The translations under genes were made by a program, and so were the position numbers. From Prochlorococcus marinus str. MIT 9401 (GTDB taxonomy: Bacteria; Cyanobacteriota; Cyanobacteriia; PCC-6307; Cyanobiaceae), in assembly GCF_000760095.1 (NCBI RefSeq), contig NZ_JNAR01000015.1, forward strand, positions 1 to 64,000: DNA of 64,000 bases, read 5' to 3'. The notes below the pieces were generated by a model, which ran no database searches, had not been told where the DNA came from, and saw only the letters and a list, made by a program, of their open reading frames with translations. How positions within the stretch are numbered: position 1 is the stretch's first letter; each line of letters opens with the position of its first letter. This document shows positions 1 through 64,000 of the stretch, piece by piece.

Positions 1-1
1 T

Positions 2-298
2 AAAGCTAAAAGGGAAGCAGATGCTAAGAGGAGAGAAGAGGCTAAAGCTAAAAGGGAAGCAGATGCTAAGAGGAGAGAAGAGGCTAAAGCTAAAAGGGAA
101 GCAGATGCTAAAAGGAGACAAGAGGCTAAAGCTAAAAGGGAAGCAGATGCTAAGAGGAGAGAAGAGGCTAAAGCTAAAAGGGAAGCAGATGCTAAAAGGA
201 GACAAGAGGCTATTCAACCCAGATCGACTATTGATTATAAATCCAGGTCAAGTATTGAATTTTCAGATGATAGCGATTCAAATTTAATAGATTACTAA
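2..298 (+). CDS. 3' end of a repeat-rich, highly charged protein (5' truncated by window)
   Basis: An open frame runs from the first bases to the TAA at 296-298 with no start in the window. The visible 98 residues are mostly a 14-residue repeat (42 bp per unit, about four copies) rich in Lys, Arg, Glu and Ala, of the type AKAKREADAKRREE. This is followed by a Ser/Asp-rich tail ending SNLIDY. The composition predicts a long charged helix or coiled coil. The near-identical DNA units suggest recent expansion by slippage or unequal recombination. An overlapping frame from 21 also stays open because the repeat length is a multiple of three, but only this frame gives the non-repetitive acidic tail. 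Function unknown. Confidence 0.65.
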   Translation, partial: KAKREADAKRREEAKAKREADAKRREEAKAKREADAKRRQEAKAKREADAKRREEAKAKREADAKRRQEAIQPRSTIDYKSRSSIEFSDDSDSNLIDY

Positions 299-328
299 AA
301 AAAAAGATCTGTCGTAATGACAGATCTT
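297..328 (-). terminator. Rho-independent terminator of the first porin gene
   Basis: A perfect 10-bp stem (AAGATCTGTC / GACAGATCTT, loop GTAAT, 304-328) is preceded on the + strand by an A-run, which reads as a U-tract on the minus strand. It lies 25 bp past the stop of the minus-strand porin and just after the stop of the repeat protein, so it serves the minus strand best. Confidence 0.85.
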
Positions 329-352
329 AAAATTGCTTGACTTAGGCTTTTA

Positions 353-1567
353 TTAGAAACTAAATGATGTCTTAACCATTACACCGGTTTCGTCTTCAGT
401 TCCTGAAGCAAACTCCTTTGTATAAATTAATGGTGTAACTGTCATTCCATCATTAATTTCGTAGGAGTAATATGCTTCATACATCAAGAGTTCATCATCA
501 ACTGCTGTTGAGTCAAAATCAACAGTATGTTGCTTTGTACCAACTGCTATACCAGCAGAACCTGGACCAATCTCATCCCATGAAAGGCCAACAAACCAAG
601 CTGATGAATCAATATTAGTTGTAGTACTTAATTCTGGAATATCACTATTTGCAGTTTCATAACCAGCACTTATGGATGGCAAACCTGATCCACTAGGGAT
701 GAAATAAGCATTTAATCCATAAATATCTGTGTCAGTAACTGTTTGGGTGAAGGTTGGATTCTCTTTATAAGCATAAGTTAGAGATACACCGTAGTTATCG
801 CCAGAGTAAGTTACTTGCGTTGCGTATGCGTCATCTCCCTCTTCAGTCATCAAACCAGTCGGACTACCTGTATAACCGAAAGCAGCAGTGAATCCGTTAC
901 CAATATCATAGCTTGCACCGAAGGCTGCTCCACCACCAGCATTTATAGCCGAGTAGTTATTACCGCAATCGTCTAGTGTGTTTGATGGACCTCCGTAAAC
1001 ACAAGCAGTGTCAAAAAGTAAGCTTCCATCTGTATTGTCTCCAAAGAAAGCTGTAGTTTTTGTTCCAATGGGGAAAGTATAAGAAACCCCATCTACAACA
1101 AGACCATCTCCACTACCATTGCCATCAAATTCAGCAACACCAGCTGAGCCAGAGTTACCAGCATCTATTGAAATATCAAGTGAATCTTCACCAGTAAAGC
1201 TAGAGTTTAAGTCGATTTGAAAGCTGTAAGCACCCATTACTGATTGCCCACCATGGCCTGTATTGCCAGTATCAGCTGTTGCTTCGTTATCAATAGCACC
1301 TAACATGAAGTCTGTGCTGAATGAAGCAGTTGTAGTCTCTGAGAAACCTCCATCATGACTACTACTTTGATCAACTAAGCCTTCTCCACCAGCAAGAAGA
1401 GTGTTTTTCTTTGAATCCTCTTTATTAAAAGAATTAGCAAAATCTATACTCTCTACGTCAGAGTAATTTGAAATCTCATTTAAATTTACTTCAGAAGCAT
1501 TTGTAGATAATGGTGCTAAAAAGCCCAAAGCTGCTGGAGCCAATAGCAAACGCTGAAAAAGTTTCAT
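353..1567 (-). CDS. Som-type outer-membrane porin, paralogue 1
   Basis: Encodes 404 residues with a signal peptide (MKLFQRLLLAPAALGFLAPLSTNAS). A Gly/Asp/Ser-rich body of alternating strands ends in KTSFSF, the terminal Phe expected of beta-barrel outer-membrane proteins. It is a close paralogue of the protein at 1731-2894; both share the SETTTASFS..DFMLGA block and the VDGVSY segment. Typical cyanobacterial Som porins have an N-terminal SLH domain; here the stretch between signal peptide and barrel is short and no clear SLH is visible. Its role would be passive nutrient uptake across the outer membrane. The start has a good Shine-Dalgarno (GAGG) that overlaps a probable Yfr1 target site. Confidence 0.9.
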   Translation of the reverse strand: MKLFQRLLLAPAALGFLAPLSTNASEVNLNEISNYSDVESIDFANSFNKEDSKKNTLLAGGEGLVDQSSSHDGGFSETTTASFSTDFMLGAIDNEATADTGNTGHGGQSVMGAYSFQIDLNSSFTGEDSLDISIDAGNSGSAGVAEFDGNGSGDGLVVDGVSYTFPIGTKTTAFFGDNTDGSLLFDTACVYGGPSNTLDDCGNNYSAINAGGGAAFGASYDIGNGFTAAFGYTGSPTGLMTEEGDDAYATQVTYSGDNYGVSLTYAYKENPTFTQTVTDTDIYGLNAYFIPSGSGLPSISAGYETANSDIPELSTTTNIDSSAWFVGLSWDEIGPGSAGIAVGTKQHTVDFDSTAVDDELLMYEAYYSYEINDGMTVTPLIYTKEFASGTEDETGVMVKTSFSF

Positions 1568-1572
1568 AAAAA

Positions 1573-1583
1573 TTCCTCACACA
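1573..1583 (-). promoter_or_regulatory. Probable Yfr1 sRNA target over the porin ribosome-binding site
   Basis: The mRNA reads GUGUGAGGAAU just before the start codon, complementary over nine contiguous bases (GUGUGAGGA) to the invariant unpaired Yfr1 core ACUCCUCACAC. Yfr1 is known to repress Som porin mRNAs in Prochlorococcus by covering the Shine-Dalgarno. The match is seen here; repression in this strain is inferred. Confidence 0.7.
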
Positions 1584-1659
1584 GAAATTAAATATAAACT
1601 AGCTTAAGCCATTGAAATTTAATTTTCAACCTACTGTAGACGAAAAAAAAGTTGTCATC

Positions 1660-1690
1660 AAAAAAAAGGCCTGCATATATGCAGGCCTTT
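1660..1690 (-). terminator. Rho-independent terminator of the second porin gene
   Basis: A perfect 13-bp palindrome half (AAAGGCCTGCATA) with its mirror lies at 1665-1690. It is preceded on + by eight A residues, giving a U-tract on the minus strand 40 bp past the porin stop. Confidence 0.9.
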
Positions 1691-1730
1691 CGTTGTGTAT
1701 AAGAGGGTTTCTAAATTATTTTTATAAAAT

Positions 1731-2894
1731 TTAGAAGCTGAATGATGTTTTAACCATTACACCAGTTTCATCGTCAGCACCTGCTGTTGAAACTTCTTTG
1801 ATGAATACTAATGGAGTAATTGTCATACCATCGTTAACAGGATATGAGTAGTATGCTTCATACATGTACTGCTCATCTGTGTCTTCAACTGTAGGTGTTT
1901 TAGTACCCATAGCAATTCCAGCAGAACCTGGTCCTACTTCATCAAAGGTTAAACCAACGAAGAAACTTTCAAGTCCGTCAGCAGAAGTAGTTACACTACC
2001 ATCTTCACCAGTTTCATAACCTACGCTAATTGAAGGGAAACCTTCAGGAGTGTAATAACCGTTGATAGCAGTAAATGTATCTTCCTCAGTACCTGTTTCA
2101 AGAACACCGTAAGTAAGTGATACACCATAGTTTTCACCAGTGTAAGCAGCATTAACTCCGTATGCGTCATCTGATTCTTCAGTCAAGATTCCACCTTCAG
2201 GACCTGCATAACCTACAGCAGCTGTAAATCCGTTACCGAAGTCATAGCTAGCACCTGCCATTGCACCACCGTTAGTGATAGCAGCATTTACATTACCGCA
2301 ATCATCAAGTGTGTTAGATGGTCCGCCGTAAGCACAAGCTGTTGTAAAAAGTGCACTACCGTCAGTATTGTCACCGACCATAACAGTTGCATCACCTACA
2401 GGGAAGCTGTAAGAAACACCATCAACAAGAAGGCCATCTCCACTGCCATTGCCATCAAATTCAGCAACACCAGCTGTACCAGCGTTACCAGCATCTAAAG
2501 AAATATCAAGTGAATCATCACCTGTAAAACTTGTATTAAGGTCGATTTGGAAACTGTAAGCACCCATTAAGGACTGAGAACCTTCACCGGTATTACCAGT
2601 ATCTGCAGTTGGAGTGTCATCAACAGCACCTAACATAAAGTCAGCGCTAAATGAAGCAGTTGTAGTTTCTGAGAAACTACCAGCTTCCATATTGTTCAAT
2701 CTTGCTTCTAATCCATCAACGCGACTGTTAGTAACAGCAAGCTCTTTTGGATAGAATTCGCTGATGTTCTGCACTTCTTCAGAAGAAGAGTAACCAGATA
2801 CTTCAGCAAGGTTAAGCTCATTAGCTGATACAGACATTGGTGCTAGAAGACCAAGTGTTGCAGGAGCTACAAGCAAGCTTTTGAAAAGCTTCAT
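1731..2894 (-). CDS. Som-type outer-membrane porin, paralogue 2
   Basis: Encodes 387 residues from the ATG at 2892-2894, chosen over upstream in-frame codons because it has GAGG at proper spacing and opens a clean signal peptide (MKLFKSLLVAPATLGLLAPMSVSA). A short helical stretch (about residues 45-75, ending in a leucine-spaced VDGLEARLNNM) precedes the barrel, which ends KTSFSF. Roughly half of the residues match paralogue 1 and the two genes are arranged head to tail, so this is a tandem duplication. Each has its own terminator and Yfr1-type leader, so they are probably separate transcripts under shared sRNA control. Confidence 0.9.
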   Translation of the reverse strand: MKLFKSLLVAPATLGLLAPMSVSANELNLAEVSGYSSSEEVQNISEFYPKELAVTNSRVDGLEARLNNMEAGSFSETTTASFSADFMLGAVDDTPTADTGNTGEGSQSLMGAYSFQIDLNTSFTGDDSLDISLDAGNAGTAGVAEFDGNGSGDGLLVDGVSYSFPVGDATVMVGDNTDGSALFTTACAYGGPSNTLDDCGNVNAAITNGGAMAGASYDFGNGFTAAVGYAGPEGGILTEESDDAYGVNAAYTGENYGVSLTYGVLETGTEEDTFTAINGYYTPEGFPSISVGYETGEDGSVTTSADGLESFFVGLTFDEVGPGSAGIAMGTKTPTVEDTDEQYMYEAYYSYPVNDGMTITPLVFIKEVSTAGADDETGVMVKTSFSF

Positions 2895-2899
2895 AAATT

Positions 2900-2908
2900 T
2901 CCTCACAC
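2900..2908 (-). promoter_or_regulatory. Probable Yfr1 sRNA target, second porin
   Basis: The mRNA sequence GUGUGAGGA, five bases upstream of the start codon, pairs with nine contiguous bases of the Yfr1 core, exactly as in the neighbouring paralogue. The surrounding leader differs, so the shared nine bases are likely under selection. Confidence 0.7.
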
Positions 2909-3074
2909 GAAATTTAAAGGACACTTTAAGATAGTGTATTTTTACACACAAAATCAAGTATTAACCGATACATTTTTAGAAAAATTGTGCCAGTTTTTTT
3001 ATTGCTACAATACTAATAACGAAATTATTAATGAAAAATCTGTATAAATATTTATTTTTAAATAAATTTAGTAT

Positions 3075-3248
3075 TCAAAAACTTTCAACTTTTTTAGAAA
3101 TTTTGAAAGAAACTTTTTTGGTTTTGTATTTTTTAGATTTGGTGTTTCCTATTGAATCTACGTACCATCCAGAAGCTAATCTTGAATCAATTTCCTCATA
3201 ACTTTCAATACGGTTCATTTTATTCAAAGATTTTTTTTTGTAATCCAT
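3075..3248 (-). CDS. Small basic hypothetical protein
   Basis: Encodes 57 residues (MDYKKKSLNKMNRIES...), very rich in Lys and Ser. The start is fixed by GGAGG five bases upstream of the ATG at 3246-3248; an in-frame TTG twelve bases earlier overlaps that ribosome site and is less likely. The centre (EIDSRLASGWYVDSIG) resembles the Trp-containing core of several short picocyanobacterial proteins. No signal peptide or membrane segment. Function unknown. Confidence 0.6.
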   Translation of the reverse strand: MDYKKKSLNKMNRIESYEEIDSRLASGWYVDSIGNTKSKKYKTKKVSFKISKKVESF

Positions 3249-3472
3249 ATCTACCTCCAAAGGAAAAACCTTCTAAAAATATAGCATTAAAAAAAAATAT
3301 TACACTAACTTCTTGAAGTAAAACTAGGGAGTAAATTATCAAGTTTGTTATTTTGCAAAATTCAAACTTTTGAATTCTTTAGAAAAACGGAAAATTTCAC
3401 TTTTTAAACCTCAACAAAAAAAATTATTAGTTATATTTTTAAAAATTTCATACCTGAGGAGCACAAGGTTAA

Positions 3473-3577
3473 ATGACTCAACTAAATTTATTTGTCAATT
3501 CACTCCCAAGAGATCTAACTGAATTTGCATTTTTCTTAGTAGTTGGTTTTACAGCAGGATCTATTGGTCTAATTTGA
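3473..3577 (+). CDS. 34-residue single-span membrane peptide
   Basis: MTQLNLFVNSLPRDLTEFAF is followed by a hydrophobic span ending AGSIGLI and TGA. A GAGGAG lies 12-17 bases upstream and AAGG lies closer. The size and topology are like the small subunits of photosystems and cytochrome b6f, but I cannot match it to PetL, PetM, PetN, PsaI, PsaM, PsbT or Psb30 by eye. Confidence 0.5.
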   Translation: MTQLNLFVNSLPRDLTEFAFFLVVGFTAGSIGLI

Positions 3578-3616
3578 TTTTTAAAAGTTATTCAAATTCA
3601 GTCAATATGTAGCATA

Positions 3617-4294
3617 CTAGGGAGATTTTATTGTTTTCCTTAAATTCCCAAAACAATGTAAAAAAATCCCTGTAGATAACAAAAATTCAAAAATTTCTTG
3701 ATCGTTTCTAATTTGCTCGGTAGTTGATGCCCAAGAGATATCAAAATAAAAATAAAAAAGAGCGACAAATAAAAAATATAGAGACATTTCTTTTGGAGGG
3801 AAAGCGTCAATCCTTTTAAACTTTCTCCAACCAAACCAACCAAGGAAGATACAACCTATTTCAAAAACTGGGTCTAATAAGTAATTATGAAAAAAAGGTA
3901 AATTATGAAAATTAGTTTCACCCTGAACATTCAACTCAGATATGCTAGCAATTCCTAATCCAGTTAACCTCTCTCCCCAACTTATTTCCTCCCCTGCGAC
4001 TAATAATGATAATAAAGCTATTAAGAGCCAAAAAAGAGAATTTATTTCCTTTTTTTTCTTTCTCCCTAAATAAATACGAAATGCAAAAAGTGAAGCCAAG
4101 GTATATTCAAAAAACTGGAGCCATTCAAGAGGGCCATCTTCACTCCTAAGCCAGTCAAACCAACTTACTCCTATCAAATTTTTTCCATACGGAATTATAT
4201 ATACAAAACCATATATAAACATTAAATAATAGATGGGGAATAGACTCACCTTTGGAGAAATTCTTCCGAAAGGTGTATTTATATCTTGATTCAT
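3617..4294 (-). CDS. Conserved polytopic membrane protein
   Basis: Encodes 225 residues with about six hydrophobic spans. The central motif GEEISWGERLTG (about residues 100-112), followed by ELNVQGETNFHN, is a signature I recognise from a widespread uncharacterised bacterial membrane family (usually GEEISWGQR plus a later N-x-Q-G-E-x-N-xHN). The two acidic residues and the His lie at predicted membrane boundaries and could form an active site, but no activity is known to me. Stands alone, with apt downstream on the same strand after a gap. Confidence 0.75.
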   Translation of the reverse strand: MNQDINTPFGRISPKVSLFPIYYLMFIYGFVYIIPYGKNLIGVSWFDWLRSEDGPLEWLQFFEYTLASLFAFRIYLGRKKKKEINSLFWLLIALLSLLVAGEEISWGERLTGLGIASISELNVQGETNFHNLPFFHNYLLDPVFEIGCIFLGWFGWRKFKRIDAFPPKEMSLYFLFVALFYFYFDISWASTTEQIRNDQEIFEFLLSTGIFLHCFGNLRKTIKSP

Positions 4295-4390
4295 TTGTTA
4301 CTAAATAAAGTTAGAAAGTATTTGATTTCTAATTTTAGATTAAGCATATGATCTAGCCAAGTTTATATAAATATTAAAATTTATTTTAAA

Positions 4391-4903
4391 TCAAATAGAT
4401 ATAGATGACTCAACTGGAAAATTAAATTTACCTCTTCCCTTCAATGAGGCTAATTCAACAACAGTTATTAACCCCAAAATTTTCTTGCTATTTCTTTCAA
4501 GTATATTTGCTACACAATCAACTGTTCCTCCAGTAGCTAGTAAATCATCCACAATGGCATAAGAATTATATTTTTTTAGAGATTTTTTTTGAATTGAGAG
4601 AGAATTTTTACCATACTCTAGATTATATTCTTCTGCCACTAACGCACCCGGTAGCTTACCTGGCTTTCTAGCTACAATCATTGGTTTGAAAGATTGGAGG
4701 GCAATTGCAGCGCCAAAAATAAATCCCCTTGCATCTATTGCAATTATTGCCTCAGATTGTTTTATGATTTTGCTGGACGACATTTTAGTAATCAATTTAT
4801 TAAAAACTTCAGGCTCCTGAATTATTTCGAGTACATCTTTAAAATTAATACCTTTTCTAGGAAAATCTTTATAGGTCGATATAAGTTCTTCTAACTTTTT
4901 CAT
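4391..4903 (-). CDS. apt: Adenine phosphoribosyltransferase
   Basis: About 170 residues. The PRPP-binding signature YAIVDDLLATGGT, the upstream flexible-loop region RKPGKLPG, and the N-terminal DFPRKGINFKD block identify Apt. The enzyme converts adenine and PRPP to AMP and PPi in the cytosol, salvaging purine. Length is normal for the family. An ATG three codons upstream (4910-4912) has no ribosome site; the one chosen has GAGG but only three bases away, so the start is uncertain by three residues. Confidence 0.92.
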   Translation of the reverse strand: MKKLEELISTYKDFPRKGINFKDVLEIIQEPEVFNKLITKMSSSKIIKQSEAIIAIDARGFIFGAAIALQSFKPMIVARKPGKLPGALVAEEYNLEYGKNSLSIQKKSLKKYNSYAIVDDLLATGGTVDCVANILERNSKKILGLITVVELASLKGRGKFNFPVESSISI

Positions 4904-5051
4904 AGGCCTCATTTATGTTTTAAGGATAATCATCTAAAACAAATGTAATATCAAAAGTAGGAAAATAAAATAATTTATATTGTTAAAGTATTTTTAAAGG
5001 ATTTATTTAAACGTTTTTGTATAAATTAATATATTAGATTAAAATTCTTAC

Positions 5052-5097
5052 CGAGGCGTTTAGCAGCTTAGAAGTACAGGTGGTTTGGGAGTAACCG
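5052..5097 (+). pseudogene. Decayed copy of the tRNA-Pro(UGG) gene, 5' part
   Basis: Aligned without gaps to the intact tRNA-Pro at 5896, about 32 of the first 43 bases match, including the acceptor start CGAGGCG, the D-stem/loop core GCAGCTT and the complete anticodon loop TTTGGGA. The T-arm is scrambled afterwards (CCGAATATCC remains). It cannot fold as a working tRNA. It may be the ancestral locus, replaced by the copy at 5896. Confidence 0.45.
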
Positions 5098-5417
5098 AAT
5101 ATCCAAGCCAAAAGAATTGCAAAGACTAGGAAGTATATAGTTTATTACAATCTGTTTAGCGAGCATTAGCGAGATTTTTTAAATATGTAGGGTGATTTCA
5201 TATAAGCCGAACTTTTATTTACCAGTCAAACACTCATAACCACTATATTTTTCTCATGTTTAATGTTATTGCTATTCAGCCATGTACTTGCTTGCTCATT
5301 ACTATACTTGCTTGCTCATTACATTGAGCCATACTTTCCATTTCAATCTTTTCAATCTCTACTCCTCCACTAATGTCAATTTCGACTAATAACCAATAAC
5401 TTTAAGCATTAACAGCA

Positions 5418-5468
5418 TTATGTAAAGCATGGGAAAGAAACTATTAGTGCAATTAGTAAGCATTTCAT
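5418..5468 (-). other. Signal-peptide scrap ORF (MKCLLIALIVSFPCFT)
   Basis: A 16-codon frame begins ten bases past the stop of the frameshifted lipoprotein gene. It consists only of a signal-peptide-like start, then TAA. Similar orphan starts occur at 14926, 15393 and 26230. Probably a gene remnant left by recombination. Confidence 0.35.
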
Positions 5469-5476
5469 TTTCTTGT

Positions 5477-5643
5477 TCAGTCTTCATAATCCTGACAAAA
5501 ACCGCCTGGGCTTTGGACATCTAGTTTTTCCTGAGCCTCTCGATAGCTAATTAGACCCCTGCCCATGAAGCACAGATATCTTTTTTAGTTTGACAACTAT
5601 TCAAAAGTAATAAAATTAAAGGTGCAAGCAGTAATCTTTTCAT
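5477..5643 (-). pseudogene. Frameshifted small lipoprotein gene
   Basis: The ATG at 5641-5643 opens MKRLLLAPLILLLLNSCQTK (a clear lipobox, LNSC). The frame stops after CASWAGV. A single missing G in a GGGG run restores an uninterrupted 55-residue protein continuing GLISYREAQEKLDVQSPGG and ending FCQDYED. The complete version would be a small outer-membrane or periplasmic lipoprotein of unknown role. Either a true pseudogene or a homopolymer sequencing error. Confidence 0.6.
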
Positions 5644-5688
5644 TAAAAAAGAAGGTTTTTCCCTCTATGTTAGATCGACTGTCAATCA
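5644..5688 (-). promoter_or_regulatory. Conserved leader: TTGACAGTCGAT box, -10 and stem-loop
   Basis: On the minus strand: GATTGACAGTCGATC, a -10-like TAACAT, then AGAGGG..CCTTCT stem-loop, six U and AATG. The ATG is the start of the frameshifted lipoprotein gene. The same module recurs at 16631, 16959, 26639, 34660, 34996 and 39756. No Shine-Dalgarno is visible between stem and AUG. Confidence 0.55.
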
Positions 5689-5895
5689 ATATAAGTATTG
5701 GGTCGAGGTCTATTTTCTTCAATTAATAAATTCATCTAGTAAAGAGGGAGTAAAAGAGATTCCTTATTTATTCAAAAATCATTTAGCGACTGTTTAGCGA
5801 GGAATTAGAAAATTTTTCTTAAAAAATAGTTTTTTATCAATATTTTTAAAATTTGCTCTTTAACAGATGCATGTTATGAACTAAGATCTTATGAG

Positions 5896-5969
5896 CGGGG
5901 CGTGGCGCAGCTTGGTAGCGCGGGTGCTTTGGGAGCACTAGGTCGCAGGTTCGAATCCTGTCGCCCCGA
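5896..5969 (+). tRNA. tRNA-Pro (anticodon UGG)
   Basis: A complete cloverleaf: acceptor CGGGGCG/CGCCCCG, D-stem GCGC, anticodon stem GGTGC/GCACT with loop TTTGGGA (anticodon TGG), T-arm with GTTCGAAT and discriminator A. 3' CCA is not encoded. This is the only intact copy in the window and the anchor of the cassette array: its 3' 43-46 bases (from the anticodon stem on) are the repeated attachment core. Confidence 0.97.
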
Positions 5970-5988
5970 CTCTCTAAAACCAAGTCAT

Positions 5989-6016
5989 AGACAGCATTCC
6001 CAAGCTGTCTTTTTTA
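5989..6016 (+). terminator. tRNA-Pro terminator
   Basis: AGACAGC..GCTGTCT hairpin followed by a T-run, 20 bp after the tRNA. Equivalent hairpins, with different but compensating stem bases, follow most tRNA 3' repeats of the array. Confidence 0.85.
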
Positions 6017-6229
6017 TTTTGTAAGTAGTCTCATATTTAGATTTGCCCCTCCAGTAGCCCCTCCTGAGCTATAGCTTGCTATTACTTGCACCTATTGGTG
6101 CTCCTTTTGCCCCTCTAGTCGTAAACTTTCTCCTGGTCTAATATCTCCCTCTTATATCCTTCCGATAGTTCATCATCATATCTACATTGCTCAATTATCT
6201 GGACTATCTCGGAGATAGCTAAATAAATT

Positions 6230-6880
6230 TTATTTAAAGTATCTACATGCACCTTCAAGCATTGCTTCACCATTTGAATTACGGACAACTGGAATCATTT
6301 CAACTTTATGTTCTGTCCCAGGATAATACTTGTACCACATTGGATGGTCTTCATTATCTAACTTTATATATTTTCTATCTGGCTTATTTTCCCCTACTGA
6401 ACTATCTAATTTATCGTCATAATTATATTTTTCGGGATATCCATCAATTATCCTCTCAGGTGGATAGTATGAGCCGCTACCTCCCGTATATGCAGTAGCG
6501 CTAGTTCTATTCCTGCAATCATAGTATTGATCAAGGAAACTATAACCATAAATCCTCATTTGCGAGGGGTCTTTTTTTAATTGATATGAATTTCTTAGAG
6601 ATCTCTCAATAACAACTACTTTAATAAGATTAGAACTTATTCTTCCTGACTTAGTTTCATTATAAAAAAAAGATCTATCATACTCTAAAAAATTAAACCA
6701 TAAGTTATTTTTCCTTAATGCCCCTTCATACCAAAAAGCTCTTTTATATATCCCGCTATGTTTTGGAATCGCTCTTTCAGGAATTATTAATTTTTTTGGA
6801 GCAGAAAAAACTTCGTTACTATAAAATAATGTACTTAGTAGTATAAAAATAAATATATTTTTACTTGGTTTAAGTTTCAT
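6230..6880 (-). CDS. Secreted hypothetical protein
   Basis: 216 residues from ATG 6878-6880, where a signal peptide begins (MKLKPSKNIFIFILLSTLFY, cleavage near VFSA). An upstream in-frame TTG would overlap the preceding gene and place residues before the signal peptide. The mature part is rich in Tyr and Lys and has two Cys (YDCRNRT, EGACRYF) that could form a disulfide in the periplasm. No family recognised. It follows the gene ending at 6888 after 7 bp, so the two are probably co-transcribed. Confidence 0.65.
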   Translation of the reverse strand: MKLKPSKNIFIFILLSTLFYSNEVFSAPKKLIIPERAIPKHSGIYKRAFWYEGALRKNNLWFNFLEYDRSFFYNETKSGRISSNLIKVVVIERSLRNSYQLKKDPSQMRIYGYSFLDQYYDCRNRTSATAYTGGSGSYYPPERIIDGYPEKYNYDDKLDSSVGENKPDRKYIKLDNEDHPMWYKYYPGTEHKVEMIPVVRNSNGEAMLEGACRYFK

Positions 6881-6887
6881 AAATATA

Positions 6888-7391
6888 TTATTTTTGACAG
6901 ATAAATTTAACAATTTTTTTGGAGCTGTACTTTATTTGATCTTTACCTTGTGTAATTGTGTTGTGAGAGAAACTTGCGTACAGTTCATCTCTATTGTCTA
7001 GGCTCTCTAATTTTTGAAAGCTTATCCATTTAGGTTTTGAACTTATTTGCCTTTTGGTATTTATATTATCTAAAAATAATTTTTTATTTTCGCAATCTAA
7101 AATGATAAATCTTTTACCATTTGAGAAATAATTTTTTCTTTTAATGAATTTATATGGTTTAAAGGTTGCTTGATTTTCTTCAAGAGGGAGAACTCTATAA
7201 ATTCCAAATTTATACTTTCCAAAAGTAGTTAATGAAGCTTTATCAACTTGTGTAATAACTTTTTCATCATTATTTTTAAAACTTGAAATACTCTCCCATA
7301 ATTCTGCTTGTGTGGGTAAATTACCTAACAGAAAAAAAATAGTAGAAGTATAAAAAAAAATTACTTTGCTTAACTTTCTTTTTAAAGACAT
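6888..7391 (-). CDS. Secreted hypothetical protein
   Basis: 167 residues with an N-terminal hydrophobic signal (VIFFYTSTIFFLLGNLPTQA). The remainder is Lys/Phe/Ile-rich with a Cys pair (ILDCENK, IVKFICQK). It starts 2 bp after the stop of the protease gene upstream, so the genes at 6230-9328 form a tight minus-strand unit, all exported proteins. The pattern of a surface-exposed protein (WISFQKLES..) resembles the surface-adhesin-like family seen next to proteases, but this is not certain. Function unknown. Confidence 0.65.
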   Translation of the reverse strand: MSLKRKLSKVIFFYTSTIFFLLGNLPTQAELWESISSFKNNDEKVITQVDKASLTTFGKYKFGIYRVLPLEENQATFKPYKFIKRKNYFSNGKRFIILDCENKKLFLDNINTKRQISSKPKWISFQKLESLDNRDELYASFSHNTITQGKDQIKYSSKKIVKFICQK

Positions 7392-7393
7392 AA

Positions 7394-9328
7394 TTAATTA
7401 AAAAGATTTCCTGAATGATCTTCGCACATATAATTAAACCAATTTTCAATATGTTCGCTTACTTCTATTTCTATATCTTTTGATAATTTTTTACTTTTCA
7501 ATAAATCATTGCAAGCCTGATTTCCGTCTCCCATTGTGTACCAACTATTAGCTCTGATTTCATAAAAACTAATCAATTTTTCAAAATCTTTTCTATGTTG
7601 AGGGTTTTGGATCGATTCAATTGCGGCGGTATAGTCAATAATACTTTTACCATCATTTTTGCTGGCTCTGTTTATACCTCCCCTAAAAGCATATAAGTCA
7701 TAAATTTTTGGGGTTTCTAAAACAATTTCTCTTACTGCTCTATGGAGCATATCATTTGGATATGGAGAATGATTATTTTTTAAATTTAAGATTGCTTGGT
7801 CTAAATATTCTAAAGCAAGTTTATAATTTTTATCCCCATACTCTAAAGTTGCTAATTTATATGGAGCTATAACACTATTTGGTACAAGCTCTTTAAATTT
7901 CAAGACATCCAATTTAGATCCAAATACATCTCTGCTATATTCCTTTGCTCTAGACCTTCTTAAATAAGCTAACGAATATGAAGGATCAACTTTGATCGCT
8001 TTATCATAAAAGCCTATAGATTTTGCAGGATTAACTAAACTATAGTTTGCAACCCCAAGTAAGAGATAATTTTTCGGATTATAAGGATCTAGTTCTATAG
8101 CTTTTTTAAAATCAGATATAGCGGGTTCCCTAGTTATCCCATATTTTTTACCCTCTTTAAACCACAAGAAATAATTAGCAATGCCTCTATATGAAAAGTA
8201 ATTCGCTTCTTTAGGATCGAGTTCTATTAAATAATCAAAGACTTCTTTTGCTTTTATTTGCTGATCTAAAAGTGAAAATATTTCCCCTTTTGTTTGAAGG
8301 TATTTTGTATTCTTAGGACTCATCTCAAGAGCTTTATTGAGGTCATTTAGAGCAGAATTATTTTCTCCAATATTGGATTTAGCGAGAGCCCTTACATAGT
8401 AAGCTTCATGATCTTCTTTTTTCAGAAGTGCAAGTGTTGATAATAAAATTACCTTTTGATCATCACCACCAAATTCAACAAAATTTTTGGCTCGTTGCAA
8501 ATCCGAAATATTTTTTACATCTCTCTGTTTATTAGTATTTAAGTTTTTAACTGGAATATACTTACTCAAAAATCTAGAAGTAACCTTGCTAGAAATCGCA
8601 AAATTTAATCCTACGGAATCCTCTAGCTTAAAAGTATTTACTCCTACTACACAACCAAATTGATCAATCAAAGGTCCACCAGAGTTACCAGGATTAAGAG
8701 CTGTATCAGTTTGAATAATATTAGCGCTATCTCTCATACTGCTAATTACACCTTTCGTTAAGGAGAAATCAAACCCTTCAGGGGATCCTAAAGCAATAAC
8801 ATCTTCGCCAATTTCTGGTGCTGTTTCTTTTAATGGGAGCACTGTACCTAAAATACCTTCTACTTCAAGCAATGCTAAATCAGTTTTTTCAGTTCTTCCG
8901 CCTGCATTTAGAATAACTCTTGCAATGTCTTCATTACCATCTTCCCAAGATATAAGAACTTTTTTTTGAACCCCAATTACATGACTATTTGTGATAATTT
9001 GCGTTTTACCATCAAAATGACCAACAACAAAACCACTTCCACTAGAGTCTTTAGTTTTAATTACAACCACTCCAGGGAAAATTGATTTACTAATATTTTT
9101 TATTAATTTACCCGTACAAATTTTATTTTTGAAACTTGAATTTTGATTACTTTTTTTTCTTAAAAATAAATTTGGAAAACTAAACCCTTTGTTCTTTGAG
9201 TTGAATTTTATACATCCTGAATAATCGGCAGCTTTTAAACATTTCTGATGTAAATCATCTTCAATAGTGGCAAGTATGGGCAAGCTGTTAAATAAAATTA
9301 TTGGAATTATTAATAACTTAGATTTCAT
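7394..9328 (-). CDS. Secreted HtrA-like trypsin-type protease with C-terminal TPR repeats
   Basis: 644 residues: signal peptide (1-20), trypsin-like domain about 75-250 and several TPRs about 270-610. The catalytic triad can be read as H116 (TNSHVIG), D150 (KTDLALLEV) and S216 (NPGNSGGPL). It lacks a PDZ domain, unlike Deg/HtrA; the TPR array replaces it (ALNDLNKALEMSPKNTKYL and similar). Presumably a periplasmic quality-control or processing protease whose TPRs select partners, perhaps the two secreted proteins encoded directly downstream. It is large cargo for a tycheposon-like cassette without a recombinase. Confidence 0.88.
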   Translation of the reverse strand: MKSKLLIIPIILFNSLPILATIEDDLHQKCLKAADYSGCIKFNSKNKGFSFPNLFLRKKSNQNSSFKNKICTGKLIKNISKSIFPGVVVIKTKDSSGSGFVVGHFDGKTQIITNSHVIGVQKKVLISWEDGNEDIARVILNAGGRTEKTDLALLEVEGILGTVLPLKETAPEIGEDVIALGSPEGFDFSLTKGVISSMRDSANIIQTDTALNPGNSGGPLIDQFGCVVGVNTFKLEDSVGLNFAISSKVTSRFLSKYIPVKNLNTNKQRDVKNISDLQRAKNFVEFGGDDQKVILLSTLALLKKEDHEAYYVRALAKSNIGENNSALNDLNKALEMSPKNTKYLQTKGEIFSLLDQQIKAKEVFDYLIELDPKEANYFSYRGIANYFLWFKEGKKYGITREPAISDFKKAIELDPYNPKNYLLLGVANYSLVNPAKSIGFYDKAIKVDPSYSLAYLRRSRAKEYSRDVFGSKLDVLKFKELVPNSVIAPYKLATLEYGDKNYKLALEYLDQAILNLKNNHSPYPNDMLHRAVREIVLETPKIYDLYAFRGGINRASKNDGKSIIDYTAAIESIQNPQHRKDFEKLISFYEIRANSWYTMGDGNQACNDLLKSKKLSKDIEIEVSEHIENWFNYMCEDHSGNLFN

Positions 9329-9447
9329 TTTCTGCTGGTCTCAGAAACATCTTAATTGAATATTAATCAAATGTTTTATTATTCATAATTAAAAAAACAA
9401 GTAATCTTTTATCAAATCTTCTCAACTTTTATTTTAAGTAAAAAGAT

Positions 9448-10554
9448 TTAAGCAGCTAAATTTCTATAACGTCCGAATTGTGGTTCAAACAACATTTTTA
9501 CAGTCCCAACTGGGCCATTTCTATGTGTGGTGACAATCAACTCGGCGATACCCCTATCCTCTGTATCTGGATCATAATATTCATCTCTATAAAGCATTAC
9601 GATGATATCTCCATAATCTTCAAGCACTTCAGAATCTCTAAGGTCAGATAACATTGGTCTGCAATTGTCTCTTTCTTCAACTCCTCGCGATATAGGAGCA
9701 GTAATTAAAACAGGTACATTAAGCTCTTTTGCTAAACTTTTAAGCTCCCTAGTATATGTATTTAATTGAGCTTGATAATTATCTAAGTTTAAACACTCCA
9801 TCATGTGATAAGAATCAATTACTATTAGCCCTAAATTTTTCTCATCATTGGTCAAAGATATATTCCTACATCTATTTTTTATTTCATCAATTGAGATGGC
9901 TTTTTTATCCTCTAAAAATATTGGAAGAGCTTCAAGTTTTTTATTCTTTTTATGAACTAGTTCCCACTCCTCAGAAGTAAATCTTCCTGTTCTTATTCGA
10001 CCAATTTCTATACCAACCTCCATGCCTAATAACCTGTATGCCAATTCTTCTTTACTTAAATCAAACCCGAAGAAACAAACTGGAAGATTTTGACCTGAAA
10101 TATTTCTAGCTAATTGCAAAGCTAATGAGGTTTTCCCCATAGATGGGCGTCCCGCAAAAGCGATCAAATCTCCTCTTCTTAATCCTTGAGTCATCGCATC
10201 AAAATCTAAGAATGAGGTAGGTATACCAGCCGAAGCATTTCCTAATGAAATATTCTCAATTTCAGTAAAGTTTTTTTTAAGAAGATATTTTAAACTAGTT
10301 GTATCGCTAATTTCCTCTGAGTTTTCACTAGATTCTTCAGCATGCTTAGATTTGGATTTATCAGTTAAGTCTCTTAGTTTTTGTATATATTTAATTTCAA
10401 TTAATTTCGCCTTACTAATTTCAATTCCTAGTTTTAATGCTATCTCCTTAAGAGTGAGAGGCTCTTCGCCATCAATTCCAAACCTCAATTTCACTACTTC
10501 TCTTTCTTCTTTAGACAAACTATCAAGCCAGGTAGTCAAATCTTTTTTATCCAT
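9448..10554 (-). CDS. DnaB-type RecA-fold ATPase fused to a sigma-70 region 4-like domain
   Basis: 368 residues. Residues 1-65 (SKEEREVVKLRFGIDG..LTLKEIALKLGI) read as a sigma-70 region 4 helix-turn-helix. After a Ser/Glu-rich linker (about 66-95) comes the C-terminal helicase domain of DnaB: Walker A GRPSMGKT at 135-142, LIVIDSYHMM as Walker B, and the DLRDSEVLEDYGDIIVMLYRDEYY region with the arginine-finger area. The N-terminal DnaB domain that binds primase is missing. It may be an element-encoded replicative helicase, or a DNA-binding ATPase recruited to a promoter or -35-like site. Alone on its transcript, divergent from the small gene at 10613. Confidence 0.8.
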   Translation of the reverse strand: MDKKDLTTWLDSLSKEEREVVKLRFGIDGEEPLTLKEIALKLGIEISKAKLIEIKYIQKLRDLTDKSKSKHAEESSENSEEISDTTSLKYLLKKNFTEIENISLGNASAGIPTSFLDFDAMTQGLRRGDLIAFAGRPSMGKTSLALQLARNISGQNLPVCFFGFDLSKEELAYRLLGMEVGIEIGRIRTGRFTSEEWELVHKKNKKLEALPIFLEDKKAISIDEIKNRCRNISLTNDEKNLGLIVIDSYHMMECLNLDNYQAQLNTYTRELKSLAKELNVPVLITAPISRGVEERDNCRPMLSDLRDSEVLEDYGDIIVMLYRDEYYDPDTEDRGIAELIVTTHRNGPVGTVKMLFEPQFGRYRNLAA

Positions 10555-10612
10555 TATTATTAAAATCTGTTTTACTTTTATAATTGACTTCTAGAAAAAA
10601 ACAATAGCAATT

Positions 10613-10768
10613 ATGAAAAATTATATTATTTCGGGCCAAGTCGATACCTACAGAGTAAAAGTAAATCTATTTGCTGGATCTCCAAATTCTGCCATAAATA
10701 TTTTTAAGCAAAAATACCCCAAAGCAGAAGATATTTTCGTTATCCAAAATCTCTTTAAAAAAGGATAA
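10613..10768 (+). CDS. Small conserved hypothetical protein
   Basis: 51 residues (MKNYIISGQVDTYRVKVNLF...). The pattern YIISGQVDTYRVKVNLFAGSPNSAINIFKQKYPKAEDI, broken into strands and one helix, looks like a compact alpha/beta protein with normal codon use. Divergent from the DnaB-like gene with 58 bp between. Function unknown. Confidence 0.6.
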   Translation: MKNYIISGQVDTYRVKVNLFAGSPNSAINIFKQKYPKAEDIFVIQNLFKKG

Positions 10769-10950
10769 TTTAAATCCTAATTTCAAAGTGGCACTAGGTC
10801 GTTAAAGAGCCCCTCCGAGAGCCCCTCCCGACTAATATCATGCTATTTCAAGCAATATCAAGCCCCTTTTTCTGTCTCAAAAAAGATCAAACAACAAATA
10901 ATTTTCTAGTGATACCAATGTTTCTTATCAATCTCTAAAAAAAATCTCTT

Positions 10951-10996
10951 GTGCTTTGGGAGCACTAGGTCGCAGGTTCGAATCCTGTCGCCCCGA
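10951..10996 (+). repeat. tRNA-Pro 3' repeat (attachment site), 46 bp
   Basis: Identical to the last 46 bases of the tRNA gene, from the anticodon stem to discriminator A. It is followed by TCAGTTATAGCAGTAAGTCT, the left-end sequence shared by cassettes I2, I3 and I7, and has no terminator after it. Confidence 0.95.
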
Positions 10997-11182
10997 TCAG
11001 TTATAGCAGTAAGTCTCAGCTAATAATAAATTACACCAAAAAAGTCTGCACCCAAAATGCACCCAAAAGAATAAATTTTTTTAAAAAATAATGCGTTTTT
11101 ACAATATAAATCTGTTTGAATAAGCTCATTTACAAAGTCTCACTTTAAAAAGTAGTGATAATATTATCAAAAATATTTTTTA

Positions 11183-11857
11183 ATGAAAAAGCTTTTACTT
11201 ACAACTTCTTTCTTATTAACTTCTTTAGCAGCCCCATTACTAGCTGAAGAATCAAAAAGTATATATTTATCTATTGGAGGAGGTATAGCTTCCCCAAGCG
11301 ATGTAGAAGGTGATACTACTCTTGGTGGAACAAAATATGATGCAACCTTTCCTACCGATAATACTGGTTTCTATTCAGCCGCAATAGGAAAAAAATTCAA
11401 TGATTTCAGAATTGAGTTTAACTATGCTCAAGCAGATGTAGATACAGATTCAATAACACTAACTACTGGAGGAAATGGAGTAACTGCTTCCATCTCACCA
11501 AACCTAGAAGTAGAAGTAAAAAGTTATATGTTTTATGGGTATAAAGATTTCCCAAATGAATCAAAATTCACTCCATATATCGGATTAGGCTTAGGTTCTT
11601 CAACTTTTTCTGCTAAAGATCAAACAGCAACAGTTTCTGGAACAAGATACAGTTTAAAAGGTACTGAAGAGTCTGTATTCTCATATGCAGCAAAAGGAGG
11701 TGCTGACTATGAAATATCAGATAACACTTCATTATATTCCGAAGTTACATATCAAAAATTTGCCTCATACGACGTTACAGAGCCTGGTTACGAAACAGTC
11801 AATTATGACTCACATGACTTGTTTGCTGTTTCTATAGGTTTAAAATTTAATTTCTAA
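11183..11857 (+). CDS. Outer-membrane beta-barrel protein (OmpA/OmpX-like fold)
   Basis: 224 residues: signal peptide MKKLLLTTSFLLTSLAAPLLA, then eight or so amphipathic strands (FYSAAIGKKFNDFRIEFNYA, YMFYGYKDFP.., TPYIGLGLGSS, SLYSEVTYQKFAS) and a final FAVSIGLKFNF ending in Phe. The pattern matches the small eight-stranded barrel families found in surface proteins. Sole gene of its cassette with an AT-rich promoter region (GATAAT at about 11156) 20-30 bp upstream. A cargo gene that alters the cell surface could change phage adsorption or grazing, but this is inference. Confidence 0.85.
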   Translation: MKKLLLTTSFLLTSLAAPLLAEESKSIYLSIGGGIASPSDVEGDTTLGGTKYDATFPTDNTGFYSAAIGKKFNDFRIEFNYAQADVDTDSITLTTGGNGVTASISPNLEVEVKSYMFYGYKDFPNESKFTPYIGLGLGSSTFSAKDQTATVSGTRYSLKGTEESVFSYAAKGGADYEISDNTSLYSEVTYQKFASYDVTEPGYETVNYDSHDLFAVSIGLKFNF

Positions 11858-11977
11858 ATTTTTGCACCCAAAATACACCCAAAAAGAATAATTTTATTCT
11901 GATTTAGTCGATACTCTAATCGCCAAAACCCCTTCTTATAAATATAAGTCTCAGTCATAGCCATATTTTAGCGGGTT

Positions 11978-12020
11978 CTTTGGGAGCACTAGGTCGCAGG
12001 TTCGAATCCTGTCGCCCCGA
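11978..12020 (+). repeat. tRNA-Pro 3' repeat (attachment site)
   Basis: 43 bases identical to the tRNA 3' end (CTTTGGGAGC.. to the discriminator A); the anticodon-stem base before it differs (GCGGGTT instead of GGGTG). It is followed by the same class-A1 left end as at 10997. Confidence 0.93.
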
Positions 12021-12160
12021 TCAGTTATAGCAGTAAGTCTCAGCTAATAATATATTTCCCTCAAAAATACTTTCCCTCAAAATTCCCTCAAATGACTTTT
12101 TAAATTCACCAACAAACTTATTTAATCTAAATTCCAGTTGATAATATTTTGATAATTTCT

Positions 12161-12646
12161 TTATTGTGAATATAAACCGTAAAGAATCATTGAAGGAATC
12201 GCAGCAACAATCGTAAGTAAAAGACCAATAATAATCGATTTAAATACTCCTATTTCTTTTTTATTACTTTTAAGAAAAAGCCATCTTTGATAAGGGAATG
12301 TATATCCATAAAACATACCAATTCCAATTCCTAAACCAGTATTTACATCAATATTAAAGGGTATAGCTACAAAAATATCTAAAAGAAAAGCAATTATTCC
12401 AACGAACCAAAAATAGCTCCAATGCCTAATTTGAGTGGCTAATGCAAATGGAAAGAAAAAAGCAATCCAAGAGAAACCTACAAGTGGATCATCGCCATAT
12501 CTCCTACTAAAAGTATTTATCGATTTGCCTTGAGGTGAAATTAAATTGGGTATTAAAGTTCCTAATTGAGTTTTTAAACCATATCCTTTATCGATTAAAG
12601 AATCTATCTTCTCCATCTTCAATTTCATTTGAGGAGACAACGTCAT
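12161..12646 (-). CDS. Polytopic membrane protein
   Basis: 161 residues with a hydrophilic N-terminus (about 50 residues) and four predicted spans (VGFSWIAFFFPFALA, FWFVGIIAFLLDIFVAI, LGIGIGMFYGYTF, SIIIGLLLTIVAAIPSMILYG). The layout (FSWIAFFFPF, then a cytoplasmic Trp/Arg-rich loop) recalls DUF2628-type proteins, but this is a weak assignment. Second gene of the two-gene cargo of I3. Confidence 0.6.
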   Translation of the reverse strand: MTLSPQMKLKMEKIDSLIDKGYGLKTQLGTLIPNLISPQGKSINTFSRRYGDDPLVGFSWIAFFFPFALATQIRHWSYFWFVGIIAFLLDIFVAIPFNIDVNTGLGIGIGMFYGYTFPYQRWLFLKSNKKEIGVFKSIIIGLLLTIVAAIPSMILYGLYSQ

Positions 12647-12740
12647 ATATAAAAAACAATTGAACTAACTCTACTATTTGATGTGGCTGGTTAGTTATTA
12701 GATAACTCTTGAAATAAAAGAACTAGAGTCCTGAATAATT

Positions 12741-13037
12741 TTATTTATCTTTTTCTTCAGAGTATCCTCTTTCTCTACCGTACTCTAATGATCCTATTGT
12801 ATCTCCAGAATTTCTATAACCTTTACCTGTTACGTTACCAGCTATCGGATCAATAAGTGACTTGTTAGTGGGCCATACCGCCCATATAAAAGCTGCAAGC
12901 CAAGGTACTCCCGCTGCTATTGCAAAAGTATTTATTCCCAATATTACCCATTTGTAGGTATGCCTTCTCTGGAAAGCAATAAAAGTTGGGATAAAATAGA
13001 TAGCTAATAATATTAAACCTACTATTAAAAATTCCAT
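12741..13037 (-). CDS. Superinfection-immunity-like membrane protein
   Basis: 98 residues. Two adjacent spans with the arrangement YFIPTFIAFQRRHTYKWVIL, then INTF..GVPWLAAFIWAVWP, fit the T4 Imm superinfection-immunity family: Pro before I-A, a basic R-x-H turn, then Asn and a Trp-rich second helix. The hydrophilic tail is probably cytoplasmic. T4 Imm blocks DNA injection by related phages; in this cassette it would be a small anti-phage cargo. The family call rests on pattern only. Confidence 0.55.
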   Translation of the reverse strand: MEFLIVGLILLAIYFIPTFIAFQRRHTYKWVILGINTFAIAAGVPWLAAFIWAVWPTNKSLIDPIAGNVTGKGYRNSGDTIGSLEYGRERGYSEEKDK

Positions 13038-13221
13038 ATACTTAAGCGTTTTATTGATTTTACAAAATTGTTTAAATATAGATGAAATTTGTTTAATTCC
13101 AAAACTTTAATTCCCTCAAATTTCCCTCAAATGAATCTCAATTAGACCGAATTAGTCCATACTTTATTCCTTAAAAGTCTTGATATAGCTATAAGTCTCA
13201 GTTATAGCCTTGTTGATGCGA

Positions 13222-13267
13222 GTGCTTTGGGAGCACTAGGTCGCAGGTTCGAATCCTGTCGCCCCGA
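13222..13267 (+). repeat. tRNA-Pro 3' repeat (attachment site), 46 bp
   Basis: Identical to the tRNA 3' end. It is followed by CTCTTAAAAACCAAGTCATA and an AGCGAGT..ACTCGCT terminator hairpin (13290-13315), the equivalent of the native tRNA terminator. Confidence 0.95.
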
Positions 13268-13573
13268 CTCTTAAAAACCAAGTCATACTAGCGAGTTACC
13301 CAGACTCGCTTTTTTAATGGGAAAATTGACATCACTCTCTTGATGTCAGTTTGATGTCAAAATTCCGCCAAAATATATATAAAAAGTTCTTTTTACTAGC
13401 TCCATTCAAAATAATTGTTATTACTTTAAACTGGGGGTCCCTTATATTTTCAAAATTTTGATAAGGATAAGTCCTAAAAAGAAAGTTTATGGAATAATTG
13501 AAGTTTAACTTTGCATTAAATTCGTCTTAGTAACTCACTGTGTGTTAGTTTAAGATCTGTTTTTTTTAATAAA

Positions 13574-14056
13574 TTGTCTGATACCACAGAAAAAATTCTA
13601 AACTTTTCCAAAAAATGTCTTAAGGAAAGCCTTGTTTTTTATAAAGAAAAATCTATCTCTTTTTCAAAAAAATTTAATAAGTTAACTCCACCTAAACAAC
13701 TAACCTTTTTCATTGGAGTTATTCTAATCTCCTCATTTTCGGGTTACTATTTAGGACAAAAAAATAGCACTGCTTATAGGAGAGTAATTCCAAATTCAGA
13801 GATAAATAAAAATTCATCTGTATCTTCATCTACCTCTAGAAATTCTTCAAAATGTGATAGTGAACTATGGGCACAAGCGGGTTATCGATGCAAGGGAGAT
13901 AGAGACTGTCAAGGTAGAGTCTATGCCTCAATGGGTGGTTCTCTTAAGGGAATGACTGATTGCAATTTGAAAGTCTATAAAAGAAACATGGACGCTATTG
14001 ATAATCTATCAATAGAAGATTTCACAGGTGGTATTAAAATTGATCCGAATTGGTAA
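13574..14056 (+). CDS. Membrane-anchored hypothetical protein with Cys-rich C-terminus
   Basis: 160 residues read from a TTG at 13574, as no ATG is available before the membrane span. A basic N-terminus, one hydrophobic span (about 48-66, TFFIGVILISSFSGYYLG), a Ser-rich linker, then a domain with four Cys (KCDSELW, YRCKGDRDCQG, TDCNLKVY). The last part is probably periplasmic and disulfide-bonded. Sole cargo of cassette I4; an uninterrupted T-run precedes the start. No family recognised. Confidence 0.6.
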   Translation: MSDTTEKILNFSKKCLKESLVFYKEKSISFSKKFNKLTPPKQLTFFIGVILISSFSGYYLGQKNSTAYRRVIPNSEINKNSSVSSSTSRNSSKCDSELWAQAGYRCKGDRDCQGRVYASMGGSLKGMTDCNLKVYKRNMDAIDNLSIEDFTGGIKIDPNW

Positions 14057-14272
14057 CTTCCAAATCAAATAAATGATTATGTAACTTTGAGTATTATTGA
14101 GGATTTTTAAATAAAAACATAGTTTAGGCTGAGAAATTTAACTTCTCAATATTAAAGATTTAAGATGTCATTCTGATGTCAATTCTTCTCATTTTTGATA
14201 TAAGCAATAACGCAATACTATTCAAGATATGATTTATAGCTCGAAACCGTAGTGCTCGCTTTAGTATGTCGA

Positions 14273-14318
14273 GTGCTTTGGGAGCACTAGGTCGCAGGTT
14301 CGAATCCTGTCGCCCCGA
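14273..14318 (+). repeat. tRNA-Pro 3' repeat (attachment site), 46 bp
   Basis: Identical to the tRNA 3' end. It is preceded by GTAGTGCTCGCTTTAGTATG (class A2 right end) and followed by a GACAGG..CCTGTC terminator hairpin (14338-14364). Confidence 0.95.
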
Positions 14319-14579
14319 CTCTAATAATCCAAGTCATAGACAGGTTTCCCAGCCTGTCTTTTTTATTGATTGAAATATGACATATTCGTATTTATGTCAT
14401 ATTTATGTCATATTTATGTCATATGCGCGTATTTGCAAAGATATTCGTGGATATTCTTAGTTCTTCGATACGTTTTTCAAAGATAAATATTTTAAACGTG
14501 AGCTAACAGGATTCAAAGTGAGTTCTTCAAGTGGTTTAGGTGCAGCTTTACCCATCTTTTTTTTGAATATAATTATTTT

Positions 14580-14693
14580 ATGGAATTTTTAACTAATCTC
14601 TGGAATAGCCAACCAACTACAGTTATGGGTGTTGGTGCAGCAATAGTTGCATTAATAGGAATTTATATATCTTTACTCCAAAAATATCAGTAA
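14580..14693 (+). CDS. 37-residue single-span membrane peptide
   Basis: MEFLTNLWNSQPTTVMGVGA followed by a hydrophobic span AIVALIGIYISLL and a QKYQ end. Its TAA directly abuts the GTG of the next gene, so the two are translationally coupled. Function unknown. Confidence 0.55.
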   Translation: MEFLTNLWNSQPTTVMGVGAAIVALIGIYISLLQKYQ

Positions 14694-14942
14694 GTGGAAA
14701 AATTTACTCTAATAAATAAGGATAGATCAAGAATTAAGGTCTTTGAAACATTTGAAGATGTTTCCAAGCCTTCGCCAAGCATTGACGCAATGATGATTAG
14801 TTACGGCTGCATTTATAAAAGAAGTAGTAAACCAGTTATGAAAGGTAGTAGGGTAGAAACTATTGAAGCTGCAAGAAAAGAATATGCGGAGTTATTAAAA
14901 GAAGGTTGGAAGAAAACCAGTATTTTTAGAAGTTATTTTTAA
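14694..14942 (+). CDS. DUF1651-like protein
   Basis: 82 residues from a GTG immediately after the upstream stop. The C-terminal pattern EAARKEYAELLKEGWKKTS is the helix-plus-GW signature of DUF1651, a short family common in Prochlorococcus and Synechococcus islands. Function unknown. A frameshifted close homologue with the same N-terminus (MEKFTLINK) lies at 40421-40668, outside the array. Confidence 0.7.
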   Translation: MEKFTLINKDRSRIKVFETFEDVSKPSPSIDAMMISYGCIYKRSSKPVMKGSRVETIEAARKEYAELLKEGWKKTSIFRSYF

Positions 14943-14967
14943 GCGGTGCAATTAATAAGCGTTTCAT
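14926..14967 (-). other. Signal-peptide scrap ORF (MKRLLIAPLKNNF)
   Basis: Its ATG directly follows the stop codon of the gene at 14968-15393 (TAAATG). It begins like an island signal peptide and ends after 13 codons, antisense to the end of the DUF1651 gene. Probably a truncated gene start. Confidence 0.35.
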
Positions 14968-15393
14968 TTAAGGATTAAAGTCTCTACATTTTGATCTTTC
15001 GCTTTCATAATCTTTTATCGCAGTATCCAATTCTGATAAATCTGCTTCTTTTCCAGAAATATATAATTCCATTTGTTTCGCATAGTTTGCTGATTCAATC
15101 CGACTATTGAATGAAGTACGACAAAAAATTATACTTCCAAATTTCTCATAGTCCGTATAATCCCTATTCGCGGCAAATTCTGCATTCGCCCTTTTCTTAT
15201 CTAATGCTTTATATTCCAAATCCTCAATACTAGGTTTTGGACGGAGTAAGAATGCTTTATATTCCAAATTTTCAATACTAGGTTTTGGACGGAGTAAGGA
15301 TGATTTATTTTGTGAATTTAGATATGCAATAAGGAAAAAACAAATAAGAACAACAGAAAATGCTCTAATTAACCAAGTGTTAATTTTATCCAT
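14968..15393 (-). CDS. Membrane-anchored hypothetical protein with internal duplication
   Basis: 141 residues: one N-terminal span (AFSVVLICFFLIAYL), then two copies of LLRPKPSIE-N/D-LEYKA from a 48-bp tandem duplication, then a helical domain with two Cys (IIFCRTSF, RSKCRDF). Its start overlaps the stop of an orphan signal-peptide ORF (TAATGG). The gene lies last in the sigma-factor cluster and could be one of its targets. Function unknown. Confidence 0.6.
   Translation of the reverse strand: MDKINTWLIRAFSVVLICFFLIAYLNSQNKSSLLRPKPSIENLEYKAFLLRPKPSIEDLEYKALDKKRANAEFAANRDYTDYEKFGSIIFCRTSFNSRIESANYAKQMELYISGKEADLSELDTAIKDYESERSKCRDFNP
15206..15301. repeat. 48-bp tandem duplication inside a coding region
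   Basis: Two near-identical 48-bp units (three mismatches or so) encoding LLRPKPSIE..LEYKA twice in frame. Looks recent. Confidence 0.85.
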
Positions 15394-15449
15394 TAATACT
15401 TAATAGCCATATGCCAATAAGAGAGCGGTGCAAGTAGTAAGCGTCTCAT
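15393..15449 (-). other. Signal-peptide scrap ORF (MRRLLLAPLSYWHMAIKY)
   Basis: 18 codons between the sigma-cluster membrane gene and the next gene; its stop overlaps the next ATG (TAATGG). It could act as a translational-coupling leader or be a remnant of a deleted secreted-protein gene. Confidence 0.35.
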
Positions 15450-15454
15450 TTTAT

Positions 15455-15715
15455 TTAAAAATCATCAATAATACTTAAAGTTAGATAATCATTTAATTGA
15501 TCTACATTAACTAAATTTCTTGATGTAAAAATTTGAGGAATAAAGACGCAAGTTATGATTAATGAAGCAAAAGTTAGTCCATATACTTTCGGTTTTAAAC
15601 AAAAACCTTTTAGCCTTTTTTGTAAAAAATCTAAGTTAAAATTTTTTGATTCTTGCTTATAAGAAAGTGCATTCTCAATCATTTGATTAAGACGTTCCTT
15701 TTTTAATTTAGACAT
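15455..15715 (-). CDS. Putative short anti-sigma factor (single-span membrane protein)
   Basis: 86 residues: basic helical N-terminus (KKERLNQMIENALSYKQE), one membrane span about 49-66 (VYGLTFASLIITCVFIPQIF) and a short outer tail. It overlaps the end of the ECF sigma gene by 8 bp. That position and topology are typical of membrane anti-sigma factors, with the N-terminus in the cytoplasm to hold sigma. It has no zinc-binding HxxxCxxC motif, so the assignment rests on context. Confidence 0.5.
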   Translation of the reverse strand: MSKLKKERLNQMIENALSYKQESKNFNLDFLQKRLKGFCLKPKVYGLTFASLIITCVFIPQIFTSRNLVNVDQLNDYLTLSIIDDF

Positions 15716-16259
15716 ACAGTAATTCCTCCAATAAATCCTTTGGCAAAATAATTTTTAATTTTTTGCGAGCCCGTATAATTAGGCTTTCAGTAGCTTTTTC
15801 GGTTTTTTTTAAAATATTAGACACTTCATTCTGTTTATAACCACAAAAATAATGTAGCAGGATAGCTTCTTTTTGATGTGTAGGAAGTTTTTGAATATTA
15901 TTCAATAGTATTTTTCTTAATTCATAATTACTGTTGTTATTTGTAATTTCTAGATTGGAATAATTAACTTTAAATTCATTGGAGCTTTTATGTCTTCTAA
16001 GGAAATCCATACAAGTTGAAAAAACTATCTTATATACATATCCTTCAACACTTCCTTTATTTACCCAACGAGGAGCTGATTGCCAAATTTTAATTAAAGA
16101 AATTTGTACTACATCATCTGCATCGTCAAAATGCGATGAACCCAAAATTTTAATTGCTGTTGCATGCATTTTGTATCCCAAAGCATTTGCTATGAAACGG
16201 AAGGATTCCTTATCACCCTTAGCCGTTTTAACCATGTAAGAATTTAATTCCTCGGACAT
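15708..16259 (-). CDS. ECF-type RNA polymerase sigma factor
   Basis: 183 residues. Region 2: HATAIKILGSSHFDDADDVVQISLIKIW..., with the acidic DDADD characteristic of region 2.2, then VEGYVYKIVFSTCMDFLRRHK (2.3-2.4). Region 4: LPTHQKEAILLHYFCGYKQNEVSNILKKTEKATESLIIRARKKLK split over the usual helix-turn-helix. Length is normal for ECF factors. It follows the EF-hand gene by 3 bp and overlaps the next gene, giving a compact signalling operon inside a mobile cassette. Its target promoters are unknown. Confidence 0.9.
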   Translation of the reverse strand: MSEELNSYMVKTAKGDKESFRFIANALGYKMHATAIKILGSSHFDDADDVVQISLIKIWQSAPRWVNKGSVEGYVYKIVFSTCMDFLRRHKSSNEFKVNYSNLEITNNNSNYELRKILLNNIQKLPTHQKEAILLHYFCGYKQNEVSNILKKTEKATESLIIRARKKLKIILPKDLLEELLYV

Positions 16260-16262
16260 TCT

Positions 16263-16565
16263 TTACTTCTCTTCATTCCTAAATTTATTTATCCTTTTTC
16301 TTAATTCATACTTAAGTGCACGTAATTCTTTTTTTGATAATTTACTATCACCATTCTTATCAAATTTCATAAATATTTTATCTATTCGATCACTTTGAGC
16401 TGACATCATTTCGTCTTTTGAGAGAAGTCCATCACCATTAGTATCTATCTTTTGAAAACGCTCTCGCATCTTCATAAAATTATTCTTCTCATAAATTGGA
16501 TTGGCATAAGAGGGCAGAGCAATAAAAAAGCTTAATGCCAAAATTAAAATTGAAGAGTTTTTCAT
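16263..16565 (-). CDS. Exported EF-hand calcium-binding protein
   Basis: 100 residues: signal peptide (MKNSSILILALSFFIALPSYA) and two EF-hand loops, DTNGDGLLSKDE and DKNGDSKLSKKE, with all coordinating positions intact, separated by a short helix. Located in the periplasm or outside. As first gene of the sigma/anti-sigma operon it may be a calcium or metal sensor, or a target. A leader of the TTGACAGTCGATCTAA type lies about 70 bp upstream. Confidence 0.85.
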   Translation of the reverse strand: MKNSSILILALSFFIALPSYANPIYEKNNFMKMRERFQKIDTNGDGLLSKDEMMSAQSDRIDKIFMKFDKNGDSKLSKKELRALKYELRKRINKFRNEEK

Positions 16566-16630
16566 AAAGGTAATTAATATCTATAAATCATTAACGCAGA
16601 AATTGATAAAATCCTTCGCGAAATCAATTA

Positions 16631-16669
16631 AGGCGCTAAATGCCCCTTATTTTAGATCGACTGTCAATT
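16631..16669 (-). promoter_or_regulatory. Conserved leader of the EF-hand/sigma operon
   Basis: On the minus strand: ATTGACAGTCGATCTAAAAT (box and -10), then AAGGGGC and AGCGCCTTA able to form a stem. Same order as in the other copies, but with a longer distance (about 70 bp) to the start codon and no U-tract. Confidence 0.55.
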
Positions 16670-16679
16670 TTTAAAACTA

Positions 16680-16898
16680 TCAACTTTCCGTTGCCATATC
16701 AATAACACCTATTTTCGCACAATAATTTAAAACAGCTGTACCTTCTAAACCAGAATATTCTTCTAATTTTTTTACCTTTTCTAAATTTAATTGGTCATTT
16801 TTAAGAGCAAGACAAAGCTGTTTCCCTTTAAAATTTTTATAAACAGGTGTCAAACCAATTAAGACAACTAAGCATAACGAAGCAAATAAGCGTTTCAT
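16680..16898 (-). CDS. Small secreted hypothetical protein
   Basis: 72 residues with the island-type signal peptide MKRLFASLCLVVLIGLTPVY; the mature part has two Cys (GKQLCLALK, VLNYCAKIG). The ATG directly follows the stop of a 19-codon leader ORF (TAAATG). Small secreted proteins of this type, with MKRL starts, are repeated through the region. Function unknown. Confidence 0.65.
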   Translation of the reverse strand: MKRLFASLCLVVLIGLTPVYKNFKGKQLCLALKNDQLNLEKVKKLEEYSGLEGTAVLNYCAKIGVIDMATES

Positions 16899-16958
16899 TT
16901 ACCCAATCAAAGAAATAATTAAAGTCATTATCTTTTCAGCAATAAATCTTTTATCCAT
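16899..16958 (-). CDS. 19-codon leader peptide ORF
   Basis: MDKRFIAEKIMTLIISLIG, then TAA abutting the ATG of the next gene. Its ATG follows directly on the stem-loop and U-tract of the conserved leader. It may couple translation of the secreted protein downstream, or be a remnant. Confidence 0.4.
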   Translation of the reverse strand: MDKRFIAEKIMTLIISLIG

Positions 16959-17006
16959 TAAAAAAAAGAGGGTTCTATCCCTCTATGTTAGATCGACTGT
17001 CAATCA
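16959..17006 (-). promoter_or_regulatory. Conserved leader: TTGACAGTCGAT box, -10 and stem-loop
   Basis: On the minus strand: TTGATTGACAGTCGATC, TAACAT, AGAGGG-ATAGAA-CCCTCT stem, eight U and AATGG. Best-preserved copy of the module. If TAACAT is the -10, the stem-loop forms the very 5' end of the mRNA. Confidence 0.6.
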
Positions 17007-17122
17007 AAAAAATTATGTCATATTTATGTCATATGAGGGTATATTTGTCAGGATAAACTACGCAAGAGTACGCAAGAAAATAGATATAGCTTGAAAACGT
17101 AGTGCTCGCTTTGGGGTGTCGA

Positions 17123-17168
17123 GTGCTTTGGGAGCACTAGGTCGCAGGTTCGAATCCTGTCGCCCCGA
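17123..17168 (+). repeat. tRNA-Pro 3' repeat (attachment site), 46 bp
   Basis: Identical to the tRNA 3' end. It is preceded by GTAGTGCTCGCTTTGGGGTG (class A2) and followed by the GAGAGT..ACTCTC terminator (17191-17218). Confidence 0.95.
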
Positions 17169-17287
17169 CTCTTAAAAACCAAGTTGTACTAGAGAGTTTC
17201 CCAGACTCTCTTTTTTTTGTTTACATTCTCACATGAGAAAGGGGCTCTAGGGGAGGCTCTAGGATCTTCGAAGATCTAAAAAAAGGC

Positions 17288-17551
17288 TTACCATTTAGGT
17301 TCAGTTACTTGCCATCCTGCTGTGATTAATTGTTGATATTCTTTCCTGGCTTCTTCTATTTTTATCTCTTTTCTTGTTTTCATAAGTGGTGGAGATTCGC
17401 CATTAGAACCAACAACAATTCCAGAATCTACAAACATATACTCAAAAAACTTATCTTTATTATTTTTATTCTTGATAAATCTTCTTACCTCAGTCCAGTT
17501 AGGACATATTAACCATGCTTCCTCAGTTACTTGCTTAGAATATTTATCCAT
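17288..17551 (-). CDS. DUF1651 protein
   Basis: 87 residues: EEAWLICPNWTEVRRFIKN, then the YMFVDSGIVVGSNGESPPLM middle and the EEARKEYQQLITAGWQVTEPKW end. This is the full DUF1651 layout. A truncated copy of the last 14 codons persists at 28947-28990, and a second complete homologue is at 23836-24084. Function unknown; members recur as cargo. Confidence 0.8.
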   Translation of the reverse strand: MDKYSKQVTEEAWLICPNWTEVRRFIKNKNNKDKFFEYMFVDSGIVVGSNGESPPLMKTRKEIKIEEARKEYQQLITAGWQVTEPKW

Positions 17552-17562
17552 ACAGTTTTCAT

Positions 17563-17811
17563 TTACTTAGTAAGGATTTGGTCAAAATATTTTGCATATA
17601 AAACATTATTCATTTGTTGGCTCATAGGAAGATAGGTCAAATACATTAGGATTTCCTTCTCATCGTTTTTTGTGATTATATATTGAGAATTTTGTTTCCT
17701 AATCCATAATTTACATTCAGCAAATGAGGGATAATTTGGTTCTTTATCAATAATCCAATCCGCTAGACCGTTAAATAATTTTTCTTTAACTTCCTTGTTC
17801 AAATCAAACAC
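17563..17811 (-). CDS. Small hypothetical protein
   Basis: 82 residues from a GTG (MFDLNKEVKEKLFNGLADWI...). Soluble, mixed helical (PSFAECKLWIRKQ, KEILMYLTYLPMSQQM). Twelve bp upstream of the DUF1651 gene on the same strand. Codon use matches its neighbours. No family recognised. Confidence 0.55.
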   Translation of the reverse strand: MFDLNKEVKEKLFNGLADWIIDKEPNYPSFAECKLWIRKQNSQYIITKNDEKEILMYLTYLPMSQQMNNVLYAKYFDQILTK

Positions 17812-17839
17812 AAAATCAATACAGTTCCAATACTAAAAT

Positions 17840-18031
17840 TTATGTCCCAAACCTGTGAGTTAATCTCCAACTAAAAAGTTTTATGCTCCTTTTATAACTA
17901 CGTGCGAGGAAATAAAAGAAGCAATCTAAATCTACATTCTTTTTTGAGAAGTATTTATCACTTTTTTTACTTAAAACTATATCAAAAAGTTCAATATGAA
18001 CATTTTGAGATGAATAAATTATATTTACCAA
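17840..18031 (-). CDS. Possible small protein, uncertain
   Basis: 63 codons from a TTG, open and codon-plausible (DYFSKKNVDLDCFFYFLARS-like), but with no ATG and no ribosome site. It may be the 3' part of a degraded gene. Reported because the interval otherwise has no content. Confidence 0.3.
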   Translation of the reverse strand: MVNIIYSSQNVHIELFDIVLSKKSDKYFSKKNVDLDCFFYFLARSYKRSIKLFSWRLTHRFGT

Positions 18032-18105
18032 CCCTATTAATCTTTATAACTTCATAGAAAAAATTTTAGTAAGGAAATTTGTATAAAGCACCTTAGGTTG
18101 TTTTA

Positions 18106-18318
18106 TCAACAGCAAGAACAATCACCTTCTGATTGTGGGTGCACTGAAGTTAAAGCATCTGCGATATCTCTCAACATATCAGCGACATATTCTGGAGGGC
18201 ATCCAAATTTATTTACATAAGCAACGCTTTGTTTTGCCATCTCCGTATATGCTGGCAAGATCATGCTATCAAGCTGTTCCTTTGTGGGTTGCCACTTTAA
18301 TTCACAATTATCTGACAT
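18106..18318 (-). CDS. Small protein with C-terminal Cys cluster
   Basis: 70 residues. A helical body (EQLDSMILPAYTEMAKQSVA, VADMLRDIADALTSV) ends in EGDCSCC, a likely metal site, with further Cys near the N-terminus and in FGCPPEY. Transcribed divergently from the Cys-rich peptide at 18535, with a Fur/Zur-like palindrome between them, so both may take part in metal handling. Confidence 0.65.
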   Translation of the reverse strand: MSDNCELKWQPTKEQLDSMILPAYTEMAKQSVAYVNKFGCPPEYVADMLRDIADALTSVHPQSEGDCSCC

Positions 18319-18424
18319 TATTTTTGGATATAATTACTTTCAATTTAATGGTTGATAGGATTAATAACAATGAAACTATTTACTTTTAAATGTATAAATT
18401 AGTAATTAAATATAAAGCTCATTT

Positions 18425-18443
18425 AAAAATGATTTTCATTTTC
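18425..18443. promoter_or_regulatory. Fur/Zur-type operator candidate
   Basis: AAAAATGATTTTCATTTTC matches the classical Fur palindrome GATAATGATAATCATTATC at most positions (core AATGATTTTCATT). It lies in the divergent intergenic region of two Cys-rich small protein genes. The same type of box would also fit Zur; which regulator binds cannot be told from sequence. Confidence 0.5.
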
Positions 18444-18534
18444 AAATATAGTTTTAGTATTTGCTAGAATATATTGAAGCAATTGACTTTCAGCAAAAAA
18501 ATCTTTATATTTATAGAAGCTAATTTATCTTGTC

Positions 18535-18672
18535 ATGTTTACTTCTTTTTTTAAAAATATTTATCTAAATAATTTATCTATTTCTGACAATAAAGTATGT
18601 AGTGGGTGTGGCTGCGCCTGTCCTTGCGAATGTAAAGATTGCGAAGAATGCTCAACTTGTGGCGGTGATTAA
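18535..18672 (+). CDS. Metallothionein-like Cys-rich peptide
   Basis: 45 residues. The last 25 contain nine Cys, arranged VCSGCGCACPCECKDCEECS and TCGGD, with CxC and CxxC steps as in metallothioneins. The N-terminal 20 residues (MFTSFFKNIYLNNLSISDNK) lack Cys. It is unlike SmtA in order and in having no His. It probably binds Zn, Cu or Cd in the cytosol; a ferredoxin-type cluster is less likely given the crowding. Below usual gene-calling length. Confidence 0.65.
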   Translation: MFTSFFKNIYLNNLSISDNKVCSGCGCACPCECKDCEECSTCGGD

Positions 18673-18840
18673 ATATATTAACTTTGAAATGGAGGGGGCT
18701 CTAGAGGGGGCTCTAAGTTCTATAAACATCTTGTAGAATCTTCGAAGATTTAGCAATAAGCTGTCTCAAACTCGTTCCACCATCTATAATTAGTCTAGGC
18801 TATAACTAAAGACTCAAGGTTTTCTTAAAAATAACGCCCA

Positions 18841-18886
18841 GTGCTTTGGGAGCACTAGGTCGCAGGTTCGAATCCTGTCGCCCCGA
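18841..18886 (+). repeat. tRNA-Pro 3' repeat, left attachment site of I7
   Basis: 46 bases identical to the tRNA 3' end, followed by TCAGTTATAGCAGTAAGTCT (class A1 left end). Confidence 0.95.
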
Positions 18887-19050
18887 TCAGTTATAGCAGT
18901 AAGTCTTAGCTAATAATAATTTTCCCTCAAAAATTCTTTCCCTCAAAATTCCCTCAAAAGGGTTATTTACTGGTCTGGAATTAATTTTCAACTTTACATA
19001 AATATTGCAGACACCGCCCGACTTATTAGTATTAATACAGTTAAGTCTGA

Positions 19051-19221
19051 TATGGACTTGGCTTCCCTCTAGTTGATGGAGTCTTAGCGGGGCAACTCAT
19101 AAAAACTGGAAGAGAAGGCGGTAGAGCCATTATCGGAAAGGAGCTAGGAGACCGACCTATTGAGTCTGAATTTCAGACAATAAGTTGTAAGCATTTTTTA
19201 TTGTTCTTAGTGCTTGCTTAG
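19051..19221 (+). pseudogene. Gene fragment without start
   Basis: An open frame of 56 codons with no start codon (YGLGFPLVDGVLAGQLIKTG, REGGRAIIGKELGDRPIES). The composition is richer in Gly and Arg, with less A+T, than neighbouring genes. It looks like the remnant of a conserved gene acquired from elsewhere. Family not recognised. Confidence 0.35.
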
Positions 19222-19435
19222 TGGTCATGTAGGAAAAGGATTCTTCTGCCCTTTTCTGAAAGAAATCATTTGATTCTCAGGAGTCATTAATCACATTCCC
19301 CAGAAATGGGGTTGCTTGTCGTCAAACTATTCACGCTAATTCCTAAAAAAATTAGAAGTTTGCAGGGCGTGCGCTAGAGGGAAAAAGTGAATCACATTCA
19401 ACCTTTTGGGTTTGCTGTAATTTCACTTCTTGGCC
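19222..19435 (+). other. Structured leader upstream of the HTH gene
   Basis: Non-coding stretch with short hairpins: CCCC-AGAAAT-GGGG near 19293, AACC-TTTT-GGGTT near 19402 inside a longer AAGTGAA..TTTCACTT pairing (19385-19428). AATCACATTC occurs twice. It may carry the promoter or operator for the replication genes. Confidence 0.35.
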
Positions 19436-19714
19436 ATGTCAGATTTATTTGGACGTTTTGCAACGACTCGGCAAATTGAGCCGTTAATTGGGATAAAAGA
19501 AAAAACTTTATATCGACTTAGATTAAATGGTGTATTAGTAAAGGGTAAACATTACCGATTAAAAAATCCTTTAAATCCTAAATCTCATATTCTTTATGAC
19601 GTTGAGGCGGTCATTGCAGAATTAACAAGAGCAGATTTAGAGGAGAGATTAATTGAAAAAGATAAATTAGAAAAAAAGCAGAAAAAAATTACTAAAAAGG
19701 AATTTGTAGCATGA
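19436..19714 (+). CDS. Helix-turn-helix protein, AlpA/excisionase-like
   Basis: 92 residues from the ATG at 19436. TTRQIEPLIGIKEKTLYRLR, then GKHYRLKNPLNPKSHILYDVEAV, is the recognition-helix/wing layout of MerR-like excisionase or AlpA proteins; a basic coiled tail follows. It precedes the primase gene with a 4-bp overlap. A small DNA-binding protein in this position is the natural candidate for recombination directionality factor or for binding the iterons. Confidence 0.7.
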   Translation: MSDLFGRFATTRQIEPLIGIKEKTLYRLRLNGVLVKGKHYRLKNPLNPKSHILYDVEAVIAELTRADLEERLIEKDKLEKKQKKITKKEFVA

Positions 19715-20736
19715 AAAAACCCGCCATTGAGGGGCGGGCTAATTCACTTCGTACTGATATTCTACCCCAATTATGTTTGCTTGCTGATTCAGCCCAAGCG
19801 TTATGGATGTTGGATTTACTAGGCAAAAACGAAAGCACCGCCAGAATTAGAGCTATTGGTTTTAAAGGTTCAAAGTTACCAGTAATTAAAGGAAATTTTG
19901 CAGAATTACCAATTTTTACACAATGGAACGCCAGTAAGAGAGGAATTTATTTAGTTATTGGTAATGGCCATGATACTGATGACTCTATATATAATTGCCC
20001 TGCATTTTTTGTTGAATGGGATGATCTATCAGTAGAAATTCAGATTCAACAATGGCAAATATTAAAACTACCAAAACCCACTTTCCAACTTAAAACTAGC
20101 GGGAAATCGGTTCACTCATATTGGGTAACAAATGAGCCTGTAGCAAAGGAAAAATGGCAGCCAATCCAAACACGCTTAATAGATTATTGCAAGGCTGATA
20201 AGAATAATAAAAACCCTTCTAGGGTAATGCGTTTAGCAGGGTTCTACTACGTTAATAAACTTGGTGAAATTACTAATAAATCTAAAATTATTAATGTCTC
20301 CAATAGACGTTATTCTTTAACAGAATTTGTTGGTTATCTACCAGAACCAGTTAAGCCAACACCAAAGCCAATAGCTAAAACTATTGCTCCAGAACTAACA
20401 ACTAATAGAACTCTTATTGATATAGAGAAGGCATTAAATTGCATACCCCAAAGAGTTGAAGGGTCTAATACTTATGACAAATACAGGAACATTGCTTGGG
20501 GTCTTAAAAAAGCTGTAGTTGCTGTTGGTCATAGTGAAGAAACTGCATTAACACTATTAGAGAATCATTCTCCTAGTAGTAGCTGCGGTTGGAATATTCC
20601 TCAGATATTAAGAAGTGGAGGAGAGAGTATTGGTGAAGGCACATTTTGGTATTGGGCAATGGAAGCGGGATATAAACCTAAAACTAATAAACCATCTAAA
20701 GACTTTTGTTCAACATTAAAGGGGTTCTATGAATAA
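19711..20736 (+). CDS. Archaeo-eukaryotic-type primase with PriCT-2-like C-terminus
   Basis: 341 residues. The catalytic acidic motif FVEWDD (102-105), the SGKSVHSYW motif (130-138, with H135) and NPSRVMRLAGFYY (R171, R174) are the three motifs of plasmid/phage AEP primases. Residues 235-320 (DIEKALNCIPQR..YDKYRNIAWGLKKAV) match the PriCT-2 helical domain. It would prime element replication. It overlaps the helicase gene by 8 bp, giving a primase-helicase unit typical of satellites and integrative plasmids. Confidence 0.85.
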   Translation: MKKPAIEGRANSLRTDILPQLCLLADSAQALWMLDLLGKNESTARIRAIGFKGSKLPVIKGNFAELPIFTQWNASKRGIYLVIGNGHDTDDSIYNCPAFFVEWDDLSVEIQIQQWQILKLPKPTFQLKTSGKSVHSYWVTNEPVAKEKWQPIQTRLIDYCKADKNNKNPSRVMRLAGFYYVNKLGEITNKSKIINVSNRRYSLTEFVGYLPEPVKPTPKPIAKTIAPELTTNRTLIDIEKALNCIPQRVEGSNTYDKYRNIAWGLKKAVVAVGHSEETALTLLENHSPSSSCGWNIPQILRSGGESIGEGTFWYWAMEAGYKPKTNKPSKDFCSTLKGFYE

Positions 20737-21943
20737 ACTCACTCAAATAATTATGGCCTATGAATCTGGTTGGAAGGCTGTTAGTAGAAATGGTGATGTT
20801 AAACAAGTAACCTCAAAACTTTATGTTGGGCAATGGTCGGCAAGGTTAAAACAAGACTTGGGGAGTCGGCTTAAATTTAATGATCTAACTATGTTGGCTG
20901 AAATAGATGGCCAACCAATCAAAGGGGATGAAATAAAAAACGTATATATAGACCTTTGTGAGAGAGGTTGGGAAATTAGTGATACTGATGCAAGGAATGG
21001 ATTTATTAGGGCTGCTAAACACAATAGATATAACCCGCTTCAAGAGTATTTATTAAGGATAGAAAGTGACCCTAATGTTGTAGCTGCTGACATTGATAAA
21101 TTATCCACTAATTACTTAAAAACAGAGAAAAAGTTATATGACTCAATGCTTGCAGCTTGTTTAATTGGTGATGTTAATAGAGCCTTTGAACGTGGCTGTC
21201 AAATGGATTATTTACTAACACTAAAGGGCGAGCAAGGTATTGGGAAAAGTACGTTCTGGCGTACATTGGCGGGTGATTGGTTCTGTGATAGTTACCAAGA
21301 AAGTGATAAGGATTTAAGGTTGGCTATTGGTACTTGTTGGATGTTTGAAATACAAGAATTGGAGACAATGACTACTAGAAAAGTTGCGGGCAAAGTTAAG
21401 GCATTAATAACAACTAGAGAAGATGTTTTTAGACCTCCATACGGAATACTTACTGAGAAATTTCCCAGAGGTTCAATATTTGTTGGTTCTGTTAATAGTG
21501 ATGATTTTCTCAGGGATGATACTGGCTCAAGGCGGTACTGGATTATAGAAGTTGAATCAAGAATAGATATTGAAAAAGTTAGAAGTGATAGGGATGCTAT
21601 TTGGAAAGCTGCTGTAATAGCTTGGCGTTCTGGAAGAAAACCTGACTTAGAACGTAAGGAGTTAGAAGAGTCAGAACAACTTAATAAAGGCTATGAGTCA
21701 GAACATCCTTTTCAAATGCCATTAATGGATTGGTTGGATTCACCAAAGGGGCAAAGTGAATTTACTGCACATACAGCACTAATTGAATCTGGTATTAGAA
21801 CTCAAGAGAAAGTAACTAATCAAGATTTAAGGCAATGCCATATAGCTCTTAGAAGAATTGGCTATGAACCTGATAAAAACCAGACAAGAGTTGGAAAAAG
21901 TAGATTCAGATTATGGAGAAAGACTCAGACGACTCACTCATAA
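20729..21943 (+). CDS. VirE-type (virulence-associated E) replicative helicase
   Basis: 404 residues. P-loop GEQGIGKS at 167-174, followed by FCDSYQESDKDLRLAIGTCW, a Walker B-like MFEIQELE, then FRPPYGILTEKFPRGSIFVG and DTGSRRYWIIEV, which together form the PF05272-like core. The N-terminal 120 residues would couple to primase. With the upstream primase it forms the replication module of I7. The C-terminal winged region is rich in Arg and may bind origin DNA. Confidence 0.88.
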   Translation: MNKLTQIIMAYESGWKAVSRNGDVKQVTSKLYVGQWSARLKQDLGSRLKFNDLTMLAEIDGQPIKGDEIKNVYIDLCERGWEISDTDARNGFIRAAKHNRYNPLQEYLLRIESDPNVVAADIDKLSTNYLKTEKKLYDSMLAACLIGDVNRAFERGCQMDYLLTLKGEQGIGKSTFWRTLAGDWFCDSYQESDKDLRLAIGTCWMFEIQELETMTTRKVAGKVKALITTREDVFRPPYGILTEKFPRGSIFVGSVNSDDFLRDDTGSRRYWIIEVESRIDIEKVRSDRDAIWKAAVIAWRSGRKPDLERKELEESEQLNKGYESEHPFQMPLMDWLDSPKGQSEFTAHTALIESGIRTQEKVTNQDLRQCHIALRRIGYEPDKNQTRVGKSRFRLWRKTQTTHS

Positions 21944-22139
21944 TTTTTCTTCTGTGACACTCACACTCTCTCCCTTACAGTCGGTTTCACCATTTGTCTC
22001 ATTAACTCAGTTAATTTTTTATATAAAGAGAGAAAATATTTTTTTCTATATATATAGTAATTTTTTAAAAGTGCCGAGACAAAACACTAAAAACCACAAT
22101 GCGGAACTGTCGGCTAGGCAGAGTATCAGGACAGTTTGG

Positions 22140-22283
22140 GTGAGACTATGAGACTTGGTTATGTACTCAACTAAGGTTTTAGCTAGTGAGACAACAAGTG
22201 AGACAACTTTTTATAAATTTGGACAGAAAATAATTTTTGGACACGCCCCTAATCTCAATAGTTTTATAAGTCTTAGTGAGATT
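22140..22283 (+). repeat. TGAGAC repeat cluster, candidate replication origin
   Basis: GTGAGAC at 22140, ATGAGAC at 22148, GTGAGACAAC at 22186 and again at 22198, GTGAGATTGG at 22276, plus an inverted GTCTCAT near 21996. They lie in the AT-rich 346-bp gap between the helicase gene and the convergent packaging-type genes. No gene seen in the gap. Confidence 0.5.
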
Positions 22284-22289
22284 GGCATA

Positions 22290-22649
22290 TTATCCTTTGT
22301 AATTCCCATGATAAGGATTTTTCTTTTGGGGTCGATCTTTCAAAGTCATTTCCCACAATAGGCGATATGCACCGACTGCACTAGCATACTGGCCATTTTG
22401 CTCAGCTAAAAATCCTAGACGTTGGACTCGGTTCAGCATCCAACCCATAACCTCCTTATTATCTGCTGTTTCCCATGCCTTTATTAGTTCTTTGTCAGCC
22501 CAACTCAAGTCCGACATAGCACTCCTTCGGCTGAGATCGTAGTTGCTGACTAGATAGTCTATTAAATCACCCCTACTCCGCCCATTTTTCATCTGTTGGA
22601 GAGCATCCATACGCCTTCTTTTACGTTCAGCCCTAGAAGTTGTTGCCAT
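22290..22649 (-). CDS. Terminase-small-subunit-like DNA-binding protein
   Basis: 119 residues from ATG 22647-22649 (GGAGC seven bases upstream). The basic start (TSRAERKRRR) is followed by an HTH (GRSRGDLIDYLVSNYDLSRR, SAMSDLSWADKEL) and a helical C-terminal half (NRVQRLGFLAEQNGQYASAV..LLWEM). This two-part design is common in phage small terminase and related DNA-recognition proteins. In I7 it would redirect a helper phage's packaging to element DNA; an alternative is a transcription regulator. Confidence 0.5.
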   Translation of the reverse strand: MATTSRAERKRRRMDALQQMKNGRSRGDLIDYLVSNYDLSRRSAMSDLSWADKELIKAWETADNKEVMGWMLNRVQRLGFLAEQNGQYASAVGAYRLLWEMTLKDRPQKKNPYHGNYKG

Positions 22650-22845
22650 GTTGTAGCTCCATTTGATCTTCAGCTTCCCAAAGATAATTTTCCCAAATAT
22701 CTCTATAAGTCCAAACAAAACAGGTTGCAAATAGTTCTACTGTTAGTGGGTTAGCTGCCATTAATAAATCATCATTAGCAATAATTGAAATAGCATCTGC
22801 CATAGCTTGAACCTCCTTAGAAATAGTTGGTTTATCAGTAATCAT
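22633..22845 (-). CDS. Small acidic hypothetical protein
   Basis: 70 residues (MITDKPTISKEVQAMADAIS...), acidic and helical with Trp-rich TYRDIWENYLWEAED. It overlaps the following gene by 17 bp and the preceding by 4 bp (ATGA). Part of the four-gene minus-strand unit 22290-23587. Not recognised. Confidence 0.6.
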   Translation of the reverse strand: MITDKPTISKEVQAMADAISIIANDDLLMAANPLTVELFATCFVWTYRDIWENYLWEAEDQMELQHGNNF

Positions 22846-23186
22846 TCAGAACTAATAAGACTAGTTAAGTTGGTTTTTTTCTCCTCAAGTTCAGTTAATT
22901 TTTCCGATAGATAAGTATTATTTAGTTGCCTTCTAGTTGCTTCGATTGTTAATTCAAGTTGGTTTAAATGTTCTTGTATTTGTTTGGCATAAAAAGGGTC
23001 ATTAGCTTTACTTTTTAAATCTTTCCAAGCCCAATCTCTAAAGCCTGTGGGCATACCCCCTGACAGGTTGCCCGCTTTAACATCATCATCACGCATTTCA
23101 CAAAGTTTATTAAAAATGGTTCTGTAATGATCGGCCTGACAATGTAAATATCCAAAAGCGGGATGAAGTTTGCTAAATCTTGCCAT
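22842..23186 (-). CDS. Hypothetical protein of the packaging-type operon
   Basis: 114 residues. The N-terminus HPAFGYLHCQADHYRTIFNKL has a His/Cys-rich segment; the C-terminal half is a long coiled-coil-like helix (EHLNQLELTIEATRRQLNN, LTELEEKKTNL). Translationally coupled to the next gene (ATGA). The role is unknown; scaffolds and size-redirecting proteins of satellites are often such small helical proteins, but nothing here proves it. Confidence 0.6.
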   Translation of the reverse strand: MARFSKLHPAFGYLHCQADHYRTIFNKLCEMRDDDVKAGNLSGGMPTGFRDWAWKDLKSKANDPFYAKQIQEHLNQLELTIEATRRQLNNTYLSEKLTELEEKKTNLTSLISSE

Positions 23187-23188
23187 TA

Positions 23189-23587
23189 TTAATACCTCCT
23201 ATGATCTACACCATGAGTTTGATTCCAGAGGATTCTTTTCTCTCTAGCTAATTTTTCTTGTTGGTTTAATTCTTTTAGTTTTTCTGTCTTTTCCTTAAAG
23301 GCATTTAGGTATGCTTCCCTCTCCTCCATTTCTTTATTTTTTTTACGCCAATAATCTAAGTCCAGACCTAAGAAAGCTGCTAATGGTTTATCACCTCTAA
23401 CTATTAGAGATTGAACTGTTAGCCCAAAATCTTTTCCTTTATAAGATTGGCCATATTGTCTCTTTGGTAAATATTGTTTAGACATTCCAGGCACTTTTAA
23501 AATTCTTTCTTCAAGTTGCCTTGCAGTCTCCTCATTCTTTTCATAATCGAAGTGGGTTTTATCAATAAGTTCGTTTAAATCAGCCAT
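23189..23587 (-). CDS. Hypothetical protein, first of the packaging-type operon
   Basis: 132 residues; strong ribosome site (GGAGG). A helical start, a basic middle (YLPKRQYGQSYKGKDFGLTV), then a long charged helix (RKKNKEMEEREAYLNAFKEK...) and the end HGVDHRRY. Two bp separate it from the next gene. No family recognised. Confidence 0.6.
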   Translation of the reverse strand: MADLNELIDKTHFDYEKNEETARQLEERILKVPGMSKQYLPKRQYGQSYKGKDFGLTVQSLIVRGDKPLAAFLGLDLDYWRKKNKEMEEREAYLNAFKEKTEKLKELNQQEKLAREKRILWNQTHGVDHRRY

Positions 23588-23835
23588 TAAGAAACCTCCT
23601 TAATTAATCTTCTGGACTGTGGTGAAGAAAGACTATTTAAATTAGCCAATAGTAGGCAGTTATAGTCTTGACTTTTTAAGCCTAATTCTCTTTTTAATTT
23701 GGTCTTAATTAAAGTCACTAAATAATATTTAATTACTGAAATTATACAATAAAAATATAAATTAAGCTATTATTAAAATGTGGCAACACAATAGGTAACT
23801 ACTAGGGAGTTGAGGGGTGCAGCCTTGACTCTCTT

Positions 23836-24084
23836 TTAATTTGACCAAACTTCCTCAGTTCTTCTCCAACCTTGCGAAATTAGTTTTTTCCATATCTCTC
23901 TAGCTTCTTCTAATTTAAATTCTTCTCGCCTTTGGAGTAATGGTGGCTCTTTGCCAAAAACGCCAACTATTTTTCCAGAGTCAACAAAAACATATTTATT
24001 AAATTGATCTTCACTAGCTCTATTCTCAGTAAACCTTCTAACTTCTGATCTATTGGAATTAATAAGCCAATATCCTCTAGCCAT
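23836..24084 (-). CDS. DUF1651 protein
   Basis: 82 residues: GYWLINSNRSEVRRFTENR, YVFVDSGKIVGVFGKEPPLL and EEAREIWKKLISQGWRRTE. Close homologue of the protein at 17288-17551, showing that this family travels with several cassettes. Function unknown. The 248 bp between it and the gene ending at 23587 show no content. Confidence 0.8.
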   Translation of the reverse strand: MARGYWLINSNRSEVRRFTENRASEDQFNKYVFVDSGKIVGVFGKEPPLLQRREEFKLEEAREIWKKLISQGWRRTEEVWSN

Positions 24085-24161
24085 TATTAAATAAGCAATA
24101 AAAAAACAATAATTGATCCAATACTAAAAATTAAGCTCCACTCTTGGGATCTAATTTTCAT

Positions 24162-24518
24162 TTAAAAAACTTGATTTTTCTTCCATTCTTGAAACCACTT
24201 CCACATTAACTTAGATTTTTCTTTTTCAGTCCTTTCCTCTGGTGGCCATTGATGAGGAACTAGCCCACCTAATGCAGCAATATTTCTTGGAGTATCTTTC
24301 CAGAATCCCGCATCACAATTTCTACAGCCCCAAGTTCTATCAATAGGCATATCTGGAATACAGCCAATTAAATAAATATTCTTATTATTAAAATCTTCTG
24401 GACTTGGATAACCTAAAACAGCTTTTCTCACTTCCTTCTTTTTGCATCTGGGGCAAATAGTTGGTTTTCTATCAGTAATAAACCAATCTTCTCTTTCTGG
24501 TATTGGGTTGCATTTCAT
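24162..24518 (-). CDS. Zinc-ribbon-like hypothetical protein
   Basis: 118 residues. CPRCKKKEVR and WGCRNCDAGFW give a CxxC..CxxC zinc site; the start PEREDWFITDRKPTICP and Trp-rich tail (LMWKWFQEWKKN) are distinctive. Eight bp downstream of the small gene at 24526, in one unit with the recombinase. Could bind DNA or be a recombination cofactor; unproven. Confidence 0.65.
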   Translation of the reverse strand: MKCNPIPEREDWFITDRKPTICPRCKKKEVRKAVLGYPSPEDFNNKNIYLIGCIPDMPIDRTWGCRNCDAGFWKDTPRNIAALGGLVPHQWPPEERTEKEKSKLMWKWFQEWKKNQVF

Positions 24519-24525
24519 ATTGAAA

Positions 24526-24705
24526 CTAATCCATTCGAGTTAATAAATAATTCCAATCAACAGTTCCACCATCTTTCTTTGCAGCTTGATCTTCTTCTCT
24601 TAATGCCTTACGAGCTATTTGTAATTCTTTAGGATATTTTTTATCGTTTGCCTCGTCTGGGTCAGAGGTGTAATTAATAATATTGTCTTTAGTCCAGATG
24701 TTCAT
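24526..24705 (-). CDS. 59-residue protein coupled to the recombinase
   Basis: MNIWTKDNIINYTSDPDEAN..., a soluble, charged, helical protein. Its ATG overlaps the TGA of the recombinase gene (ATGA) and its ribosome site AGGAGGT lies inside the recombinase's last codons. Tight coupling to an integrase is the usual place of small accessory factors. Not recognised. Confidence 0.65.
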   Translation of the reverse strand: MNIWTKDNIINYTSDPDEANDKKYPKELQIARKALREEDQAAKKDGGTVDWNYLLTRMD

Positions 24706-25940
24706 TTTTTACCTCCTAATAATTGAGACATTGCATTAGCAAATGCAGCTTTGTTAGTTTTCTTGGTTGCCTTTTGGTAGGCTTCTTCGTGGGTTCTTTG
24801 TTCGTGACCCATTGATGCAGCAAGTGAACCAACATTAATATTTCTGGATGTACCTCTAACGCTATAACTATGTCGGAGACTATATAAACCAAAGTTTTCT
24901 CCTCTAGCTTTAACTATATTTTCAAGACTTACCCAAGCAACAACACTTCTAAGCAAGTCTCTAAGAACACCCGCAGCTCCTCCACTAGTTCCATGTAATG
25001 AGGGTAATTTAATATCTTTGAGTTGCCATCTTGAAATCATGTTCCATTCTTGAACATTTCCATCATCATCAATCAAAGGTAACTCATAAATTACTCTTGG
25101 TTTAGTCATACCTTTACTACTTTTCTTTTGATAACTACAGAACCAGTAAGGCTCACCATTTTCATCTTTTTTAACGTCTAAATGTAATAGCTCTACAGGT
25201 CTTAATCCAAGTAAAGAAATTAATTTAAGTGCATCTTTCAGCATTTCTCCACCATCAAAATTATTTATTAAATTGATAATTTCTTGATCGCTTACAGCGT
25301 GTTTCTTCTGGCTTTGCCAATTAGATGGTTTCTTACCAACGTGTTCTTTTTTATCAGTTTTAGGAAGCCAACTTGCAGGGAAATCCTCTCTCTTAAAGCA
25401 ATACTCTAAGAAGGCAAATAATGAATTAACTTTTATCTGTCTTGATCGGCTGCCCGCTTCAAAATTAATAATGCACTTATCAATTAATTTTGCAGGGTCG
25501 TTTGGTGGTCTATTAGAAGTTAATAATTTAACAGCATCAGTTAAAACTGGTTCATAATCTTTTTTCCAAGTCTTAGGACTAATTGCATTATCAAATTTTG
25601 TTTTATAGATTTCAAAGTTATTTTTTGCTTCCTCCCAATTTAATTTTTCTACTAATTTTGGTGCATCACTTTCAGCTAATTTTGCAGCCTGTTTTAATGT
25701 ATGCTCTCCATCTACCATTAAGGCACGAATATTTCTAACCCTTGCATAACCTTTACCAATTTGATCTTCTGACCACTTAAAAGGTAAAACTATCTCTTGA
25801 AATGGTTTATTTGGTTCTCTAATAACTAATGAAATTTTGTCGCTTTTTGATGCTTTTCTAATCGTCCAACCTTTGCCAAGTTTTCTTACTTGCTTCCTAG
25901 TAGTAGTTTCCCAATCCTTTTTGTTACTAATAACTGGCAA
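24702..25940 (-). CDS. Tyrosine recombinase (integrase) of cassette I7
   Basis: 412 residues, read from a TTG at 25940 as no earlier ATG exists. Residues 1-75 form a basic N-terminal arm-binding-type domain, about 100-215 a SAM-like core-binding domain, 225-412 the catalytic domain. Catalytic residues: R247 (LLGLRPVEL), R356 within YSLRHSYS, H379 (ASMGHEQ) and Y388 (THEEAYQK) as nucleophile. It lies 117 bp from the right tRNA-Pro repeat and reads away from it. It would integrate at the tRNA-Pro 3' end and is the best candidate to move I3 in trans. Confidence 0.93.
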   Translation of the reverse strand: MPVISNKKDWETTTRKQVRKLGKGWTIRKASKSDKISLVIREPNKPFQEIVLPFKWSEDQIGKGYARVRNIRALMVDGEHTLKQAAKLAESDAPKLVEKLNWEEAKNNFEIYKTKFDNAISPKTWKKDYEPVLTDAVKLLTSNRPPNDPAKLIDKCIINFEAGSRSRQIKVNSLFAFLEYCFKREDFPASWLPKTDKKEHVGKKPSNWQSQKKHAVSDQEIINLINNFDGGEMLKDALKLISLLGLRPVELLHLDVKKDENGEPYWFCSYQKKSSKGMTKPRVIYELPLIDDDGNVQEWNMISRWQLKDIKLPSLHGTSGGAAGVLRDLLRSVVAWVSLENIVKARGENFGLYSLRHSYSVRGTSRNINVGSLAASMGHEQRTHEEAYQKATKKTNKAAFANAMSQLLGGKK

Positions 25941-26057
25941 CTAATTTTCCCTCAAATTTCCCTCAAATTCTACCAAACTAGTCCGAATTAGTCCACACTC
26001 TAAACCCTAAAAGTGTTGATATAGCTATAAGTCTCAATTATAGTCTTAATCTTGCGG

Positions 26058-26103
26058 GTGCTTTGGGAGCACTAAGTAGCAGGTTCGAATCCTGTCGCCC
26101 CGA
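26058..26103 (+). repeat. tRNA-Pro 3' repeat, right attachment site of I7
   Basis: 46 bases with two changes (ACTAAGTAGCAGG instead of ACTAGGTCGCAGG), preceded by TATAAGTCTCAATTATAGTC and followed by the AGCGAG..CTCGCT terminator (26126-26150). Confidence 0.93.
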
Positions 26104-26229
26104 CTCTTAAAAACCAAGTTATACTAGCGAGTTTCCAGACTCGCTTTTTTATTGCCTGTCAGTCTCATAAGCCAAAAGGGATCTGTAGGGGGATCTAGAA
26201 TCTTCGAAGATTCTAAAAAGGTGCTTGAT

Positions 26230-26262
26230 TTATAGCAGCAGTGCAAGTAGTAAGCGTTTCAT
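26230..26262 (-). other. Signal-peptide scrap ORF (MKRLLLALLL)
   Basis: Ten codons, then TAA, directly downstream of the membrane-protein gene. Fourth example of an orphan MKRLLLA start in the array. Confidence 0.35.
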
Positions 26263-26266
26263 TGTT

Positions 26267-26587
26267 TTATCTCTTTTCTAATCTTTTTTGTCCTTCTTTT
26301 CTGGCGTTTTCGATTCCTTTTTTTGCAAGTATTGGCGTGGCCACTAATCCAATTAATGTTCCAGATTTTTCTAACTTCTTCTCATCATAATTTGGATTTA
26401 CTATCGCAACAATAACTCCATAGGTAAATCCAATCGCAAAATTACCCAAAAAAACGAACAATAATGGTGTAGTAGTTCTGCGGGTAATGGCATAATATGG
26501 CCCTACAAAAGGTACTACATGAGCTATTGCATAACCCCATCCAACATCTTTTTGCCTGTTTTGAAATCCTTCTAATTTAGTTGTCAT
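26267..26587 (-). CDS. Small membrane protein
   Basis: 106 residues with two to three hydrophobic stretches (YAIAHVVPFVGPYYAITR, LLFVFLGNFAIGFTYGVIVAI, GTLIGLVATPIL) and a basic tail. The pattern of two half-spans around PFVGPYYAI is seen in many small uncharacterised bacterial membrane proteins. Sole complete cargo of I8. A TTGACATTCGATCTAAAAT leader lies about 50 bp upstream. Confidence 0.6.
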   Translation of the reverse strand: MTTKLEGFQNRQKDVGWGYAIAHVVPFVGPYYAITRRTTTPLLFVFLGNFAIGFTYGVIVAIVNPNYDEKKLEKSGTLIGLVATPILAKKGIENARKEGQKRLEKR

Positions 26588-26638
26588 AAGTATTTAATTG
26601 ATTTCCAGAGTTTATCTAATTAGCTAATTCCTATTTAT

Positions 26639-26660
26639 TTTAGATCGAATGTCAATTATT
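26639..26660 (-). promoter_or_regulatory. Conserved leader box of the I8 cargo gene
   Basis: Minus strand: ATTGACATTCGATCTAAAAT, one base off the box consensus, then AAATAGG. The stem-loop is replaced by a short AATTAGCTAATT palindrome. About 50 bp from the start codon. Confidence 0.5.
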
Positions 26661-26848
26661 TCTATTTATCATCAACAAAAAAAGGTACTCGGTCGCAAGG
26701 GGGATCTGTAGGGGGATCTAGAATCTATAAAGACCTTATATAATCTTAGAAGATATCCCTATATTGAATCTCAACCTAGTTCCACCTTCTACAAATAATT
26801 AAGACTATAACTAGGATTTTAAGTAAATCTTACTTGATAGATCGAGTC

Positions 26849-26891
26849 CTTTGGGAGCACTAGGTCGCAGGTTCGAATCCTGTCGCCCCGA
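26849..26891 (+). repeat. tRNA-Pro 3' repeat (attachment site), 43 bp
   Basis: Identical to the tRNA from CTTTGGGAGC to the discriminator; preceded by GATAGATCGAGT. A hairpin and T-run follow (26914-26939), but the stem is imperfect. Confidence 0.94.
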
Positions 26892-27116
26892 CTCTTAAAA
26901 ACCAAGTTATACTAGCGAGTTTCCCAGACTCTTTTTTTTACTGCCAACTATAAGAAAAATAAGACTTAGCGATTATATAGCGATTATTTGCTATACCTTG
27001 CATAACCTTGCTGTCTTAATCGCTGGACATAATTAGGGGTAGCTCCTAAATATAGAAGTCTTTTTACACCCCTAATTCAAAAATTTTTAAATTCTCTTCG
27101 TTTAGCTTTAGAAAGT

Positions 27117-27911
27117 TTAGAAGAATTTAAAACTAGAACTACAGTTTTCTTTTATCCATTTTTCATTCTCTACGCTTTTATAACCAAGAGACTTTGCTTT
27201 TCTAGCATCTGTACAAGCACCTTTAATATCTCCAATTTCTGTTTTTGATATACTGCGAGCTAAGAAGGCATCACTATATTTCTTATTAATTAGTATGGCT
27301 TTACTGTAATCAGAAATGGCCTCGTAGTACTTACTCAAATTGTGCTTTTCAAGACCTCTGTTATAAAAAGCATTACCATTGTTTGGATTCAATTTAATGA
27401 CTTCTGTATAGTCAGCAATTGATCCATATGAATTCCTAATCTTGCTCTTACTCCAGGCACGACCAAAATATGCATCCTCATATGAGGGATTTATATTCAA
27501 TAATTGAGTGTAGTCTGCAATAGATCCATAGTAATTTCCTAATTTACTTTTGCTCAAACCAAGACCATAAAGGGCTTTCTCAAATGATGGATCAATATTT
27601 ACAGCCATTTGATAATCCAAAATTGCTCCAGAGTGGTCATTAATCCGAGCTTTTGCCCAGCCGCGATTGTAGTATGCATCTACATTATTTGGATTTAATT
27701 CAATGGCAGATGTGTAATCATAAATTGATCCAAAGTAATCACCTTTCTCCCCTTTTTCAAAGCCTTTGTCAAAATATGTCTGAAAATCATTCGCATAAAC
27801 TGCAGAGTAAGGAGAGCTAAAAAATGTAAAACCTGCAGTTATTGTTATTGGTTGGATTAGTGGAACTAACGATATTAATCTTCTAGTTGTTCTTTGAAAC
27901 TTTTTGATCAT
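27117..27911 (-). CDS. Secreted TPR-repeat protein
   Basis: 264 residues from ATG 27909-27911; the preceding in-frame codons lack a ribosome site and would spoil the signal peptide (MIKKFQRTTRRLISLVPLIQ..., cleavage after VYA). Six or so TPR units follow, most containing GSIADYT or a variant plus LNPNN/INPSY, very regular with 34-residue spacing. A short Cys-containing end (KGACTDARK, KENCSS). A periplasmic scaffold; partner unknown. Confidence 0.85.
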   Translation of the reverse strand: MIKKFQRTTRRLISLVPLIQPITITAGFTFFSSPYSAVYANDFQTYFDKGFEKGEKGDYFGSIYDYTSAIELNPNNVDAYYNRGWAKARINDHSGAILDYQMAVNIDPSFEKALYGLGLSKSKLGNYYGSIADYTQLLNINPSYEDAYFGRAWSKSKIRNSYGSIADYTEVIKLNPNNGNAFYNRGLEKHNLSKYYEAISDYSKAILINKKYSDAFLARSISKTEIGDIKGACTDARKAKSLGYKSVENEKWIKENCSSSFKFF

Positions 27912-28068
27912 CTTGCAAATATAGTTAGATTCAATCTTATAAAAATTGCATATTATCCACGTGAAACATAACAATTCCGAAACCTATAATTTTGGAAAAA
28001 CTTCATTTTCAAAGACTAAATTGACGAGATGGTAAGATAAATTTTCAAACTAAATATCAAAAAATTGA

Positions 28069-28584
28069 ATGACTGATAAAAAGAGTATTTCATCAGCTTT
28101 AGCTAAAAGAGATAAAAAAGAGAAATATATTATTTATTTCGTTGGTGCGGCAGTATTACTATTTGTGCTTGTAGGACTTAAAGAGATTAGCCAGTCAAAC
28201 CCTTATTTATCTGCTCCTGCTTGGTTTGGATTTTTAGGTGGAATTTTTACACTTTGGAGATTTTGTAAAAAACAAACAGAAAATCCATTTGCATCTATTT
28301 TTAGAACATTAAAAGATGATTATGCCTTTGATAGATACATAACATTGCAATTGTTCAATATTTTCTATGCTATTGGTCAAGGTCTAGGCGTAGGAGCTGG
28401 ATTTGGATTCTTCGTAGATTGGATTCATGCTTTGATATCTAATTCATACTTAAAAGGTGTTTACTTCTCAGGCTTCGTTGTTAGTCTTCTTTCCGTAGTA
28501 ATTTTAAGAGTAACGATAGAAGTCTATTCAATAATTTATAAAGCAGCTATAGAATTCAGAGACTATATGAAAGCAAAAAAATAA
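28069..28584 (+). CDS. Polytopic membrane protein
   Basis: 171 residues with four spans (IIYFVGAAVLLFVLVGL, PAWFGFLGGIFTLWRF, ITLQLFNIFYAIGQGLGVGA, YFSGFVVSLLSVVILR), ending VTIEVYSIIYKAAIEFRDYM. The last two spans and R-x-x-x-E recall DUF4282 but the match is weak. Divergent from the TPR protein with 157 bp between. Function unknown. Confidence 0.6.
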   Translation: MTDKKSISSALAKRDKKEKYIIYFVGAAVLLFVLVGLKEISQSNPYLSAPAWFGFLGGIFTLWRFCKKQTENPFASIFRTLKDDYAFDRYITLQLFNIFYAIGQGLGVGAGFGFFVDWIHALISNSYLKGVYFSGFVVSLLSVVILRVTIEVYSIIYKAAIEFRDYMKAKK

Positions 28585-28759
28585 CATTCTTTTAATAAGC
28601 ACTAGGTTGCAGCTTAGCGATTATTTAGCGATTAAATGCTTATCTTTGCAATACCATGATGCATTATCATTATGAGACTTAAACAAATCCCTGCAATACA
28701 AACTCATAAGCTATAGCCTTACTTGTTTCTTATGGGCATTGTCGCAAATTGCGTACTGG

Positions 28760-28805
28760 GTGCTTTGGGAGCACTAGGTCGCAGGTTCGAATCCTGTCGC
28801 CCCGA
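28760..28805 (+). repeat. tRNA-Pro 3' repeat (attachment site), 46 bp
   Basis: Identical to the tRNA 3' end; followed by the AGCGAGT..ACTCGCT terminator (28828-28852). Confidence 0.95.
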
Positions 28806-28946
28806 CCATTTAAACCCAATTCATACTAGCGAGTCTCCTAACTCGCTTTTTTATTTCTCATTTGTCTTAAAATCTCTGCGGGCGAGGAATGGGCGAGGGT
28901 TTGTATTAGCTTTGGACAACTTTGGAAGGTACGTCGCCCGCTTTAA

Positions 28947-28990
28947 CTACCATTTTGGCTCAGTAACTTGCCACCCTGCAGTAATTAATT
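28947..28990 (-). pseudogene. C-terminal fragment of a DUF1651 gene
   Basis: The frame reads LITAGWQVTEPKW then TAG, identical in protein to the end of the intact gene at 17288-17551. Upstream codons are missing. Confidence 0.7.
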
Positions 28991-29026
28991 ATTTATAGCA
29001 ATTAATCTAAAAATTAATGATTTGAA

Positions 29027-29770
29027 TTATAAACCTCTAATCCTTAACACATATTTAATTGCGTTCTTAACATATTCTGGATCGTCCGTTTCCCATAACT
29101 TAGGGAACTTTTTTTTGAACTTTTCATCATCAAGTATCGATCTTTCTCCTGCCACATCGGCAATAGTTAATAACTCGTCATAAGCCTTTTCAAGATTTAT
29201 GTGTCTGTAGGCATTCTGTACAGAATCAGAAGTCCATTTACCCGATAAAACAATTTGATCGTCATCATAGCAATGGAAGCTTTTCATAGATATAAGTATT
29301 GGTTTCATATCATTCCAACTAAAATATTCTGAATACACTTTCTGAAAGTTCTCAAAAGCTCTGAAATTTTGATCTTCTTGAATAATCTCTTCTTGAATAA
29401 TCTCTTCTTGAATAATCTCTTCTTGAATACTCTCTTCTTGAATACTCTCTTCTTTGTTATTTGTATTTAAGGTCAATGTAGTAAAAAATTCACTGAATCT
29501 TTCAGCAGCCGCAAGTTTTAGTAATCCAATTTTTTCTGATAGAAATTTATCATCATCCTTATATTTTCGAACAGTAATTAAAGTTTCCCATGAACCAGGA
29601 CCATTAATTCTAAATTTTGTACCACTACTTGGTGCTAGGCTACAATCTGATTTTTTCTCAGCAAATAAAGATCGAGTATTTAATGGTAAAAGCAAAACTA
29701 ATCCGACCATTATTGAAATCTTGAATAAGCTTAAATATTTATTTGAATATTTATAGAATTTCAAAACCAT
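29027..29770 (-). CDS. Secreted protein with a Gln/Glu-Ile repeat tract
   Basis: 247 residues. Signal peptide near residues 18-38 (ISIMVGLVLLLPLNTRSLFA), a conserved-looking domain (GTKFRINGPGSWETLITVRK), then five 5-residue units of the type EESIQ/EEIIQ encoded by a 15-bp minisatellite, and a helical C-terminal domain (NLEKAYDELLTIADVAG). The minisatellite keeps the frame and its number could vary. Periplasmic; function unknown. Confidence 0.65.
   Translation of the reverse strand: MVLKFYKYSNKYLSLFKISIMVGLVLLLPLNTRSLFAEKKSDCSLAPSSGTKFRINGPGSWETLITVRKYKDDDKFLSEKIGLLKLAAAERFSEFFTTLTLNTNNKEESIQEESIQEEIIQEEIIQEEIIQEDQNFRAFENFQKVYSEYFSWNDMKPILISMKSFHCYDDDQIVLSGKWTSDSVQNAYRHINLEKAYDELLTIADVAGERSILDDEKFKKKFPKLWETDDPEYVKNAIKYVLRIRGL
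29373..29453. repeat. 15-bp in-frame minisatellite, about five units
   Basis: TCTTCTTGAATAATC-type units repeated with few changes, coding for EEIIQ/EESIQ on the minus strand. A candidate for length variation. Confidence 0.85.
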
Positions 29771-30211
29771 GTTCTAATATTAATCTTTACTTTAATGGAA
29801 ATACTTTAAAAATAATCTTCTACAAAGAATCATTCATTAGATTTAAATTTTTTGTTTAGATTAATTTTCTAGTTCTTTAAGAGCACTAAGTCGCAGGTGG
29901 GCGTCAAACGGGCGAGGATTTGTATATTTATAAAAGAATTTATTGAATGCTTAAGTTAATTTTTTACTTTGTCTTTGGCTTTAACTCAACTTATATGGTA
30001 GTAGTTCAATTAGTATCAAAAATTAGTAGATTTAAAATCATCTTAGTATCAAATCAACTACCTTCTTAAAACAAGAACCCCCTCCAGAAATTCCAACTAC
30101 TGAAAGGGTTATTAAATCGACTCGCAAACTATATTGAATCAATCTATGTCTTGCAGCAAACGTAGAGTATGCTCACGAGGTTTGGCCTCATTTAATTTAT
30201 AGCAAAAAATT

Positions 30212-30427
30212 TCAAACTCCCGCTACTTTTTTTTTCTCTAGTCTTTTTTTTAGGATTGAATAATTTTGTATAGCCCATTTTCGAGAAATATCTAATTCAA
30301 GATCTAACTTTTCTCTAAGTAATTTGCCAATTTTAAATACTTCTACGAAGCCTAGATAAATTATTACAAGCACCTTAATTATATTTATTGCTGAAGTTAT
30401 TATCTTTTCAATTCTTTGATCTTGCAT
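30212..30427 (-). CDS. Small membrane-anchored hypothetical protein
   Basis: 71 residues: one span (TSAINIIKVLVIIYLGFVEVF) followed by a basic helix (KLLREKLDLELDISRKWAIQ, KKRLEKKK). Lies alone in an eroded cassette. Codon use is normal. Not recognised. Confidence 0.5.
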   Translation of the reverse strand: MQDQRIEKIITSAINIIKVLVIIYLGFVEVFKIGKLLREKLDLELDISRKWAIQNYSILKKRLEKKKVAGV

Positions 30428-30651
30428 TTGAACTTATTAAAGCCAACTAAAATTAACAGAGTTAAGAAATTATGCAAATGCAATTAGTCATTGAGGGGGG
30501 GGGGTAGCTGTGGAGGTAGCTAGAGTATATAAAATACCTTATAAGATCTTCGAAGATGTCCCTATATTGAGTCTCAAACTCGTTCCACCCTCCACAAATA
30601 ATTTAGGTTATAACTAGGCTTTTAAGGAAATGGCCTTTGATAGATCGAGTC

Positions 30652-30694
30652 CTTTGGGAGCACTAGGTCGCAGGTTCTAACCCTGTCGCCTCGA
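30652..30694 (+). repeat. Diverged tRNA-Pro 3' repeat
   Basis: CTTTGGGAGCACTAGGTCGC is intact, followed by AGGTTCTAACCCTGTCGCC and TCGA: four changes in the T-arm and acceptor. A GACAAG..CCTGTC terminator follows (30714-30740). Confidence 0.9.
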
Positions 30695-30792
30695 CTCTTA
30701 AAATTCAAGTCACAGACAAGTTTCCCAGCCTGTCTTTTTTAATATCCATATTATGACCGCGATGGTTGAGGTCTAATTGTGGTCAAATATGC

Positions 30793-31206
30793 CTAATTGA
30801 AAGGTGAAGTGTTATTAGTAGGAGCTATTAGTAGGATTTCAAAAACAATTCCAGTCAAAGCAATAGGCAATACCCAAATACCAATAAATCTATGATCAAA
30901 AAATCTTAAATGATCTTCACCTCTGAAAACACTTCTTAAAGAAGTAAATAGGGTTTCTGGTTGTTTATAAGATGGCCCATTTACAGAAGGAGAATATGGC
31001 TTAACAAAGGCTGAAGAAGCAGAAAACTTTGCGATTTTTCTTAAAAAATAAATAGGTAAAACCCATATAGCAACGAATCTTCCACCAAGCCACTGTCTCG
31101 CATTAGGCAGAGCATACTCTTTGATAGATTTATTCTCTGGCATTCCAGATTCCAAATTATTATAAATTTTTTCTAATGTAGATTCATTACTTGATTTATT
31201 GATCAT
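30793..31206 (-). CDS. Membrane protein with duplicated WVLPI segment
   Basis: 137 residues. Two similar hydrophobic segments, RFVAIWVLPIYFLRKI (about 43-58) and RFIGIWVLPIALTGI (about 106-120), each preceded by Arg and Phe and followed by a loop, suggest an internal duplication. It is downstream of the PsbF-like gene on the same strand. No family recognised; by company it may be a thylakoid protein. Confidence 0.6.
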   Translation of the reverse strand: MINKSSNESTLEKIYNNLESGMPENKSIKEYALPNARQWLGGRFVAIWVLPIYFLRKIAKFSASSAFVKPYSPSVNGPSYKQPETLFTSLRSVFRGEDHLRFFDHRFIGIWVLPIALTGIVFEILLIAPTNNTSPFN

Positions 31207-31248
31207 TTGATTTTCAGAAAAATTTCTTTAAAAGATGGAATAAATAAA

Positions 31249-31293
31249 AATATTCCTAACTACTAAAATAACTAAAACGTAGTTAGGAATATT
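31249..31293. terminator. Bidirectional terminator
   Basis: A 15-bp perfect stem (AATATTCCTAACTAC with its complement) around a 15-base loop; T-rich on the + side (ATTTTC) and on the minus side (ATTTTTATT). It separates the 30793 gene from the upstream non-coding stretch. Confidence 0.8.
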
Positions 31294-31671
31294 TTCGTTG
31301 GCTAGGTTCATAAAGACGGAATCTATACCGTTGCAGATTCGCCAAATATCTACATATTCTTTATAAATAAAAAACTCTTTTTTAAAAAGTAAATAATATA
31401 CATAAGAAGGAATAATATTTAATAATTTAGAGTTTTAATTAAGAATTTAATTTAATATTCATGACTATTAAAAAATATTTAAACCTCATTTTCTAAGATT
31501 GCGAAAAAAGAAAATGAGGTCAAAGGGAGGTTCTCATTACGAACCGCTTTATCAAAGCTAGCGGTTAGTAGATTGCCCTAATATCTACTTATATATTTAT
31601 ATAATGAGTTTTAAAATACAGGAAGATTAATTTTATACAAATAAGTGTTTAATATTTTATGTGATTGTTGC
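31294..31671. other. 378-bp non-coding stretch with strong hairpins
   Basis: No gene seen. CCTCATTTTCT..AGAAAATGAGG (31491-31520) and AACCGCT..AGCGGTT (31542-31565) are extended complementary pairs; GACGGAATCTATACCGTTGC (about 31315) is another. A small RNA could be encoded here, but I see no clear promoter. Confidence 0.35.
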
Positions 31672-31770
31672 TTAGGAGAAGCTAATTAATGTACTTACTA
31701 TAGTTATTGAAAGGTAAAAAAATGCATAAAGAGAAACTGCAAAAAACAAATATTGTTCTATTGGAATCAT
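31672..31770 (-). CDS. 32-residue single-span membrane peptide
   Basis: MIPIEQYLFFAVSLYAFFYL plus SITIVSTLISFS. Hydrophobic throughout after the first six residues. It lies in line with the PsbF-like cluster. No ribosome site visible, so moderate confidence. Confidence 0.45.
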   Translation of the reverse strand: MIPIEQYLFFAVSLYAFFYLSITIVSTLISFS

Positions 31771-31805
31771 GAGAATGTATTAATTAAAAGGGTAAGTAAA
31801 TTTGA

Positions 31806-31991
31806 TTAATTTTTTGTTAAAAAGATATTCTCTAAAATATAACTTTGTTCTATTGATTCATTTTTAAGAGAAATATTTTTTGGCAAATTATTATTCGTAG
31901 AATTAAAAGCACCCCATTTTTTTAACCAAAATAAGGTATAAAAAAATGCGATTAAAAATGGTGCTCCAACAATTAAAAATCTAATGTCCAT
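31806..31991 (-). CDS. PsbY-like small membrane protein
   Basis: 61 residues. The first 30 (MDIRFLIVGAPFLIAFFYTL, FWLKKWGAF) match the N-terminus of the next protein ([29 protein letters not shown]), so the two are paralogues. The MDxR plus span-with-Pro pattern recalls PsbY. A hydrophilic tail of 30 residues follows. Twelve bp from the PsbF-like gene, hence probably co-transcribed. Confidence 0.6.
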   Translation of the reverse strand: MDIRFLIVGAPFLIAFFYTLFWLKKWGAFNSTNNNLPKNISLKNESIEQSYILENIFLTKN

Positions 31992-32003
31992 TAAAATTTC
32001 CTA

Positions 32004-32300
32004 TTAATAAGTTTTAAACTGCATTGCCAATATTGCCCCAAGGAAGAAAACGGTTGGAATCCCTAGTGCATTGACTGCTGCAGTTCTTACAGTAAATACT
32101 GGATAACCTTCTGCTGGTCTACCAGTATCAGGAATTAATGCTGAATCTTCCCATACTTGATAATTTTTAAAAGGAGCTACTCCCTTCTTTGGCAATCCTA
32201 GTGGTGTTAATCTAAATACATCCCACCTACCTAACCAAAAGACTGTGAATATCCATGAGAATATTATTGGAGTAATAACAAGCACAATCCTAAAATCCAT
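32004..32300 (-). CDS. PsbF-like protein (cytochrome b559 beta-like) without haem ligand
   Basis: 98 residues, two spans. The second, [20 protein letters not shown] followed by [10 protein letters not shown], matches the PsbF signature [20 protein letters not shown] / FLGAIAAMQF almost position by position. However, the His that ligates cytochrome b559 haem is Asn here and the Trp is Thr. The first span ([20 protein letters not shown]) is PsbY-like, so the protein resembles a fusion. PsbF proper is about 45 residues. It probably associates with photosystem II or another thylakoid complex without binding haem. Confidence 0.75.
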
Positions 32301-32522
32301 TTCAAAAAAGTAATTAATAAATGTGATTATTATTTTGTCTTTTTTAGTTAAATAAATGATTCGATCATTAACTTATATTTAAAGAAAAACTCCTAATAAC
32401 ATTGTCTCTAATCATTAGTAACATCATGAAATGATTAATTGATTTATTTCAAGTATATTTTTTTGGATTGCGATTTTTAGATATTTTTTCTGATGTAGAT
32501 TTTAGTTAATTAAAAAACAAAT

Positions 32523-32891
32523 ATGGAAACCTTTAGATTCTTACTTTTTGGTTTTGCAGGAGTTAGTGTAGTTTTTTGGGTGGCAATAATAGCTTTATGG
32601 CATGCATATATGTTTCCAAGATTCTTCAATGAAGATAAAGGTTTAAATACTGTTATCAATCAAGAAATAAAAGTTTCAACAGATCCAATTTTAGGCAGTT
32701 TGGTTAACAGCAATAATTTCACAAATAGAGACAAATATTCAATGAAAAATTTGGTTATTGCAGACTTTTCACCAGCAAGTAATAATTTCAAACTAAATAA
32801 ACTCTATACAACAGTAATGATTGGAGTTACTTTTGCAAGTTTTATTTTTCTCACTTATGGATTAAGTAGTTCAATAACAACTGTAAGTTAG
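32523..32891 (+). CDS. Two-span membrane protein
   Basis: 122 residues; spans at about 5-29 (FLLFGFAGVSVVFWVAIIAL) and 96-115 (VMIGVTFASFIFLTYGLSS), with a hydrophilic loop between. Divergent from the PsbF-like gene with 222 bp between. WHAYMFPRFF after span one is distinctive. Not recognised. Confidence 0.6.
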   Translation: METFRFLLFGFAGVSVVFWVAIIALWHAYMFPRFFNEDKGLNTVINQEIKVSTDPILGSLVNSNNFTNRDKYSMKNLVIADFSPASNNFKLNKLYTTVMIGVTFASFIFLTYGLSSSITTVS

Positions 32892-32975
32892 ATGGAATCT
32901 TTATATGTCATTGTTTTTATTACTTGCTTTGTTTATTTAATTTTTGACTCATTCAAAAATATAAATATGAAATAA
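32892..32975 (+). CDS. 27-residue membrane peptide, coupled
   Basis: The ATG abuts the TAG of the preceding gene. MESLYVIVFITCFVYLIFDS followed by a short basic end. Length is marginal; coupling favours a real gene. Confidence 0.35.
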   Translation: MESLYVIVFITCFVYLIFDSFKNINMK

Positions 32976-32979
32976 ATTA

Positions 32980-33141
32980 CTAATGTTTTTTGCCAGCTAA
33001 TAAAATTTTTCTTCTTATATAAAAAAATACTAATGTAGTTATTATCATTACAGGCGGATGAAATGATATTGAATTTAGGTATTCGAAGTAATCAAAGGAT
33101 TCCAAAATTTTTACTCGTAATTTCCAAAAACTATAATCCAA
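32980..33141 (-). CDS. Possible membrane peptide (TTG start)
   Basis: 53 codons from TTG: a charged start (LDYSFWKLRVKILESFDYFE), then one span (PPVMIITTLVFFYI) and RRKILLAGKKH. No ATG and a weak ribosome site; may be the remaining 3' part of a longer gene, as the frame is open upstream. Confidence 0.3.
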   Translation of the reverse strand: MDYSFWKLRVKILESFDYFEYLNSISFHPPVMIITTLVFFYIRRKILLAGKKH

Positions 33142-33327
33142 CTCTTTAATTTTTATTGATTTAAATAGATCAATATCTTGTATAAAATGCTATTCAAAAT
33201 TTTCTTAACTAATATTTTGCGGACAAATTGTGGGCAAATATTACTTTATTTGTAACTATGAAACTCGCAGAACTAAGCAAGAAATTAGATATAGCTTGAA
33301 AACCTAGTGCAGCAATATGGCTGTTAA

Positions 33328-33373
33328 GTACTTTGGAAGCATTAGGTCGGGAGTTCAAAACTCCCCGCCCCGA
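33328..33373 (+). repeat. Decayed tRNA-Pro 3' repeat
   Basis: 46 bases with the same spacing as the core (ACTTTGGAAGCATTAGGTCG, then AGTTC and CCGCCCCGA) but about ten changes. Upstream ATATAGCTTGAAAACCTAGT is the class A2 right end, which supports the assignment. The 318-bp interval 33142-33459 holds this site, the right iteron and nothing else. Confidence 0.75.
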
Positions 33374-33459
33374 GTGGCTTTTCAGAGCAGGTCAAAACCC
33401 ACCTTGGAAAAAATTGGGGAAAAATGAAAGAAACTACTTACTTTTAAACCTAGATTGAT

Positions 33460-33972
33460 TTAATTTAAATCAAAACTTTCTAAAATTTTCCAAAGATTAA
33501 TATCCTCATCTACTTCAACCAATGCAATCTTAGACATTCTTATGGGTTGATTTAGTTCAGGTAAATTCGAGATCAATTCTTTTTTTGCTTTTATTTCATG
33601 ATTTCCATAAGACAAACTAATGTGTGGAGAATAATTATTGGCCAAATCAAAATTATTTAATTCATAAATATTTCTTCTTAGTTCTTTTAGCCCTCGTGAG
33701 TTTTCAATTGAAATATAAAATGATTTAAATATTTCTTGTTTAAAGTCGTATCCACCAACATTCAATGTAATCGCAGAATTATTTTCAGCAAAATTTTTTA
33801 ATTTATTTAAAAAAATATTATCAATATTTAAATAAGGCCCTGTAAGAGTTATGTGTGTCTCAAAAAATGGGCTTTTTAATTTACTTTGAACTTTAGCTTT
33901 TATTTCATCCAAAAAAAACTTCTCTACAGATGGGAATAATCCCCATAACCAATAACCTTTACTTATTCTCAT
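33460..33972 (-). CDS. 2H phosphoesterase (LigT / cyclic phosphodiesterase superfamily)
   Basis: 170 residues with the two catalytic motifs H40-I-T42 (FETHITLTGPY) and H117-I-S119 (YSPHISLSYG) at the usual spacing, in a duplicated alpha/beta fold. Members hydrolyse 2',3'-cyclic phosphates or ligate 2'-5' RNA ends; the phage anti-CBASS nuclease Acb1 has the same fold and motifs. Length fits the cyclic phosphodiesterase type. The substrate cannot be told from sequence. Confidence 0.8.
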   Translation of the reverse strand: MRISKGYWLWGLFPSVEKFFLDEIKAKVQSKLKSPFFETHITLTGPYLNIDNIFLNKLKNFAENNSAITLNVGGYDFKQEIFKSFYISIENSRGLKELRRNIYELNNFDLANNYSPHISLSYGNHEIKAKKELISNLPELNQPIRMSKIALVEVDEDINLWKILESFDLN

Positions 33973-34235
33973 TACATTAATTTAAGTAATTTTAGAACAT
34001 ATATATTTAAAAGTTGAAAAAAATAACTTTATTAGACCAAATTGGGAAAAATTTGTCCACGCCTAAAGTATACAGATAGTGGACAACTTCAATTCTGCTT
34101 GACGGTAATTTTCTTGCTTTTTTCATATATCTTCGTAAGTATGCGTATATAGGCACTAATTTGCTCTAAATAGGTCTATTACTGCCTTATTTGGGCTTAT
34201 TTTCCTCTAAAAATGTCACATGGGGGTTGACGATT

Positions 34236-34364
34236 ATGAAAAATTTAGACGAGATCATCAAAGAAATTAGAGAAAATGGATACAATCAAGAGCTTGTAGA
34301 CAACTACATAACAGATAAAAGATTTATGAGAGAGCTTGTAGATAGGGATAAAGAATATGATTAA
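34236..34364 (+). CDS. 42-residue acidic/basic helical peptide
   Basis: MKNLDEIIKEIRENGYNQEL, then VDNYITDKRFMRELVDRDKE. A paralogue (NGHNEELKDIYLREVIDGNK) is at 41754-41870. It overlaps the next gene by 8 bp. Small regulatory or toxin-antitoxin-like size, but no family recognised. Confidence 0.55.
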   Translation: MKNLDEIIKEIRENGYNQELVDNYITDKRFMRELVDRDKEYD

Positions 34365-34491
34365 CTTTACAATGTTTATAGAAGGTTTATTAATCCCTTT
34401 ATTAGGTTTAGGAGTATTTGTTGTTTATAAAAAATCAAAGAGAAAGAAAAGAAAGTTTCATGCACCGCCCACCTATCAACTACCTAATTAG
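34357..34491 (+). CDS. 44-residue membrane peptide with basic tail
   Basis: MINFTMFIEGLLIPLLGLGV span, then KKSKRKKRKFHAPPTYQLPN. A paralogue ending KRKKRQFHGPPINQLPS is at 41067-41180. The conserved K-R-x-F-H-x-PP-x-x-QLP tail shows selection. Coupled to the previous gene. Confidence 0.6.
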   Translation: MINFTMFIEGLLIPLLGLGVFVVYKKSKRKKRKFHAPPTYQLPN

Positions 34492-34659
34492 ATAAAGTAG
34501 CTTTCCTTAGTTATTTATTTAAAGGTTATTATTTTTAGTAACTAACACTATTTTAAAAAAGATTAAACTTGCTATCGTTTTCTAACCAATAGTCTTTGTA
34601 ATTATTTGGATGCTTTTCATTGGCCTAAATATAAATCAAATAAAAAAATTAATTATTAA

Positions 34660-34705
34660 TTGATTTACAGTCGATCTAACATAGAGGTATAAAAGCCTCT
34701 TTTTT
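34660..34705 (+). promoter_or_regulatory. Conserved leader pointing antisense into the DUF3721 gene
   Basis: TTGATTTACAGTCGATCTAA, CATAGAGG..CCTCTTTTTT stem and AATGG: the full module on the + strand. What follows on + is the antisense of the lipoprotein gene 34704-34916, so it may yield an antisense RNA or mark a lost gene. Confidence 0.5.
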
Positions 34706-34916
34706 AATGGTTATGTTCATGCATACTGCATGGCATCCATTTATCTCCCATTTGATGAGCGCCTTCACAGTCAAATTTATAAGCTTCTTTTTCAGCCTGT
34801 TCTTTTGTATCAAATAACATTGGCATTTTCATTTCTTTTTTGACGGGTTTATTTGAACAACTTAACGAAAGAATTGACATGAAAAAAAAAGGAAGAAAAG
34901 AAATAAAGTGTTTCAA
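34704..34916 (-). CDS. DUF3721 lipoprotein
   Basis: 70 residues. Lipobox LSLSCSN near residue 20, then the DUF3721 core: TKEQAEKEAYKFDCEGAHQM followed by GDKWMPCSMHEHNH. The conserved C..GAH..GDKWMPC suggests metal (Cu or Fe) binding together with the His-rich end. A homologue at 43154-43375 lies next to DUF411 in a probable copper-related row. Outer-membrane or periplasmic lipoprotein. Confidence 0.8.
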   Translation of the reverse strand: MKHFISFLPFFFMSILSLSCSNKPVKKEMKMPMLFDTKEQAEKEAYKFDCEGAHQMGDKWMPCSMHEHNH

Positions 34917-34995
34917 AATTTATTTATAAAACATAGGCAGCTTAGCATTAAATTTCTTTCGAAATATTTAAAAAATTGATTTCTTTACTTATATA

Positions 34996-35042
34996 TTGAT
35001 TGACAATCAAACTAAAATAAGGGGCAATAAGTTCCTTTTTTT
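34996..35042 (+). promoter_or_regulatory. Conserved leader of the DUF3764 gene
   Basis: TTGATTGACAATCAAACTAA, AATAAGGGGCAATAAGTTCC, seven T and directly ATG. The box is a near-perfect inverted repeat here (TTGATTG..CAATCAA). No Shine-Dalgarno; the AAGG..CCTT stem and U-tract occupy its place. Confidence 0.6.
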
Positions 35043-35348
35043 ATGTCTTGTTCAGTTACCTCCGTGTTTACTTTTAAAATTGAAAGCACTTTTGATGAAT
35101 GGGCTGCAATATTTGATAGTGCAGAAGCAGATAAAAGGCATTCAGAATTTGATATTAAGCCGCTTTTCAGAGGAGTAAGCAAAGATGACCCTCAAAGAAT
35201 AATTGTTATTCATCAAGCTCCAGAAGGTAATGTTCAAAAGTTTGTGGAAGCAAATGGTGAGTGGATGGCAACTCATAGAGTTGACTTATCAACAATGGAG
35301 GAATCCTCTTGGACTGCTTCATTAACAAAGGACGATTGCTGTGATTAA
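35043..35348 (+). CDS. DUF3764 family protein
   Basis: 101 residues. TFKIESTFDEWAAIFDSAEA, then DIKPLFRGVSKDDPQRIIVI plus HQAPEGNVQKFVE: the layout of the picocyanobacterial DUF3764 family, a ferredoxin-like dimeric fold. Ends with DDCCD. A homologue at 49422-49703 keeps the DDPQR..G.E core. Function unknown. Confidence 0.8.
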   Translation: MSCSVTSVFTFKIESTFDEWAAIFDSAEADKRHSEFDIKPLFRGVSKDDPQRIIVIHQAPEGNVQKFVEANGEWMATHRVDLSTMEESSWTASLTKDDCCD

Positions 35349-35351
35349 CAA

Positions 35352-35426
35352 ATGAAAAGACTGCTATTCCCACTAATATCGGCAATAACTTTATCTATTT
35401 ATATTCAAATAAGAGCTCTTTATTAA
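35352..35426 (+). CDS. 24-residue signal-peptide-like ORF
   Basis: MKRLLFPLISAITLSIYIQI followed by RALY and stop, 3 bp after the DUF3764 stop and overlapping the end of the convergent gene. Either a tiny membrane peptide or another orphan signal-peptide start. Confidence 0.3.
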   Translation: MKRLLFPLISAITLSIYIQIRALY

Positions 35427-36090
35427 TTGAATCTTTTGTTTCATCCCAATTTTTATAGATAATTTTCCATGCTTTTACTGTTTCTTTTCCAATCTCATTA
35501 ATTCTGAGACCTGTTGAACCATAACTAGAAATCATAATAAATGCCTTTCCATTTATAATTGGATAATCTGCTAAAGCATTAGCAACGGTTTTATTAACAT
35601 CAAAAACACCATCGCATCCATTTACAACAACATAACTTCCATCATTTGTTAATAAGGCTAAGGAGGTGACATCATTTGAGCCTGTAGTTGATCTCCCTCC
35701 TAATCTTCCCTGAAAAATAGATTGTTCAGAGATTCTTATTTCGCTTCTGCCGAAAAATGATGCAACTCTAAAAGTTTTATTATAGTTCCTATCAAATACT
35801 GCTAATGTTTCTCCTTTAATTGGATTTTCAATTATTAAAGGTTCTGACAATGGGAATTCATCACTATCTAGCCCTTGTGTTCTCCAGTCTTCATCAATAA
35901 TAAATCTTTGAATATTTGGGAATTTTCCATCTAGTTTTGTCTGTTTTATTTTTATGTATTCTTCTCTTCTTGTTGGAGTACATAAATGCAAATCATTTTC
36001 CTTCCCAAATATTTCTGGACCAGTTTCATAAGCAAACGATAAAGGAATAATTGATTGCAAAGCAATTAAAGTTAATAATTTAATTTTCAT
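35395..36090 (-). CDS. Secreted hypothetical protein
   Basis: 231 residues with signal peptide MKIKLLTLIALQSIIPLSFA. The mature domain is beta-rich (GETLAVFDRNYNKTFRVASF, GSYVVVNGCDGVFDVNKTVA, GKAFIMISSYGSTGLRINEI) with two Cys (HLCTPTR, NGCDG). Repeated strand-turn-strand blocks suggest a beta-propeller-like or sandwich fold. Function unknown. Confidence 0.65.
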   Translation of the reverse strand: MKIKLLTLIALQSIIPLSFAYETGPEIFGKENDLHLCTPTRREEYIKIKQTKLDGKFPNIQRFIIDEDWRTQGLDSDEFPLSEPLIIENPIKGETLAVFDRNYNKTFRVASFFGRSEIRISEQSIFQGRLGGRSTTGSNDVTSLALLTNDGSYVVVNGCDGVFDVNKTVANALADYPIINGKAFIMISSYGSTGLRINEIGKETVKAWKIIYKNWDETKDSINKELLFEYK

Positions 36091-36284
36091 TAAGAAAAAA
36101 TATTTTAGAAAATTATATACAAACTAGAATGACTTATTTTGTATAAATAAAGATGATTTAATAATTGAAATTTAATTTTTGTAAGGTGAGAAAAAAAATT
36201 TCATGATAAAAAAAGTCTGAGCTCCTCATAATCTATTTTACCTTTTTAGTTTATAGAATATTCGTATTTCAAATTTCTAAATAA

Positions 36285-36539
36285 ATGGTTGATTTTAAAT
36301 CCGAAAACATGTCAAGCCAAAGCTATTTTCCAGATAGCGATTTCTACAATCAAGACAATACCCCTGAAGAGAATACCCTTTCAGAAGGTCAAATATCTAA
36401 TATTGAGGAAACTTTTGAATGGCCAAATAGCTATTGGTTTATTGCAGAAAGGACTAATGGTAGGCTTGCAATGATTGGATTTATGGCTGTGATTATTAAT
36501 TACACCTTATTTGGTTGGATAGCATATCCAATTCTTTAA
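36285..36539 (+). CDS. hli: High-light-inducible protein (Hli/Scp)
   Basis: 84 residues with a long acidic N-terminus (about 45) and the chlorophyll-binding helix ERTNGRLAMIGFMAVIINYT, ending FGWIAYPIL. The ExxNGRxAMIGF motif is diagnostic. Hli proteins bind chlorophyll and carotenoid in the thylakoid and quench excess light energy. An internal ATG (36309) is an alternative start. Presence in a possible ancient cassette fits the mobility of hli genes in this genus. Confidence 0.92.
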   Translation: MVDFKSENMSSQSYFPDSDFYNQDNTPEENTLSEGQISNIEETFEWPNSYWFIAERTNGRLAMIGFMAVIINYTLFGWIAYPIL

Positions 36540-36683
36540 ATGAGCAATTCAGATATTGAATAAAATTGGGTAAATAAGTCTGGTTTGCATTGGCTTCAAT
36601 ATGCAGCTTTATTTGTAACTTCATTTGCTATTTATTTTGATAGGGCATTTTTTAATTACGCTAACTTTAATTACTTTCTGTAA
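36540..36683 (+). pseudogene. Small membrane-protein gene with nonsense codon
   Basis: The ATG overlaps the end of the hli stop region. MSNSDIE is followed by TAA, then in the same frame NWVNKSGLHWLQYAALFVTS and FAIYFDRAFFNYANFNYFL to TAA. A single change (probably AAA to TAA at codon 8) explains it. The intact protein would be a 47-residue single-span peptide co-transcribed with hli. Confidence 0.55.
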
Positions 36684-36955
36684 AAATATTTAAGTTCTGG
36701 AACTGCAATGGATATAACCCTTTAAGTTATTGCGTTATGCGTTGGGAAGTTGACTTACATCTTTAAAATAACTTTAGAATCTGAACCCATTTTTTTTACT
36801 ACTTTGTGGCGTATTTAAAATCTTATTTAGTATTAGTTAAATTTTAGGGAATATTTTTGGAAAATCATTGGAGATACTTAAAATAATTTAGAAGAAAAAA
36901 TAAATAATAACTCGATTTATAGATTCAAATCTTAGATATAGCTACTTTTGAGCTA
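36684..36955. other. Non-coding stretch before the last tRNA-Pro remnant
   Basis: No gene seen. It contains the poor iteron-like pair at 36845-36865 described under cassette I12. Confidence 0.4.
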
Positions 36956-37001
36956 GTGATTTAGGAGTTCTAGATCACAGGTTCAAATCCTCTCATACCG
37001 A
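36956..37001 (+). repeat. Strongly decayed tRNA-Pro 3' repeat
   Basis: 46 bases aligning without gaps to the core, with about eleven changes (GTGATTTAGGAGTTCTAGAT, CACAGGTTCAAATCCTCTCA, TACCGA). The T-loop GGTTCAAATCC is kept. Preceded by TAGATATAGCTACTTTTGAG, similar to the class A2 right ends. Marks the distal edge of the island; core genes follow. Confidence 0.65.
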
Positions 37002-37130
37002 ATCTTATGAACTAATTCATCGATGATAGGTTTCTAAATTTTATTGTTTATTGGCTAATTATGACGTGATCGATTGCTGTAAGAAATTCTTCAAATGAAA
37101 AAATTTCAATCTAAAAAAATGAATTTGTAA

Positions 37131-37853
37131 TTAGTCAAATGTTTTTGAAGAGTTTTCAAGTAATCTATTTAATTTCAAGAGTTCTTCTGTGGTAAATTCG
37201 CGATATTTTCCTGTTGGCACGTCTAATCTAATATTCATAATTCTTATACGTTTTAATGTTTTTACTTTGTACCCTAAGGAATTGCACATTCTTCTAATCT
37301 GGCGGTTAAGTCCTTGTGTAAGTATTATTTTGAATTTTTTCGGCCCTAATTGTTGTACAAAACAACTTTTAGTTATAGTATCTAATATTTTAACTCCATT
37401 ACTCATGCTGTGAATAAAACCTTCACTAATAGTACGATTAACGCCCACTATATATTCTTTTTCATGGTTATTCCTAGATCTGAGTATTTTATTAACGATA
37501 TCCCCATCATTAGTTAAAAAAATTAAACCCTCACTGGGCTTATCCAATCTTCCAATAGGAAAAACTCTTGTAGGATATTTAATAAAATCAATAATATTAT
37601 TGGTTTCTACTTTTCTATCGGTGGTACAAACAATTCCTACAGGTTTATTAAAAGCTAAATATATGTTTTTTTGCTTAGTTGATTTTTCTATCCTTTGACC
37701 TTCCACTTCTACTTGATCACCTTCCACTACTCTGGTACCCAATTCTGAAATCTTTCCATTAATGGTTACTTTCCCTTGTTCAATTAGTTTATCTGCTGCC
37801 CTTCTTGAACAGTATCCGACTTCACTTAAATATTTATTTATTCTGGCAGACAT
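37131..37853 (-). CDS. rluF: 23S rRNA pseudouridine synthase, RluF type
   Basis: 240 residues: S4 domain (1-60: INKYLSEVGYCSRRAADKLI) and the RsuA/RluB/E/F catalytic domain with D104 in GRLDKPSEGLIFLTNDGD. The stretch GLNRQIRRMCNSLGYKV, then RIRIMNI, is characteristic. Compared with RsuA and RluB, the FNKPVGIVCTTD and HEKEYIVGV blocks favour RluF. It modifies a uridine near the peptidyl-transferase centre. Single gene at the right border of the island. Confidence 0.88.
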   Translation of the reverse strand: MSARINKYLSEVGYCSRRAADKLIEQGKVTINGKISELGTRVVEGDQVEVEGQRIEKSTKQKNIYLAFNKPVGIVCTTDRKVETNNIIDFIKYPTRVFPIGRLDKPSEGLIFLTNDGDIVNKILRSRNNHEKEYIVGVNRTISEGFIHSMSNGVKILDTITKSCFVQQLGPKKFKIILTQGLNRQIRRMCNSLGYKVKTLKRIRIMNIRLDVPTGKYREFTTEELLKLNRLLENSSKTFD

Positions 37854-37939
37854 TTTGTCAAATTAACCTTAATCTATTTTAAATTTAGTTTGCTTCGGAT
37901 TAAAATCATAATAAAGTAATGCTAGTTGAATTTTCTCAC

Positions 37940-38578
37940 TTAAAACAAACTCATTTGATCAGTTTCTTTTTTCTTTACGTCCTCTACTAGCCAACCATCA
38001 GGTGACCAACTCATCATGATTGGAAATAATCCTTTTAATTCATCTGAATCTTTAACTTGCTCTGTCCATTGTTCTTCATATCCATTGGGTACGATCACAG
38101 GCATACGGTGATGTAAAGGTTTAATTAAATCATTTGGTTCAGTTGTTAAAACACAGCAACTCTCAAGCTCTGCTCCATCTGGTGAGGTCCACTTACTCCA
38201 AATTCCTCCCAACCAAAAAGTTTCATAATTTACTTTTCGAACAAGATATTTTTTTTCAAAAAAACCACTCGCAGGTATTAGGCATCTTTTATGTTTCCAA
38301 CTTCCACTAAATAATTTTTTTTCTTCTACGGTTTCTGATCTTGCATTAAATGGTCTTGGTCTCTCTTTATCAAATGGGTCTTTCGACCATGGGGAAATAA
38401 AGCCCCATGTCATAAAAGTAGTTTTAATTCTTCCTTCGTTTTTAATTACAAGCACAGGATCATTAGGTCTTATTAGATTTTGAGTCTCGTATTTAGAATC
38501 AAGTCCACTTGGATAGTCTTGTTTCAAAACCTTTGGCAACTTCTCAAATTTAGTTTTCAGCTCAAATCTTCCGCACAT
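37940..38578 (-). CDS. SOS-response-associated peptidase / abasic-site cross-linking protein (YedK/HMCES family)
   Basis: 212 residues. Begins MCGRFELK so that Cys2 becomes the N-terminal nucleophile after Met removal. N78 (PRPFNARSET), E108 (ASGFFEKK) and H156 (LHHRMPVIV) complete the active site. It forms a thiazolidine link with abasic sites in single-stranded DNA and protects them during replication. Length is normal. Confidence 0.93.
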   Translation of the reverse strand: MCGRFELKTKFEKLPKVLKQDYPSGLDSKYETQNLIRPNDPVLVIKNEGRIKTTFMTWGFISPWSKDPFDKERPRPFNARSETVEEKKLFSGSWKHKRCLIPASGFFEKKYLVRKVNYETFWLGGIWSKWTSPDGAELESCCVLTTEPNDLIKPLHHRMPVIVPNGYEEQWTEQVKDSDELKGLFPIMMSWSPDGWLVEDVKKKETDQMSLF

Positions 38579-38763
38579 TGATTTTTGAAATATTTTTAAA
38601 ACTCACATAAACAGCAAATTTTCCTTATTTTATATCTACTTTCAGTTTTCTCAAATAAAAAACAATTTTTGATCGTAGAAATTTTTTAATCTAAATAATT
38701 AAAAGAAAATATAGAAACTGAAAAGTTTCCTCAAATTTAAATTGAATGTTTCAAAATTGAGCT

Positions 38764-38910
38764 ATGACAGATCCAATTCTTTATTTATCTATGTTATTGG
38801 CACTTGGAGGAGTATATGTATTAATCTCTTCCTTTCATGATGATGATGATGGTGATGATGATGGAGAAAAATATATTTATAATCTCGAAGCCACTAACTT
38901 AGCGAGATAA
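38764..38910 (+). CDS. 48-residue membrane peptide with Asp-rich segment
   Basis: MTDPILYLSMLLALGGVYVL span, then SSFHDDDDGDDDGEKYIYNL. The HDDDDGDDDG tract could bind divalent cations. The following 250 bp to the next gene include a weak AGCCG..CGGCT hairpin near 38953; nothing else is seen there. Confidence 0.55.
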   Translation: MTDPILYLSMLLALGGVYVLISSFHDDDDGDDDGEKYIYNLEATNLAR

Positions 38911-39161
38911 TTAATGTGTTTGTGAATCTAAAGTTTTTGAAAGAAAGTTGTTAGCCGAAACAGGCGGCTTATGAATTTAGATTTTTACGTTAGTAGCTGA
39001 AATATTGTCTTATTTTCAAAATCATCCTAGTAATTATATTCATTTTTTAATTAAGTTGTTGGTCCTCTATCCGTATATGTTTGTGCCTTAAACCGTACTT
39101 CTTGATTAATCGGTTGATAAGCATCCCTAGTTAGAACTAAGTGGTAATAGGAATAAATTAA

Positions 39162-39347
39162 ATGCCTTCAACACCGATAAAATCTTGTAATAAATATGTG
39201 TTGAGTTACAAAGATTCAACAAATAAAACACATGAAGTTGGTTTCTACGCTCGCGATGCATACGATTGCCTAATGCTTGCAAGAGAATTCAACTCTTACG
39301 TACATGACAATCCAGGATCTGTAATCAGAATCCAACAAAAATTTTAA
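39162..39347 (+). CDS. Small conserved hypothetical protein
   Basis: 61 residues (MPSTPIKSCNKYVLSYKDST...). A compact alpha/beta pattern: KYVLSYKDST, VGFYARDAYDCLMLAREFNS, SVIRIQQKF. Followed by another small gene after 11 bp. Similar short proteins are common in Prochlorococcus. Function unknown. Confidence 0.65.
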   Translation: MPSTPIKSCNKYVLSYKDSTNKTHEVGFYARDAYDCLMLAREFNSYVHDNPGSVIRIQQKF

Positions 39348-39358
39348 GGAAATTAATT

Positions 39359-39523
39359 ATGAATTTAAAAAGATCACCATTCGCAATTCAAGATAAAAAT
39401 GCAAGAGATCTTGATAGTGCAAATGATTATCCAACAATTACAGATTTAATGAGAGAACAGAAAGTTCCACAAGAGGACTCAAATACAGTTCACCATCGTA
39501 GAGATTTAGACTCACTCGGTTAG
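39359..39523 (+). CDS. 54-residue hydrophilic protein
   Basis: MNLKRSPFAIQDKNARDLDS..., with AAGG ten bases upstream. Charged, no membrane span; VHHRRDLDSLG end. Probably an operon with the gene at 39162. Not recognised. Confidence 0.55.
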   Translation: MNLKRSPFAIQDKNARDLDSANDYPTITDLMREQKVPQEDSNTVHHRRDLDSLG

Positions 39524-39612
39524 TTTACGAGAGTGGCTATTTACTAATTTTTAAAATTAAAGTTCATGGTACATGGTATCTGCGATTTATTCATAAGATA
39601 ATATTTTCTTCC

Positions 39613-39755
39613 TCAAGTTTTTTTTAGCTCTATTTGTATATATGCAATATCATTCTTTATTGAATTAATTGCGTCTATATACTTTTCAGTTTCAGCAAAA
39701 AACTTTTTTATTAAATTTATTGACTTTCAATTTCTTCAGAAGAAAATTTTCCCAT
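39613..39755 (-). pseudogene. Frameshifted small helical protein gene
   Basis: The ATG at 39753-39755 reads MGKFSSEEIESQ and stops; inserting one base continues INLIKKFFAETEKYIDAINS and IKNDIAYIQIELKKT to a TGA (47 residues in all). It is under the conserved TTGAC-box leader. A real frameshift or a sequencing error. Confidence 0.5.
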
Positions 39756-39797
39756 AAAAATAGGAACCCCCTTTTATATTAAATCAACAGTCAAACA
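39756..39797 (-). promoter_or_regulatory. Conserved leader, diverged copy
   Basis: Minus strand: TTTGACTGTTGATTTAATAT, AAAAGGGGGTTCCTATTTTT and ATG. Box, -10-like element, short stem and U-tract are in the same order as in the other copies. Confidence 0.5.
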
Positions 39798-39813
39798 CTA
39801 AAATGATTAACTA

Positions 39814-40125
39814 TTAGTTAGAGGCTGCTGCAATTTCTTTATGGACAGAAAGAAACTCTTTATCGGTTAGAACTGGTGTAACTTCAATTTCTACACCAAA
39901 ATTATCGACCCAGATACTACTCCATTTCCAAATGTTCTGATGATTTGAAGATTCAACTATTGCCCAACCATTAGCTCCCTCAGGATTTACGACTCGATTA
40001 AGAACTTTAAACCCATCAAATTCATCACCTTCGCATCCTCCTTCAACAAAACCAGCAAAAGCTTCGGCCCCTTGCATATGACTTTCTTGATCTGGGAATT
40101 GCCAATGTACTATGTAAGTTTGCAT
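39814..40125 (-). CDS. DUF3303 family protein
   Basis: 103 residues beginning QTYIVHWQFPDQESHMQGAE, with VVNPEGANGWAIVESSNHQN and WSSIWVDNFGVEIEVTPVLT. This is the cyanobacterial DUF3303 pattern, a ferredoxin-like fold. Function unknown. Normal length. Confidence 0.85.
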   Translation of the reverse strand: MQTYIVHWQFPDQESHMQGAEAFAGFVEGGCEGDEFDGFKVLNRVVNPEGANGWAIVESSNHQNIWKWSSIWVDNFGVEIEVTPVLTDKEFLSVHKEIAAASN

Positions 40126-40227
40126 GAATAAAATTATTTTTTTAATTATTAATTATCGAATTTAAAAATTAAATAAAAAGTCTTTAAACACTAATTAAAA
40201 AGGGCTTAAGCCTAGAAGGGAAATAGC

Positions 40228-40312
40228 AAAAAAAAAAAGACTCTTTCGAGCCTAGGTGATGGGGACTCCTATAATGACAAATTAAACAGAAACAAACAAC
40301 CCCATCAATAGG
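40228..40312 (-). ncRNA. Small RNA candidate with two stem-loops
   Basis: On the minus strand GATGGGG (40300-40306) pairs with CCCCATC (40258-40264), then GGCTC-GAAA-GAGTC (40239-40252) is followed by eleven U (40228-40238), a strong intrinsic terminator with no gene in front of it. The length would be about 80 nt. It does not match Yfr1 or the GGAAACA loops of Yfr2-type RNAs. Confidence 0.45.
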
Positions 40313-40357
40313 TAATTTTTAATACTTACAAACACCATATGTAGTGCTAAGATTTTT

Positions 40358-40420
40358 AAAAAGCTGGGTGGTGGGGATTATCCCGCTTTTTGATGGGGGC
40401 GAAGCTAACGCCCTTTTTTT
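40358..40420 (+). promoter_or_regulatory. Two-hairpin leader of the DUF1651 pseudogene
   Basis: AAGCTGGG..CCCGCTTTTT hairpin, then GGGCG-AAGCTAA-CGCCC and seven T directly before ATG. Terminator-like structure in place of a ribosome site, reminiscent of the TTGAC-box leaders although the box itself is missing. Confidence 0.45.
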
Positions 40421-40668
40421 ATGGAAAAATTTACTTTAATCAATAAAGTCAGATCAAGGATTAAAGTATTTGAACCTTTTGAAGATAGTTCTAAGAACTC
40501 TTCTTTGGATAATGCAATTTTAATCTCTTAGGTTGCGTTTTTAAGCGATCAAGTAAGCCAGTTATGAAAGGCTCATGGGTTGAATCTATCGAAGAAGCGA
40601 GAAACGAATATAAAAAACTTTTAGTGGAAGGGTGGGAAAAAACTTATAGATTCAATAGTTTTTTTTAA
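40421..40668 (+). pseudogene. Frameshifted DUF1651-like gene
   Basis: MEKFTLINKVRSRIKVFEPF..LIS then TAG; one added base restores YGCVFKRSSKPVMKGSWVES and EEARNEYKKLLVEGWEKTYR to the TAA. Clearly homologous over its full length to the intact gene at 14694-14942 in cassette I5. It shows exchange between the array and this zone. Confidence 0.7.
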
Positions 40669-40748
40669 ATGGGGAATAGGTACTTTACCTAAAATTTGAC
40701 ATGATTAAAAATTAATTGCTAGATAAGCTTCAGAATGGAAGATTGAAC

Positions 40749-40916
40749 ATGAAGAATGATATTTATTCAAATATTAAAGATTCAGATGCTTTGGAAAATT
40801 TTTTTGAATGCATAACTTCTTGTAGCATCAATAGTGAGGGAGTAGATTGCACAACAGCATGTTATGTAAAACATTTAGAACCAAACAATATCGATTACCC
40901 TTTAAAATTTTCATAA
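40749..40916 (+). CDS. 55-residue protein with CxxxC motifs
   Basis: Start at ATG 40749 (GGAAG nine bases upstream) instead of an upstream TTG. FFECITSCSINSEGVDCTTA and CYVKHLEP contain four Cys in paired CxxxC spacing, as in small CHCH-like or disulfide proteins. Function unknown. Confidence 0.55.
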   Translation: MKNDIYSNIKDSDALENFFECITSCSINSEGVDCTTACYVKHLEPNNIDYPLKFS

Positions 40917-40949
40917 ACAGAGCTTAATGATAATTGTTATATTTCATTA

Positions 40950-41063
40950 ATGTTATTCCCACCTCCTCAAGTTATTTTTGGTCTATTGCTTTTATCTATA
41001 GCAGTAGTTCTCATCTGGGATATTAGATACAATCCTTTTGGAGAAGACGAAGACGGATTTTAA
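40950..41063 (+). CDS. 37-residue membrane peptide with acidic tail
   Basis: MLFPPPQVIFGLLLLSIAVV span, then IRYNPFGEDEDGF. The design resembles the peptide at 38764. Convergent with the gene at 41067 (3 bp). Confidence 0.5.
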   Translation: MLFPPPQVIFGLLLLSIAVVLIWDIRYNPFGEDEDGF

Positions 41064-41066
41064 TCT

Positions 41067-41180
41067 TTAACTAGGAAGCTGATTTATAGGTGGTCCGTGA
41101 AATTGCCTTTTCTTTCTTTTGAGTATTTTGTAAGCGACTAAAGTGTCTAATAACAATGTAATAGCTATTGAGTTAATCAT
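41067..41180 (-). CDS. 37-residue membrane peptide, paralogue of 34357-34491
   Basis: MINSIAITLLLDTLVAYKIL, then KRKKRQFHGPPINQLPS. The conserved tail (KRKKR-x-FH-x-PP-x-x-QLP) is shared with the peptide of the island region. Function unknown. Confidence 0.6.
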   Translation of the reverse strand: MINSIAITLLLDTLVAYKILKRKKRQFHGPPINQLPS

Positions 41181-41358
41181 ATCGAGAAGTTTTACATATA
41201 TAAAAATAAATATGTTCTAAATATCAATGACTAAAGTTATTTTTTTAAAAAGTGATTAATTATGGACTAATTTTTAATATTTAGCTTTTTCATTAGGTAC
41301 ATAAAATAACCAAGACAAGTTACTTATCTGACCAAAAGTAATTGCTATGCAATAAGAA

Positions 41359-41463
41359 TCATTTTTTCTTATTTCTCATTTGGTATTGCAGAACAGCTTT
41401 TAGATGTTGTACTTCTTTTTCTAAAGTCTCAATTCTTTTTTCTAGTTCTTCATTAGTTGCCAT
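41359..41463 (-). CDS. 34-residue coiled-coil peptide
   Basis: MATNEELEKRIETLEKEVQH, LKAVLQYQMRNKKK: regular heptads. No clear ribosome site. Could be a small oligomerising regulator. Confidence 0.45.
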   Translation of the reverse strand: MATNEELEKRIETLEKEVQHLKAVLQYQMRNKKK

Positions 41464-41610
41464 ATTTTTTTTAGAGATAAATTCTTTGATATTTATAATA
41501 TTAAAAAAGCGACTCATAACTCATGGTAAATGTCTAATAAGTAATAGAACCTATTGATGTGCATAATCTCTCTAGATAAATTATGCAGAGTATAAATTTA
41601 GGGGCAATTT

Positions 41611-41754
41611 ATGAGCGGAGATTATGAGACACTAGAAAAAAATCAACCTAAAATTACATACTTTAAGAAAAGATCCGAAAATAATACAGAATGGTTAAAT
41701 GAATTAATCAACCAGATTGAAGAATTAAAAAACAATATATCCAAATCTGCTTAA
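41611..41754 (+). CDS. 47-residue hydrophilic protein
   Basis: MSGDYETLEKNQPKITYFKK...LINQIEELKNN; AGGGG nine bases upstream. First of three overlapping small genes (stop/start TAATG with the next). Confidence 0.55.
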   Translation: MSGDYETLEKNQPKITYFKKRSENNTEWLNELINQIEELKNNISKSA

Positions 41755-41870
41755 TGACAGAAAAAGAGTTGAAAGAATTAGAGAAACTCGCAAAAGAAAA
41801 TGGACACAATGAAGAGCTAAAAGATATATATTTAAGGGAAGTTATTGACGGAAATAAAGTATACGAATGA
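41754..41870 (+). CDS. 38-residue helical peptide, paralogue of 34236-34364
   Basis: MTEKELKELEKLAKENGHNE, ELKDIYLREVIDGNKVYE. The xNGxNxELxD.Y..xxxxD.xxxYx pattern is shared with the island peptide. Overlaps both neighbours (TAATG, ATGA). Confidence 0.6.
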   Translation: MTEKELKELEKLAKENGHNEELKDIYLREVIDGNKVYE

Positions 41871-42097
41871 GATCAAATTTTCGACCAAATATTAGACTAG
41901 CAACAAATATCCTTCTAGTTATTGGTACTTTTAGTATAGCTTTCAAGATCACTCCTATAAGCAAGATATATCGTGAAAAAATTCTATGTATAAAATATTT
42001 AAAACATCAAATAGATCGAGACAAACTTATCAAAAGACTAAAAATAGTTAAACAAGCAAATCCATCTAGTATTTGTGACTCTATCCTTAAAAGTTAA
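41867..42097 (+). CDS. Small membrane-anchored protein
   Basis: 76 residues: one span (LATNILLVIGTFSIAF), then a basic helical part (YREKILCIKYLKHQIDRDKL). Overlaps the previous stop and is 2 bp from the next gene, so it seems to lead the MauE/DUF411 row. Cys in ILCIKY and SSICDS. Not recognised. Confidence 0.6.
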   Translation: MRSNFRPNIRLATNILLVIGTFSIAFKITPISKIYREKILCIKYLKHQIDRDKLIKRLKIVKQANPSSICDSILKS

Positions 42098-42099
42098 AA

Positions 42100-42552
42100 A
42101 TGAAGATTAAGTCATTTACCCCCTTAATTGCAGTCTTTGGTACTTCATTTCTGATAACCATTTCATTGCTTAAAAGTTTCCAAATTTTTATGGGGATATC
42201 AATTTGTCTTTTGGCGATGCTCAAGCTTATGGATATTGAAGCTTTTGGAACAAGTTATAAGAAATATGATTTAATATCTTCTAAATTTGATGGCTGGATA
42301 TATATTTATCCTTTTTGCGAATTATTAATTGGAATAAGTTTTCTTAATTCTTCTCCACCCTCTTTAATTATTTTTATTGCCCTAATTTTAGGAATTTCTG
42401 GAATGATTTCAGTATTTAAGGCTGTTTATTTGGATAAATTAAAATTAAATTGTGCATGTATTGGTGGATATGCAAAAACTCCTTTGGGAATTATTAGTTT
42501 TATCGAGAATCTTTTAATGGCAATTATGAGTGTCTTAATTTTGATTAAATAG
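42100..42552 (+). CDS. MauE/DoxX-type redox-associated membrane protein
   Basis: 150 residues, four spans. KLMDIEAFGTSYKKYDLIS, then GWIYIYPFCELLIGISFL and KLKLNCACIGGYAKTPLGII are the conserved blocks of the MauE/DoxX-like family (membrane protein tied to thiol redox or metal processes). The CxC pair after span three is the likely active or metal site. Next gene is DUF411. Confidence 0.75.
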   Translation: MKIKSFTPLIAVFGTSFLITISLLKSFQIFMGISICLLAMLKLMDIEAFGTSYKKYDLISSKFDGWIYIYPFCELLIGISFLNSSPPSLIIFIALILGISGMISVFKAVYLDKLKLNCACIGGYAKTPLGIISFIENLLMAIMSVLILIK

Positions 42553-42612
42553 CAATTTAGTTAATTTTCATTATATGAATAACTTAAATATTAAATTTTA
42601 TCTTCGAAATTA

Positions 42613-43131
42613 ATGGTAATTAATAATATATTTATGAAAAGAGGATTTTTAAATTATCTAATTTTTTCTGGAATTTTTTTTACAAATTTAATTAATCCAA
42701 ATAAGAGTATTGCTTTAACTCAAGAAAATATTGATATCCCAAAAGTTGTTTCTTACAGATCAACATCATGTGGTTGTTGCATAAAATGGATCAACCATTT
42801 AAGAAATAATGGATTACAAGTTATTGATAATATAGCTGAGGATGTTTCAGTAATTAAAAACCAATATCAAATTCCCAATAATCTGAGATCATGTCACTCT
42901 GCCCAAATAGCTAACTATATCATTGAAGGACATGTCCCGATTGAATCAATCAACAAACTTTTTAAAGAAAAACCAAATATCAATGGGATAGCAGTTCCTA
43001 GCAAGCCACTTGGCTCTGCAGGGATGGATATACATTCCCACAATTCGCACTCTCATGATTATGAAAACTACAAAGTAGTTTCATTTAGTAAAACTGGCAA
43101 AACAAAAATATTTGATAGAATCTCTTCTTAA
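42613..43131 (+). CDS. DUF411 periplasmic metal-binding protein
   Basis: 172 residues with an N-terminal signal (LNYLIFSGIFFTNLINPNKS). The DUF411 core: SYRSTSCGCCIKWINHLRNN, NNLRSCHSAQIANYIIEGHV, NGIAVPSKPLGSAGMD. CGCC and the SCH motif are the presumed Cu ligands; the His-rich end (HSHNSHSHD) adds more. DUF411 proteins are linked to copper resistance. An ATG seven codons downstream is an alternative start. Confidence 0.85.
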   Translation: MVINNIFMKRGFLNYLIFSGIFFTNLINPNKSIALTQENIDIPKVVSYRSTSCGCCIKWINHLRNNGLQVIDNIAEDVSVIKNQYQIPNNLRSCHSAQIANYIIEGHVPIESINKLFKEKPNINGIAVPSKPLGSAGMDIHSHNSHSHDYENYKVVSFSKTGKTKIFDRISS

Positions 43132-43153
43132 TACAAATACTTAATTTGAAATA

Positions 43154-43375
43154 ATGCATATTTTTCTTAGAAATTTTAAACTTTTTATTTTTTTATTTTC
43201 CTTATCTCTAAATTTCAATAGTTATTCTCATGCACATATGAGGGGGACATTTCTTTCTGAAGAGGACGCCGAAAATAGATCTTTAGAACTTGGTTGCGAA
43301 GGTATACATAAGAATCAAGATAAATGGATGCCATGCAAAAACGAAAAAGAATTACATATCTTTTTGAGGAAATAG
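43154..43375 (+). CDS. DUF3721 secreted protein
   Basis: 73 residues: signal sequence (NFKLFIFLFSLSLNFNSYSH), then FLSEEDAENRSLELGCEGIH and QDKWMPCKNE, the DUF3721 core. Homologous to the lipoprotein at 34704-34916, without its lipobox. Its TAG abuts the ATG of the next gene. Probably part of copper handling with DUF411. Confidence 0.8.
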   Translation: MHIFLRNFKLFIFLFSLSLNFNSYSHAHMRGTFLSEEDAENRSLELGCEGIHKNQDKWMPCKNEKELHIFLRK

Positions 43376-43636
43376 ATGGAAAAATCAAAAGCAAATCAAA
43401 GAAAAATTCACAGAAAAATAACTGCAATTTCAGCAATACCTTTACTAATTACTATTGTATCTGGGACTATTTATAGTATTCTTCAACCATTAGGAATAGA
43501 TGCTTTTTGGTTAATAAAATGGCATACAGGTAATTTTGGCATTATTAATTTGCAACCTTTTTACACAATATCTCTTGGTATATCTTCAATAATCTCAATA
43601 ATATCTGGCGTTAAACTATTACAAAAAAAAGCTTAG
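43376..43636 (+). CDS. Two-span membrane protein, PepSY-TM-like
   Basis: 86 residues: RKIHRKITAISAIPLLITIV, then SGTIYSILQPLG, a WHTGNFGIINLQPFYTISLG loop and a second span. The N-terminal H-R-K-I and second-half W-H-x-G are typical of small PepSY-associated membrane proteins, where His may bind haem or metal. Coupled to the DUF3721 gene (TAGATG). Confidence 0.6.
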   Translation: MEKSKANQRKIHRKITAISAIPLLITIVSGTIYSILQPLGIDAFWLIKWHTGNFGIINLQPFYTISLGISSIISIISGVKLLQKKA

Positions 43637-43664
43637 ATATATTCTAAGCCAAGCCAAAATCTAA

Positions 43665-43865
43665 CTAATTAATACTATTTGCGCCCCCACTTACTAAGAA
43701 AATTATTGCTCCTAGTGCCATTGTTGCTACACCCATATAAGGATATTTCTTAATTCTTGATTTCGTAATTGGAAGCCATGAAAGGTATCTATCAGATTTA
43801 TTTAATTCAACTTTTTTTCGTCTAGGTGGCAATCCTAATTCTTCTCTTCTTTTAGCTTCACCCAT
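43665..43865 (-). CDS. DUF2839 family protein
   Basis: 66 residues. MGEAKRREELGLPPRRKKVE is the DUF2839 signature, followed by a membrane span (YMGVATMALGAIIFLVSG). A paralogue is at 46041-46256. Function unknown; conserved in cyanobacteria. Confidence 0.88.
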   Translation of the reverse strand: MGEAKRREELGLPPRRKKVELNKSDRYLSWLPITKSRIKKYPYMGVATMALGAIIFLVSGGANSIN

Positions 43866-43971
43866 AATTTTAAATTTGTTTATGTATCAATATTAAAAAT
43901 TATGTTCTACACCTGCGAGTAAACCTTATTAAAAACAGAGGTACTTTAAAGCTAAACAAATTATTTCAAAT

Positions 43972-44091
43972 TTATTTGGCCTTCTTTAAATATAGATTCT
44001 TTGTGTTTGCCTGATCTGATGTAAATAACAAAATTAATATAGTTCCAACTAGAAATGAAAAAATCATTGTTAAACCAACAACTTCAACCAT
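43972..44091 (-). CDS. 39-residue single-span membrane peptide
   Basis: MVEVVGLTMIFSFLVGTILI, LLFTSDQANTKNLYLKKAK. One N-terminal span, basic tail. Topology like small photosynthetic subunits, not identified. Confidence 0.5.
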   Translation of the reverse strand: MVEVVGLTMIFSFLVGTILILLFTSDQANTKNLYLKKAK

Positions 44092-44273
44092 TTCACTAGG
44101 CAGATAATTTAGAAACATTAATGAATAAATCTCTTTTCCTAAACTTAGCAATTCTATTTTTTATGTAAAGTAAGTATTCCGCCTTAAAATTAATAAAGAA
44201 CTTTGTTAGAGTTTATAATCTTTAATTAATTCTCTTTTTAGGAGAAATATTGTCCTGGTCCATTACAGTTTTT

Positions 44274-44564
44274 TTACTTTGCTATTCCTATTTTCTTAAG
44301 CAATTTCAGGTAAGGTAAGGCCCAATTACCAAAGGTAAAAGAGATTGTCATGTTTTTTGTAGATGACGATACCGTTTTTAAAAGTAGTGAGTTTAAGTTA
44401 GAGAATTTCTTAAAAGTCTCTGCTTCAAGATTATCCATATACAATTTTTTTTGAACACCTCTATCTTTCTTCTGGGGCAAATAATTTTCTATAAACCATA
44501 AGACTTGATCTAACTTTGATTTATGGGGCAAGTTATTAAATTGTTTATATTTCTTTCTAAACAT
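44274..44564 (-). CDS. Hypothetical protein
   Basis: 96 residues, basic, soluble (MFRKKYKQFNNLPHKSKLDQ..). VLWFIENYLPQKKDRGVQKK, then a Ser/Thr-rich middle and GNWALPYLKLLKKIGIAK. It reads like the C-terminal half of a small metabolic or DNA-binding protein but no family is evident. Confidence 0.55.
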   Translation of the reverse strand: MFRKKYKQFNNLPHKSKLDQVLWFIENYLPQKKDRGVQKKLYMDNLEAETFKKFSNLNSLLLKTVSSSTKNMTISFTFGNWALPYLKLLKKIGIAK

Positions 44565-44689
44565 TTTTAATTTAACTACTTAGTTAAAAGTGCCATTTAT
44601 ATACCTTATCGCAATAGTAAAAAATTAAAATTGTGTTCTTTTTAATAATCGATAATCGAGAAAATAAATTAATAATTACGTTGTTTTAT

Positions 44690-44723
44690 AAAAAAAAAAA
44701 AAAGAGAGGGATTAAACCCTCTC
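44690..44723 (-). terminator. Rho-independent terminator
   Basis: GAGAGGG-ATTAAA-CCCTCTC stem (44704-44723) with a long A-run before it on +, giving the U-tract on the minus strand. It ends the gene at 44750-44920. Confidence 0.88.
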
Positions 44724-44749
44724 GAATTAATTATTTTCAAAAAAAGAAT

Positions 44750-44920
44750 TTAATTTTTTGAGTCCTTAAGTTTCATTTCTTTTTGTGTTTTCCTGATTCT
44801 TTCTTCAAAGACGGATCTTCTATATGGAGTAACTTCTCCACCTTTAGTTGCCAAAAGCTGGGCTTCATGTACCCTATTGGCTCTTTTGATTTTTTCTCTT
44901 ATTTTTAAGAGGTTATTCAT
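44750..44920 (-). CDS. 56-residue basic hypothetical protein
   Basis: MNNLLKIREKIKRANRVHEA, then LLATKGGEVTPYRRSVFEER. Helical and strongly basic, with a conserved-looking KGGEVTPYRR core, and it has its own terminator. Function unknown. Confidence 0.6.
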   Translation of the reverse strand: MNNLLKIREKIKRANRVHEAQLLATKGGEVTPYRRSVFEERIRKTQKEMKLKDSKN

Positions 44921-45108
44921 AGTCTTTTGCAGTTAATGAGAATCCCGTTCCCTACTCCCATGTCATGCGTCCAGAGATATAAACTTGGATGAACGTTAAT
45001 GAACGATAACATCTTAAAAAAAATTCCGTGAGAGTATTTTTAACTAATTTTTCTCAAAAAAATAAATAATGAAAAAATAGGATAAATAATCTTTTAATAC
45101 TTCGTAAA

Positions 45109-45384
45109 TTATGATAAGAAAATTGTTTGCGACCCATCATTATTATCTTGAATCACTATTTTTTTATTTGGAAAAATATCTGATAATATTCTTTTCAAAT
45201 TTGAATTATCTGAAGAAATTATATTACTCATATTTTTTGAATTAATTTTCCAATTTTCATCTACAAATAGTTCTTTATCATCACCTTTTTTATTCTCGAG
45301 TGATGTCTTATTTAGAATCTTAAGTAACAGTTCTGAATCATAATCTTTAAATTCTTCAGGAATCTCTTTTAGGTTTTCAATCAT
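45109..45384 (-). CDS. Hypothetical protein
   Basis: 91 residues, acidic (MIENLKEIPEEFKDYDSELL...). Two parts: a helical N-terminus and NLKRILSDIFPNKKIVIQDN plus NDGSQTIFLS, which resembles a beta-hairpin end. Not recognised. Confidence 0.55.
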   Translation of the reverse strand: MIENLKEIPEEFKDYDSELLLKILNKTSLENKKGDDKELFVDENWKINSKNMSNIISSDNSNLKRILSDIFPNKKIVIQDNNDGSQTIFLS

Positions 45385-45585
45385 TATTTAGAAATCAAAT
45401 GTTTCTAAATTTTGCTTGAGAAATTACCAGAATACAAGGTATTAATTACCTAAAAATTTCTTTCAAAATAAAAAATTCGTATTAAATTAAAATATTTTGC
45501 TTTAGAAAATTTAATTTAAAAAAATTAATTAATCATTTACAGAATTTATTTTCTTGTTAAGTTGCAATTAAGAAGTTCAGGAAAA

Positions 45586-45717
45586 ATGCCAAGAGTAATT
45601 AACAAAAAAATTAGACTTTTAAGATGGTTAAACTCAGGCATGATATTACCATTTATCTTTATGGCTGCATCCTCATCTATTATTCTTTATTGTGTTTTAT
45701 TTATCCTAATAAAATAG
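45586..45717 (+). CDS. 43-residue membrane peptide
   Basis: MPRVINKKIRLLRWLNSGMI, then LPFIFMAASSSIILYCVLFI. Basic start and one long span. AGGA five bases before the start codon. Codon use normal. Confidence 0.5.
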   Translation: MPRVINKKIRLLRWLNSGMILPFIFMAASSSIILYCVLFILIK

Positions 45718-45726
45718 CTTTCTAAT

Positions 45727-45861
45727 TTAAGCAGCTAAGTTTTCCTCTGATTTAGACATAATAATTGCAGCTTTTTTTAATAAACTAACGACTTCTTTTC
45801 TTCCAACTGCATTATCAGCTTGACGCATTATTTCAGCATATTTTTTATTTATTTTTTTCAT
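45727..45861 (-). CDS. 44-residue helical protein
   Basis: MKKINKKYAEIMRQADNAVG, RKEVVSLLKKAAIIMSKSEE. Amphipathic helices with MRQADNAVGRKEVVSLLKKA, a pattern seen in several short cyanobacterial proteins. Function unknown. Confidence 0.5.
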   Translation of the reverse strand: MKKINKKYAEIMRQADNAVGRKEVVSLLKKAAIIMSKSEENLAA

Positions 45862-46040
45862 AAAAAGTTTTGATTTACTCTAAAATTACAACACCATATG
45901 ATGGTGTCAATCGTAAATAATTCACATATATCTTTTTTTTGATTATTTTTGCACAATAAAAATTTCTCATTTATTATCCTTCAAGTTTTTTAATTGATAA
46001 TGCCAAAAAATTACAAATATAAAATTAATGATCCTATTAA

Positions 46041-46256
46041 TTAAGCTACATTGAAGAATTTGAAAACATAAAATAAACCTCCGATTAGGATCAATATTGC
46101 AGCTCCATAAAAAAGAAAAGGGATAATTGGATATTTGTACAATGTAGACCTTACTTTTTGTTGTATGGCTTTTTTATCAAGTTGAGGCAACTTTATATCT
46201 TCAATTTTTTCTCTAGGCGGAATACCTAAATTTTTTCTTCTCTTTGCCTCTCCCAT
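46041..46256 (-). CDS. DUF2839 family protein
   Basis: 71 residues from the conserved MGEAKRRKNLGIPPREKIED start; an in-frame extension of nine codons upstream is not in the family. One membrane span (YPIIPFLFYGAAILILIGGL). Paralogue of 43665-43865. Two bp downstream of the stop of the next gene, so co-transcribed. Confidence 0.85.
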   Translation of the reverse strand: MGEAKRRKNLGIPPREKIEDIKLPQLDKKAIQQKVRSTLYKYPIIPFLFYGAAILILIGGLFYVFKFFNVA

Positions 46257-46258
46257 AA

Positions 46259-46489
46259 TTAATCCTGAGGTATTCCCATACATTTTAAATAATTGTTATC
46301 AGCTAAATCTAAAATTTGATTCCATTCTTCATGAGATGTTTCCAAATTATTTTTAAAATCTTTTTCAAATTTAAGAATACATCTTTTTTCTATATTTTCA
46401 GGAGAATTATAATTTCTTAAAAAAGAAACACTCAAATAAGATAATGATGAAAAAACTACAATTATTTTTGCAATCCTAAAATTATTCAT
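46259..46489 (-). CDS. Small secreted or membrane protein
   Basis: 76 residues: N-terminal hydrophobic segment (IAKIIVVFSSLSYLSVSFL), then NIEKRCILKFEKDFKNNLET and a Cys near the end (YLKCMGIPQD). Two Cys may pair. Function unknown. Confidence 0.55.
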   Translation of the reverse strand: MNNFRIAKIIVVFSSLSYLSVSFLRNYNSPENIEKRCILKFEKDFKNNLETSHEEWNQILDLADNNYLKCMGIPQD

Positions 46490-46571
46490 ATCTTAGATAA
46501 TATTGCCTCATAAATAAAAAAGGTACTTGTTGGTTTTATAATTAATTTAATCTATTAAAAACAATTATCAA

Positions 46572-46769
46572 ATGATAAAATCGGTGAATTTTAACCATTT
46601 GCCTATTCAGGATTTGGTCGTTTCAGGGTTGATAATATTTATAATGTCGACGATAATTGCCAATATTTATGACCCATTATTAGGAATAACTTATGCATTT
46701 GGGAATATACTTACTCTTACTTTTTTGAGCTGGTTATACGAAGAGACTTGGAATGATCCAAGTAAATAA
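46572..46769 (+). CDS. Two-span membrane protein
   Basis: 65 residues: VVSGLIIFIMSTIIANIYDP, LLGITYAFGNILTLTFLSWL and a short YEETWNDPSK end. Not recognised. Single gene. Confidence 0.55.
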   Translation: MIKSVNFNHLPIQDLVVSGLIIFIMSTIIANIYDPLLGITYAFGNILTLTFLSWLYEETWNDPSK

Positions 46770-46800
46770 GAGCAATTAAGAAAAGATTAATATATATTTT

Positions 46801-46914
46801 CTACTTTTGTATTTTTAACTTTGAAGAATACTTTAAATTCACAATGTATGAAGCAACAAGAGATAGTATCAAGAAAAATAATAAGCTCTCTAAAGTAGAT
46901 TGAGGCATAACCAT
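46801..46914 (-). CDS. 37-residue single-span membrane peptide
   Basis: MVMPQSTLESLLFFLILSLV, ASYIVNLKYSSKLKIQK. Convergent with 46572-46769. Same style as the other tiny membrane peptides of the zone. Confidence 0.45.
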   Translation of the reverse strand: MVMPQSTLESLLFFLILSLVASYIVNLKYSSKLKIQK

Positions 46915-46995
46915 AATTAGTACCAAAAATAATACATTTCTAGAAAAACGAATTCTGAAGAAAAATCAACCCTTTAATTATTTTTTATTTTCAAA

Positions 46996-48300
46996 TTAAT
47001 AAATCCCAATCCCAAAGAATGAATTTGCAATAAATAACAAACTAAATAATGTTAAGAAAATTAATCCTATCCAACTTATTGTTTTTAGAAATAATCCATA
47101 TCTATTTTTAATTGGTACTAATTTGCTATTTATAGTATCCATTGCCATCCATGCAAATAAAGGTGCGGTTAGAAAACTTCCCGTCATTGCAGCAAATACA
47201 AAATCTTTTACCCCTATACCTCCAGACTTTGCAATCAGCAAAGCTATTAATGATGCAAATATATGTACAATCATCCAAAGTTGAAATCTATTTCGCTCTA
47301 CCTTGGAATCCATATGTCCAAAATCAGTTCCTCTCAATAAACCTTGAATAGCAGAAATACTTCTTGGATATGCATCTAGGCAAGTAATTGTGGTACTAAA
47401 CATTGCGGCAAATGCTGCAGGTATAATGATCCATTTAGCCCAACTGCCAATGGATTTAGTGTAAAGGAGTATTAACTTTTGAGCAAAGGAGACTCCACTT
47501 CCAGAAAGCATTCCATCGCCGGTACCATACATTGTTATGGCGCCAAGAGTAAGGAAGAAAATAGCAGTAACTACAGTTATTAAGTAACCGAGATTAAAAT
47601 CAAATTCTGCTTCACTAATATTTGGTTTATAGTTTGAATCTTTTGCTCGAGAAAACATCCATAACGAAGGCCAAACACATAATTCTACTGGGCATGGCAT
47701 CCATCCCATTAGGGGGATCAAAAAAGCTAAATTTGTTAACTTCCATGGACTGATTTCTGGTTGAAAAAAACTCATATTTAGAGACTCATTTATTGAACCT
47801 TTAAATAAAAGAGATAAAACTGCAAATAATGTTAAAAAAGTTAGGAGAGATACTAAAAATTTTGAAATTCTATCAAGGGCTTTATATTTACCAAGAATTA
47901 ATATCATTCCAGAAACAATAAGGATTCCTATAGACAAATCCATGGCTGGAAAAGCTTTAAAAAAGGGAATATTAGTTAAAAGGACACCAGAAACAAAACT
48001 TACAGCCGCTATTGTGAAAGTACCAGTAATTAGACTAACTATTAGAAATAAAGGTAGATACAAAGAATTCCGCTCTTTGAAACCTTCTAATAATGATTTA
48101 CCAGTAGATGCTGTAAATCTAGTCCCAACCAACAAGAAGGGATACTTTAAAAGATTAGTAAGAAGGATAAGGCCAACTAATGAAAATCCAAATCTTGCAC
48201 CAGCAGTAGTAGATGACAATAAATGAGAACCTCCAATAGCCGCTCCAGCCAGCAAAATTCCTGGACCCAAACTTTTTTGTATTCCTTTTGTTAAATTCAT
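46996..48300 (-). CDS. Divergent NRAMP-family transporter
   Basis: 434 residues from ATG 48298-48300, about eleven spans. The fold is recognisable (LGPGILLAGAAIGGSHLLSS; MGWMPCPVELCVWPSLWMFS; CLDAYPRSISAI), but the metal-binding DPGN of helix 1 is GAAIGG here and the helix 6 MPH is not present. NRAMP members without these residues do not transport Mn/Fe in the standard way; Mg or an organic substrate are alternatives. A clear polytopic inner-membrane carrier. Confidence 0.75.
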   Translation of the reverse strand: MNLTKGIQKSLGPGILLAGAAIGGSHLLSSTTAGARFGFSLVGLILLTNLLKYPFLLVGTRFTASTGKSLLEGFKERNSLYLPLFLIVSLITGTFTIAAVSFVSGVLLTNIPFFKAFPAMDLSIGILIVSGMILILGKYKALDRISKFLVSLLTFLTLFAVLSLLFKGSINESLNMSFFQPEISPWKLTNLAFLIPLMGWMPCPVELCVWPSLWMFSRAKDSNYKPNISEAEFDFNLGYLITVVTAIFFLTLGAITMYGTGDGMLSGSGVSFAQKLILLYTKSIGSWAKWIIIPAAFAAMFSTTITCLDAYPRSISAIQGLLRGTDFGHMDSKVERNRFQLWMIVHIFASLIALLIAKSGGIGVKDFVFAAMTGSFLTAPLFAWMAMDTINSKLVPIKNRYGLFLKTISWIGLIFLTLFSLLFIANSFFGIGIY

Positions 48301-48669
48301 GTCTTTAATCAAATGATTTAATTTACTTTTTGAGCACTTCTAAATTTATTTTTTAATACTTTTTTTTTAAACGCAAAATTAGATAATGAGTGAAAAATAA
48401 AAAGTATAATTAGTAATCCTATTCGAACTTTCATAAGATATCCCCTTCAAATATGCTTTTATCAGATATTTATTTTGTATTCGACCTCTTTTCTCCATAA
48501 GATCCTCAAAATCCTATCTAAAACATCTAATTCTTTTTTTTTAAAACTTTTTATTTTCTTTTTTTTTTGTTTTTGCATAAACTGTTACATAGGTATTTCA
48601 ACTTTAAACTGAGCTAAAAAAAACACAATAAGCAAAACTTCTTAAAACTCAACGAAGTTTGGATTATTT
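48301..48669. other. Non-coding stretch, no content recognised
   Basis: 369 bp between two minus-strand genes. Very AT-rich with T-runs near 48360, 48535 and 48560; no open frame of note, no strong hairpin, no tRNA. Confidence 0.5.
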
Positions 48670-49026
48670 TTAAATTGATATATATTTTTCTGCCCTTCTC
48701 AAGGCTTTTATTGCACCTCTATAGTCAAGATTTTTTAATTTTTCCTCACTTTTGCATTCCAACATTTTCACTATTTTATTGATCTTTTTTTCATCAATTT
48801 TCAGTTTATGATCGAATATAAGATCAAATTTTGATGAATACAAACTAGATAATTCTTTTCTATATTTTTGAATCGTTTTTTCATCACAAGATTTAGATTT
48901 CAATATTGCATTAGCCTTCATTTTGTCATCTAATGCCCCTTTAAAATTTCCAAGTTTAAATTTCTTTTCACTTGATCTGGTTAGCTTAATAAGATTTCCC
49001 AATATCAATCGCCCAGAATCTTCCAT
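48670..49026 (-). CDS. Hypothetical helical-repeat protein
   Basis: 118 residues. KFKLGNFKGALDDKMKANAI and KLKNLDYRGAIKALRRAEKY look like two degenerate TPR-type helical hairpins flanking a Lys-rich middle. No signal peptide. Function unknown. Confidence 0.6.
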   Translation of the reverse strand: MEDSGRLILGNLIKLTRSSEKKFKLGNFKGALDDKMKANAILKSKSCDEKTIQKYRKELSSLYSSKFDLIFDHKLKIDEKKINKIVKMLECKSEEKLKNLDYRGAIKALRRAEKYISI

Positions 49027-49106
49027 TTTTTTTGCTTACCTAAAATCAATACTATCAGCATAAAGATAAAACAACTTAATTTTTTAATACTCAAGTAATT
49101 AAATAA

Positions 49107-49406
49107 TTAACCAATAACAAGTCCTTTTTCAAGAAGTAAATCGAAAACCTCCGCACTTTTCGTTTTCCCAAATTGTGGGGGCTTATGTAAATCTAATATT
49201 TCAGCAAGGCACATTATCCAATAAGTATCTTTTTTTAAATTAAGACTTTCGCAAATATGAGAGGGAGCAGATTTAAAACATCCAAATTCTGTTGATATAT
49301 TAATGTTCATTATTTGAGTTTCAAGTTCAAGACTTAAGAGTTCTATTTCTTGCTCAGTAAGGGCTGAACCAAATGAATATGATTCAATTAAAAGTTGGTA
49401 ATTCAT
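49107..49406 (-). CDS. Hypothetical protein
   Basis: 99 residues: LTEQEIELLSLELETQIMNI, then CFKSAPSHICESLNLKKDTY and WIMCLAEILDLHKPPQFGKT. Soluble, with three Cys. Fifteen bp from the DUF3764 gene upstream, so likely one transcript. Not recognised. Confidence 0.6.
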   Translation of the reverse strand: MNYQLLIESYSFGSALTEQEIELLSLELETQIMNINISTEFGCFKSAPSHICESLNLKKDTYWIMCLAEILDLHKPPQFGKTKSAEVFDLLLEKGLVIG

Positions 49407-49421
49407 TAAAGAATTATTTTT

Positions 49422-49703
49422 TTAAGAAACCCAGCGTGTTATTTTTGTACCCTCATAAATATGTCCTGAAGCTTCAACTATAGGTTTTGTTTCAGGATTC
49501 ATAAAAATATCATATAAAACATTTTCTGGTCCTTGAAAAATTACAGTTGCCCTTTGAGGATCATCTAATGATTTACCAATATAAAATGTTTTAACTCCCA
49601 TTTCTTTAAACATCGTCTGCTGTTCTTTTGCATTCATATGTGATTCATACTCCTCATAGGTATTACTTAGTTGAAAATCTAAAATAGTCGTTTCAATAGT
49701 CAT
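49422..49703 (-). CDS. DUF3764 family protein
   Basis: 93 residues with the core GKSLDDPQRATVIFQGPENV, similar to 35043-35348 (GVSKDDPQRIIVIHQAPEGN). Small ferredoxin-like domain. Function unknown. Confidence 0.78.
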   Translation of the reverse strand: MTIETTILDFQLSNTYEEYESHMNAKEQQTMFKEMGVKTFYIGKSLDDPQRATVIFQGPENVLYDIFMNPETKPIVEASGHIYEGTKITRWVS

Positions 49704-49837
49704 AAGAATAATTAAATTTTTTTAATTCTAAATCTTTATCAAAAAAATTAATCTAAAAAAATTAGTTTTTATTAAGCAAAGTGTTAACTAATTTTCATTT
49801 ATGAGTTATAAATCAACTATAAAAAACGATTTTAATT

Positions 49838-51181
49838 TTGGACTCAAAAATTTCTCAGAGAGAACAATGGACTAGTAAGCTAGGATTCATTCTCGCAGCT
49901 GCTGGTAGTGCAGTAGGTCTAGGCAACCTTTGGGGTTTTGCTTACAGAGCATCTCAGGGTGGAGGTGCGGCGTTTGTACTTTTATATATATTGATCGTTT
50001 TAATTGTATGTCTTCCAGTATTTGTTGCTGAAATGGCTCTAGGGAGAAACGCAATGGCAAGTACATTGCTTGCTCCTGTAAAGCTGGCAGGGAAGAATTG
50101 GTATCCATTAGGAATTCTTTTCTTTATAGCTCCTTTAGGAATAGCATCATATTATTCAGTGATAATGGGATGGACTGCAGATACCTTGTTCCATTCTTTA
50201 TTTTTTGGATTACCAAAGAATTTAACTGAAGCAGAAACCTTCTTTGGCTCGATTAGTAGTGGCAGCAGTGTTTTGTTGGGCCACCTATTAAGTCTTGTAC
50301 TTACAGCAATAATAGTTTCATCAGGTATAAAAAAAGGTATAGAAAAGGTTACTAGATATTTCATGCCAATCCTTTTCATAATTATTGTGATTCTTGCTAT
50401 TTGGGCTACTTCACTTTCAGGTGCATGGGAAGGATATAAAACATTTCTACTTAAGTTTGACTTCAATGAATTGAGAAATCCTCAAACAATAAGAAACGCT
50501 TTTACACAAGCATTCTTTTCATTAAGTTTAGGGATAGGAATTATGGTTACCTACGCATCCTATTTAAATAAAAAAAGTAATCTTCCAAAATTAAGTGTAG
50601 GAGTTGCATCATTAGATACTTTGGTTGGACTAATGGCTGGATTTATAACTTTCCCAATAGTTTTAACATTCGGTTTAAGTGACGCTATTTCTGAATCCAC
50701 TGTTGGTGCTTTATTTATCTCAATTCCAACAGGTTTAGGTTCATATGGTGCGGCAGGAAGAATTGTAGCTGTTGCATTTTTCGCATTAGCTTATATTGCA
50801 GCAATAACTTCCTCTGTTTCATTATTGGAAGTTCCAGTTTCCTCTTTAATGGATAAATTTGGTTTTAAAAGAGAAAAATCTGTTTGGCTGATAACTCTTT
50901 TCTTATTCTTAGCAGGCATTCCTTCTGCATTAAACTTAAACATTCTTGGAACTATTGATTCGATTTTTGGAGGTGTATTACTTATCTTTGGTGGATTCTT
51001 GGTTACTTTCTTTATGGGATGGGTAGTACCTGGAAAGTTTAATGAAGAACTTAGTGATTCAAAAGTTGGAATCAAAACGACACGTTATTTGAAATTCATG
51101 ACAAGATGGGTTGCGCCACCAATTATTGGTTTTGGACTATTTATTAGTGTGTTTGATTTGCTTAAAGGTTGGGTAAGTTAA
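49838..51181 (+). CDS. Neurotransmitter:sodium symporter (NSS/SNF) family transporter
   Basis: 447 residues, read from a TTG (no earlier ATG). The helix 1 signature GFILAAAGSAVGLGNLWGFA, then YRASQGGGAAFVLLY is diagnostic of the LeuT-like NSS family; about eleven spans. It would take up amino acids or osmolytes with Na+. Bacterial members often end after 11 helices as here. Single-gene transcript. Confidence 0.9.
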   Translation: MDSKISQREQWTSKLGFILAAAGSAVGLGNLWGFAYRASQGGGAAFVLLYILIVLIVCLPVFVAEMALGRNAMASTLLAPVKLAGKNWYPLGILFFIAPLGIASYYSVIMGWTADTLFHSLFFGLPKNLTEAETFFGSISSGSSVLLGHLLSLVLTAIIVSSGIKKGIEKVTRYFMPILFIIIVILAIWATSLSGAWEGYKTFLLKFDFNELRNPQTIRNAFTQAFFSLSLGIGIMVTYASYLNKKSNLPKLSVGVASLDTLVGLMAGFITFPIVLTFGLSDAISESTVGALFISIPTGLGSYGAAGRIVAVAFFALAYIAAITSSVSLLEVPVSSLMDKFGFKREKSVWLITLFLFLAGIPSALNLNILGTIDSIFGGVLLIFGGFLVTFFMGWVVPGKFNEELSDSKVGIKTTRYLKFMTRWVAPPIIGFGLFISVFDLLKGWVS

Positions 51182-51585
51182 AAATAAATAAAATTATAAT
51201 TTATAAAATTGAATAAATTTACTGCGATATAGTGCGGAAATAAGGGGAGGGTTGCAAGTCTAAAAAAGATAAAATAGTTTAACTTTTTCGCATTATTTTT
51301 GATCAAACTCAAAAAAATATTAGTCAATAATTAAGTATTTGCAATGGTTATTAATTAAAAAATTGATATGAAGACTAAGTGCTTTTTTCTATTACCAAAT
51401 TCTAAATATTTTTCTCAAGAAAATGTTTTACTGCGGAACTTTTTTTTAATGAAGTATTAAAATTTAACTTATATTAAATCTCAAACGTATCGGCAAAAAC
51501 CATCCCTAATAGAATCTATATAAAATAAATTTAGGTGTTTAATTTGAAGGAATTAGAGCGCCTAAAAGAATAGATAACAAATTTG
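51182..51585. other. Non-coding stretch, no content recognised
   Basis: 404 bp before the SelO gene. AT-rich with no gene, strong hairpin or repeat that I can support; presumably holds the promoter of the downstream gene. Confidence 0.5.
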
Positions 51586-53289
51586 ATGTCAACCAAATCT
51601 GATTCATTAAAAGGAAAGCTTACAGAAAATTTTTCCGAATTTTCTCAACTATCTGACTATTCTTTTATGAATTCTCTTAAAGCAGATCCTCAATCAACAA
51701 AAGATGGAAATGATCATAAGCCGCGTTCAGTATATTCAGGTCATTACGTACCAGTTGTTCCAACTGCTATTCCAGAACCAGAATATATTTCCCATAGCAA
51801 CAAACTTTTTAAAGAACTAAGGCTAAGCTCAAATCTTACTAAAGACCAGAATTTTTGTCGTTTTTTCTCAGGTGATATTTCTGTTGCTAATTATCCAATG
51901 AGTCCTGTTGGTTGGGCAACAGGTTATGCATTATCTATTTACGGGACTGAATATACCCAACAATGTCCCTTTGGCACAGGCAATGGTTATGGCGATGGCA
52001 GAGCAATTTCTGTTTTTGAAGGTTTATTCAATGGGAAAAGAATGGAAATGCAACTTAAAGGAGGAGGTCCAACTCCTTACTGTCGTGGAGCAGATGGTAG
52101 AGCTGTCTTAAGGTCTAGCGTACGAGAATTTCTCGCACAGGAATTAATGGATGCCTTGGGAATCCCTACCTCAAGATCTTTAACACTTTATGTCTCACGT
52201 TCAGAAATAGTTAGAAGACCGTGGTATTCCAAAGGGTCCAGATATTTTGAACCTGATATCATGATTGATAATCAAGCAGCAATTACTACGAGAGTCGCTC
52301 CATCTTTTTTACGTGTAGGCCAGATTGAACTTTTTGCAAGAAGAGTTCGCGATAATGCGCATGATGAGGCCCTCAATGAACTAAAGATGATAGTTCAACA
52401 TCTAATTGATAGAAATTATAAAGATGAAATTGAATATGAGATTTCGATTCAAAGTAAAGTAATAAAACTGGCTTCTTTATACAGATCAAGACTTATATCA
52501 CTCATAGCCAACTGGATGAGAGTTGGTTATTGCCAGGGTAATTTCAATAGTGATAATTGTGCTGCTGGAGGTTATACCTTGGATTATGGCCCCTTTGGAT
52601 TCTGTGAATTATTTGATCCAAGATTTCAACCATGGACAGGTGGAGGTGAACATTTCTCATTTTTTAACCAGCCTTCTGCAGCGGCAATCAATTTTAAAAC
52701 ATTCTGTTCCTCTCTTAGTCCGTTACTTTCAAAAAGCAAACAAGATCAAGAAAAGTTAGATCAAATCGAAAAAGACTTTTCTGAATTAATGAATAAGGAA
52801 TTAATGAAAATGTGGGCAAACAAGCTTGGTTTAGAACATTACAACGAAACTCTAATAAATGAATTTTTTAATCTCATGGTTATTTCAAAAGCAGACTATA
52901 CAATTTTGTTCCGTAAACTCTCTGAAATCCCTGATAACTTAGATTCTTTAAAAGACTGTTTCTATTTACCAATTAATGACGAGCTCAATAATAGGTGGGA
53001 AGTATGGCTTGAAAACTGGCAATCAGTGTTGAAGAAAGAGGGAAATATTAAAGCAAAATCGGCATCAATGAAATCCCTTAATCCAGTCTATACTTGGCGC
53101 GAATGGATGGTCGTTCCTGCATATGAAGAAGCTGAAAAGGGAAATTACAAGAAAATAAAAGAGTTACAGGATATCTTTAGCAATCCATATGTAGAACAAC
53201 CCGCAGAAATAGATCAAAAATATAATCGACTAAAGCCAAGCCAGTATTTTAACTATGGAGGAGTATCTCATTACAGTTGTTCTTCGTAA
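51586..53289 (+). CDS. selO: SelO-type protein adenylyltransferase (pseudokinase fold)
   Basis: 567 residues from the ATG at 51586. Conserved SelO/YdiU blocks: YPMSPVGWATGYALSIYGTE, GTGNGYGDGRAISVFEG, QLKGGGPTPYCRGADGRAVL, RSSVREFLAQELMDALGIPT and CQGNFNSDNCAAGGYTLDYG-PFGF. SelO transfers AMP from ATP to Ser/Thr/Tyr of target proteins, linked to redox stress. Length is within the family's range. The C-terminus ends HYSCSS, near the position where selenocysteine or Cys is found in other SelO. Confidence 0.93.
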   Translation: MSTKSDSLKGKLTENFSEFSQLSDYSFMNSLKADPQSTKDGNDHKPRSVYSGHYVPVVPTAIPEPEYISHSNKLFKELRLSSNLTKDQNFCRFFSGDISVANYPMSPVGWATGYALSIYGTEYTQQCPFGTGNGYGDGRAISVFEGLFNGKRMEMQLKGGGPTPYCRGADGRAVLRSSVREFLAQELMDALGIPTSRSLTLYVSRSEIVRRPWYSKGSRYFEPDIMIDNQAAITTRVAPSFLRVGQIELFARRVRDNAHDEALNELKMIVQHLIDRNYKDEIEYEISIQSKVIKLASLYRSRLISLIANWMRVGYCQGNFNSDNCAAGGYTLDYGPFGFCELFDPRFQPWTGGGEHFSFFNQPSAAAINFKTFCSSLSPLLSKSKQDQEKLDQIEKDFSELMNKELMKMWANKLGLEHYNETLINEFFNLMVISKADYTILFRKLSEIPDNLDSLKDCFYLPINDELNNRWEVWLENWQSVLKKEGNIKAKSASMKSLNPVYTWREWMVVPAYEEAEKGNYKKIKELQDIFSNPYVEQPAEIDQKYNRLKPSQYFNYGGVSHYSCSS

Positions 53290-53333
53290 AAGGTAAATCC
53301 TAAAAATGCAGATTAAATAACTTAGAGAAAATT

Positions 53334-53756
53334 TTATTCATTTATGGCCGTAGGCATTCCAACTACTGATACAACTCCCACATGAAGTATGGCCGGCTTC
53401 TTCCCAACATTTTTCACATAGTGGGGCCCCCCATTATTACTCTCTATAAATGCATCACCCGCTTTAAAGAAATTAATTTCTTCACCCCTAACATGTTTTA
53501 ATCTTCCTCTGGTGACATGAATCAACATTGGGGAAGGATGAGTATGAATTGGAGTTTTCAAGCCAACTGGAATCTTGACTTTTAAGAGTCTTAATTCAGG
53601 CTTACCCTCGAGATAATTAAAATTTTTACCACTAAGTCCTTTTGAACTTTGAATAATAGGTATAACTTCAATTTTTTCTTCAGCAAGAGAAGGTTGTGGT
53701 AAAGCTAAAGTCCCAATAAAAAGGAAACAAAATGGAATAAATGTTTTTATTTGCAT
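53334..53756 (-). CDS. Secreted cupin-domain protein
   Basis: 140 residues from ATG 53754-53756, where the signal peptide starts (MQIKTFIPFCFLFIGTLALP); an upstream GTG gives a non-standard extension. Cupin motif 1: PIHTHPSPMLIHVTRGRLKH; motif 2: GDAFIESNNGGPHYVKNVGK. The HTH and PH residues would bind a metal. A periplasmic single-domain cupin of unknown substrate. Confidence 0.85.
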   Translation of the reverse strand: MQIKTFIPFCFLFIGTLALPQPSLAEEKIEVIPIIQSSKGLSGKNFNYLEGKPELRLLKVKIPVGLKTPIHTHPSPMLIHVTRGRLKHVRGEEINFFKAGDAFIESNNGGPHYVKNVGKKPAILHVGVVSVVGMPTAINE

Positions 53757-53809
53757 TAGATATTTAAGTTTCACTAATAATAGGTAGTTTGCAAAAATAA
53801 TAAACTAAT

Positions 53810-53971
53810 TTATTTCTTATATAACTTTTCTAATTGCTTAATTTCCTCTCTTAAATCCTTACCTCTCCTATTTAATTTATTATTTTTAATAACTATTGGA
53901 ATAATCCACCAGGCTTGAAGACCTAAAAAGATAAATACTAGGATCAATAATTCAAAAGTACCAGGCTGCAT
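53810..53971 (-). CDS. 53-residue membrane-anchored helical protein
   Basis: MQPGTFELLILVFIFLGLQA span, then WWIIPIVIKNNKLNRRGKDL and a coiled REEIKQLEKLYKK end. Similar single-span/coiled proteins occur in many cyanobacteria. Function unknown. Confidence 0.6.
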   Translation of the reverse strand: MQPGTFELLILVFIFLGLQAWWIIPIVIKNNKLNRRGKDLREEIKQLEKLYKK

Positions 53972-54044
53972 TTGATAAATAACCCTTCTTTGTTAGTAAA
54001 ACTATTCTAAAAGTTGTTAAACATTCCTGAGATATTCAATATTT

Positions 54045-54227
54045 CTAGGCTGCCTCTAGTTCAATATTAAGTTCAATTCCCTTTGAAATAATTGCTTCTT
54101 TAAATTCAATAAGTTTGGAAATTATTCTTTGCTTCTCTTGATCAGTTTTATAGATATCCTCAACAACTTCCTGCATTGCAAGTATTACTTTTTGTAGTTT
54201 GATTTCTAAATCTTCTCTGTAATTCAT
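54045..54227 (-). CDS. 60-residue coiled-coil protein
   Basis: Start at ATG 54225-54227 (MNYREDLEIKLQKVILAMQE), preferred over an upstream non-ATG codon. All-helical with VVEDIYKTDQEKQRIISKLI. Function unknown. Confidence 0.55.
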   Translation of the reverse strand: MNYREDLEIKLQKVILAMQEVVEDIYKTDQEKQRIISKLIEFKEAIISKGIELNIELEAA

Positions 54228-54301
54228 AAGCTGAAAGAAATTGCCTTTTTTATTAAAAAACAAAATCATTACAAGTAAATAAGTACTTAACCTTAAAAGG
54301 A

Positions 54302-54328
54302 TTGACAGTTAAACATGCAGGATATAAT
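54302..54328 (+). promoter_or_regulatory. Sigma-70-type promoter
   Basis: TTGACA and TATAAT, both perfect, with a 15-bp spacer, 46 bp upstream of the gene at 54374. Confidence 0.55.
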
Positions 54329-54373
54329 TTATAGTACAAATGTATTAAAATCAGTTAGCTTTTAACGGAAACC

Positions 54374-54643
54374 ATGGGGCCCAAGTACTCATTTGGATGT
54401 AGCACTAGCAAACCAAACGGCTGCCTACTAAATCCCGAAGGCAGCAGAATGATCTTTTTCGAAGAATGCGGAAATACTCCTAAACCTAATCCAAAAATTC
54501 ATACTCATCTTTTTTATGTAAATCACCTTGGAGAACCTGGAGGGTACAAATCCTCAGAAAAACTAAATATATATGCAGCATGGGAAAAGTGGCACGAACT
54601 TCACCAAAAAGGTTGGACGGAGGTCTATTTCCATTACGGATGA
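54374..54643 (+). CDS. DUF1651-related protein
   Basis: 89 residues. The end AAWEKWHELHQKGWTEVYFH matches the helix-GW pattern of DUF1651; the first half has three Cys (FGCSTSKPNGC, FFEECG). Preceded by a near-consensus promoter and GGAA. Function unknown. Confidence 0.65.
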   Translation: MGPKYSFGCSTSKPNGCLLNPEGSRMIFFEECGNTPKPNPKIHTHLFYVNHLGEPGGYKSSEKLNIYAAWEKWHELHQKGWTEVYFHYG

Positions 54644-54805
54644 GTATTTCCCGTCAAGAAAATACTCAAAATATCAATTATTTGATCCTATGTAACGAAA
54701 TTGGTACATACTTGCAACATATATCTTGAAAATAACTTATTTTTGACTAATTACTTTACATTTGTTAATAGTAGTGTTACATTAATTAACAATTACACAA
54801 CCTCA

Positions 54806-55012
54806 ATGGCTAATTCAAACGTTACTAATGAATCAGGCGGCAGACAGAATATGTTTCCTACTGAGACACGTCCTTACATAGATGAGTCTGTTTCTTACGA
54901 CAGCTACCCACAAAATGCAGAAAAAGTTAACGGTCGTTGGGCAATGATTGGGCTTGTTGCGTTAGTAGGTGCTTACGTTTCAACCGGACAAATTATTCCT
55001 GGCATTTTTTAA
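54806..55012 (+). CDS. hli: High-light-inducible protein
   Basis: 68 residues from ATG 54806 (MANSNVTNESGGRQNMFPTE), chosen over a longer open frame whose extra residues are unrelated. Chlorophyll-binding helix: EKVNGRWAMIGLVALVGAYV, ending TGQIIPGIF. First of a four-gene row (54806-55617). Two HLR1-like direct repeats (best GTTACATTAATTAACA, 54776) lie upstream, which would fit RpaB control, though close to the start codon. Confidence 0.92.
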   Translation: MANSNVTNESGGRQNMFPTETRPYIDESVSYDSYPQNAEKVNGRWAMIGLVALVGAYVSTGQIIPGIF

Positions 55013-55272
55013 TGAGTCCACTTTCAGGTTTCTTAGCCGTAATTGTATTCTTTACAGCCATCCTCGTTGCTTATTTAACCAAGCAATTTCAAAACGAAAA
55101 TTTAAACTATTCATCTTCTAATCAAATGAAAAACACAAACACAAAAGTCAAAACAATCGAAAAAGAAAAAGTTGTTGCTGAAACTCTTAACGGCAGATTC
55201 GCAATGCTTGGATTAATTGCTGCTGTTGGAGCATACCTAACAACAGGTCAAATAATTCCTGGTTTCGTTTAA
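55012..55272 (+). CDS. hli: High-light-inducible protein with extra N-terminal span
   Basis: 86 residues; ATG overlaps the previous TAA (TAATG). An N-terminal membrane span (SGFLAVIVFFTAILVAYLTK), a linker, then AETLNGRFAMLGLIAAVGAY and TTGQIIPGFV. The final motif copies the upstream Hli, so the two pair domains may come from duplication. Confidence 0.92.
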   Translation: MSPLSGFLAVIVFFTAILVAYLTKQFQNENLNYSSSNQMKNTNTKVKTIEKEKVVAETLNGRFAMLGLIAAVGAYLTTGQIIPGFV

Positions 55273-55307
55273 AAACCTACAATTTAACAATTCTACAAAT
55301 CAGAAAA

Positions 55308-55436
55308 ATGGAAAATTCAAAAACAACTTATTGGCAAAACGCCGAGAGAACTAATGGAAGAATGGCAATGATGGGCTTATTTGCATTAGTTGTAAATTAT
55401 GGCTTATTCGGATGGATAATCCCAGGAATTTTTTAA
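55308..55436 (+). CDS. hli: High-light-inducible protein, minimal form
   Basis: 42 residues: NAERTNGRMAMMGLFALVVN, YGLFGWIIPGIF. The shortest type, almost only the chlorophyll-binding helix. Followed after one base by the next gene; all four share a terminator. Confidence 0.92.
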   Translation: MENSKTTYWQNAERTNGRMAMMGLFALVVNYGLFGWIIPGIF

Positions 55437-55437
55437 A

Positions 55438-55617
55438 ATGAATTTAGGCTTACTTTTTCTTAAAGTAAATACTTTGGGAGTTATAACTCTTTCTGAACTT
55501 GATTGGATAACTAACCATCAATCTGAATTTTCAAGGTTAGATATGGCTTTAGTTATAAAGATCGGTCGTCTTATGGATTCTGGAGTGGTAGAAATTGATA
55601 ATAGATTGCCTGTTTAA
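55438..55617 (+). CDS. Small protein of the hli row
   Basis: 59 residues (MNLGLLFLKVNTLGVITLSE...), soluble helical with LDWITNHQSEFSRLDMALVI. It sits one base after the hli stop. Conserved beside hli genes as far as I recall. Function unknown. Confidence 0.7.
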   Translation: MNLGLLFLKVNTLGVITLSELDWITNHQSEFSRLDMALVIKIGRLMDSGVVEIDNRLPV

Positions 55618-55641
55618 TTTTTAAAAAATGATCATTATGAA

Positions 55642-55676
55642 TGTTTGTCAATAGGGATACTGACAAACACTTTTTT
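55642..55676 (+). terminator. Terminator of the hli row
   Basis: TGTTTGTCA / TGACAAACA nine-bp stem with a ten-base loop, then CTTTTTT. Confidence 0.9.
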
Positions 55677-55693
55677 ATGAGAAAAAATATTCA

Positions 55694-55735
55694 TAAAAAA
55701 AAAGAGATCGTTTATTAGCTAAAAACAATCTCTCA
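55694..55735 (-). terminator. Terminator for the minus-strand genes
   Basis: AGAGATCGTTT..AAAACAATCTCT (near-perfect stem) with an A-run before it on +, giving U on the minus strand, downstream of the gene ending at 55827. Confidence 0.65.
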
Positions 55736-55826
55736 ATTACCTAATTCTTACATGAAAACTTCAAGTAAGCTTTTAGATCTTAACTGATTTATTTTTATAG
55801 TAAATCCGTAAAAATGCTTTTGTAAT

Positions 55827-56042
55827 TTATCTTTTTAAACCACCTCTTTTTATCCAAAGGAACCATGTAACCCAAATAGGTGGAAGGAATCTGATTAAAA
55901 AAGAAATTTTATATATATAAAATGGGGCATTTTCACGTTGAAATAAATTCATCAAAAAGGAAGATATAGTTACCCAAAGTAAAATTATGAATATATTTGC
56001 TCCCAACAAAGCGAACTTATTTTGTTTGAATATTTTTGGCAT
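55827..56042 (-). CDS. Two-span membrane protein
   Basis: 71 residues: ALLGANIFIILLWVTISSFL and FLIRFLPPIWVTWFLWIKRG with a short loop between. Last of three small minus-strand genes. Function unknown. Confidence 0.6.
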   Translation of the reverse strand: MPKIFKQNKFALLGANIFIILLWVTISSFLMNLFQRENAPFYIYKISFLIRFLPPIWVTWFLWIKRGGLKR

Positions 56043-56100
56043 AAAGTAAATTTTTTATATCCTTAATTTTAAATAATCTTGGGAAATTAATTATACATTT

Positions 56101-56352
56101 TCAAAAAAACTTCAAATTTAAAATCCATATCCAAATAAAAAAAGTACTGAATTTCAATCCCTCACCAAATAACAATCCAAAAACGATAGGAGGAAAAAAT
56201 ATTAAAAAAAGAATAGATAATAAACTAAATAACGCAAAAGATCCTCTTAGAAAAAAATTCTTTCTTTTTGTTCTTCTTAAATTTTTTAAAGTATTCCACT
56301 CCCATTCGATAAACCTGTAGAACTTTTCCGATAATAAAAAAAAATACTTCAT
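56101..56352 (-). CDS. Membrane protein, hypothetical
   Basis: 83 residues with an N-terminal basic helical part (YRFIEWEWNTLKNLRRTKRK) and two spans (RGSFALFSLLSILFLIFFPP, GEGLKFSTFFIWIWILNLKF). No family recognised. Confidence 0.55.
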   Translation of the reverse strand: MKYFFLLSEKFYRFIEWEWNTLKNLRRTKRKNFFLRGSFALFSLLSILFLIFFPPIVFGLLFGEGLKFSTFFIWIWILNLKFF

Positions 56353-56405
56353 TAATATAATTAATTTCTATCGGCTTTTCTTATTTATAAAATTAATTTC
56401 ACCTG

Positions 56406-56690
56406 CTAGCAATAAACCTTATCCCCTTCTTCAGAAAGATAGTAAATTTTATTTTCTGAACTTACGAAGAAAGTTAATCCCTTATATTGTGATCTTTTAA
56501 ATTTATCTAATCTAAGTTTGTGTAAATCCCAATTATCAGTACTTATGTCAGGATTAAATTCTTGTTCTTTTAAGAAAGGTACATAAGTTGGACTAATTGT
56601 TGTTTTTTGGGCTAACCCTCTATTTCGTTTTGAATAAAAAAGTAATAAAAATAAAAGTACAAAAAAAAGAATTAATAATATATTTGTCAT
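56406..56690 (-). CDS. Membrane-anchored hypothetical protein
   Basis: 94 residues from ATG 56688-56690. N-terminal span (ILLILFFVLLFLLLFY), then a soluble part (YVPFLKEQEFNPDISTDNWD; GLTFFVSSENKIYYLSEEGD). Two bases of TTG/ATG choice at the start; ATG is preferred. Function unknown. Confidence 0.6.
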   Translation of the reverse strand: MTNILLILFFVLLFLLLFYSKRNRGLAQKTTISPTYVPFLKEQEFNPDISTDNWDLHKLRLDKFKRSQYKGLTFFVSSENKIYYLSEEGDKVYC

Positions 56691-56833
56691 TGTCAATTTT
56701 TCTAATTTGAAAAAACTTTATTTGGAGAATCAAGAACTTTTCACAATAAATTTCTTATTAAGTAAAAAATCCTATTTTTATATTCTTGTATTTTTGAATA
56801 CTTATCAAGGGGTTACCTAAATCAGATTATAAA

Positions 56834-56995
56834 ATGAGTCGCATTTTCAACATGACTCAAAATTCCATGAACACTCCTTATGCAAAAAGAGTAGCTGAAA
56901 AATTTAGAGAGGCTCAAAACTATTTAAAAACTAATGGTTTTAGTAGATCAACTAAACATTTACTGGAAGATATTGAAAATTCTGTTGAAAAATAA
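56834..56995 (+). CDS. 53-residue helical protein
   Basis: NTPYAKRVAEKFREAQNYLK and NGFSRSTKHLLEDIENSVEK: two amphipathic helices. An internal ATG (56852) is an alternative start. Its stop overlaps the next ATG. Confidence 0.55.
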   Translation: MSRIFNMTQNSMNTPYAKRVAEKFREAQNYLKTNGFSRSTKHLLEDIENSVEK

Positions 56996-57153
56996 TGCCA
57001 ATACCTCCTCACTTACCACAACTACAATATGGCTACGATGATGGCTTTACAACCATTGTTTTTGGGTTAATAGGAAGTTGCTTAGGATGTATCTTAATTT
57101 TATTAATTTCATTTTTTGAATTTAAATTCAAAAAGCAAAATAGTAAGCCTTAA
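56995..57153 (+). CDS. 52-residue membrane peptide
   Basis: MPIPPHLPQLQYGYDDGFTT, one span (FGLIGSCLGCILILLISFF) with a CLGC pair and a basic end. Coupled to the previous gene (TAATG). Convergent with ychF, 8 bp apart. Confidence 0.6.
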   Translation: MPIPPHLPQLQYGYDDGFTTIVFGLIGSCLGCILILLISFFEFKFKKQNSKP

Positions 57154-57161
57154 GAGACTTA

Positions 57162-58253
57162 CTAAACGTTAAATAAGAACTCCATTACATCACCTTCGTT
57201 AACAATATATTCCTTACCTTCACTTCTTAAAAGACCTTTAGTTTTTGCATTGGCAATTGAACCTGAATCAATTAAATTTTGATACGAAATAGTCTGAGCT
57301 CTTATAAATCCTTTTTCAAAATCAGTATGAATTACTCCTGCTGCCTGTGGCGCAGTCATCCCATCTTTTATTGTCCAAGCTTTTGTCTCCTTTTCTCCGG
57401 TAGTGAAATAAGTTTTTAATCCCAATAATTTATATGTTGATCTAATTAATGAACTTAATCCCCCTTCTTCTACTCCTAAGCCAATAAGGTAGTCTTTTTT
57501 ATCTTCTGGTTCTAACTCTATTAATTCAGATTCGACTTGCGCTGATATTTTTATACATTCTGCATTTTCATTGCTTGCAAAACTCTGAACTTTTGATGAA
57601 AAATCATTACCTTCAGCTAAGTCATTTTCATTCAAATTAGTTGCGTAAATAATTGGTTTAGCAGTAAGGAAGCCTAATTGCTTAATTATTAAATTTTCTT
57701 CTTCATTCAAAGATATTGATCTAACTGAAAGGCCTTTCTCTAGCTCTTCTTCAATTTTTTCTAGTAAGGTATCTTCTTTTGCTGCCTCTTTACTAGTTCT
57801 AACCTGTTTTTTAATTCTTTCTCTTCTTTTTTGGAGTTGAGATAAATCAGCTAAATTCAATTCCAGATTAATTATCTCAATGTCATCCAGGGGATCTACC
57901 TTTCCAGAAACATGAATTACATCACTATCTTCAAAGCACCTCACAACATGAACTATTGCATCAACCTCCCTAATATTTGATAAAAATTTATTTCCCAAAC
58001 CTTCGCCTTTACTAGCTCCTTTTACTAGTCCTGCGATATCTACAAATTCAATTTTTGTTGGGATAATATTTTGGCTAGAACTTAAATTACCTAACTCTTG
58101 CAACCTTTGATCTGGGACTGAAACTATGCCTTTATTAGGTTCTATAGTACAAAAGGGAAAATTAGCCGCTTGGGCCTTAGCATTTTCTACAAGTGCATTA
58201 AATAGAGTTGATTTTCCAACATTTGGTAATCCAATAATACCTGCTTTTAACAT
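57162..58253 (-). CDS. ychF: Redox-regulated ATPase/GTPase YchF
   Basis: 363 residues. G1 motif GLPNVGKS (8-15), followed by FPFCTIEPNKGIVSVPD; the G3 motif DIAGLVKGAS and the G4 variant ATNLNEND (instead of NKxD), which makes YchF prefer ATP. A helical insert (150-200) and the C-terminal TGS domain with FTTGEKETKAWTIKDGMTAP. It binds ribosomes and modulates translation under stress. Normal length; core gene. Confidence 0.96.
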   Translation of the reverse strand: MLKAGIIGLPNVGKSTLFNALVENAKAQAANFPFCTIEPNKGIVSVPDQRLQELGNLSSSQNIIPTKIEFVDIAGLVKGASKGEGLGNKFLSNIREVDAIVHVVRCFEDSDVIHVSGKVDPLDDIEIINLELNLADLSQLQKRRERIKKQVRTSKEAAKEDTLLEKIEEELEKGLSVRSISLNEEENLIIKQLGFLTAKPIIYATNLNENDLAEGNDFSSKVQSFASNENAECIKISAQVESELIELEPEDKKDYLIGLGVEEGGLSSLIRSTYKLLGLKTYFTTGEKETKAWTIKDGMTAPQAAGVIHTDFEKGFIRAQTISYQNLIDSGSIANAKTKGLLRSEGKEYIVNEGDVMEFLFNV

Positions 58254-58397
58254 TTGAAAAAACTTATGGAAAAATTATCAAGAAAACATCTTCTAGTAAT
58301 ATAGTATTTACTTAACCAATCTTGGATAAGTTAATTATAATCGTCTTGATTATTTATTTAGTTCCTAAATATTCTCTAATTCTGCTTTTAAAAAGAA

Positions 58398-59459
58398 ATG
58401 TTTGATTTAATAAAAAAAAATATAAATCTAAGAAGTGGAATTATATTACTTTCTTTAACTATATTTTTCGCTTTCATAACTAATTCCTTCAAGAAAAATA
58501 AATCAAGAGACATTTCTGATTTTGTAGTTCAAGTTAAAAAAGGAATCCTCTCAGATTCAATTAATACAAGTGGTGAAGTAAAAGCAATCAGGACAAGCAA
58601 TATTGGACCTCGGAAGCAAGGTTTAATAAAAGAAATCAAAGTAGATGAGGGCGATCTTGTAAAAAAAGATCAGGTTTTAGCTTCACTTGATGATGAAGAC
58701 TTTATCTATAAAATTGAAGAACTTGAATTAAATGTAGAAAAACAAAAATCTGAATTTTTAAGAAGAGAATATTTATATCAAGAAGGTGCTGTAAGCAAAG
58801 AAGATTACGAAAGTTATAAAAATAACTACAACATTAGTAGCGCCAAACTTAATGATGCAAAAGCTGAAAAAAGTTTCTATCTAATTAAAGCTCCTTATGG
58901 AGGAAAGATAACTGCAAAATATGCGGAGATAGGATCTTATGTCACACCAAGTACAAACTTAAGTTCAGACTCTAAAACCAAAAACTTTATTTTTGAACTA
59001 TCAGAGGGCCTAGAAATTGTTGCAAAAGTTCCTGAGAGTGACATTGGCAGAATAAAAATAGGTCAAGAAGCCTCAGTAAGAATTGAGGCTTATCCCTCAA
59101 AAAAATATAGTGCCATAGTTAAAAAAATAGCTACAAGAGCTGTAAAAGATAATAATGTAACCTCATTCGAAGTAACTTTAAATTTTAAAGATATTTCTGA
59201 AGAAATTAAAATTGGAATGACTGCTGATCTTGAATTTAGAGTCGAAGGTAATGAAGAAAAAATCTTAGTACCAACAGTTTCTATTGTCACTGAAAAAGGT
59301 GAAAAAGGAATTTTGAAAGTTGATAAAAACAATTCTCCCAAATTTGAAAAAATCGAAATTGGTATTAGTAGTGGAAATAAAACTTCAGTAATTAATGGAT
59401 TAGAACCTGGAGAGCAAATCTTTATTGATATTCCACCTTGGGCTAAGAAGAGAAAATGA
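58398..59459 (+). CDS. HlyD/MacA-type periplasmic adaptor of an efflux pump
   Basis: 353 residues: N-terminal membrane anchor (IILLSLTIFFAFITNSF), lipoyl half-motif KQGLIKEIKVDEGDLVKKDQ, coiled hairpin (IEELELNVEKQKSEFLRREY..), second lipoyl half (IKAPYGGKITAKYAEIGSYV) and beta-barrel domain. It would link an inner-membrane ABC or RND pump to an outer-membrane channel; no partner gene is next to it. The last 4 bp overlap polA. Confidence 0.9.
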   Translation: MFDLIKKNINLRSGIILLSLTIFFAFITNSFKKNKSRDISDFVVQVKKGILSDSINTSGEVKAIRTSNIGPRKQGLIKEIKVDEGDLVKKDQVLASLDDEDFIYKIEELELNVEKQKSEFLRREYLYQEGAVSKEDYESYKNNYNISSAKLNDAKAEKSFYLIKAPYGGKITAKYAEIGSYVTPSTNLSSDSKTKNFIFELSEGLEIVAKVPESDIGRIKIGQEASVRIEAYPSKKYSAIVKKIATRAVKDNNVTSFEVTLNFKDISEEIKIGMTADLEFRVEGNEEKILVPTVSIVTEKGEKGILKVDKNNSPKFEKIEIGISSGNKTSVINGLEPGEQIFIDIPPWAKKRK

Positions 59460-62386
59460 GTTTAAAATCTGAAAACTCTAAAAAACCAATTTTACTTTTA
59501 GTCGATGGCCACTCACTTGCTTTTAGAAGCTTCTATGCATTTAGCAAAGGGATTGATGGAGGTTTAACTACCAAAGAGGGATTTCCAACAAGTGTCACTT
59601 ATGGATTTCTAAAAAGCCTTCTGGATAATTGTAAAAATATTAGTCCTGAGGGTGTTTGTATTACGTTTGATACCGAAAAACCTACTTTCAGACATGAATT
59701 AGATCCAAATTATAAGGCCAATAGAGATGTAGCACCAGATGTTTTTTTTCAGGATATTGAACAACTAGAAATCATTTTAGAAGAAAGCCTTAATTTACCA
59801 ATTTTTAAATCTCCAGGATACGAAGCAGATGATCTCCTAGGCACAATTGCAAATGATGCTTCTTCTAAAGGATGGTGCGTGAATATTCTTTCTGGAGATA
59901 GGGACTTATTTCAATTAGTAGATGATCAAAAAGATATTTATGTACTTTATATGGGTGGTGGTCCATATGCGAAAAGTGGAAATCCAACTCTTATGGATGA
60001 AAATGGAGTAAAAGAAAAATTAGGTGTTGCGCCAGAAAGAGTAGTTGATCTCAAAGCCCTAACTGGTGATAGTTCTGATAATATTCCAGGTATTAAAGGA
60101 GTAGGGCCAAAAACTGCAATTAATCTACTAAAAGAGAACGATACGCTTGATGGAATCTATCAGGCTTTGGACAAGATTCAGCAGAACAACGATAAGAAAT
60201 ATAAAGGATTCATCAAAGGTTCAGTTATAGAAAAGCTCAGAAACGATAAACATAATGCTTTTCTTTCCAGGGATTTAGCAAAAATAAATACTGAGGTGCC
60301 TTTAATTTTAAGTAACGGTTATGAATTAAAAAATATAAATCAAGAACTACTTTCAGAGTCACTGAAAAAATTAGAACTATCAACACTACTTAGACAAATT
60401 GATATTTTCAATTCAACTTTCAGCAAAGGTGGTTTTGACAAAAATAATGTAGCTAAAGAGGAGGAGAAGGCACCAAAATTCGCAGGCAATAATAAATTAG
60501 AAAATAGTGAAAATAAAATCCCTAAAATCAAAGTAACTGTTGTAAATGATTTCGAATTACTTGATAAATTAATTCAGAGATTAGACAAGACTAATCAAAT
60601 AGTTTCTTTAGATACAGAGACCAATAGTTTGAATCCAATCGATGCGGAACTTGTTGGGATAGGGTTATGTCTTGGAGAAGAAAATGATGATTTATTTTAT
60701 ATACCCCTTGGTCATCAAACAAAAAAGGAGACCCCCAATCAATTATCAATTGAAGATGTTTTCTCAAAGCTAAGAAATTGGATAGAAGATCCAAAAAAAG
60801 AAAAGGCACTCCAAAATTCTAAATTTGATAGGCAAATATTTTTTAATCATGGACTTGATCTTAAAGGCGTAACCTTTGACACCTTGTTAGCAGACTACCT
60901 TCTTAATAATCAGGAGAAACATGGGTTAAGTGAAATTAGTTTTAGATTATTTGGATTTAAGCCTCCCTCATTTAAGGAGACAGTTGGGAAAAATAAAGAC
61001 TTTTCATTTGTTGATATTGATGAAGCAAGTATTTACTGCGGTTATGATGTTTTTCTAACTTTTAAGATTGTCAAAATTTTTAAAGAAAGTTTTTCAAAGG
61101 AAAAAGATGAATTAATCAAATTGTTCGAAGAAATCGAGCTACCTTTAGAGCCGGTATTGTCCCAAATGGAGATGAATGGCATTACCATCGACATCCCTTA
61201 TTTGGATAAACTCTCAAAAGAATTAAAAAGTACCTTAGAAGATATTGAAAGTAAAGTTTATGAGTTAGCAGAGGAAAGTTTCAATCTATCTTCACCAAAA
61301 CAACTTGGTGAGATCTTGTTTGAAAAATTAAATTTGGATAAGAAAAAATCACGGAAAACAAAAACAGGATGGAGCACAGATGCAGTAGTTCTGGAAAGAT
61401 TAGTCGACGAACATGAAATAATCCAACATTTAATAAAACATAGAACTCTTAGCAAATTACTTAGCACCTATATTGATGCTCTTCCAAATCTTATTAACGA
61501 AAAGACAGGAAGAGTTCATACAAACTTTAATCAAGCTGCTACAGCGACTGGGAGACTAAGTAGTAGCAATCCTAATCTTCAAAATATCCCTGTTAGGACT
61601 GAATTTAGTAGGAGAATCAGAAAAGCATTCTTGCCTGAAAAAAATTGGAAACTTTTATCAGCTGATTATTCTCAGATCGAATTAAGAATACTCGCTCACT
61701 TAGCGGATGAAGAAATACTAATAAATGCATTTCATAAAAATGATGACATTCATTCTTTGACCGCAAGATTAATTTTTGAGAAAGAAGAAATTTCTACTGA
61801 TGAGAGGAGAGTTGGGAAAACAATAAATTTCGGAGTTATCTATGGTATGGGAATTAAAAAGTTTGCACGTTCTACAGGAGTTAGTACTCCAGAAGCAAAA
61901 GAATTCCTAATAAAATACAAAGAAAGATATTCAAAAATTTTCAAATTTCTTGAACTTCAAGAAAGGCTTGCCTTGTCAAAAGGTTATGTAAAAACAATTT
62001 TTGGTAGAAAGAGAGAATTTAAGTTTGATAAAAATGGACTTGGAAGACTAATTGGAAAAGATCCTTACGAAATTGACTTGCAATCCGCAAGAAGAGCTGG
62101 CATGGAAGCACAGTCACTAAGAGCTGCAGCCAATGCCCCAATTCAGGGTTCAAGTGCAGATATTATTAAAATTGCAATGGTTCAACTAAATAAAAAATTC
62201 ATAGAAATGAATGTTCCAGCAAAAATGCTTTTACAAGTACATGATGAATTATTGTTTGAAGTTGAACCAGATTCTTTGGAAATTACTACGAAATTAGTAA
62301 AGAAGACTATGGAAGATTGTGTAAAATTAAATGTGCCTCTTTTAGTTGATATTGGAATTGGAGACAATTGGATGGAGACAAAATAA
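59456..62386 (+). CDS. polA: DNA polymerase I
   Basis: 976 residues with all three domains. 5'-3' exonuclease (about 10-290: LLVDGHSLAFRSFYAF, GYEADDLLGT, ALTGDSSDNIPGIKGVGPKT). 3'-5' exonuclease (about 355-570: VSLDTETNSLN, ALQNSKFDRQIF, IYCGYDVFL), whose acidic residues are present, so proofreading is likely intact. Polymerase domain (about 600-976: LSADYSQIELRILAHLADEE, RRVGKTINFGVIYGMG, LQVHDELLFEVE). It fills gaps and removes RNA primers. The ATG overlaps the adaptor stop (ATGA). Confidence 0.97.
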   Translation: MSLKSENSKKPILLLVDGHSLAFRSFYAFSKGIDGGLTTKEGFPTSVTYGFLKSLLDNCKNISPEGVCITFDTEKPTFRHELDPNYKANRDVAPDVFFQDIEQLEIILEESLNLPIFKSPGYEADDLLGTIANDASSKGWCVNILSGDRDLFQLVDDQKDIYVLYMGGGPYAKSGNPTLMDENGVKEKLGVAPERVVDLKALTGDSSDNIPGIKGVGPKTAINLLKENDTLDGIYQALDKIQQNNDKKYKGFIKGSVIEKLRNDKHNAFLSRDLAKINTEVPLILSNGYELKNINQELLSESLKKLELSTLLRQIDIFNSTFSKGGFDKNNVAKEEEKAPKFAGNNKLENSENKIPKIKVTVVNDFELLDKLIQRLDKTNQIVSLDTETNSLNPIDAELVGIGLCLGEENDDLFYIPLGHQTKKETPNQLSIEDVFSKLRNWIEDPKKEKALQNSKFDRQIFFNHGLDLKGVTFDTLLADYLLNNQEKHGLSEISFRLFGFKPPSFKETVGKNKDFSFVDIDEASIYCGYDVFLTFKIVKIFKESFSKEKDELIKLFEEIELPLEPVLSQMEMNGITIDIPYLDKLSKELKSTLEDIESKVYELAEESFNLSSPKQLGEILFEKLNLDKKKSRKTKTGWSTDAVVLERLVDEHEIIQHLIKHRTLSKLLSTYIDALPNLINEKTGRVHTNFNQAATATGRLSSSNPNLQNIPVRTEFSRRIRKAFLPEKNWKLLSADYSQIELRILAHLADEEILINAFHKNDDIHSLTARLIFEKEEISTDERRVGKTINFGVIYGMGIKKFARSTGVSTPEAKEFLIKYKERYSKIFKFLELQERLALSKGYVKTIFGRKREFKFDKNGLGRLIGKDPYEIDLQSARRAGMEAQSLRAAANAPIQGSSADIIKIAMVQLNKKFIEMNVPAKMLLQVHDELLFEVEPDSLEITTKLVKKTMEDCVKLNVPLLVDIGIGDNWMETK

Positions 62387-62410
62387 ACCTTATGAAATAC
62401 TTATTTTAAG

Positions 62411-63880
62411 ATGATCAAACTTTTTAATACTTTAAGCAAAAAAGTTGAGGTTTTTAAGCCTATTGATGATGTAGTAAAAATTTATTGTTGTGGGGTAACT
62501 GTTTATGATTTATGTCATCTTGGTCATGCCAGAAGTTATATCGCTTGGGATGTATTGAGAAGATTTTTAATTTACAGTGATTTCAAAGTGAAGTATGTTC
62601 AAAATTTTACAGATATTGATGACAAGATCTTAAAAAGAGCGAAAGAAGAAAGCAGTTCAATGAAGGAAGTATCTGAAAAGAATATCATTGAATTTCACAA
62701 AGATATGGATTCTTTAGGGATAATGCGTCCGGATAGCATGCCAAGAGCAACGAATCATATATGCAATATCTGTTCCTTCATAACAATCCTTGAGGACAAA
62801 GGTTATGCATACTCTAGGGATGGAGACGTTTATTATTCTGTTTTCAAAAATAAAAATTATGGAAAACTAAGTAATCAAAATTTACAAGAACAAAATATCA
62901 ATCAGCAAGGAAGAATGGTTAATGAGGAAAATAGTAAAAAACTTAATCCGCAAGATTTTGCACTATGGAAAAAAGCTAAAGATGATGAACCATTTTTTGA
63001 TTCGCCATGGGGTAAAGGTAGGCCAGGATGGCATATTGAATGTTCGGCGATGGTTAAAGATGAATTAGGCGATACTATCGATATCCATTTAGGTGGTTCT
63101 GATTTGATTTTTCCACATCATGAGAATGAAATCGCCCAATCAGAAGCAGCCAATGGCAAAAAGCTAGCGAACTATTGGTTACACAATGGGATGGTCAATG
63201 TAAATGGACAAAAGATGAGTAAATCCCTCAAAAATTTTAAAACTATCAGAGAGCTAATTAAGTCAGGTATAAGCCCTATGACTTTGCGATATTTTGTTAT
63301 GACTGTGAATTATAGAAAACCACTTGATTTTACTGAAGAAGCCTTAAGGAGTGCTTCAGAAGCTTGGAAAAATATTAATATAGCCCTTTCTTTTATTGAC
63401 CTTACAAAAGATGCTTTTAAATCTATTAATAAAAATGAATCTATCGAAGAAGAATATAAAGAGAAAATAAGTTTTGAATTATCTCAAAAAAAGCTTAAAT
63501 TTTCTGAGGCTCTGGGAAATGACCTTAATACAGCAGGTGCAATTGCTATTATTTACGATTTAGCGAAACCATTAAAAAACTTTTTAAACCAATTTCAAAG
63601 GGTTGAAGGTTTTAAAATAGACCTAAATCAAAAATTCTTTCTACTTGAGAATTTTAAAACCCTTGAAAAGTTGACTGAGGTGCTTGGTCTTAAAAAAGAG
63701 GTTTTAGTAAAAGAAAGTAGAATAACAGAAGAAGAAATATCATCGCTTATTAATGAAAGATTGAAAGCAAAAAAGGAAAAGAATTATGCAAAGGCTGATG
63801 ATATCAGGAATTTATTAAAAGAAAAAGGTATTGAACTTATTGATCAATCAAAGGAAATAACAACATGGATAAGGGTCTAA
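62411..63880 (+). CDS. cysS: Cysteinyl-tRNA synthetase
   Basis: 489 residues, class I. HIGH-type motif HLGH at 36-39 in TVYDLCHLGHARSY; zinc ligands C27, C211 (HIECSAM) and H236 region (FPHHENE); KMSKS at 268-272. Anticodon-binding end with KAKKEKNYAKADDIRNLLKE. Charges tRNA-Cys. 24 bp after polA, and upstream of dxr. Confidence 0.97.
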   Translation: MIKLFNTLSKKVEVFKPIDDVVKIYCCGVTVYDLCHLGHARSYIAWDVLRRFLIYSDFKVKYVQNFTDIDDKILKRAKEESSSMKEVSEKNIIEFHKDMDSLGIMRPDSMPRATNHICNICSFITILEDKGYAYSRDGDVYYSVFKNKNYGKLSNQNLQEQNINQQGRMVNEENSKKLNPQDFALWKKAKDDEPFFDSPWGKGRPGWHIECSAMVKDELGDTIDIHLGGSDLIFPHHENEIAQSEAANGKKLANYWLHNGMVNVNGQKMSKSLKNFKTIRELIKSGISPMTLRYFVMTVNYRKPLDFTEEALRSASEAWKNINIALSFIDLTKDAFKSINKNESIEEEYKEKISFELSQKKLKFSEALGNDLNTAGAIAIIYDLAKPLKNFLNQFQRVEGFKIDLNQKFFLLENFKTLEKLTEVLGLKKEVLVKESRITEEEISSLINERLKAKKEKNYAKADDIRNLLKEKGIELIDQSKEITTWIRV

Positions 63881-63962
63881 ATTTTAAGAAAAAAACCAAT
63901 TTGATATTTTTGTTTTTTAAATACACCTTTAAATGGGAAGATATTAGAAATATCAGCGAAAA

Positions 63963-64000
63963 TTGAAATACATTACTGTGCTCGGTTCTACTGGTTCAAT
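63963..64000 (+). CDS. dxr: Start of 1-deoxy-D-xylulose-5-phosphate reductoisomerase (3' end outside window)
   Basis: From a TTG at 63963 the frame reads (M)KYITVLGSTGS, the start of the Dxr Rossmann fold (ITVLGSTGSIG). Only 12 codons are visible. It would catalyse the second step of the MEP isoprenoid pathway. The order polA-cysS-dxr fits the Prochlorococcus chromosome as I recall it. Confidence 0.7.
   Translation, partial: MKYITVLGSTGS

Follow-up and report, generated by a model that had tools for sequence, protein, structure and literature searches.

We found that I3, an element without an integrase at positions 12021 to 13267 of the window, is probably a non-autonomous integrative element of a tRNA-Pro gene and that the repeats at its ends are likely arm-type sites, which would address it to a matching integrase acting in trans. 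The window is the whole 64,000-nucleotide stretch of the Prochlorococcus marinus MIT 9401 contig NZ_JNAR01000015.1 that was analyzed; features are on the plus strand unless noted. In the mechanism that we propose, the tRNA part shared by the elements would be the recombination core for a tyrosine recombinase of the type carried by the element I7, and the N-terminal domain of that enzyme would bind the TTCCCTCAAA repeats of the two ends as arm-type sites. A recombinase from I7, or from an incoming element of the I7 type, would excise I3 and insert it in trans. According to this model, an element with arm sites but no integrase gene would be moved by the matching enzyme, with the repeat acting as the address. 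The address would be private: the adjacent I2 has a similar core-adjacent sequence but appears to carry the address of a sister integrase. We infer the binding, the excision, and the role of I7 itself as the helper of I3 from comparisons of sequences.

An intact tRNA-Pro(TGG) gene called by ARAGORN (5896 to 5970) is the target gene and the head of an array. We found 10 more copies of the 3' end of this gene in the window (starting at 10958, 11982, 13229, 14280, 17130, 18848, 26065, 26853, 28767, and 30656), with 2 mismatches in the copy at 26065 and 3 in that at 30656. The tRNA sequence common to these fragments is about 40 bp. We took each interval between successive 3' copies as one element. 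ARAGORN also calls a second tRNA-Pro at 17098 to 17169. By eye, the 5' half of this call does not resemble the intact gene, and the call has the look of an element-end 3' fragment that folds by chance.

End, repeat, and integrase scans delimited I3. It is flanked by exact 39-mers of the tRNA-Pro 3' end, at 11982 to 12020 and, closing the element, at 13229 to 13267; this is the type of boundary by which tycheposons are recognized. From left to right, I3 contains a core-adjacent sequence, TTATAGCAGTAAGTCTCAGCTAATAATATA (12025 to 12054), with close counterparts in I2 and I7; an array of three TTCCCTCAAA repeats with spacings of 16 and 11 (12056 to 12092); an array of two such repeats with a spacing of 11 (13111 to 13131); and a right core-adjacent sequence, GATATAGCTATAAGTCTCAGTTATA (13182 to 13206). 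As initially annotated, there are two cargo genes among open reading frames of at least 80 amino acids, the sizes covered here. Gene 1 (12161 to 12646, minus strand) encodes 161 amino acids that are hydrophobic by eye, and its sole family match, to DUF2628, is under the curated cutoff. Gene 2 (12741 to 13037, minus strand) encodes a 98-amino-acid member of the Imm_superinfect family (PF14373; E value, 8.4e-9) that also matches PHROG 1039, "immunity to superinfection" (E value, 3.4e-14). Between I3 and its copy in the genome G117, amino acid changes were less frequent than silent changes in these genes, with dN/dS values of 0.26 for gene 1 (22 changes) and 0.06 for gene 2 (15 changes). PADLOC gave no defense match for either I3 protein or for the I7 integrase.

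I7 (18887 to 26103; 7,217 bp) has ends like those of I3 and carries an integrase. Its left array of three repeats lies at 18922 to 18958, and its right array of two lies at 25947 to 25967. It encodes a helicase/primase-like protein (19711 to 20736; PHROG 36873; E value, 7.6e-30, with the match covering part of the N-terminal region of the family), a VapE-like protein (20729 to 21943; PF05272; E value, 2.1e-60), and a 412-amino-acid tyrosine recombinase (24702 to 25940, minus strand), whose start codon is 6 bases from the right array. In an alignment of 26 integrases, R247, K272, R356, H379, and Y388 were invariant, and the position of the HxxR histidine was occupied by Y353. We take the five invariant residues to be catalytic in the I7 integrase. 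The protein thus has the catalytic residues by which complex tyrosine recombinases are recognized, and it matched the PHROG 1 integrase family (E value, 5.7e-11); its Pfam match was weak and under the cutoff (E value, 0.018). A Foldseek search with the model of the whole integrase returned XerA, archaeal Xer, XerH, the Tn1549 integrase, and a mycobacteriophage integrase at an E value of 0.001 or less. The N-terminal domain is predicted to fold as helix-strand-strand-strand-helix, and a helix, three strands, and a helix is the arrangement of arm-binding domains. Its model gave no Foldseek match at an E value of 0.001 or less. Compared with the arm-binding domain of the HPI integrase (3jtz), it gave a weak match over 59 residues (Z score, 4.0; 3.3 Å), and unrelated folds scored higher.

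We found that I3 and I7 carry the TTCCCTCAAA repeats at equal offsets, three on the left and two on the right, as had been claimed. Exact copies start at 12056, 12072, 12083, 13111, and 13122 in I3 and at 18922, 18938, 18949, 25947, and 25958 in I7. The window held no further mismatch-free copy, and we found no tandem pair (gap of 20 or less) in the whole genome beyond these four arrays. The two elements are homologous at their ends: the left ends are 94% identical over 72 bp, and the right ends are 85% identical over 157 bp. Interior matches between I3 and I7 had E values no better than 0.026. A search with 72 integrases (tblastn; E value, 1e-6 or less) found none in I3, and among these 72, the TTCCCTCAAA repeat adjoins that of I7 alone. 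This agrees with the initial annotation, in which I3 was non-autonomous and tied to I7. The same annotation had made I3 a miniature of I7 in the sense of a MITE; that part failed, with nothing of the interior of I7 kept, and we rejected I3 as a deletion derivative of I7 on the same ground. Because I3 and I7 match at their ends only, I3 is, as judged from these alignments, different cargo between ends of the I7 type and not a shrunken I7.

The other sequences that had been proposed as common to I3 and I7 fared less uniformly. TTATAGCAGTAAGTCTCAG is present in I3, but it is also exact in the left end of I2 (11001) and has one mismatch in I7, so it is not specific to the pair; a sequence like it occurred in 51 of 178 tRNA-Pro intervals from a wider pool of loci. 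Within the window, only I3 and I7 have exact copies of GATATAGCTATAAGTCTCA, but the genome G259 also has it, at the right end of an element that carries an integrase and a different repeat. Of the proposed stretch GxCCGAATTAGTCCA, the CCGAATTAGTCCA part is present at 13147 in I3 and at 25983 in I7. The initial annotation had also allowed that the shared ends might be common to all tycheposons. They are not as far as the repeats are concerned, and for the left core-adjacent sequence this is partly so.

The neighbors of I3 in the array carry other repeats. I2 (10997 to 12020) has no integrase, core-adjacent ends similar to those of I3, and the repeat TGCACCCAAAA (11047 and 11058 on the left; 11863 and 11874 on the right), with an apparent degenerate third copy at the left end by reading. 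Its repeat is that found beside the integrase of G259, which is 63 to 65% identical to that of I7. In G259, this repeat (GCACCCAAA) adjoins the start codon of the integrase gene, and the right core-adjacent end is nearly that of I7. Five more elements without an integrase were called: I1 (5970 to 10996; GCCCCTCC), I4 (13268 to 14318; TGATGTCA), I6 (17169 to 18886; GGGGCTCTA), I8 (26104 to 26891; GGGATCT), and I9 (26892 to 28805; TTAGCGATTA). The I1 repeat also adjoins an integrase in the genome G072 (contig C27, L145), and the I8 repeat adjoins one in G247 (C32, L162), whereas the I6 and I9 repeats each matched 0 of 72 integrases. The I4 repeat equals, by eye, the GATGTCA of integrases in L113, L151, and L152, and automatic matching gave none. 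In the window, therefore, I1, I2, I3, and I8 match an integrase by repeat, and I4 does so by eye alone. The repeat finder misses AT-rich repeats such as those of I5 and composite intervals such as I10, and neither was called. In I10 (28806 to 30694), a damaged second tRNA fragment near 29885 adjoins a repeat like GGGCGAGG, and the interval looks like a composite split by that fragment.

We then looked at the TTCCCTCAAA repeat across the genus. A tandem pair was present in 38 of 266 genomes; among those with completeness of 90% or more and contamination of 5% or less, it was present in 16 of 87. The reversed pattern, used as a control, was present in 0 of 266. We took 42 stretches around such pairs, plus the window, and called an element complete when it was bounded by tRNA fragments and had at least two repeats at each end, with one mismatch allowed. 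This gave 22 complete elements, of which 21 had no integrase (604 to 3,938 bp) and 1, I7, had one. The likeness among these 22 extended over about 72 bp at the left end and about 155 bp at the right; the repeat offsets were nearly constant, and the interiors were mostly unrelated. In these elements, which were chosen for their repeats, the mean share of the consensus base was 0.99 for the left core-adjacent sequence and 0.94 to 0.97 for the repeats, compared with 0.73 for the first spacer and 0.47 to 0.55 just inside. None of the 21 overlapped a tblastn match (E value, 1e-4 or less) to the I7 integrase, the VapE-like protein, or the primase-like protein. In G069 (L070, 5427 to 7232), two TTCCCTCAAA elements with different cargo lie head to tail.

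In named genomes, at least 80 loci had the repeat pair; of the 80 among the matches listed, 25 are in Prochlorococcus and 55 in other organisms, and we took the latter for chance occurrences. In viral contigs, the pair occurred in 11 stretches. None of these had a tRNA-Pro end or the left core sequence, and none matched any of the 72 integrases; no relative of P0001 was confirmed in viral contigs. In seven IMG/VR contigs (L284, L286, and L289 to L293), TTCCCTCAAAC repeats spaced at 11 bp lie next to ACAGGGAACAGGGATAT, and these contigs gave no match to tRNA-Pro or to the integrases. The repeats there may be sites of phage control or replication, unrelated to the elements described here.

Matches to the I7 integrase were found in 109 of the 266 genomes. 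Besides that of G000, only the G259 protein was full length and more than 60% identical (65%), and partial or broken relatives with 52 to 55% identity were present in G072 and G091. Likewise, of the 38 genomes in which the pair occurs, G000 and G259 alone had a full-length integrase at least 60% identical to that of I7, and the one in G259 has another repeat. This counts against our reading: in most cases the helper would have to be transient or already lost, or to have been missed because genomes are incomplete, unless the elements are dead.

We next compared the two ends of each interval in a pool of 103 loci. Because a locus entered this pool through its TTCCCTCAAA pair or its resemblance to the I7 integrase, the frequencies are not population estimates. 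We found the same tandem repeat at the two ends of 101 of 178 intervals; when ends were paired between different loci, 52 of 855 pairings shared a repeat (about 6%). Among the 101 intervals with matched ends, 14 had a full integrase, 1 had a remnant, and 86 had none. The repeat of an element without a full integrase was that of an integrase in the pool in 62 of 87 cases, compared with 15 of 4,337 letter-shuffled trials, leaving 25 of 87 without a matching integrase; when the 20 TTCCCTC-type elements were removed, 43 of 67 still matched. A second set consisted of 20 stretches picked by hand by tRNA fragment among the matches listed, leaving out previously analyzed stretches; G002, G006, and G019 also gave stretches to the pool, so its genomes are not wholly new. 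Here the repeats of both ends matched in 49 of 73 intervals, compared with 40 of 677 control pairings. The repeat matched an integrase of the pool in 23 of 49 elements, compared with 37 of 4,882 shuffled trials, and 26 of 49 had no matching integrase. No integrase was counted in the 73 intervals, a count that is biased low because the stretches of G002, G019, and G029 were cut short of known integrases.

Elements like I3 might instead be decayed CIMEs whose own integrase was deleted and which now move in cis with a neighbor or are immobile. Precedents exist: CIMEs with kept att sites stack in tandem behind a target gene in the part of PMC5704250 drawn on here, and in the part used of PMC3146451, Dehalococcoides ssrA islands without integration modules were interpreted as decayed. 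However, of all 178 intervals, 29 had a full integrase, only 3 had a remnant alone, and 146 had nothing at our threshold. The 21 integrase-less TTCCCTCAAA elements described above, with no match to any I7 gene searched, also argue against decay, as does the conservation of their repeats but not of their interiors, given that these elements were chosen for the repeat. We consider decay unlikely and favor mobilization in trans.

The repeat beside the integrase gene shifts along the tree of 72 integrases, with 11-bp spacing in the part that includes I7, 12-bp spacing in another part, and palindromic sites in a third. In a separate integrase clade (L110, L112 [526], L068, L062, and others), palindromic sites such as CTACGCAAATCCGTAG replace the tandem repeat at the start codon. 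We assigned tandem repeats by hand to 37 of the 72 integrases; the other 35, many of them palindromic or without a clear tandem repeat, were left out of the comparison that follows. For pairs of integrases with at least 60% identity, we compared residues 1 to 75 with the rest of the protein. Residues 1 to 75 exceeded the remainder in conservation by a mean of 3.7 points in the 14 pairs with the same repeat. In contrast, they fell short of it by a mean of 15.0 points in the 67 pairs with different repeats. Counted by pairs, the N terminus was less conserved than the rest in 1 of 14 same-repeat pairs and in 56 of 67 different-repeat pairs, as well as in 15 of the 16 different-repeat pairs with at least 80% identity; 11 of the 67 ran counter to the covariation. 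The pairs are not independent, and some repeat labels scored as different are nearly equal. The extreme cases were L150 and L149 (GCCGACAAAT and GCCAACAAAT), with 40% identity in the N terminus and 97% elsewhere, and L156 and L155, with 49% and 98%. Covariation of address and N-terminal domain is thus apparent in these alignments, as it should be were the repeat read by that domain. Two integrase-bearing elements, L149 1867 to 10993 (G123) and L160 3884 to 12987 (G008), are 87% alike and have different repeats (GGGGCGCT and GGGTAGCTA), as if the address had been exchanged within a lineage.

The repeats could also serve an excisionase or other protein. They might bind that factor, a replication initiator, or a repressor of the integrase gene and be linked to the integrase merely by traveling with it. 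The right array of I7, so close to the integrase start codon, is in a possible position for a repressor. On the other hand, in the closest integrase pairs, address and N-terminal domain differ together although identity over the remainder of the protein reaches 98%, and the arrays stand at both ends and are kept in elements like I3 that have no recognized replication gene. To us, a role confined to another factor seems quite unlikely, and arm-type sites remain the reading that we prefer. It could likewise be that homologous recombination reshuffles the arrays, with the tRNA fragments and flanking genes as the main substrate and integrases playing a minor part. The stretch of tRNA sequence shared by the fragments would provide the homology. 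Nevertheless, recombination of this kind does not account for two observations, that the repeats at the two ends of an element match and that repeat and integrase covary, and we judge it very improbable as the main source of array diversity.

Clusters of similar elements that span more than one genome numbered 20 (251 intervals). One 3,269-bp integrase-less element was 99.4 to 99.8% identical in five genomes whose polA genes were 79.3 to 96.0% identical; between G002 and G004, the values were 99.8% for the element and 79.7% for polA. Its flanks did not match in any of the 6 left and 10 right comparisons that were possible (the left flank in G007 is missing). An 8.2-kb integrase-less element was 99.9% identical in G160 and G011 (polA, 93.8%). 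A 1.2-kb integrase-less TTCCCTCAAA element was 95.5% identical in G109 and G069 (polA, 81.0%) and 85.4% identical in G109 and G096 (polA, 96.8%), and its neighbors differ in these three genomes where they are known. Neither G109 nor G069 is among the 109 genomes with a match to the I7 integrase (G069 is only 69% complete). These identities indicate recent spread of integrase-less elements, including one group of I3's own type, and near-identical copies among unrelated neighbors in divergent genomes would not be expected of decayed elements that move with one fixed neighbor. For I3, we found one close full copy, in G117, with 91.2% identity overall (polA, 87.3%). Its left repeats have decayed, as the decay explanation would have it. 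To its right is an element like I9 and not one like I4. We rejected this copy as proof of movement of I3 itself, since the array order fits inheritance; it may have been inherited vertically.

Cargo can also be found under more than one address. One cargo, 95% identical, has TGGGCGATC in G030 and ATAGCGATTA in G042, and a relative of I3 gene 1 sits in a G230 element with the address TCACGCAAA. Taken more broadly, and with somewhat less assurance than for I3, we lean toward a view of tRNA-Pro arrays as an open market of integrase-less cargo. The address would consist of a clade-level core-adjacent sequence plus private end repeats. It would be read by integrases located elsewhere, which keep their catalytic part nearly fixed but swap the N-terminal domain used for reading or evolve it rapidly. 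Most DNA that moves at these sites would do so without an integrase of its own, and cargo could change its address. If this is true, the helper of an integrase-less island could be read from the ends of the island, and trans-mobilization, usually a matter of guesswork, would become predictable for each element. It would also help account for the spread of very small cargo among streamlined ocean genomes. The integrase pairs that are 96 to 98% identical beyond the first 75 residues and differ in their repeats offer a test set for the evolution of arm-site specificity.

Tycheposons are packaged in capsids or vesicles, and their founding paper reportedly appeared in Cell in 2023. That paper lay outside our comparison; among the titles and abstracts listed, we found no paper on a private repeat that links integrase-less elements to integrases, and we do not claim that the idea is unpublished. 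As far as the cited portions go, tycheposons were first described from Prochlorococcus as tRNA-bounded elements with a tyrosine recombinase and cargo (PMC10872708) and are named as marine phage satellites (PMC11389934). I3 and I7 resemble them as tRNA-bounded elements with cargo, and the tyrosine recombinase that belongs to the definition is present in I7 but absent from I3. A MITE shares only its ends with an autonomous element, and in this I3 is alike. However, I3 carries intact cargo under purifying selection and sits site specifically in a tRNA gene. Some phage satellites carry primase and VapE-like genes, as I7 does, and PICIs and other satellites resemble I3 in depending on another element. 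In contrast to them, neither I3 open reading frame of at least 80 amino acids was a packaging, capsid, or phage-hijacking gene by Pfam and PHROGs, and the dependence that we argue for is on an integrase. The Dehalococcoides ssrA islands are arranged in tandem at one RNA gene, 15 of them without an integration module; they use a serine recombinase, and the part of the report drawn on here describes no private end address (PMC3146451), unlike the system of I3. CIMEs are integrase-less tandem islands known, in the part of PMC5704250 cited, to keep their att sites and to grow by accretion. I3 likewise lacks an integrase, appears from its sequence to keep attL and attR, and lies in a tandem array. 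The elements described here differ from CIMEs in that traces of lost integrases are few, end repeats fit different integrases, and near-identical copies lie among different neighbors.
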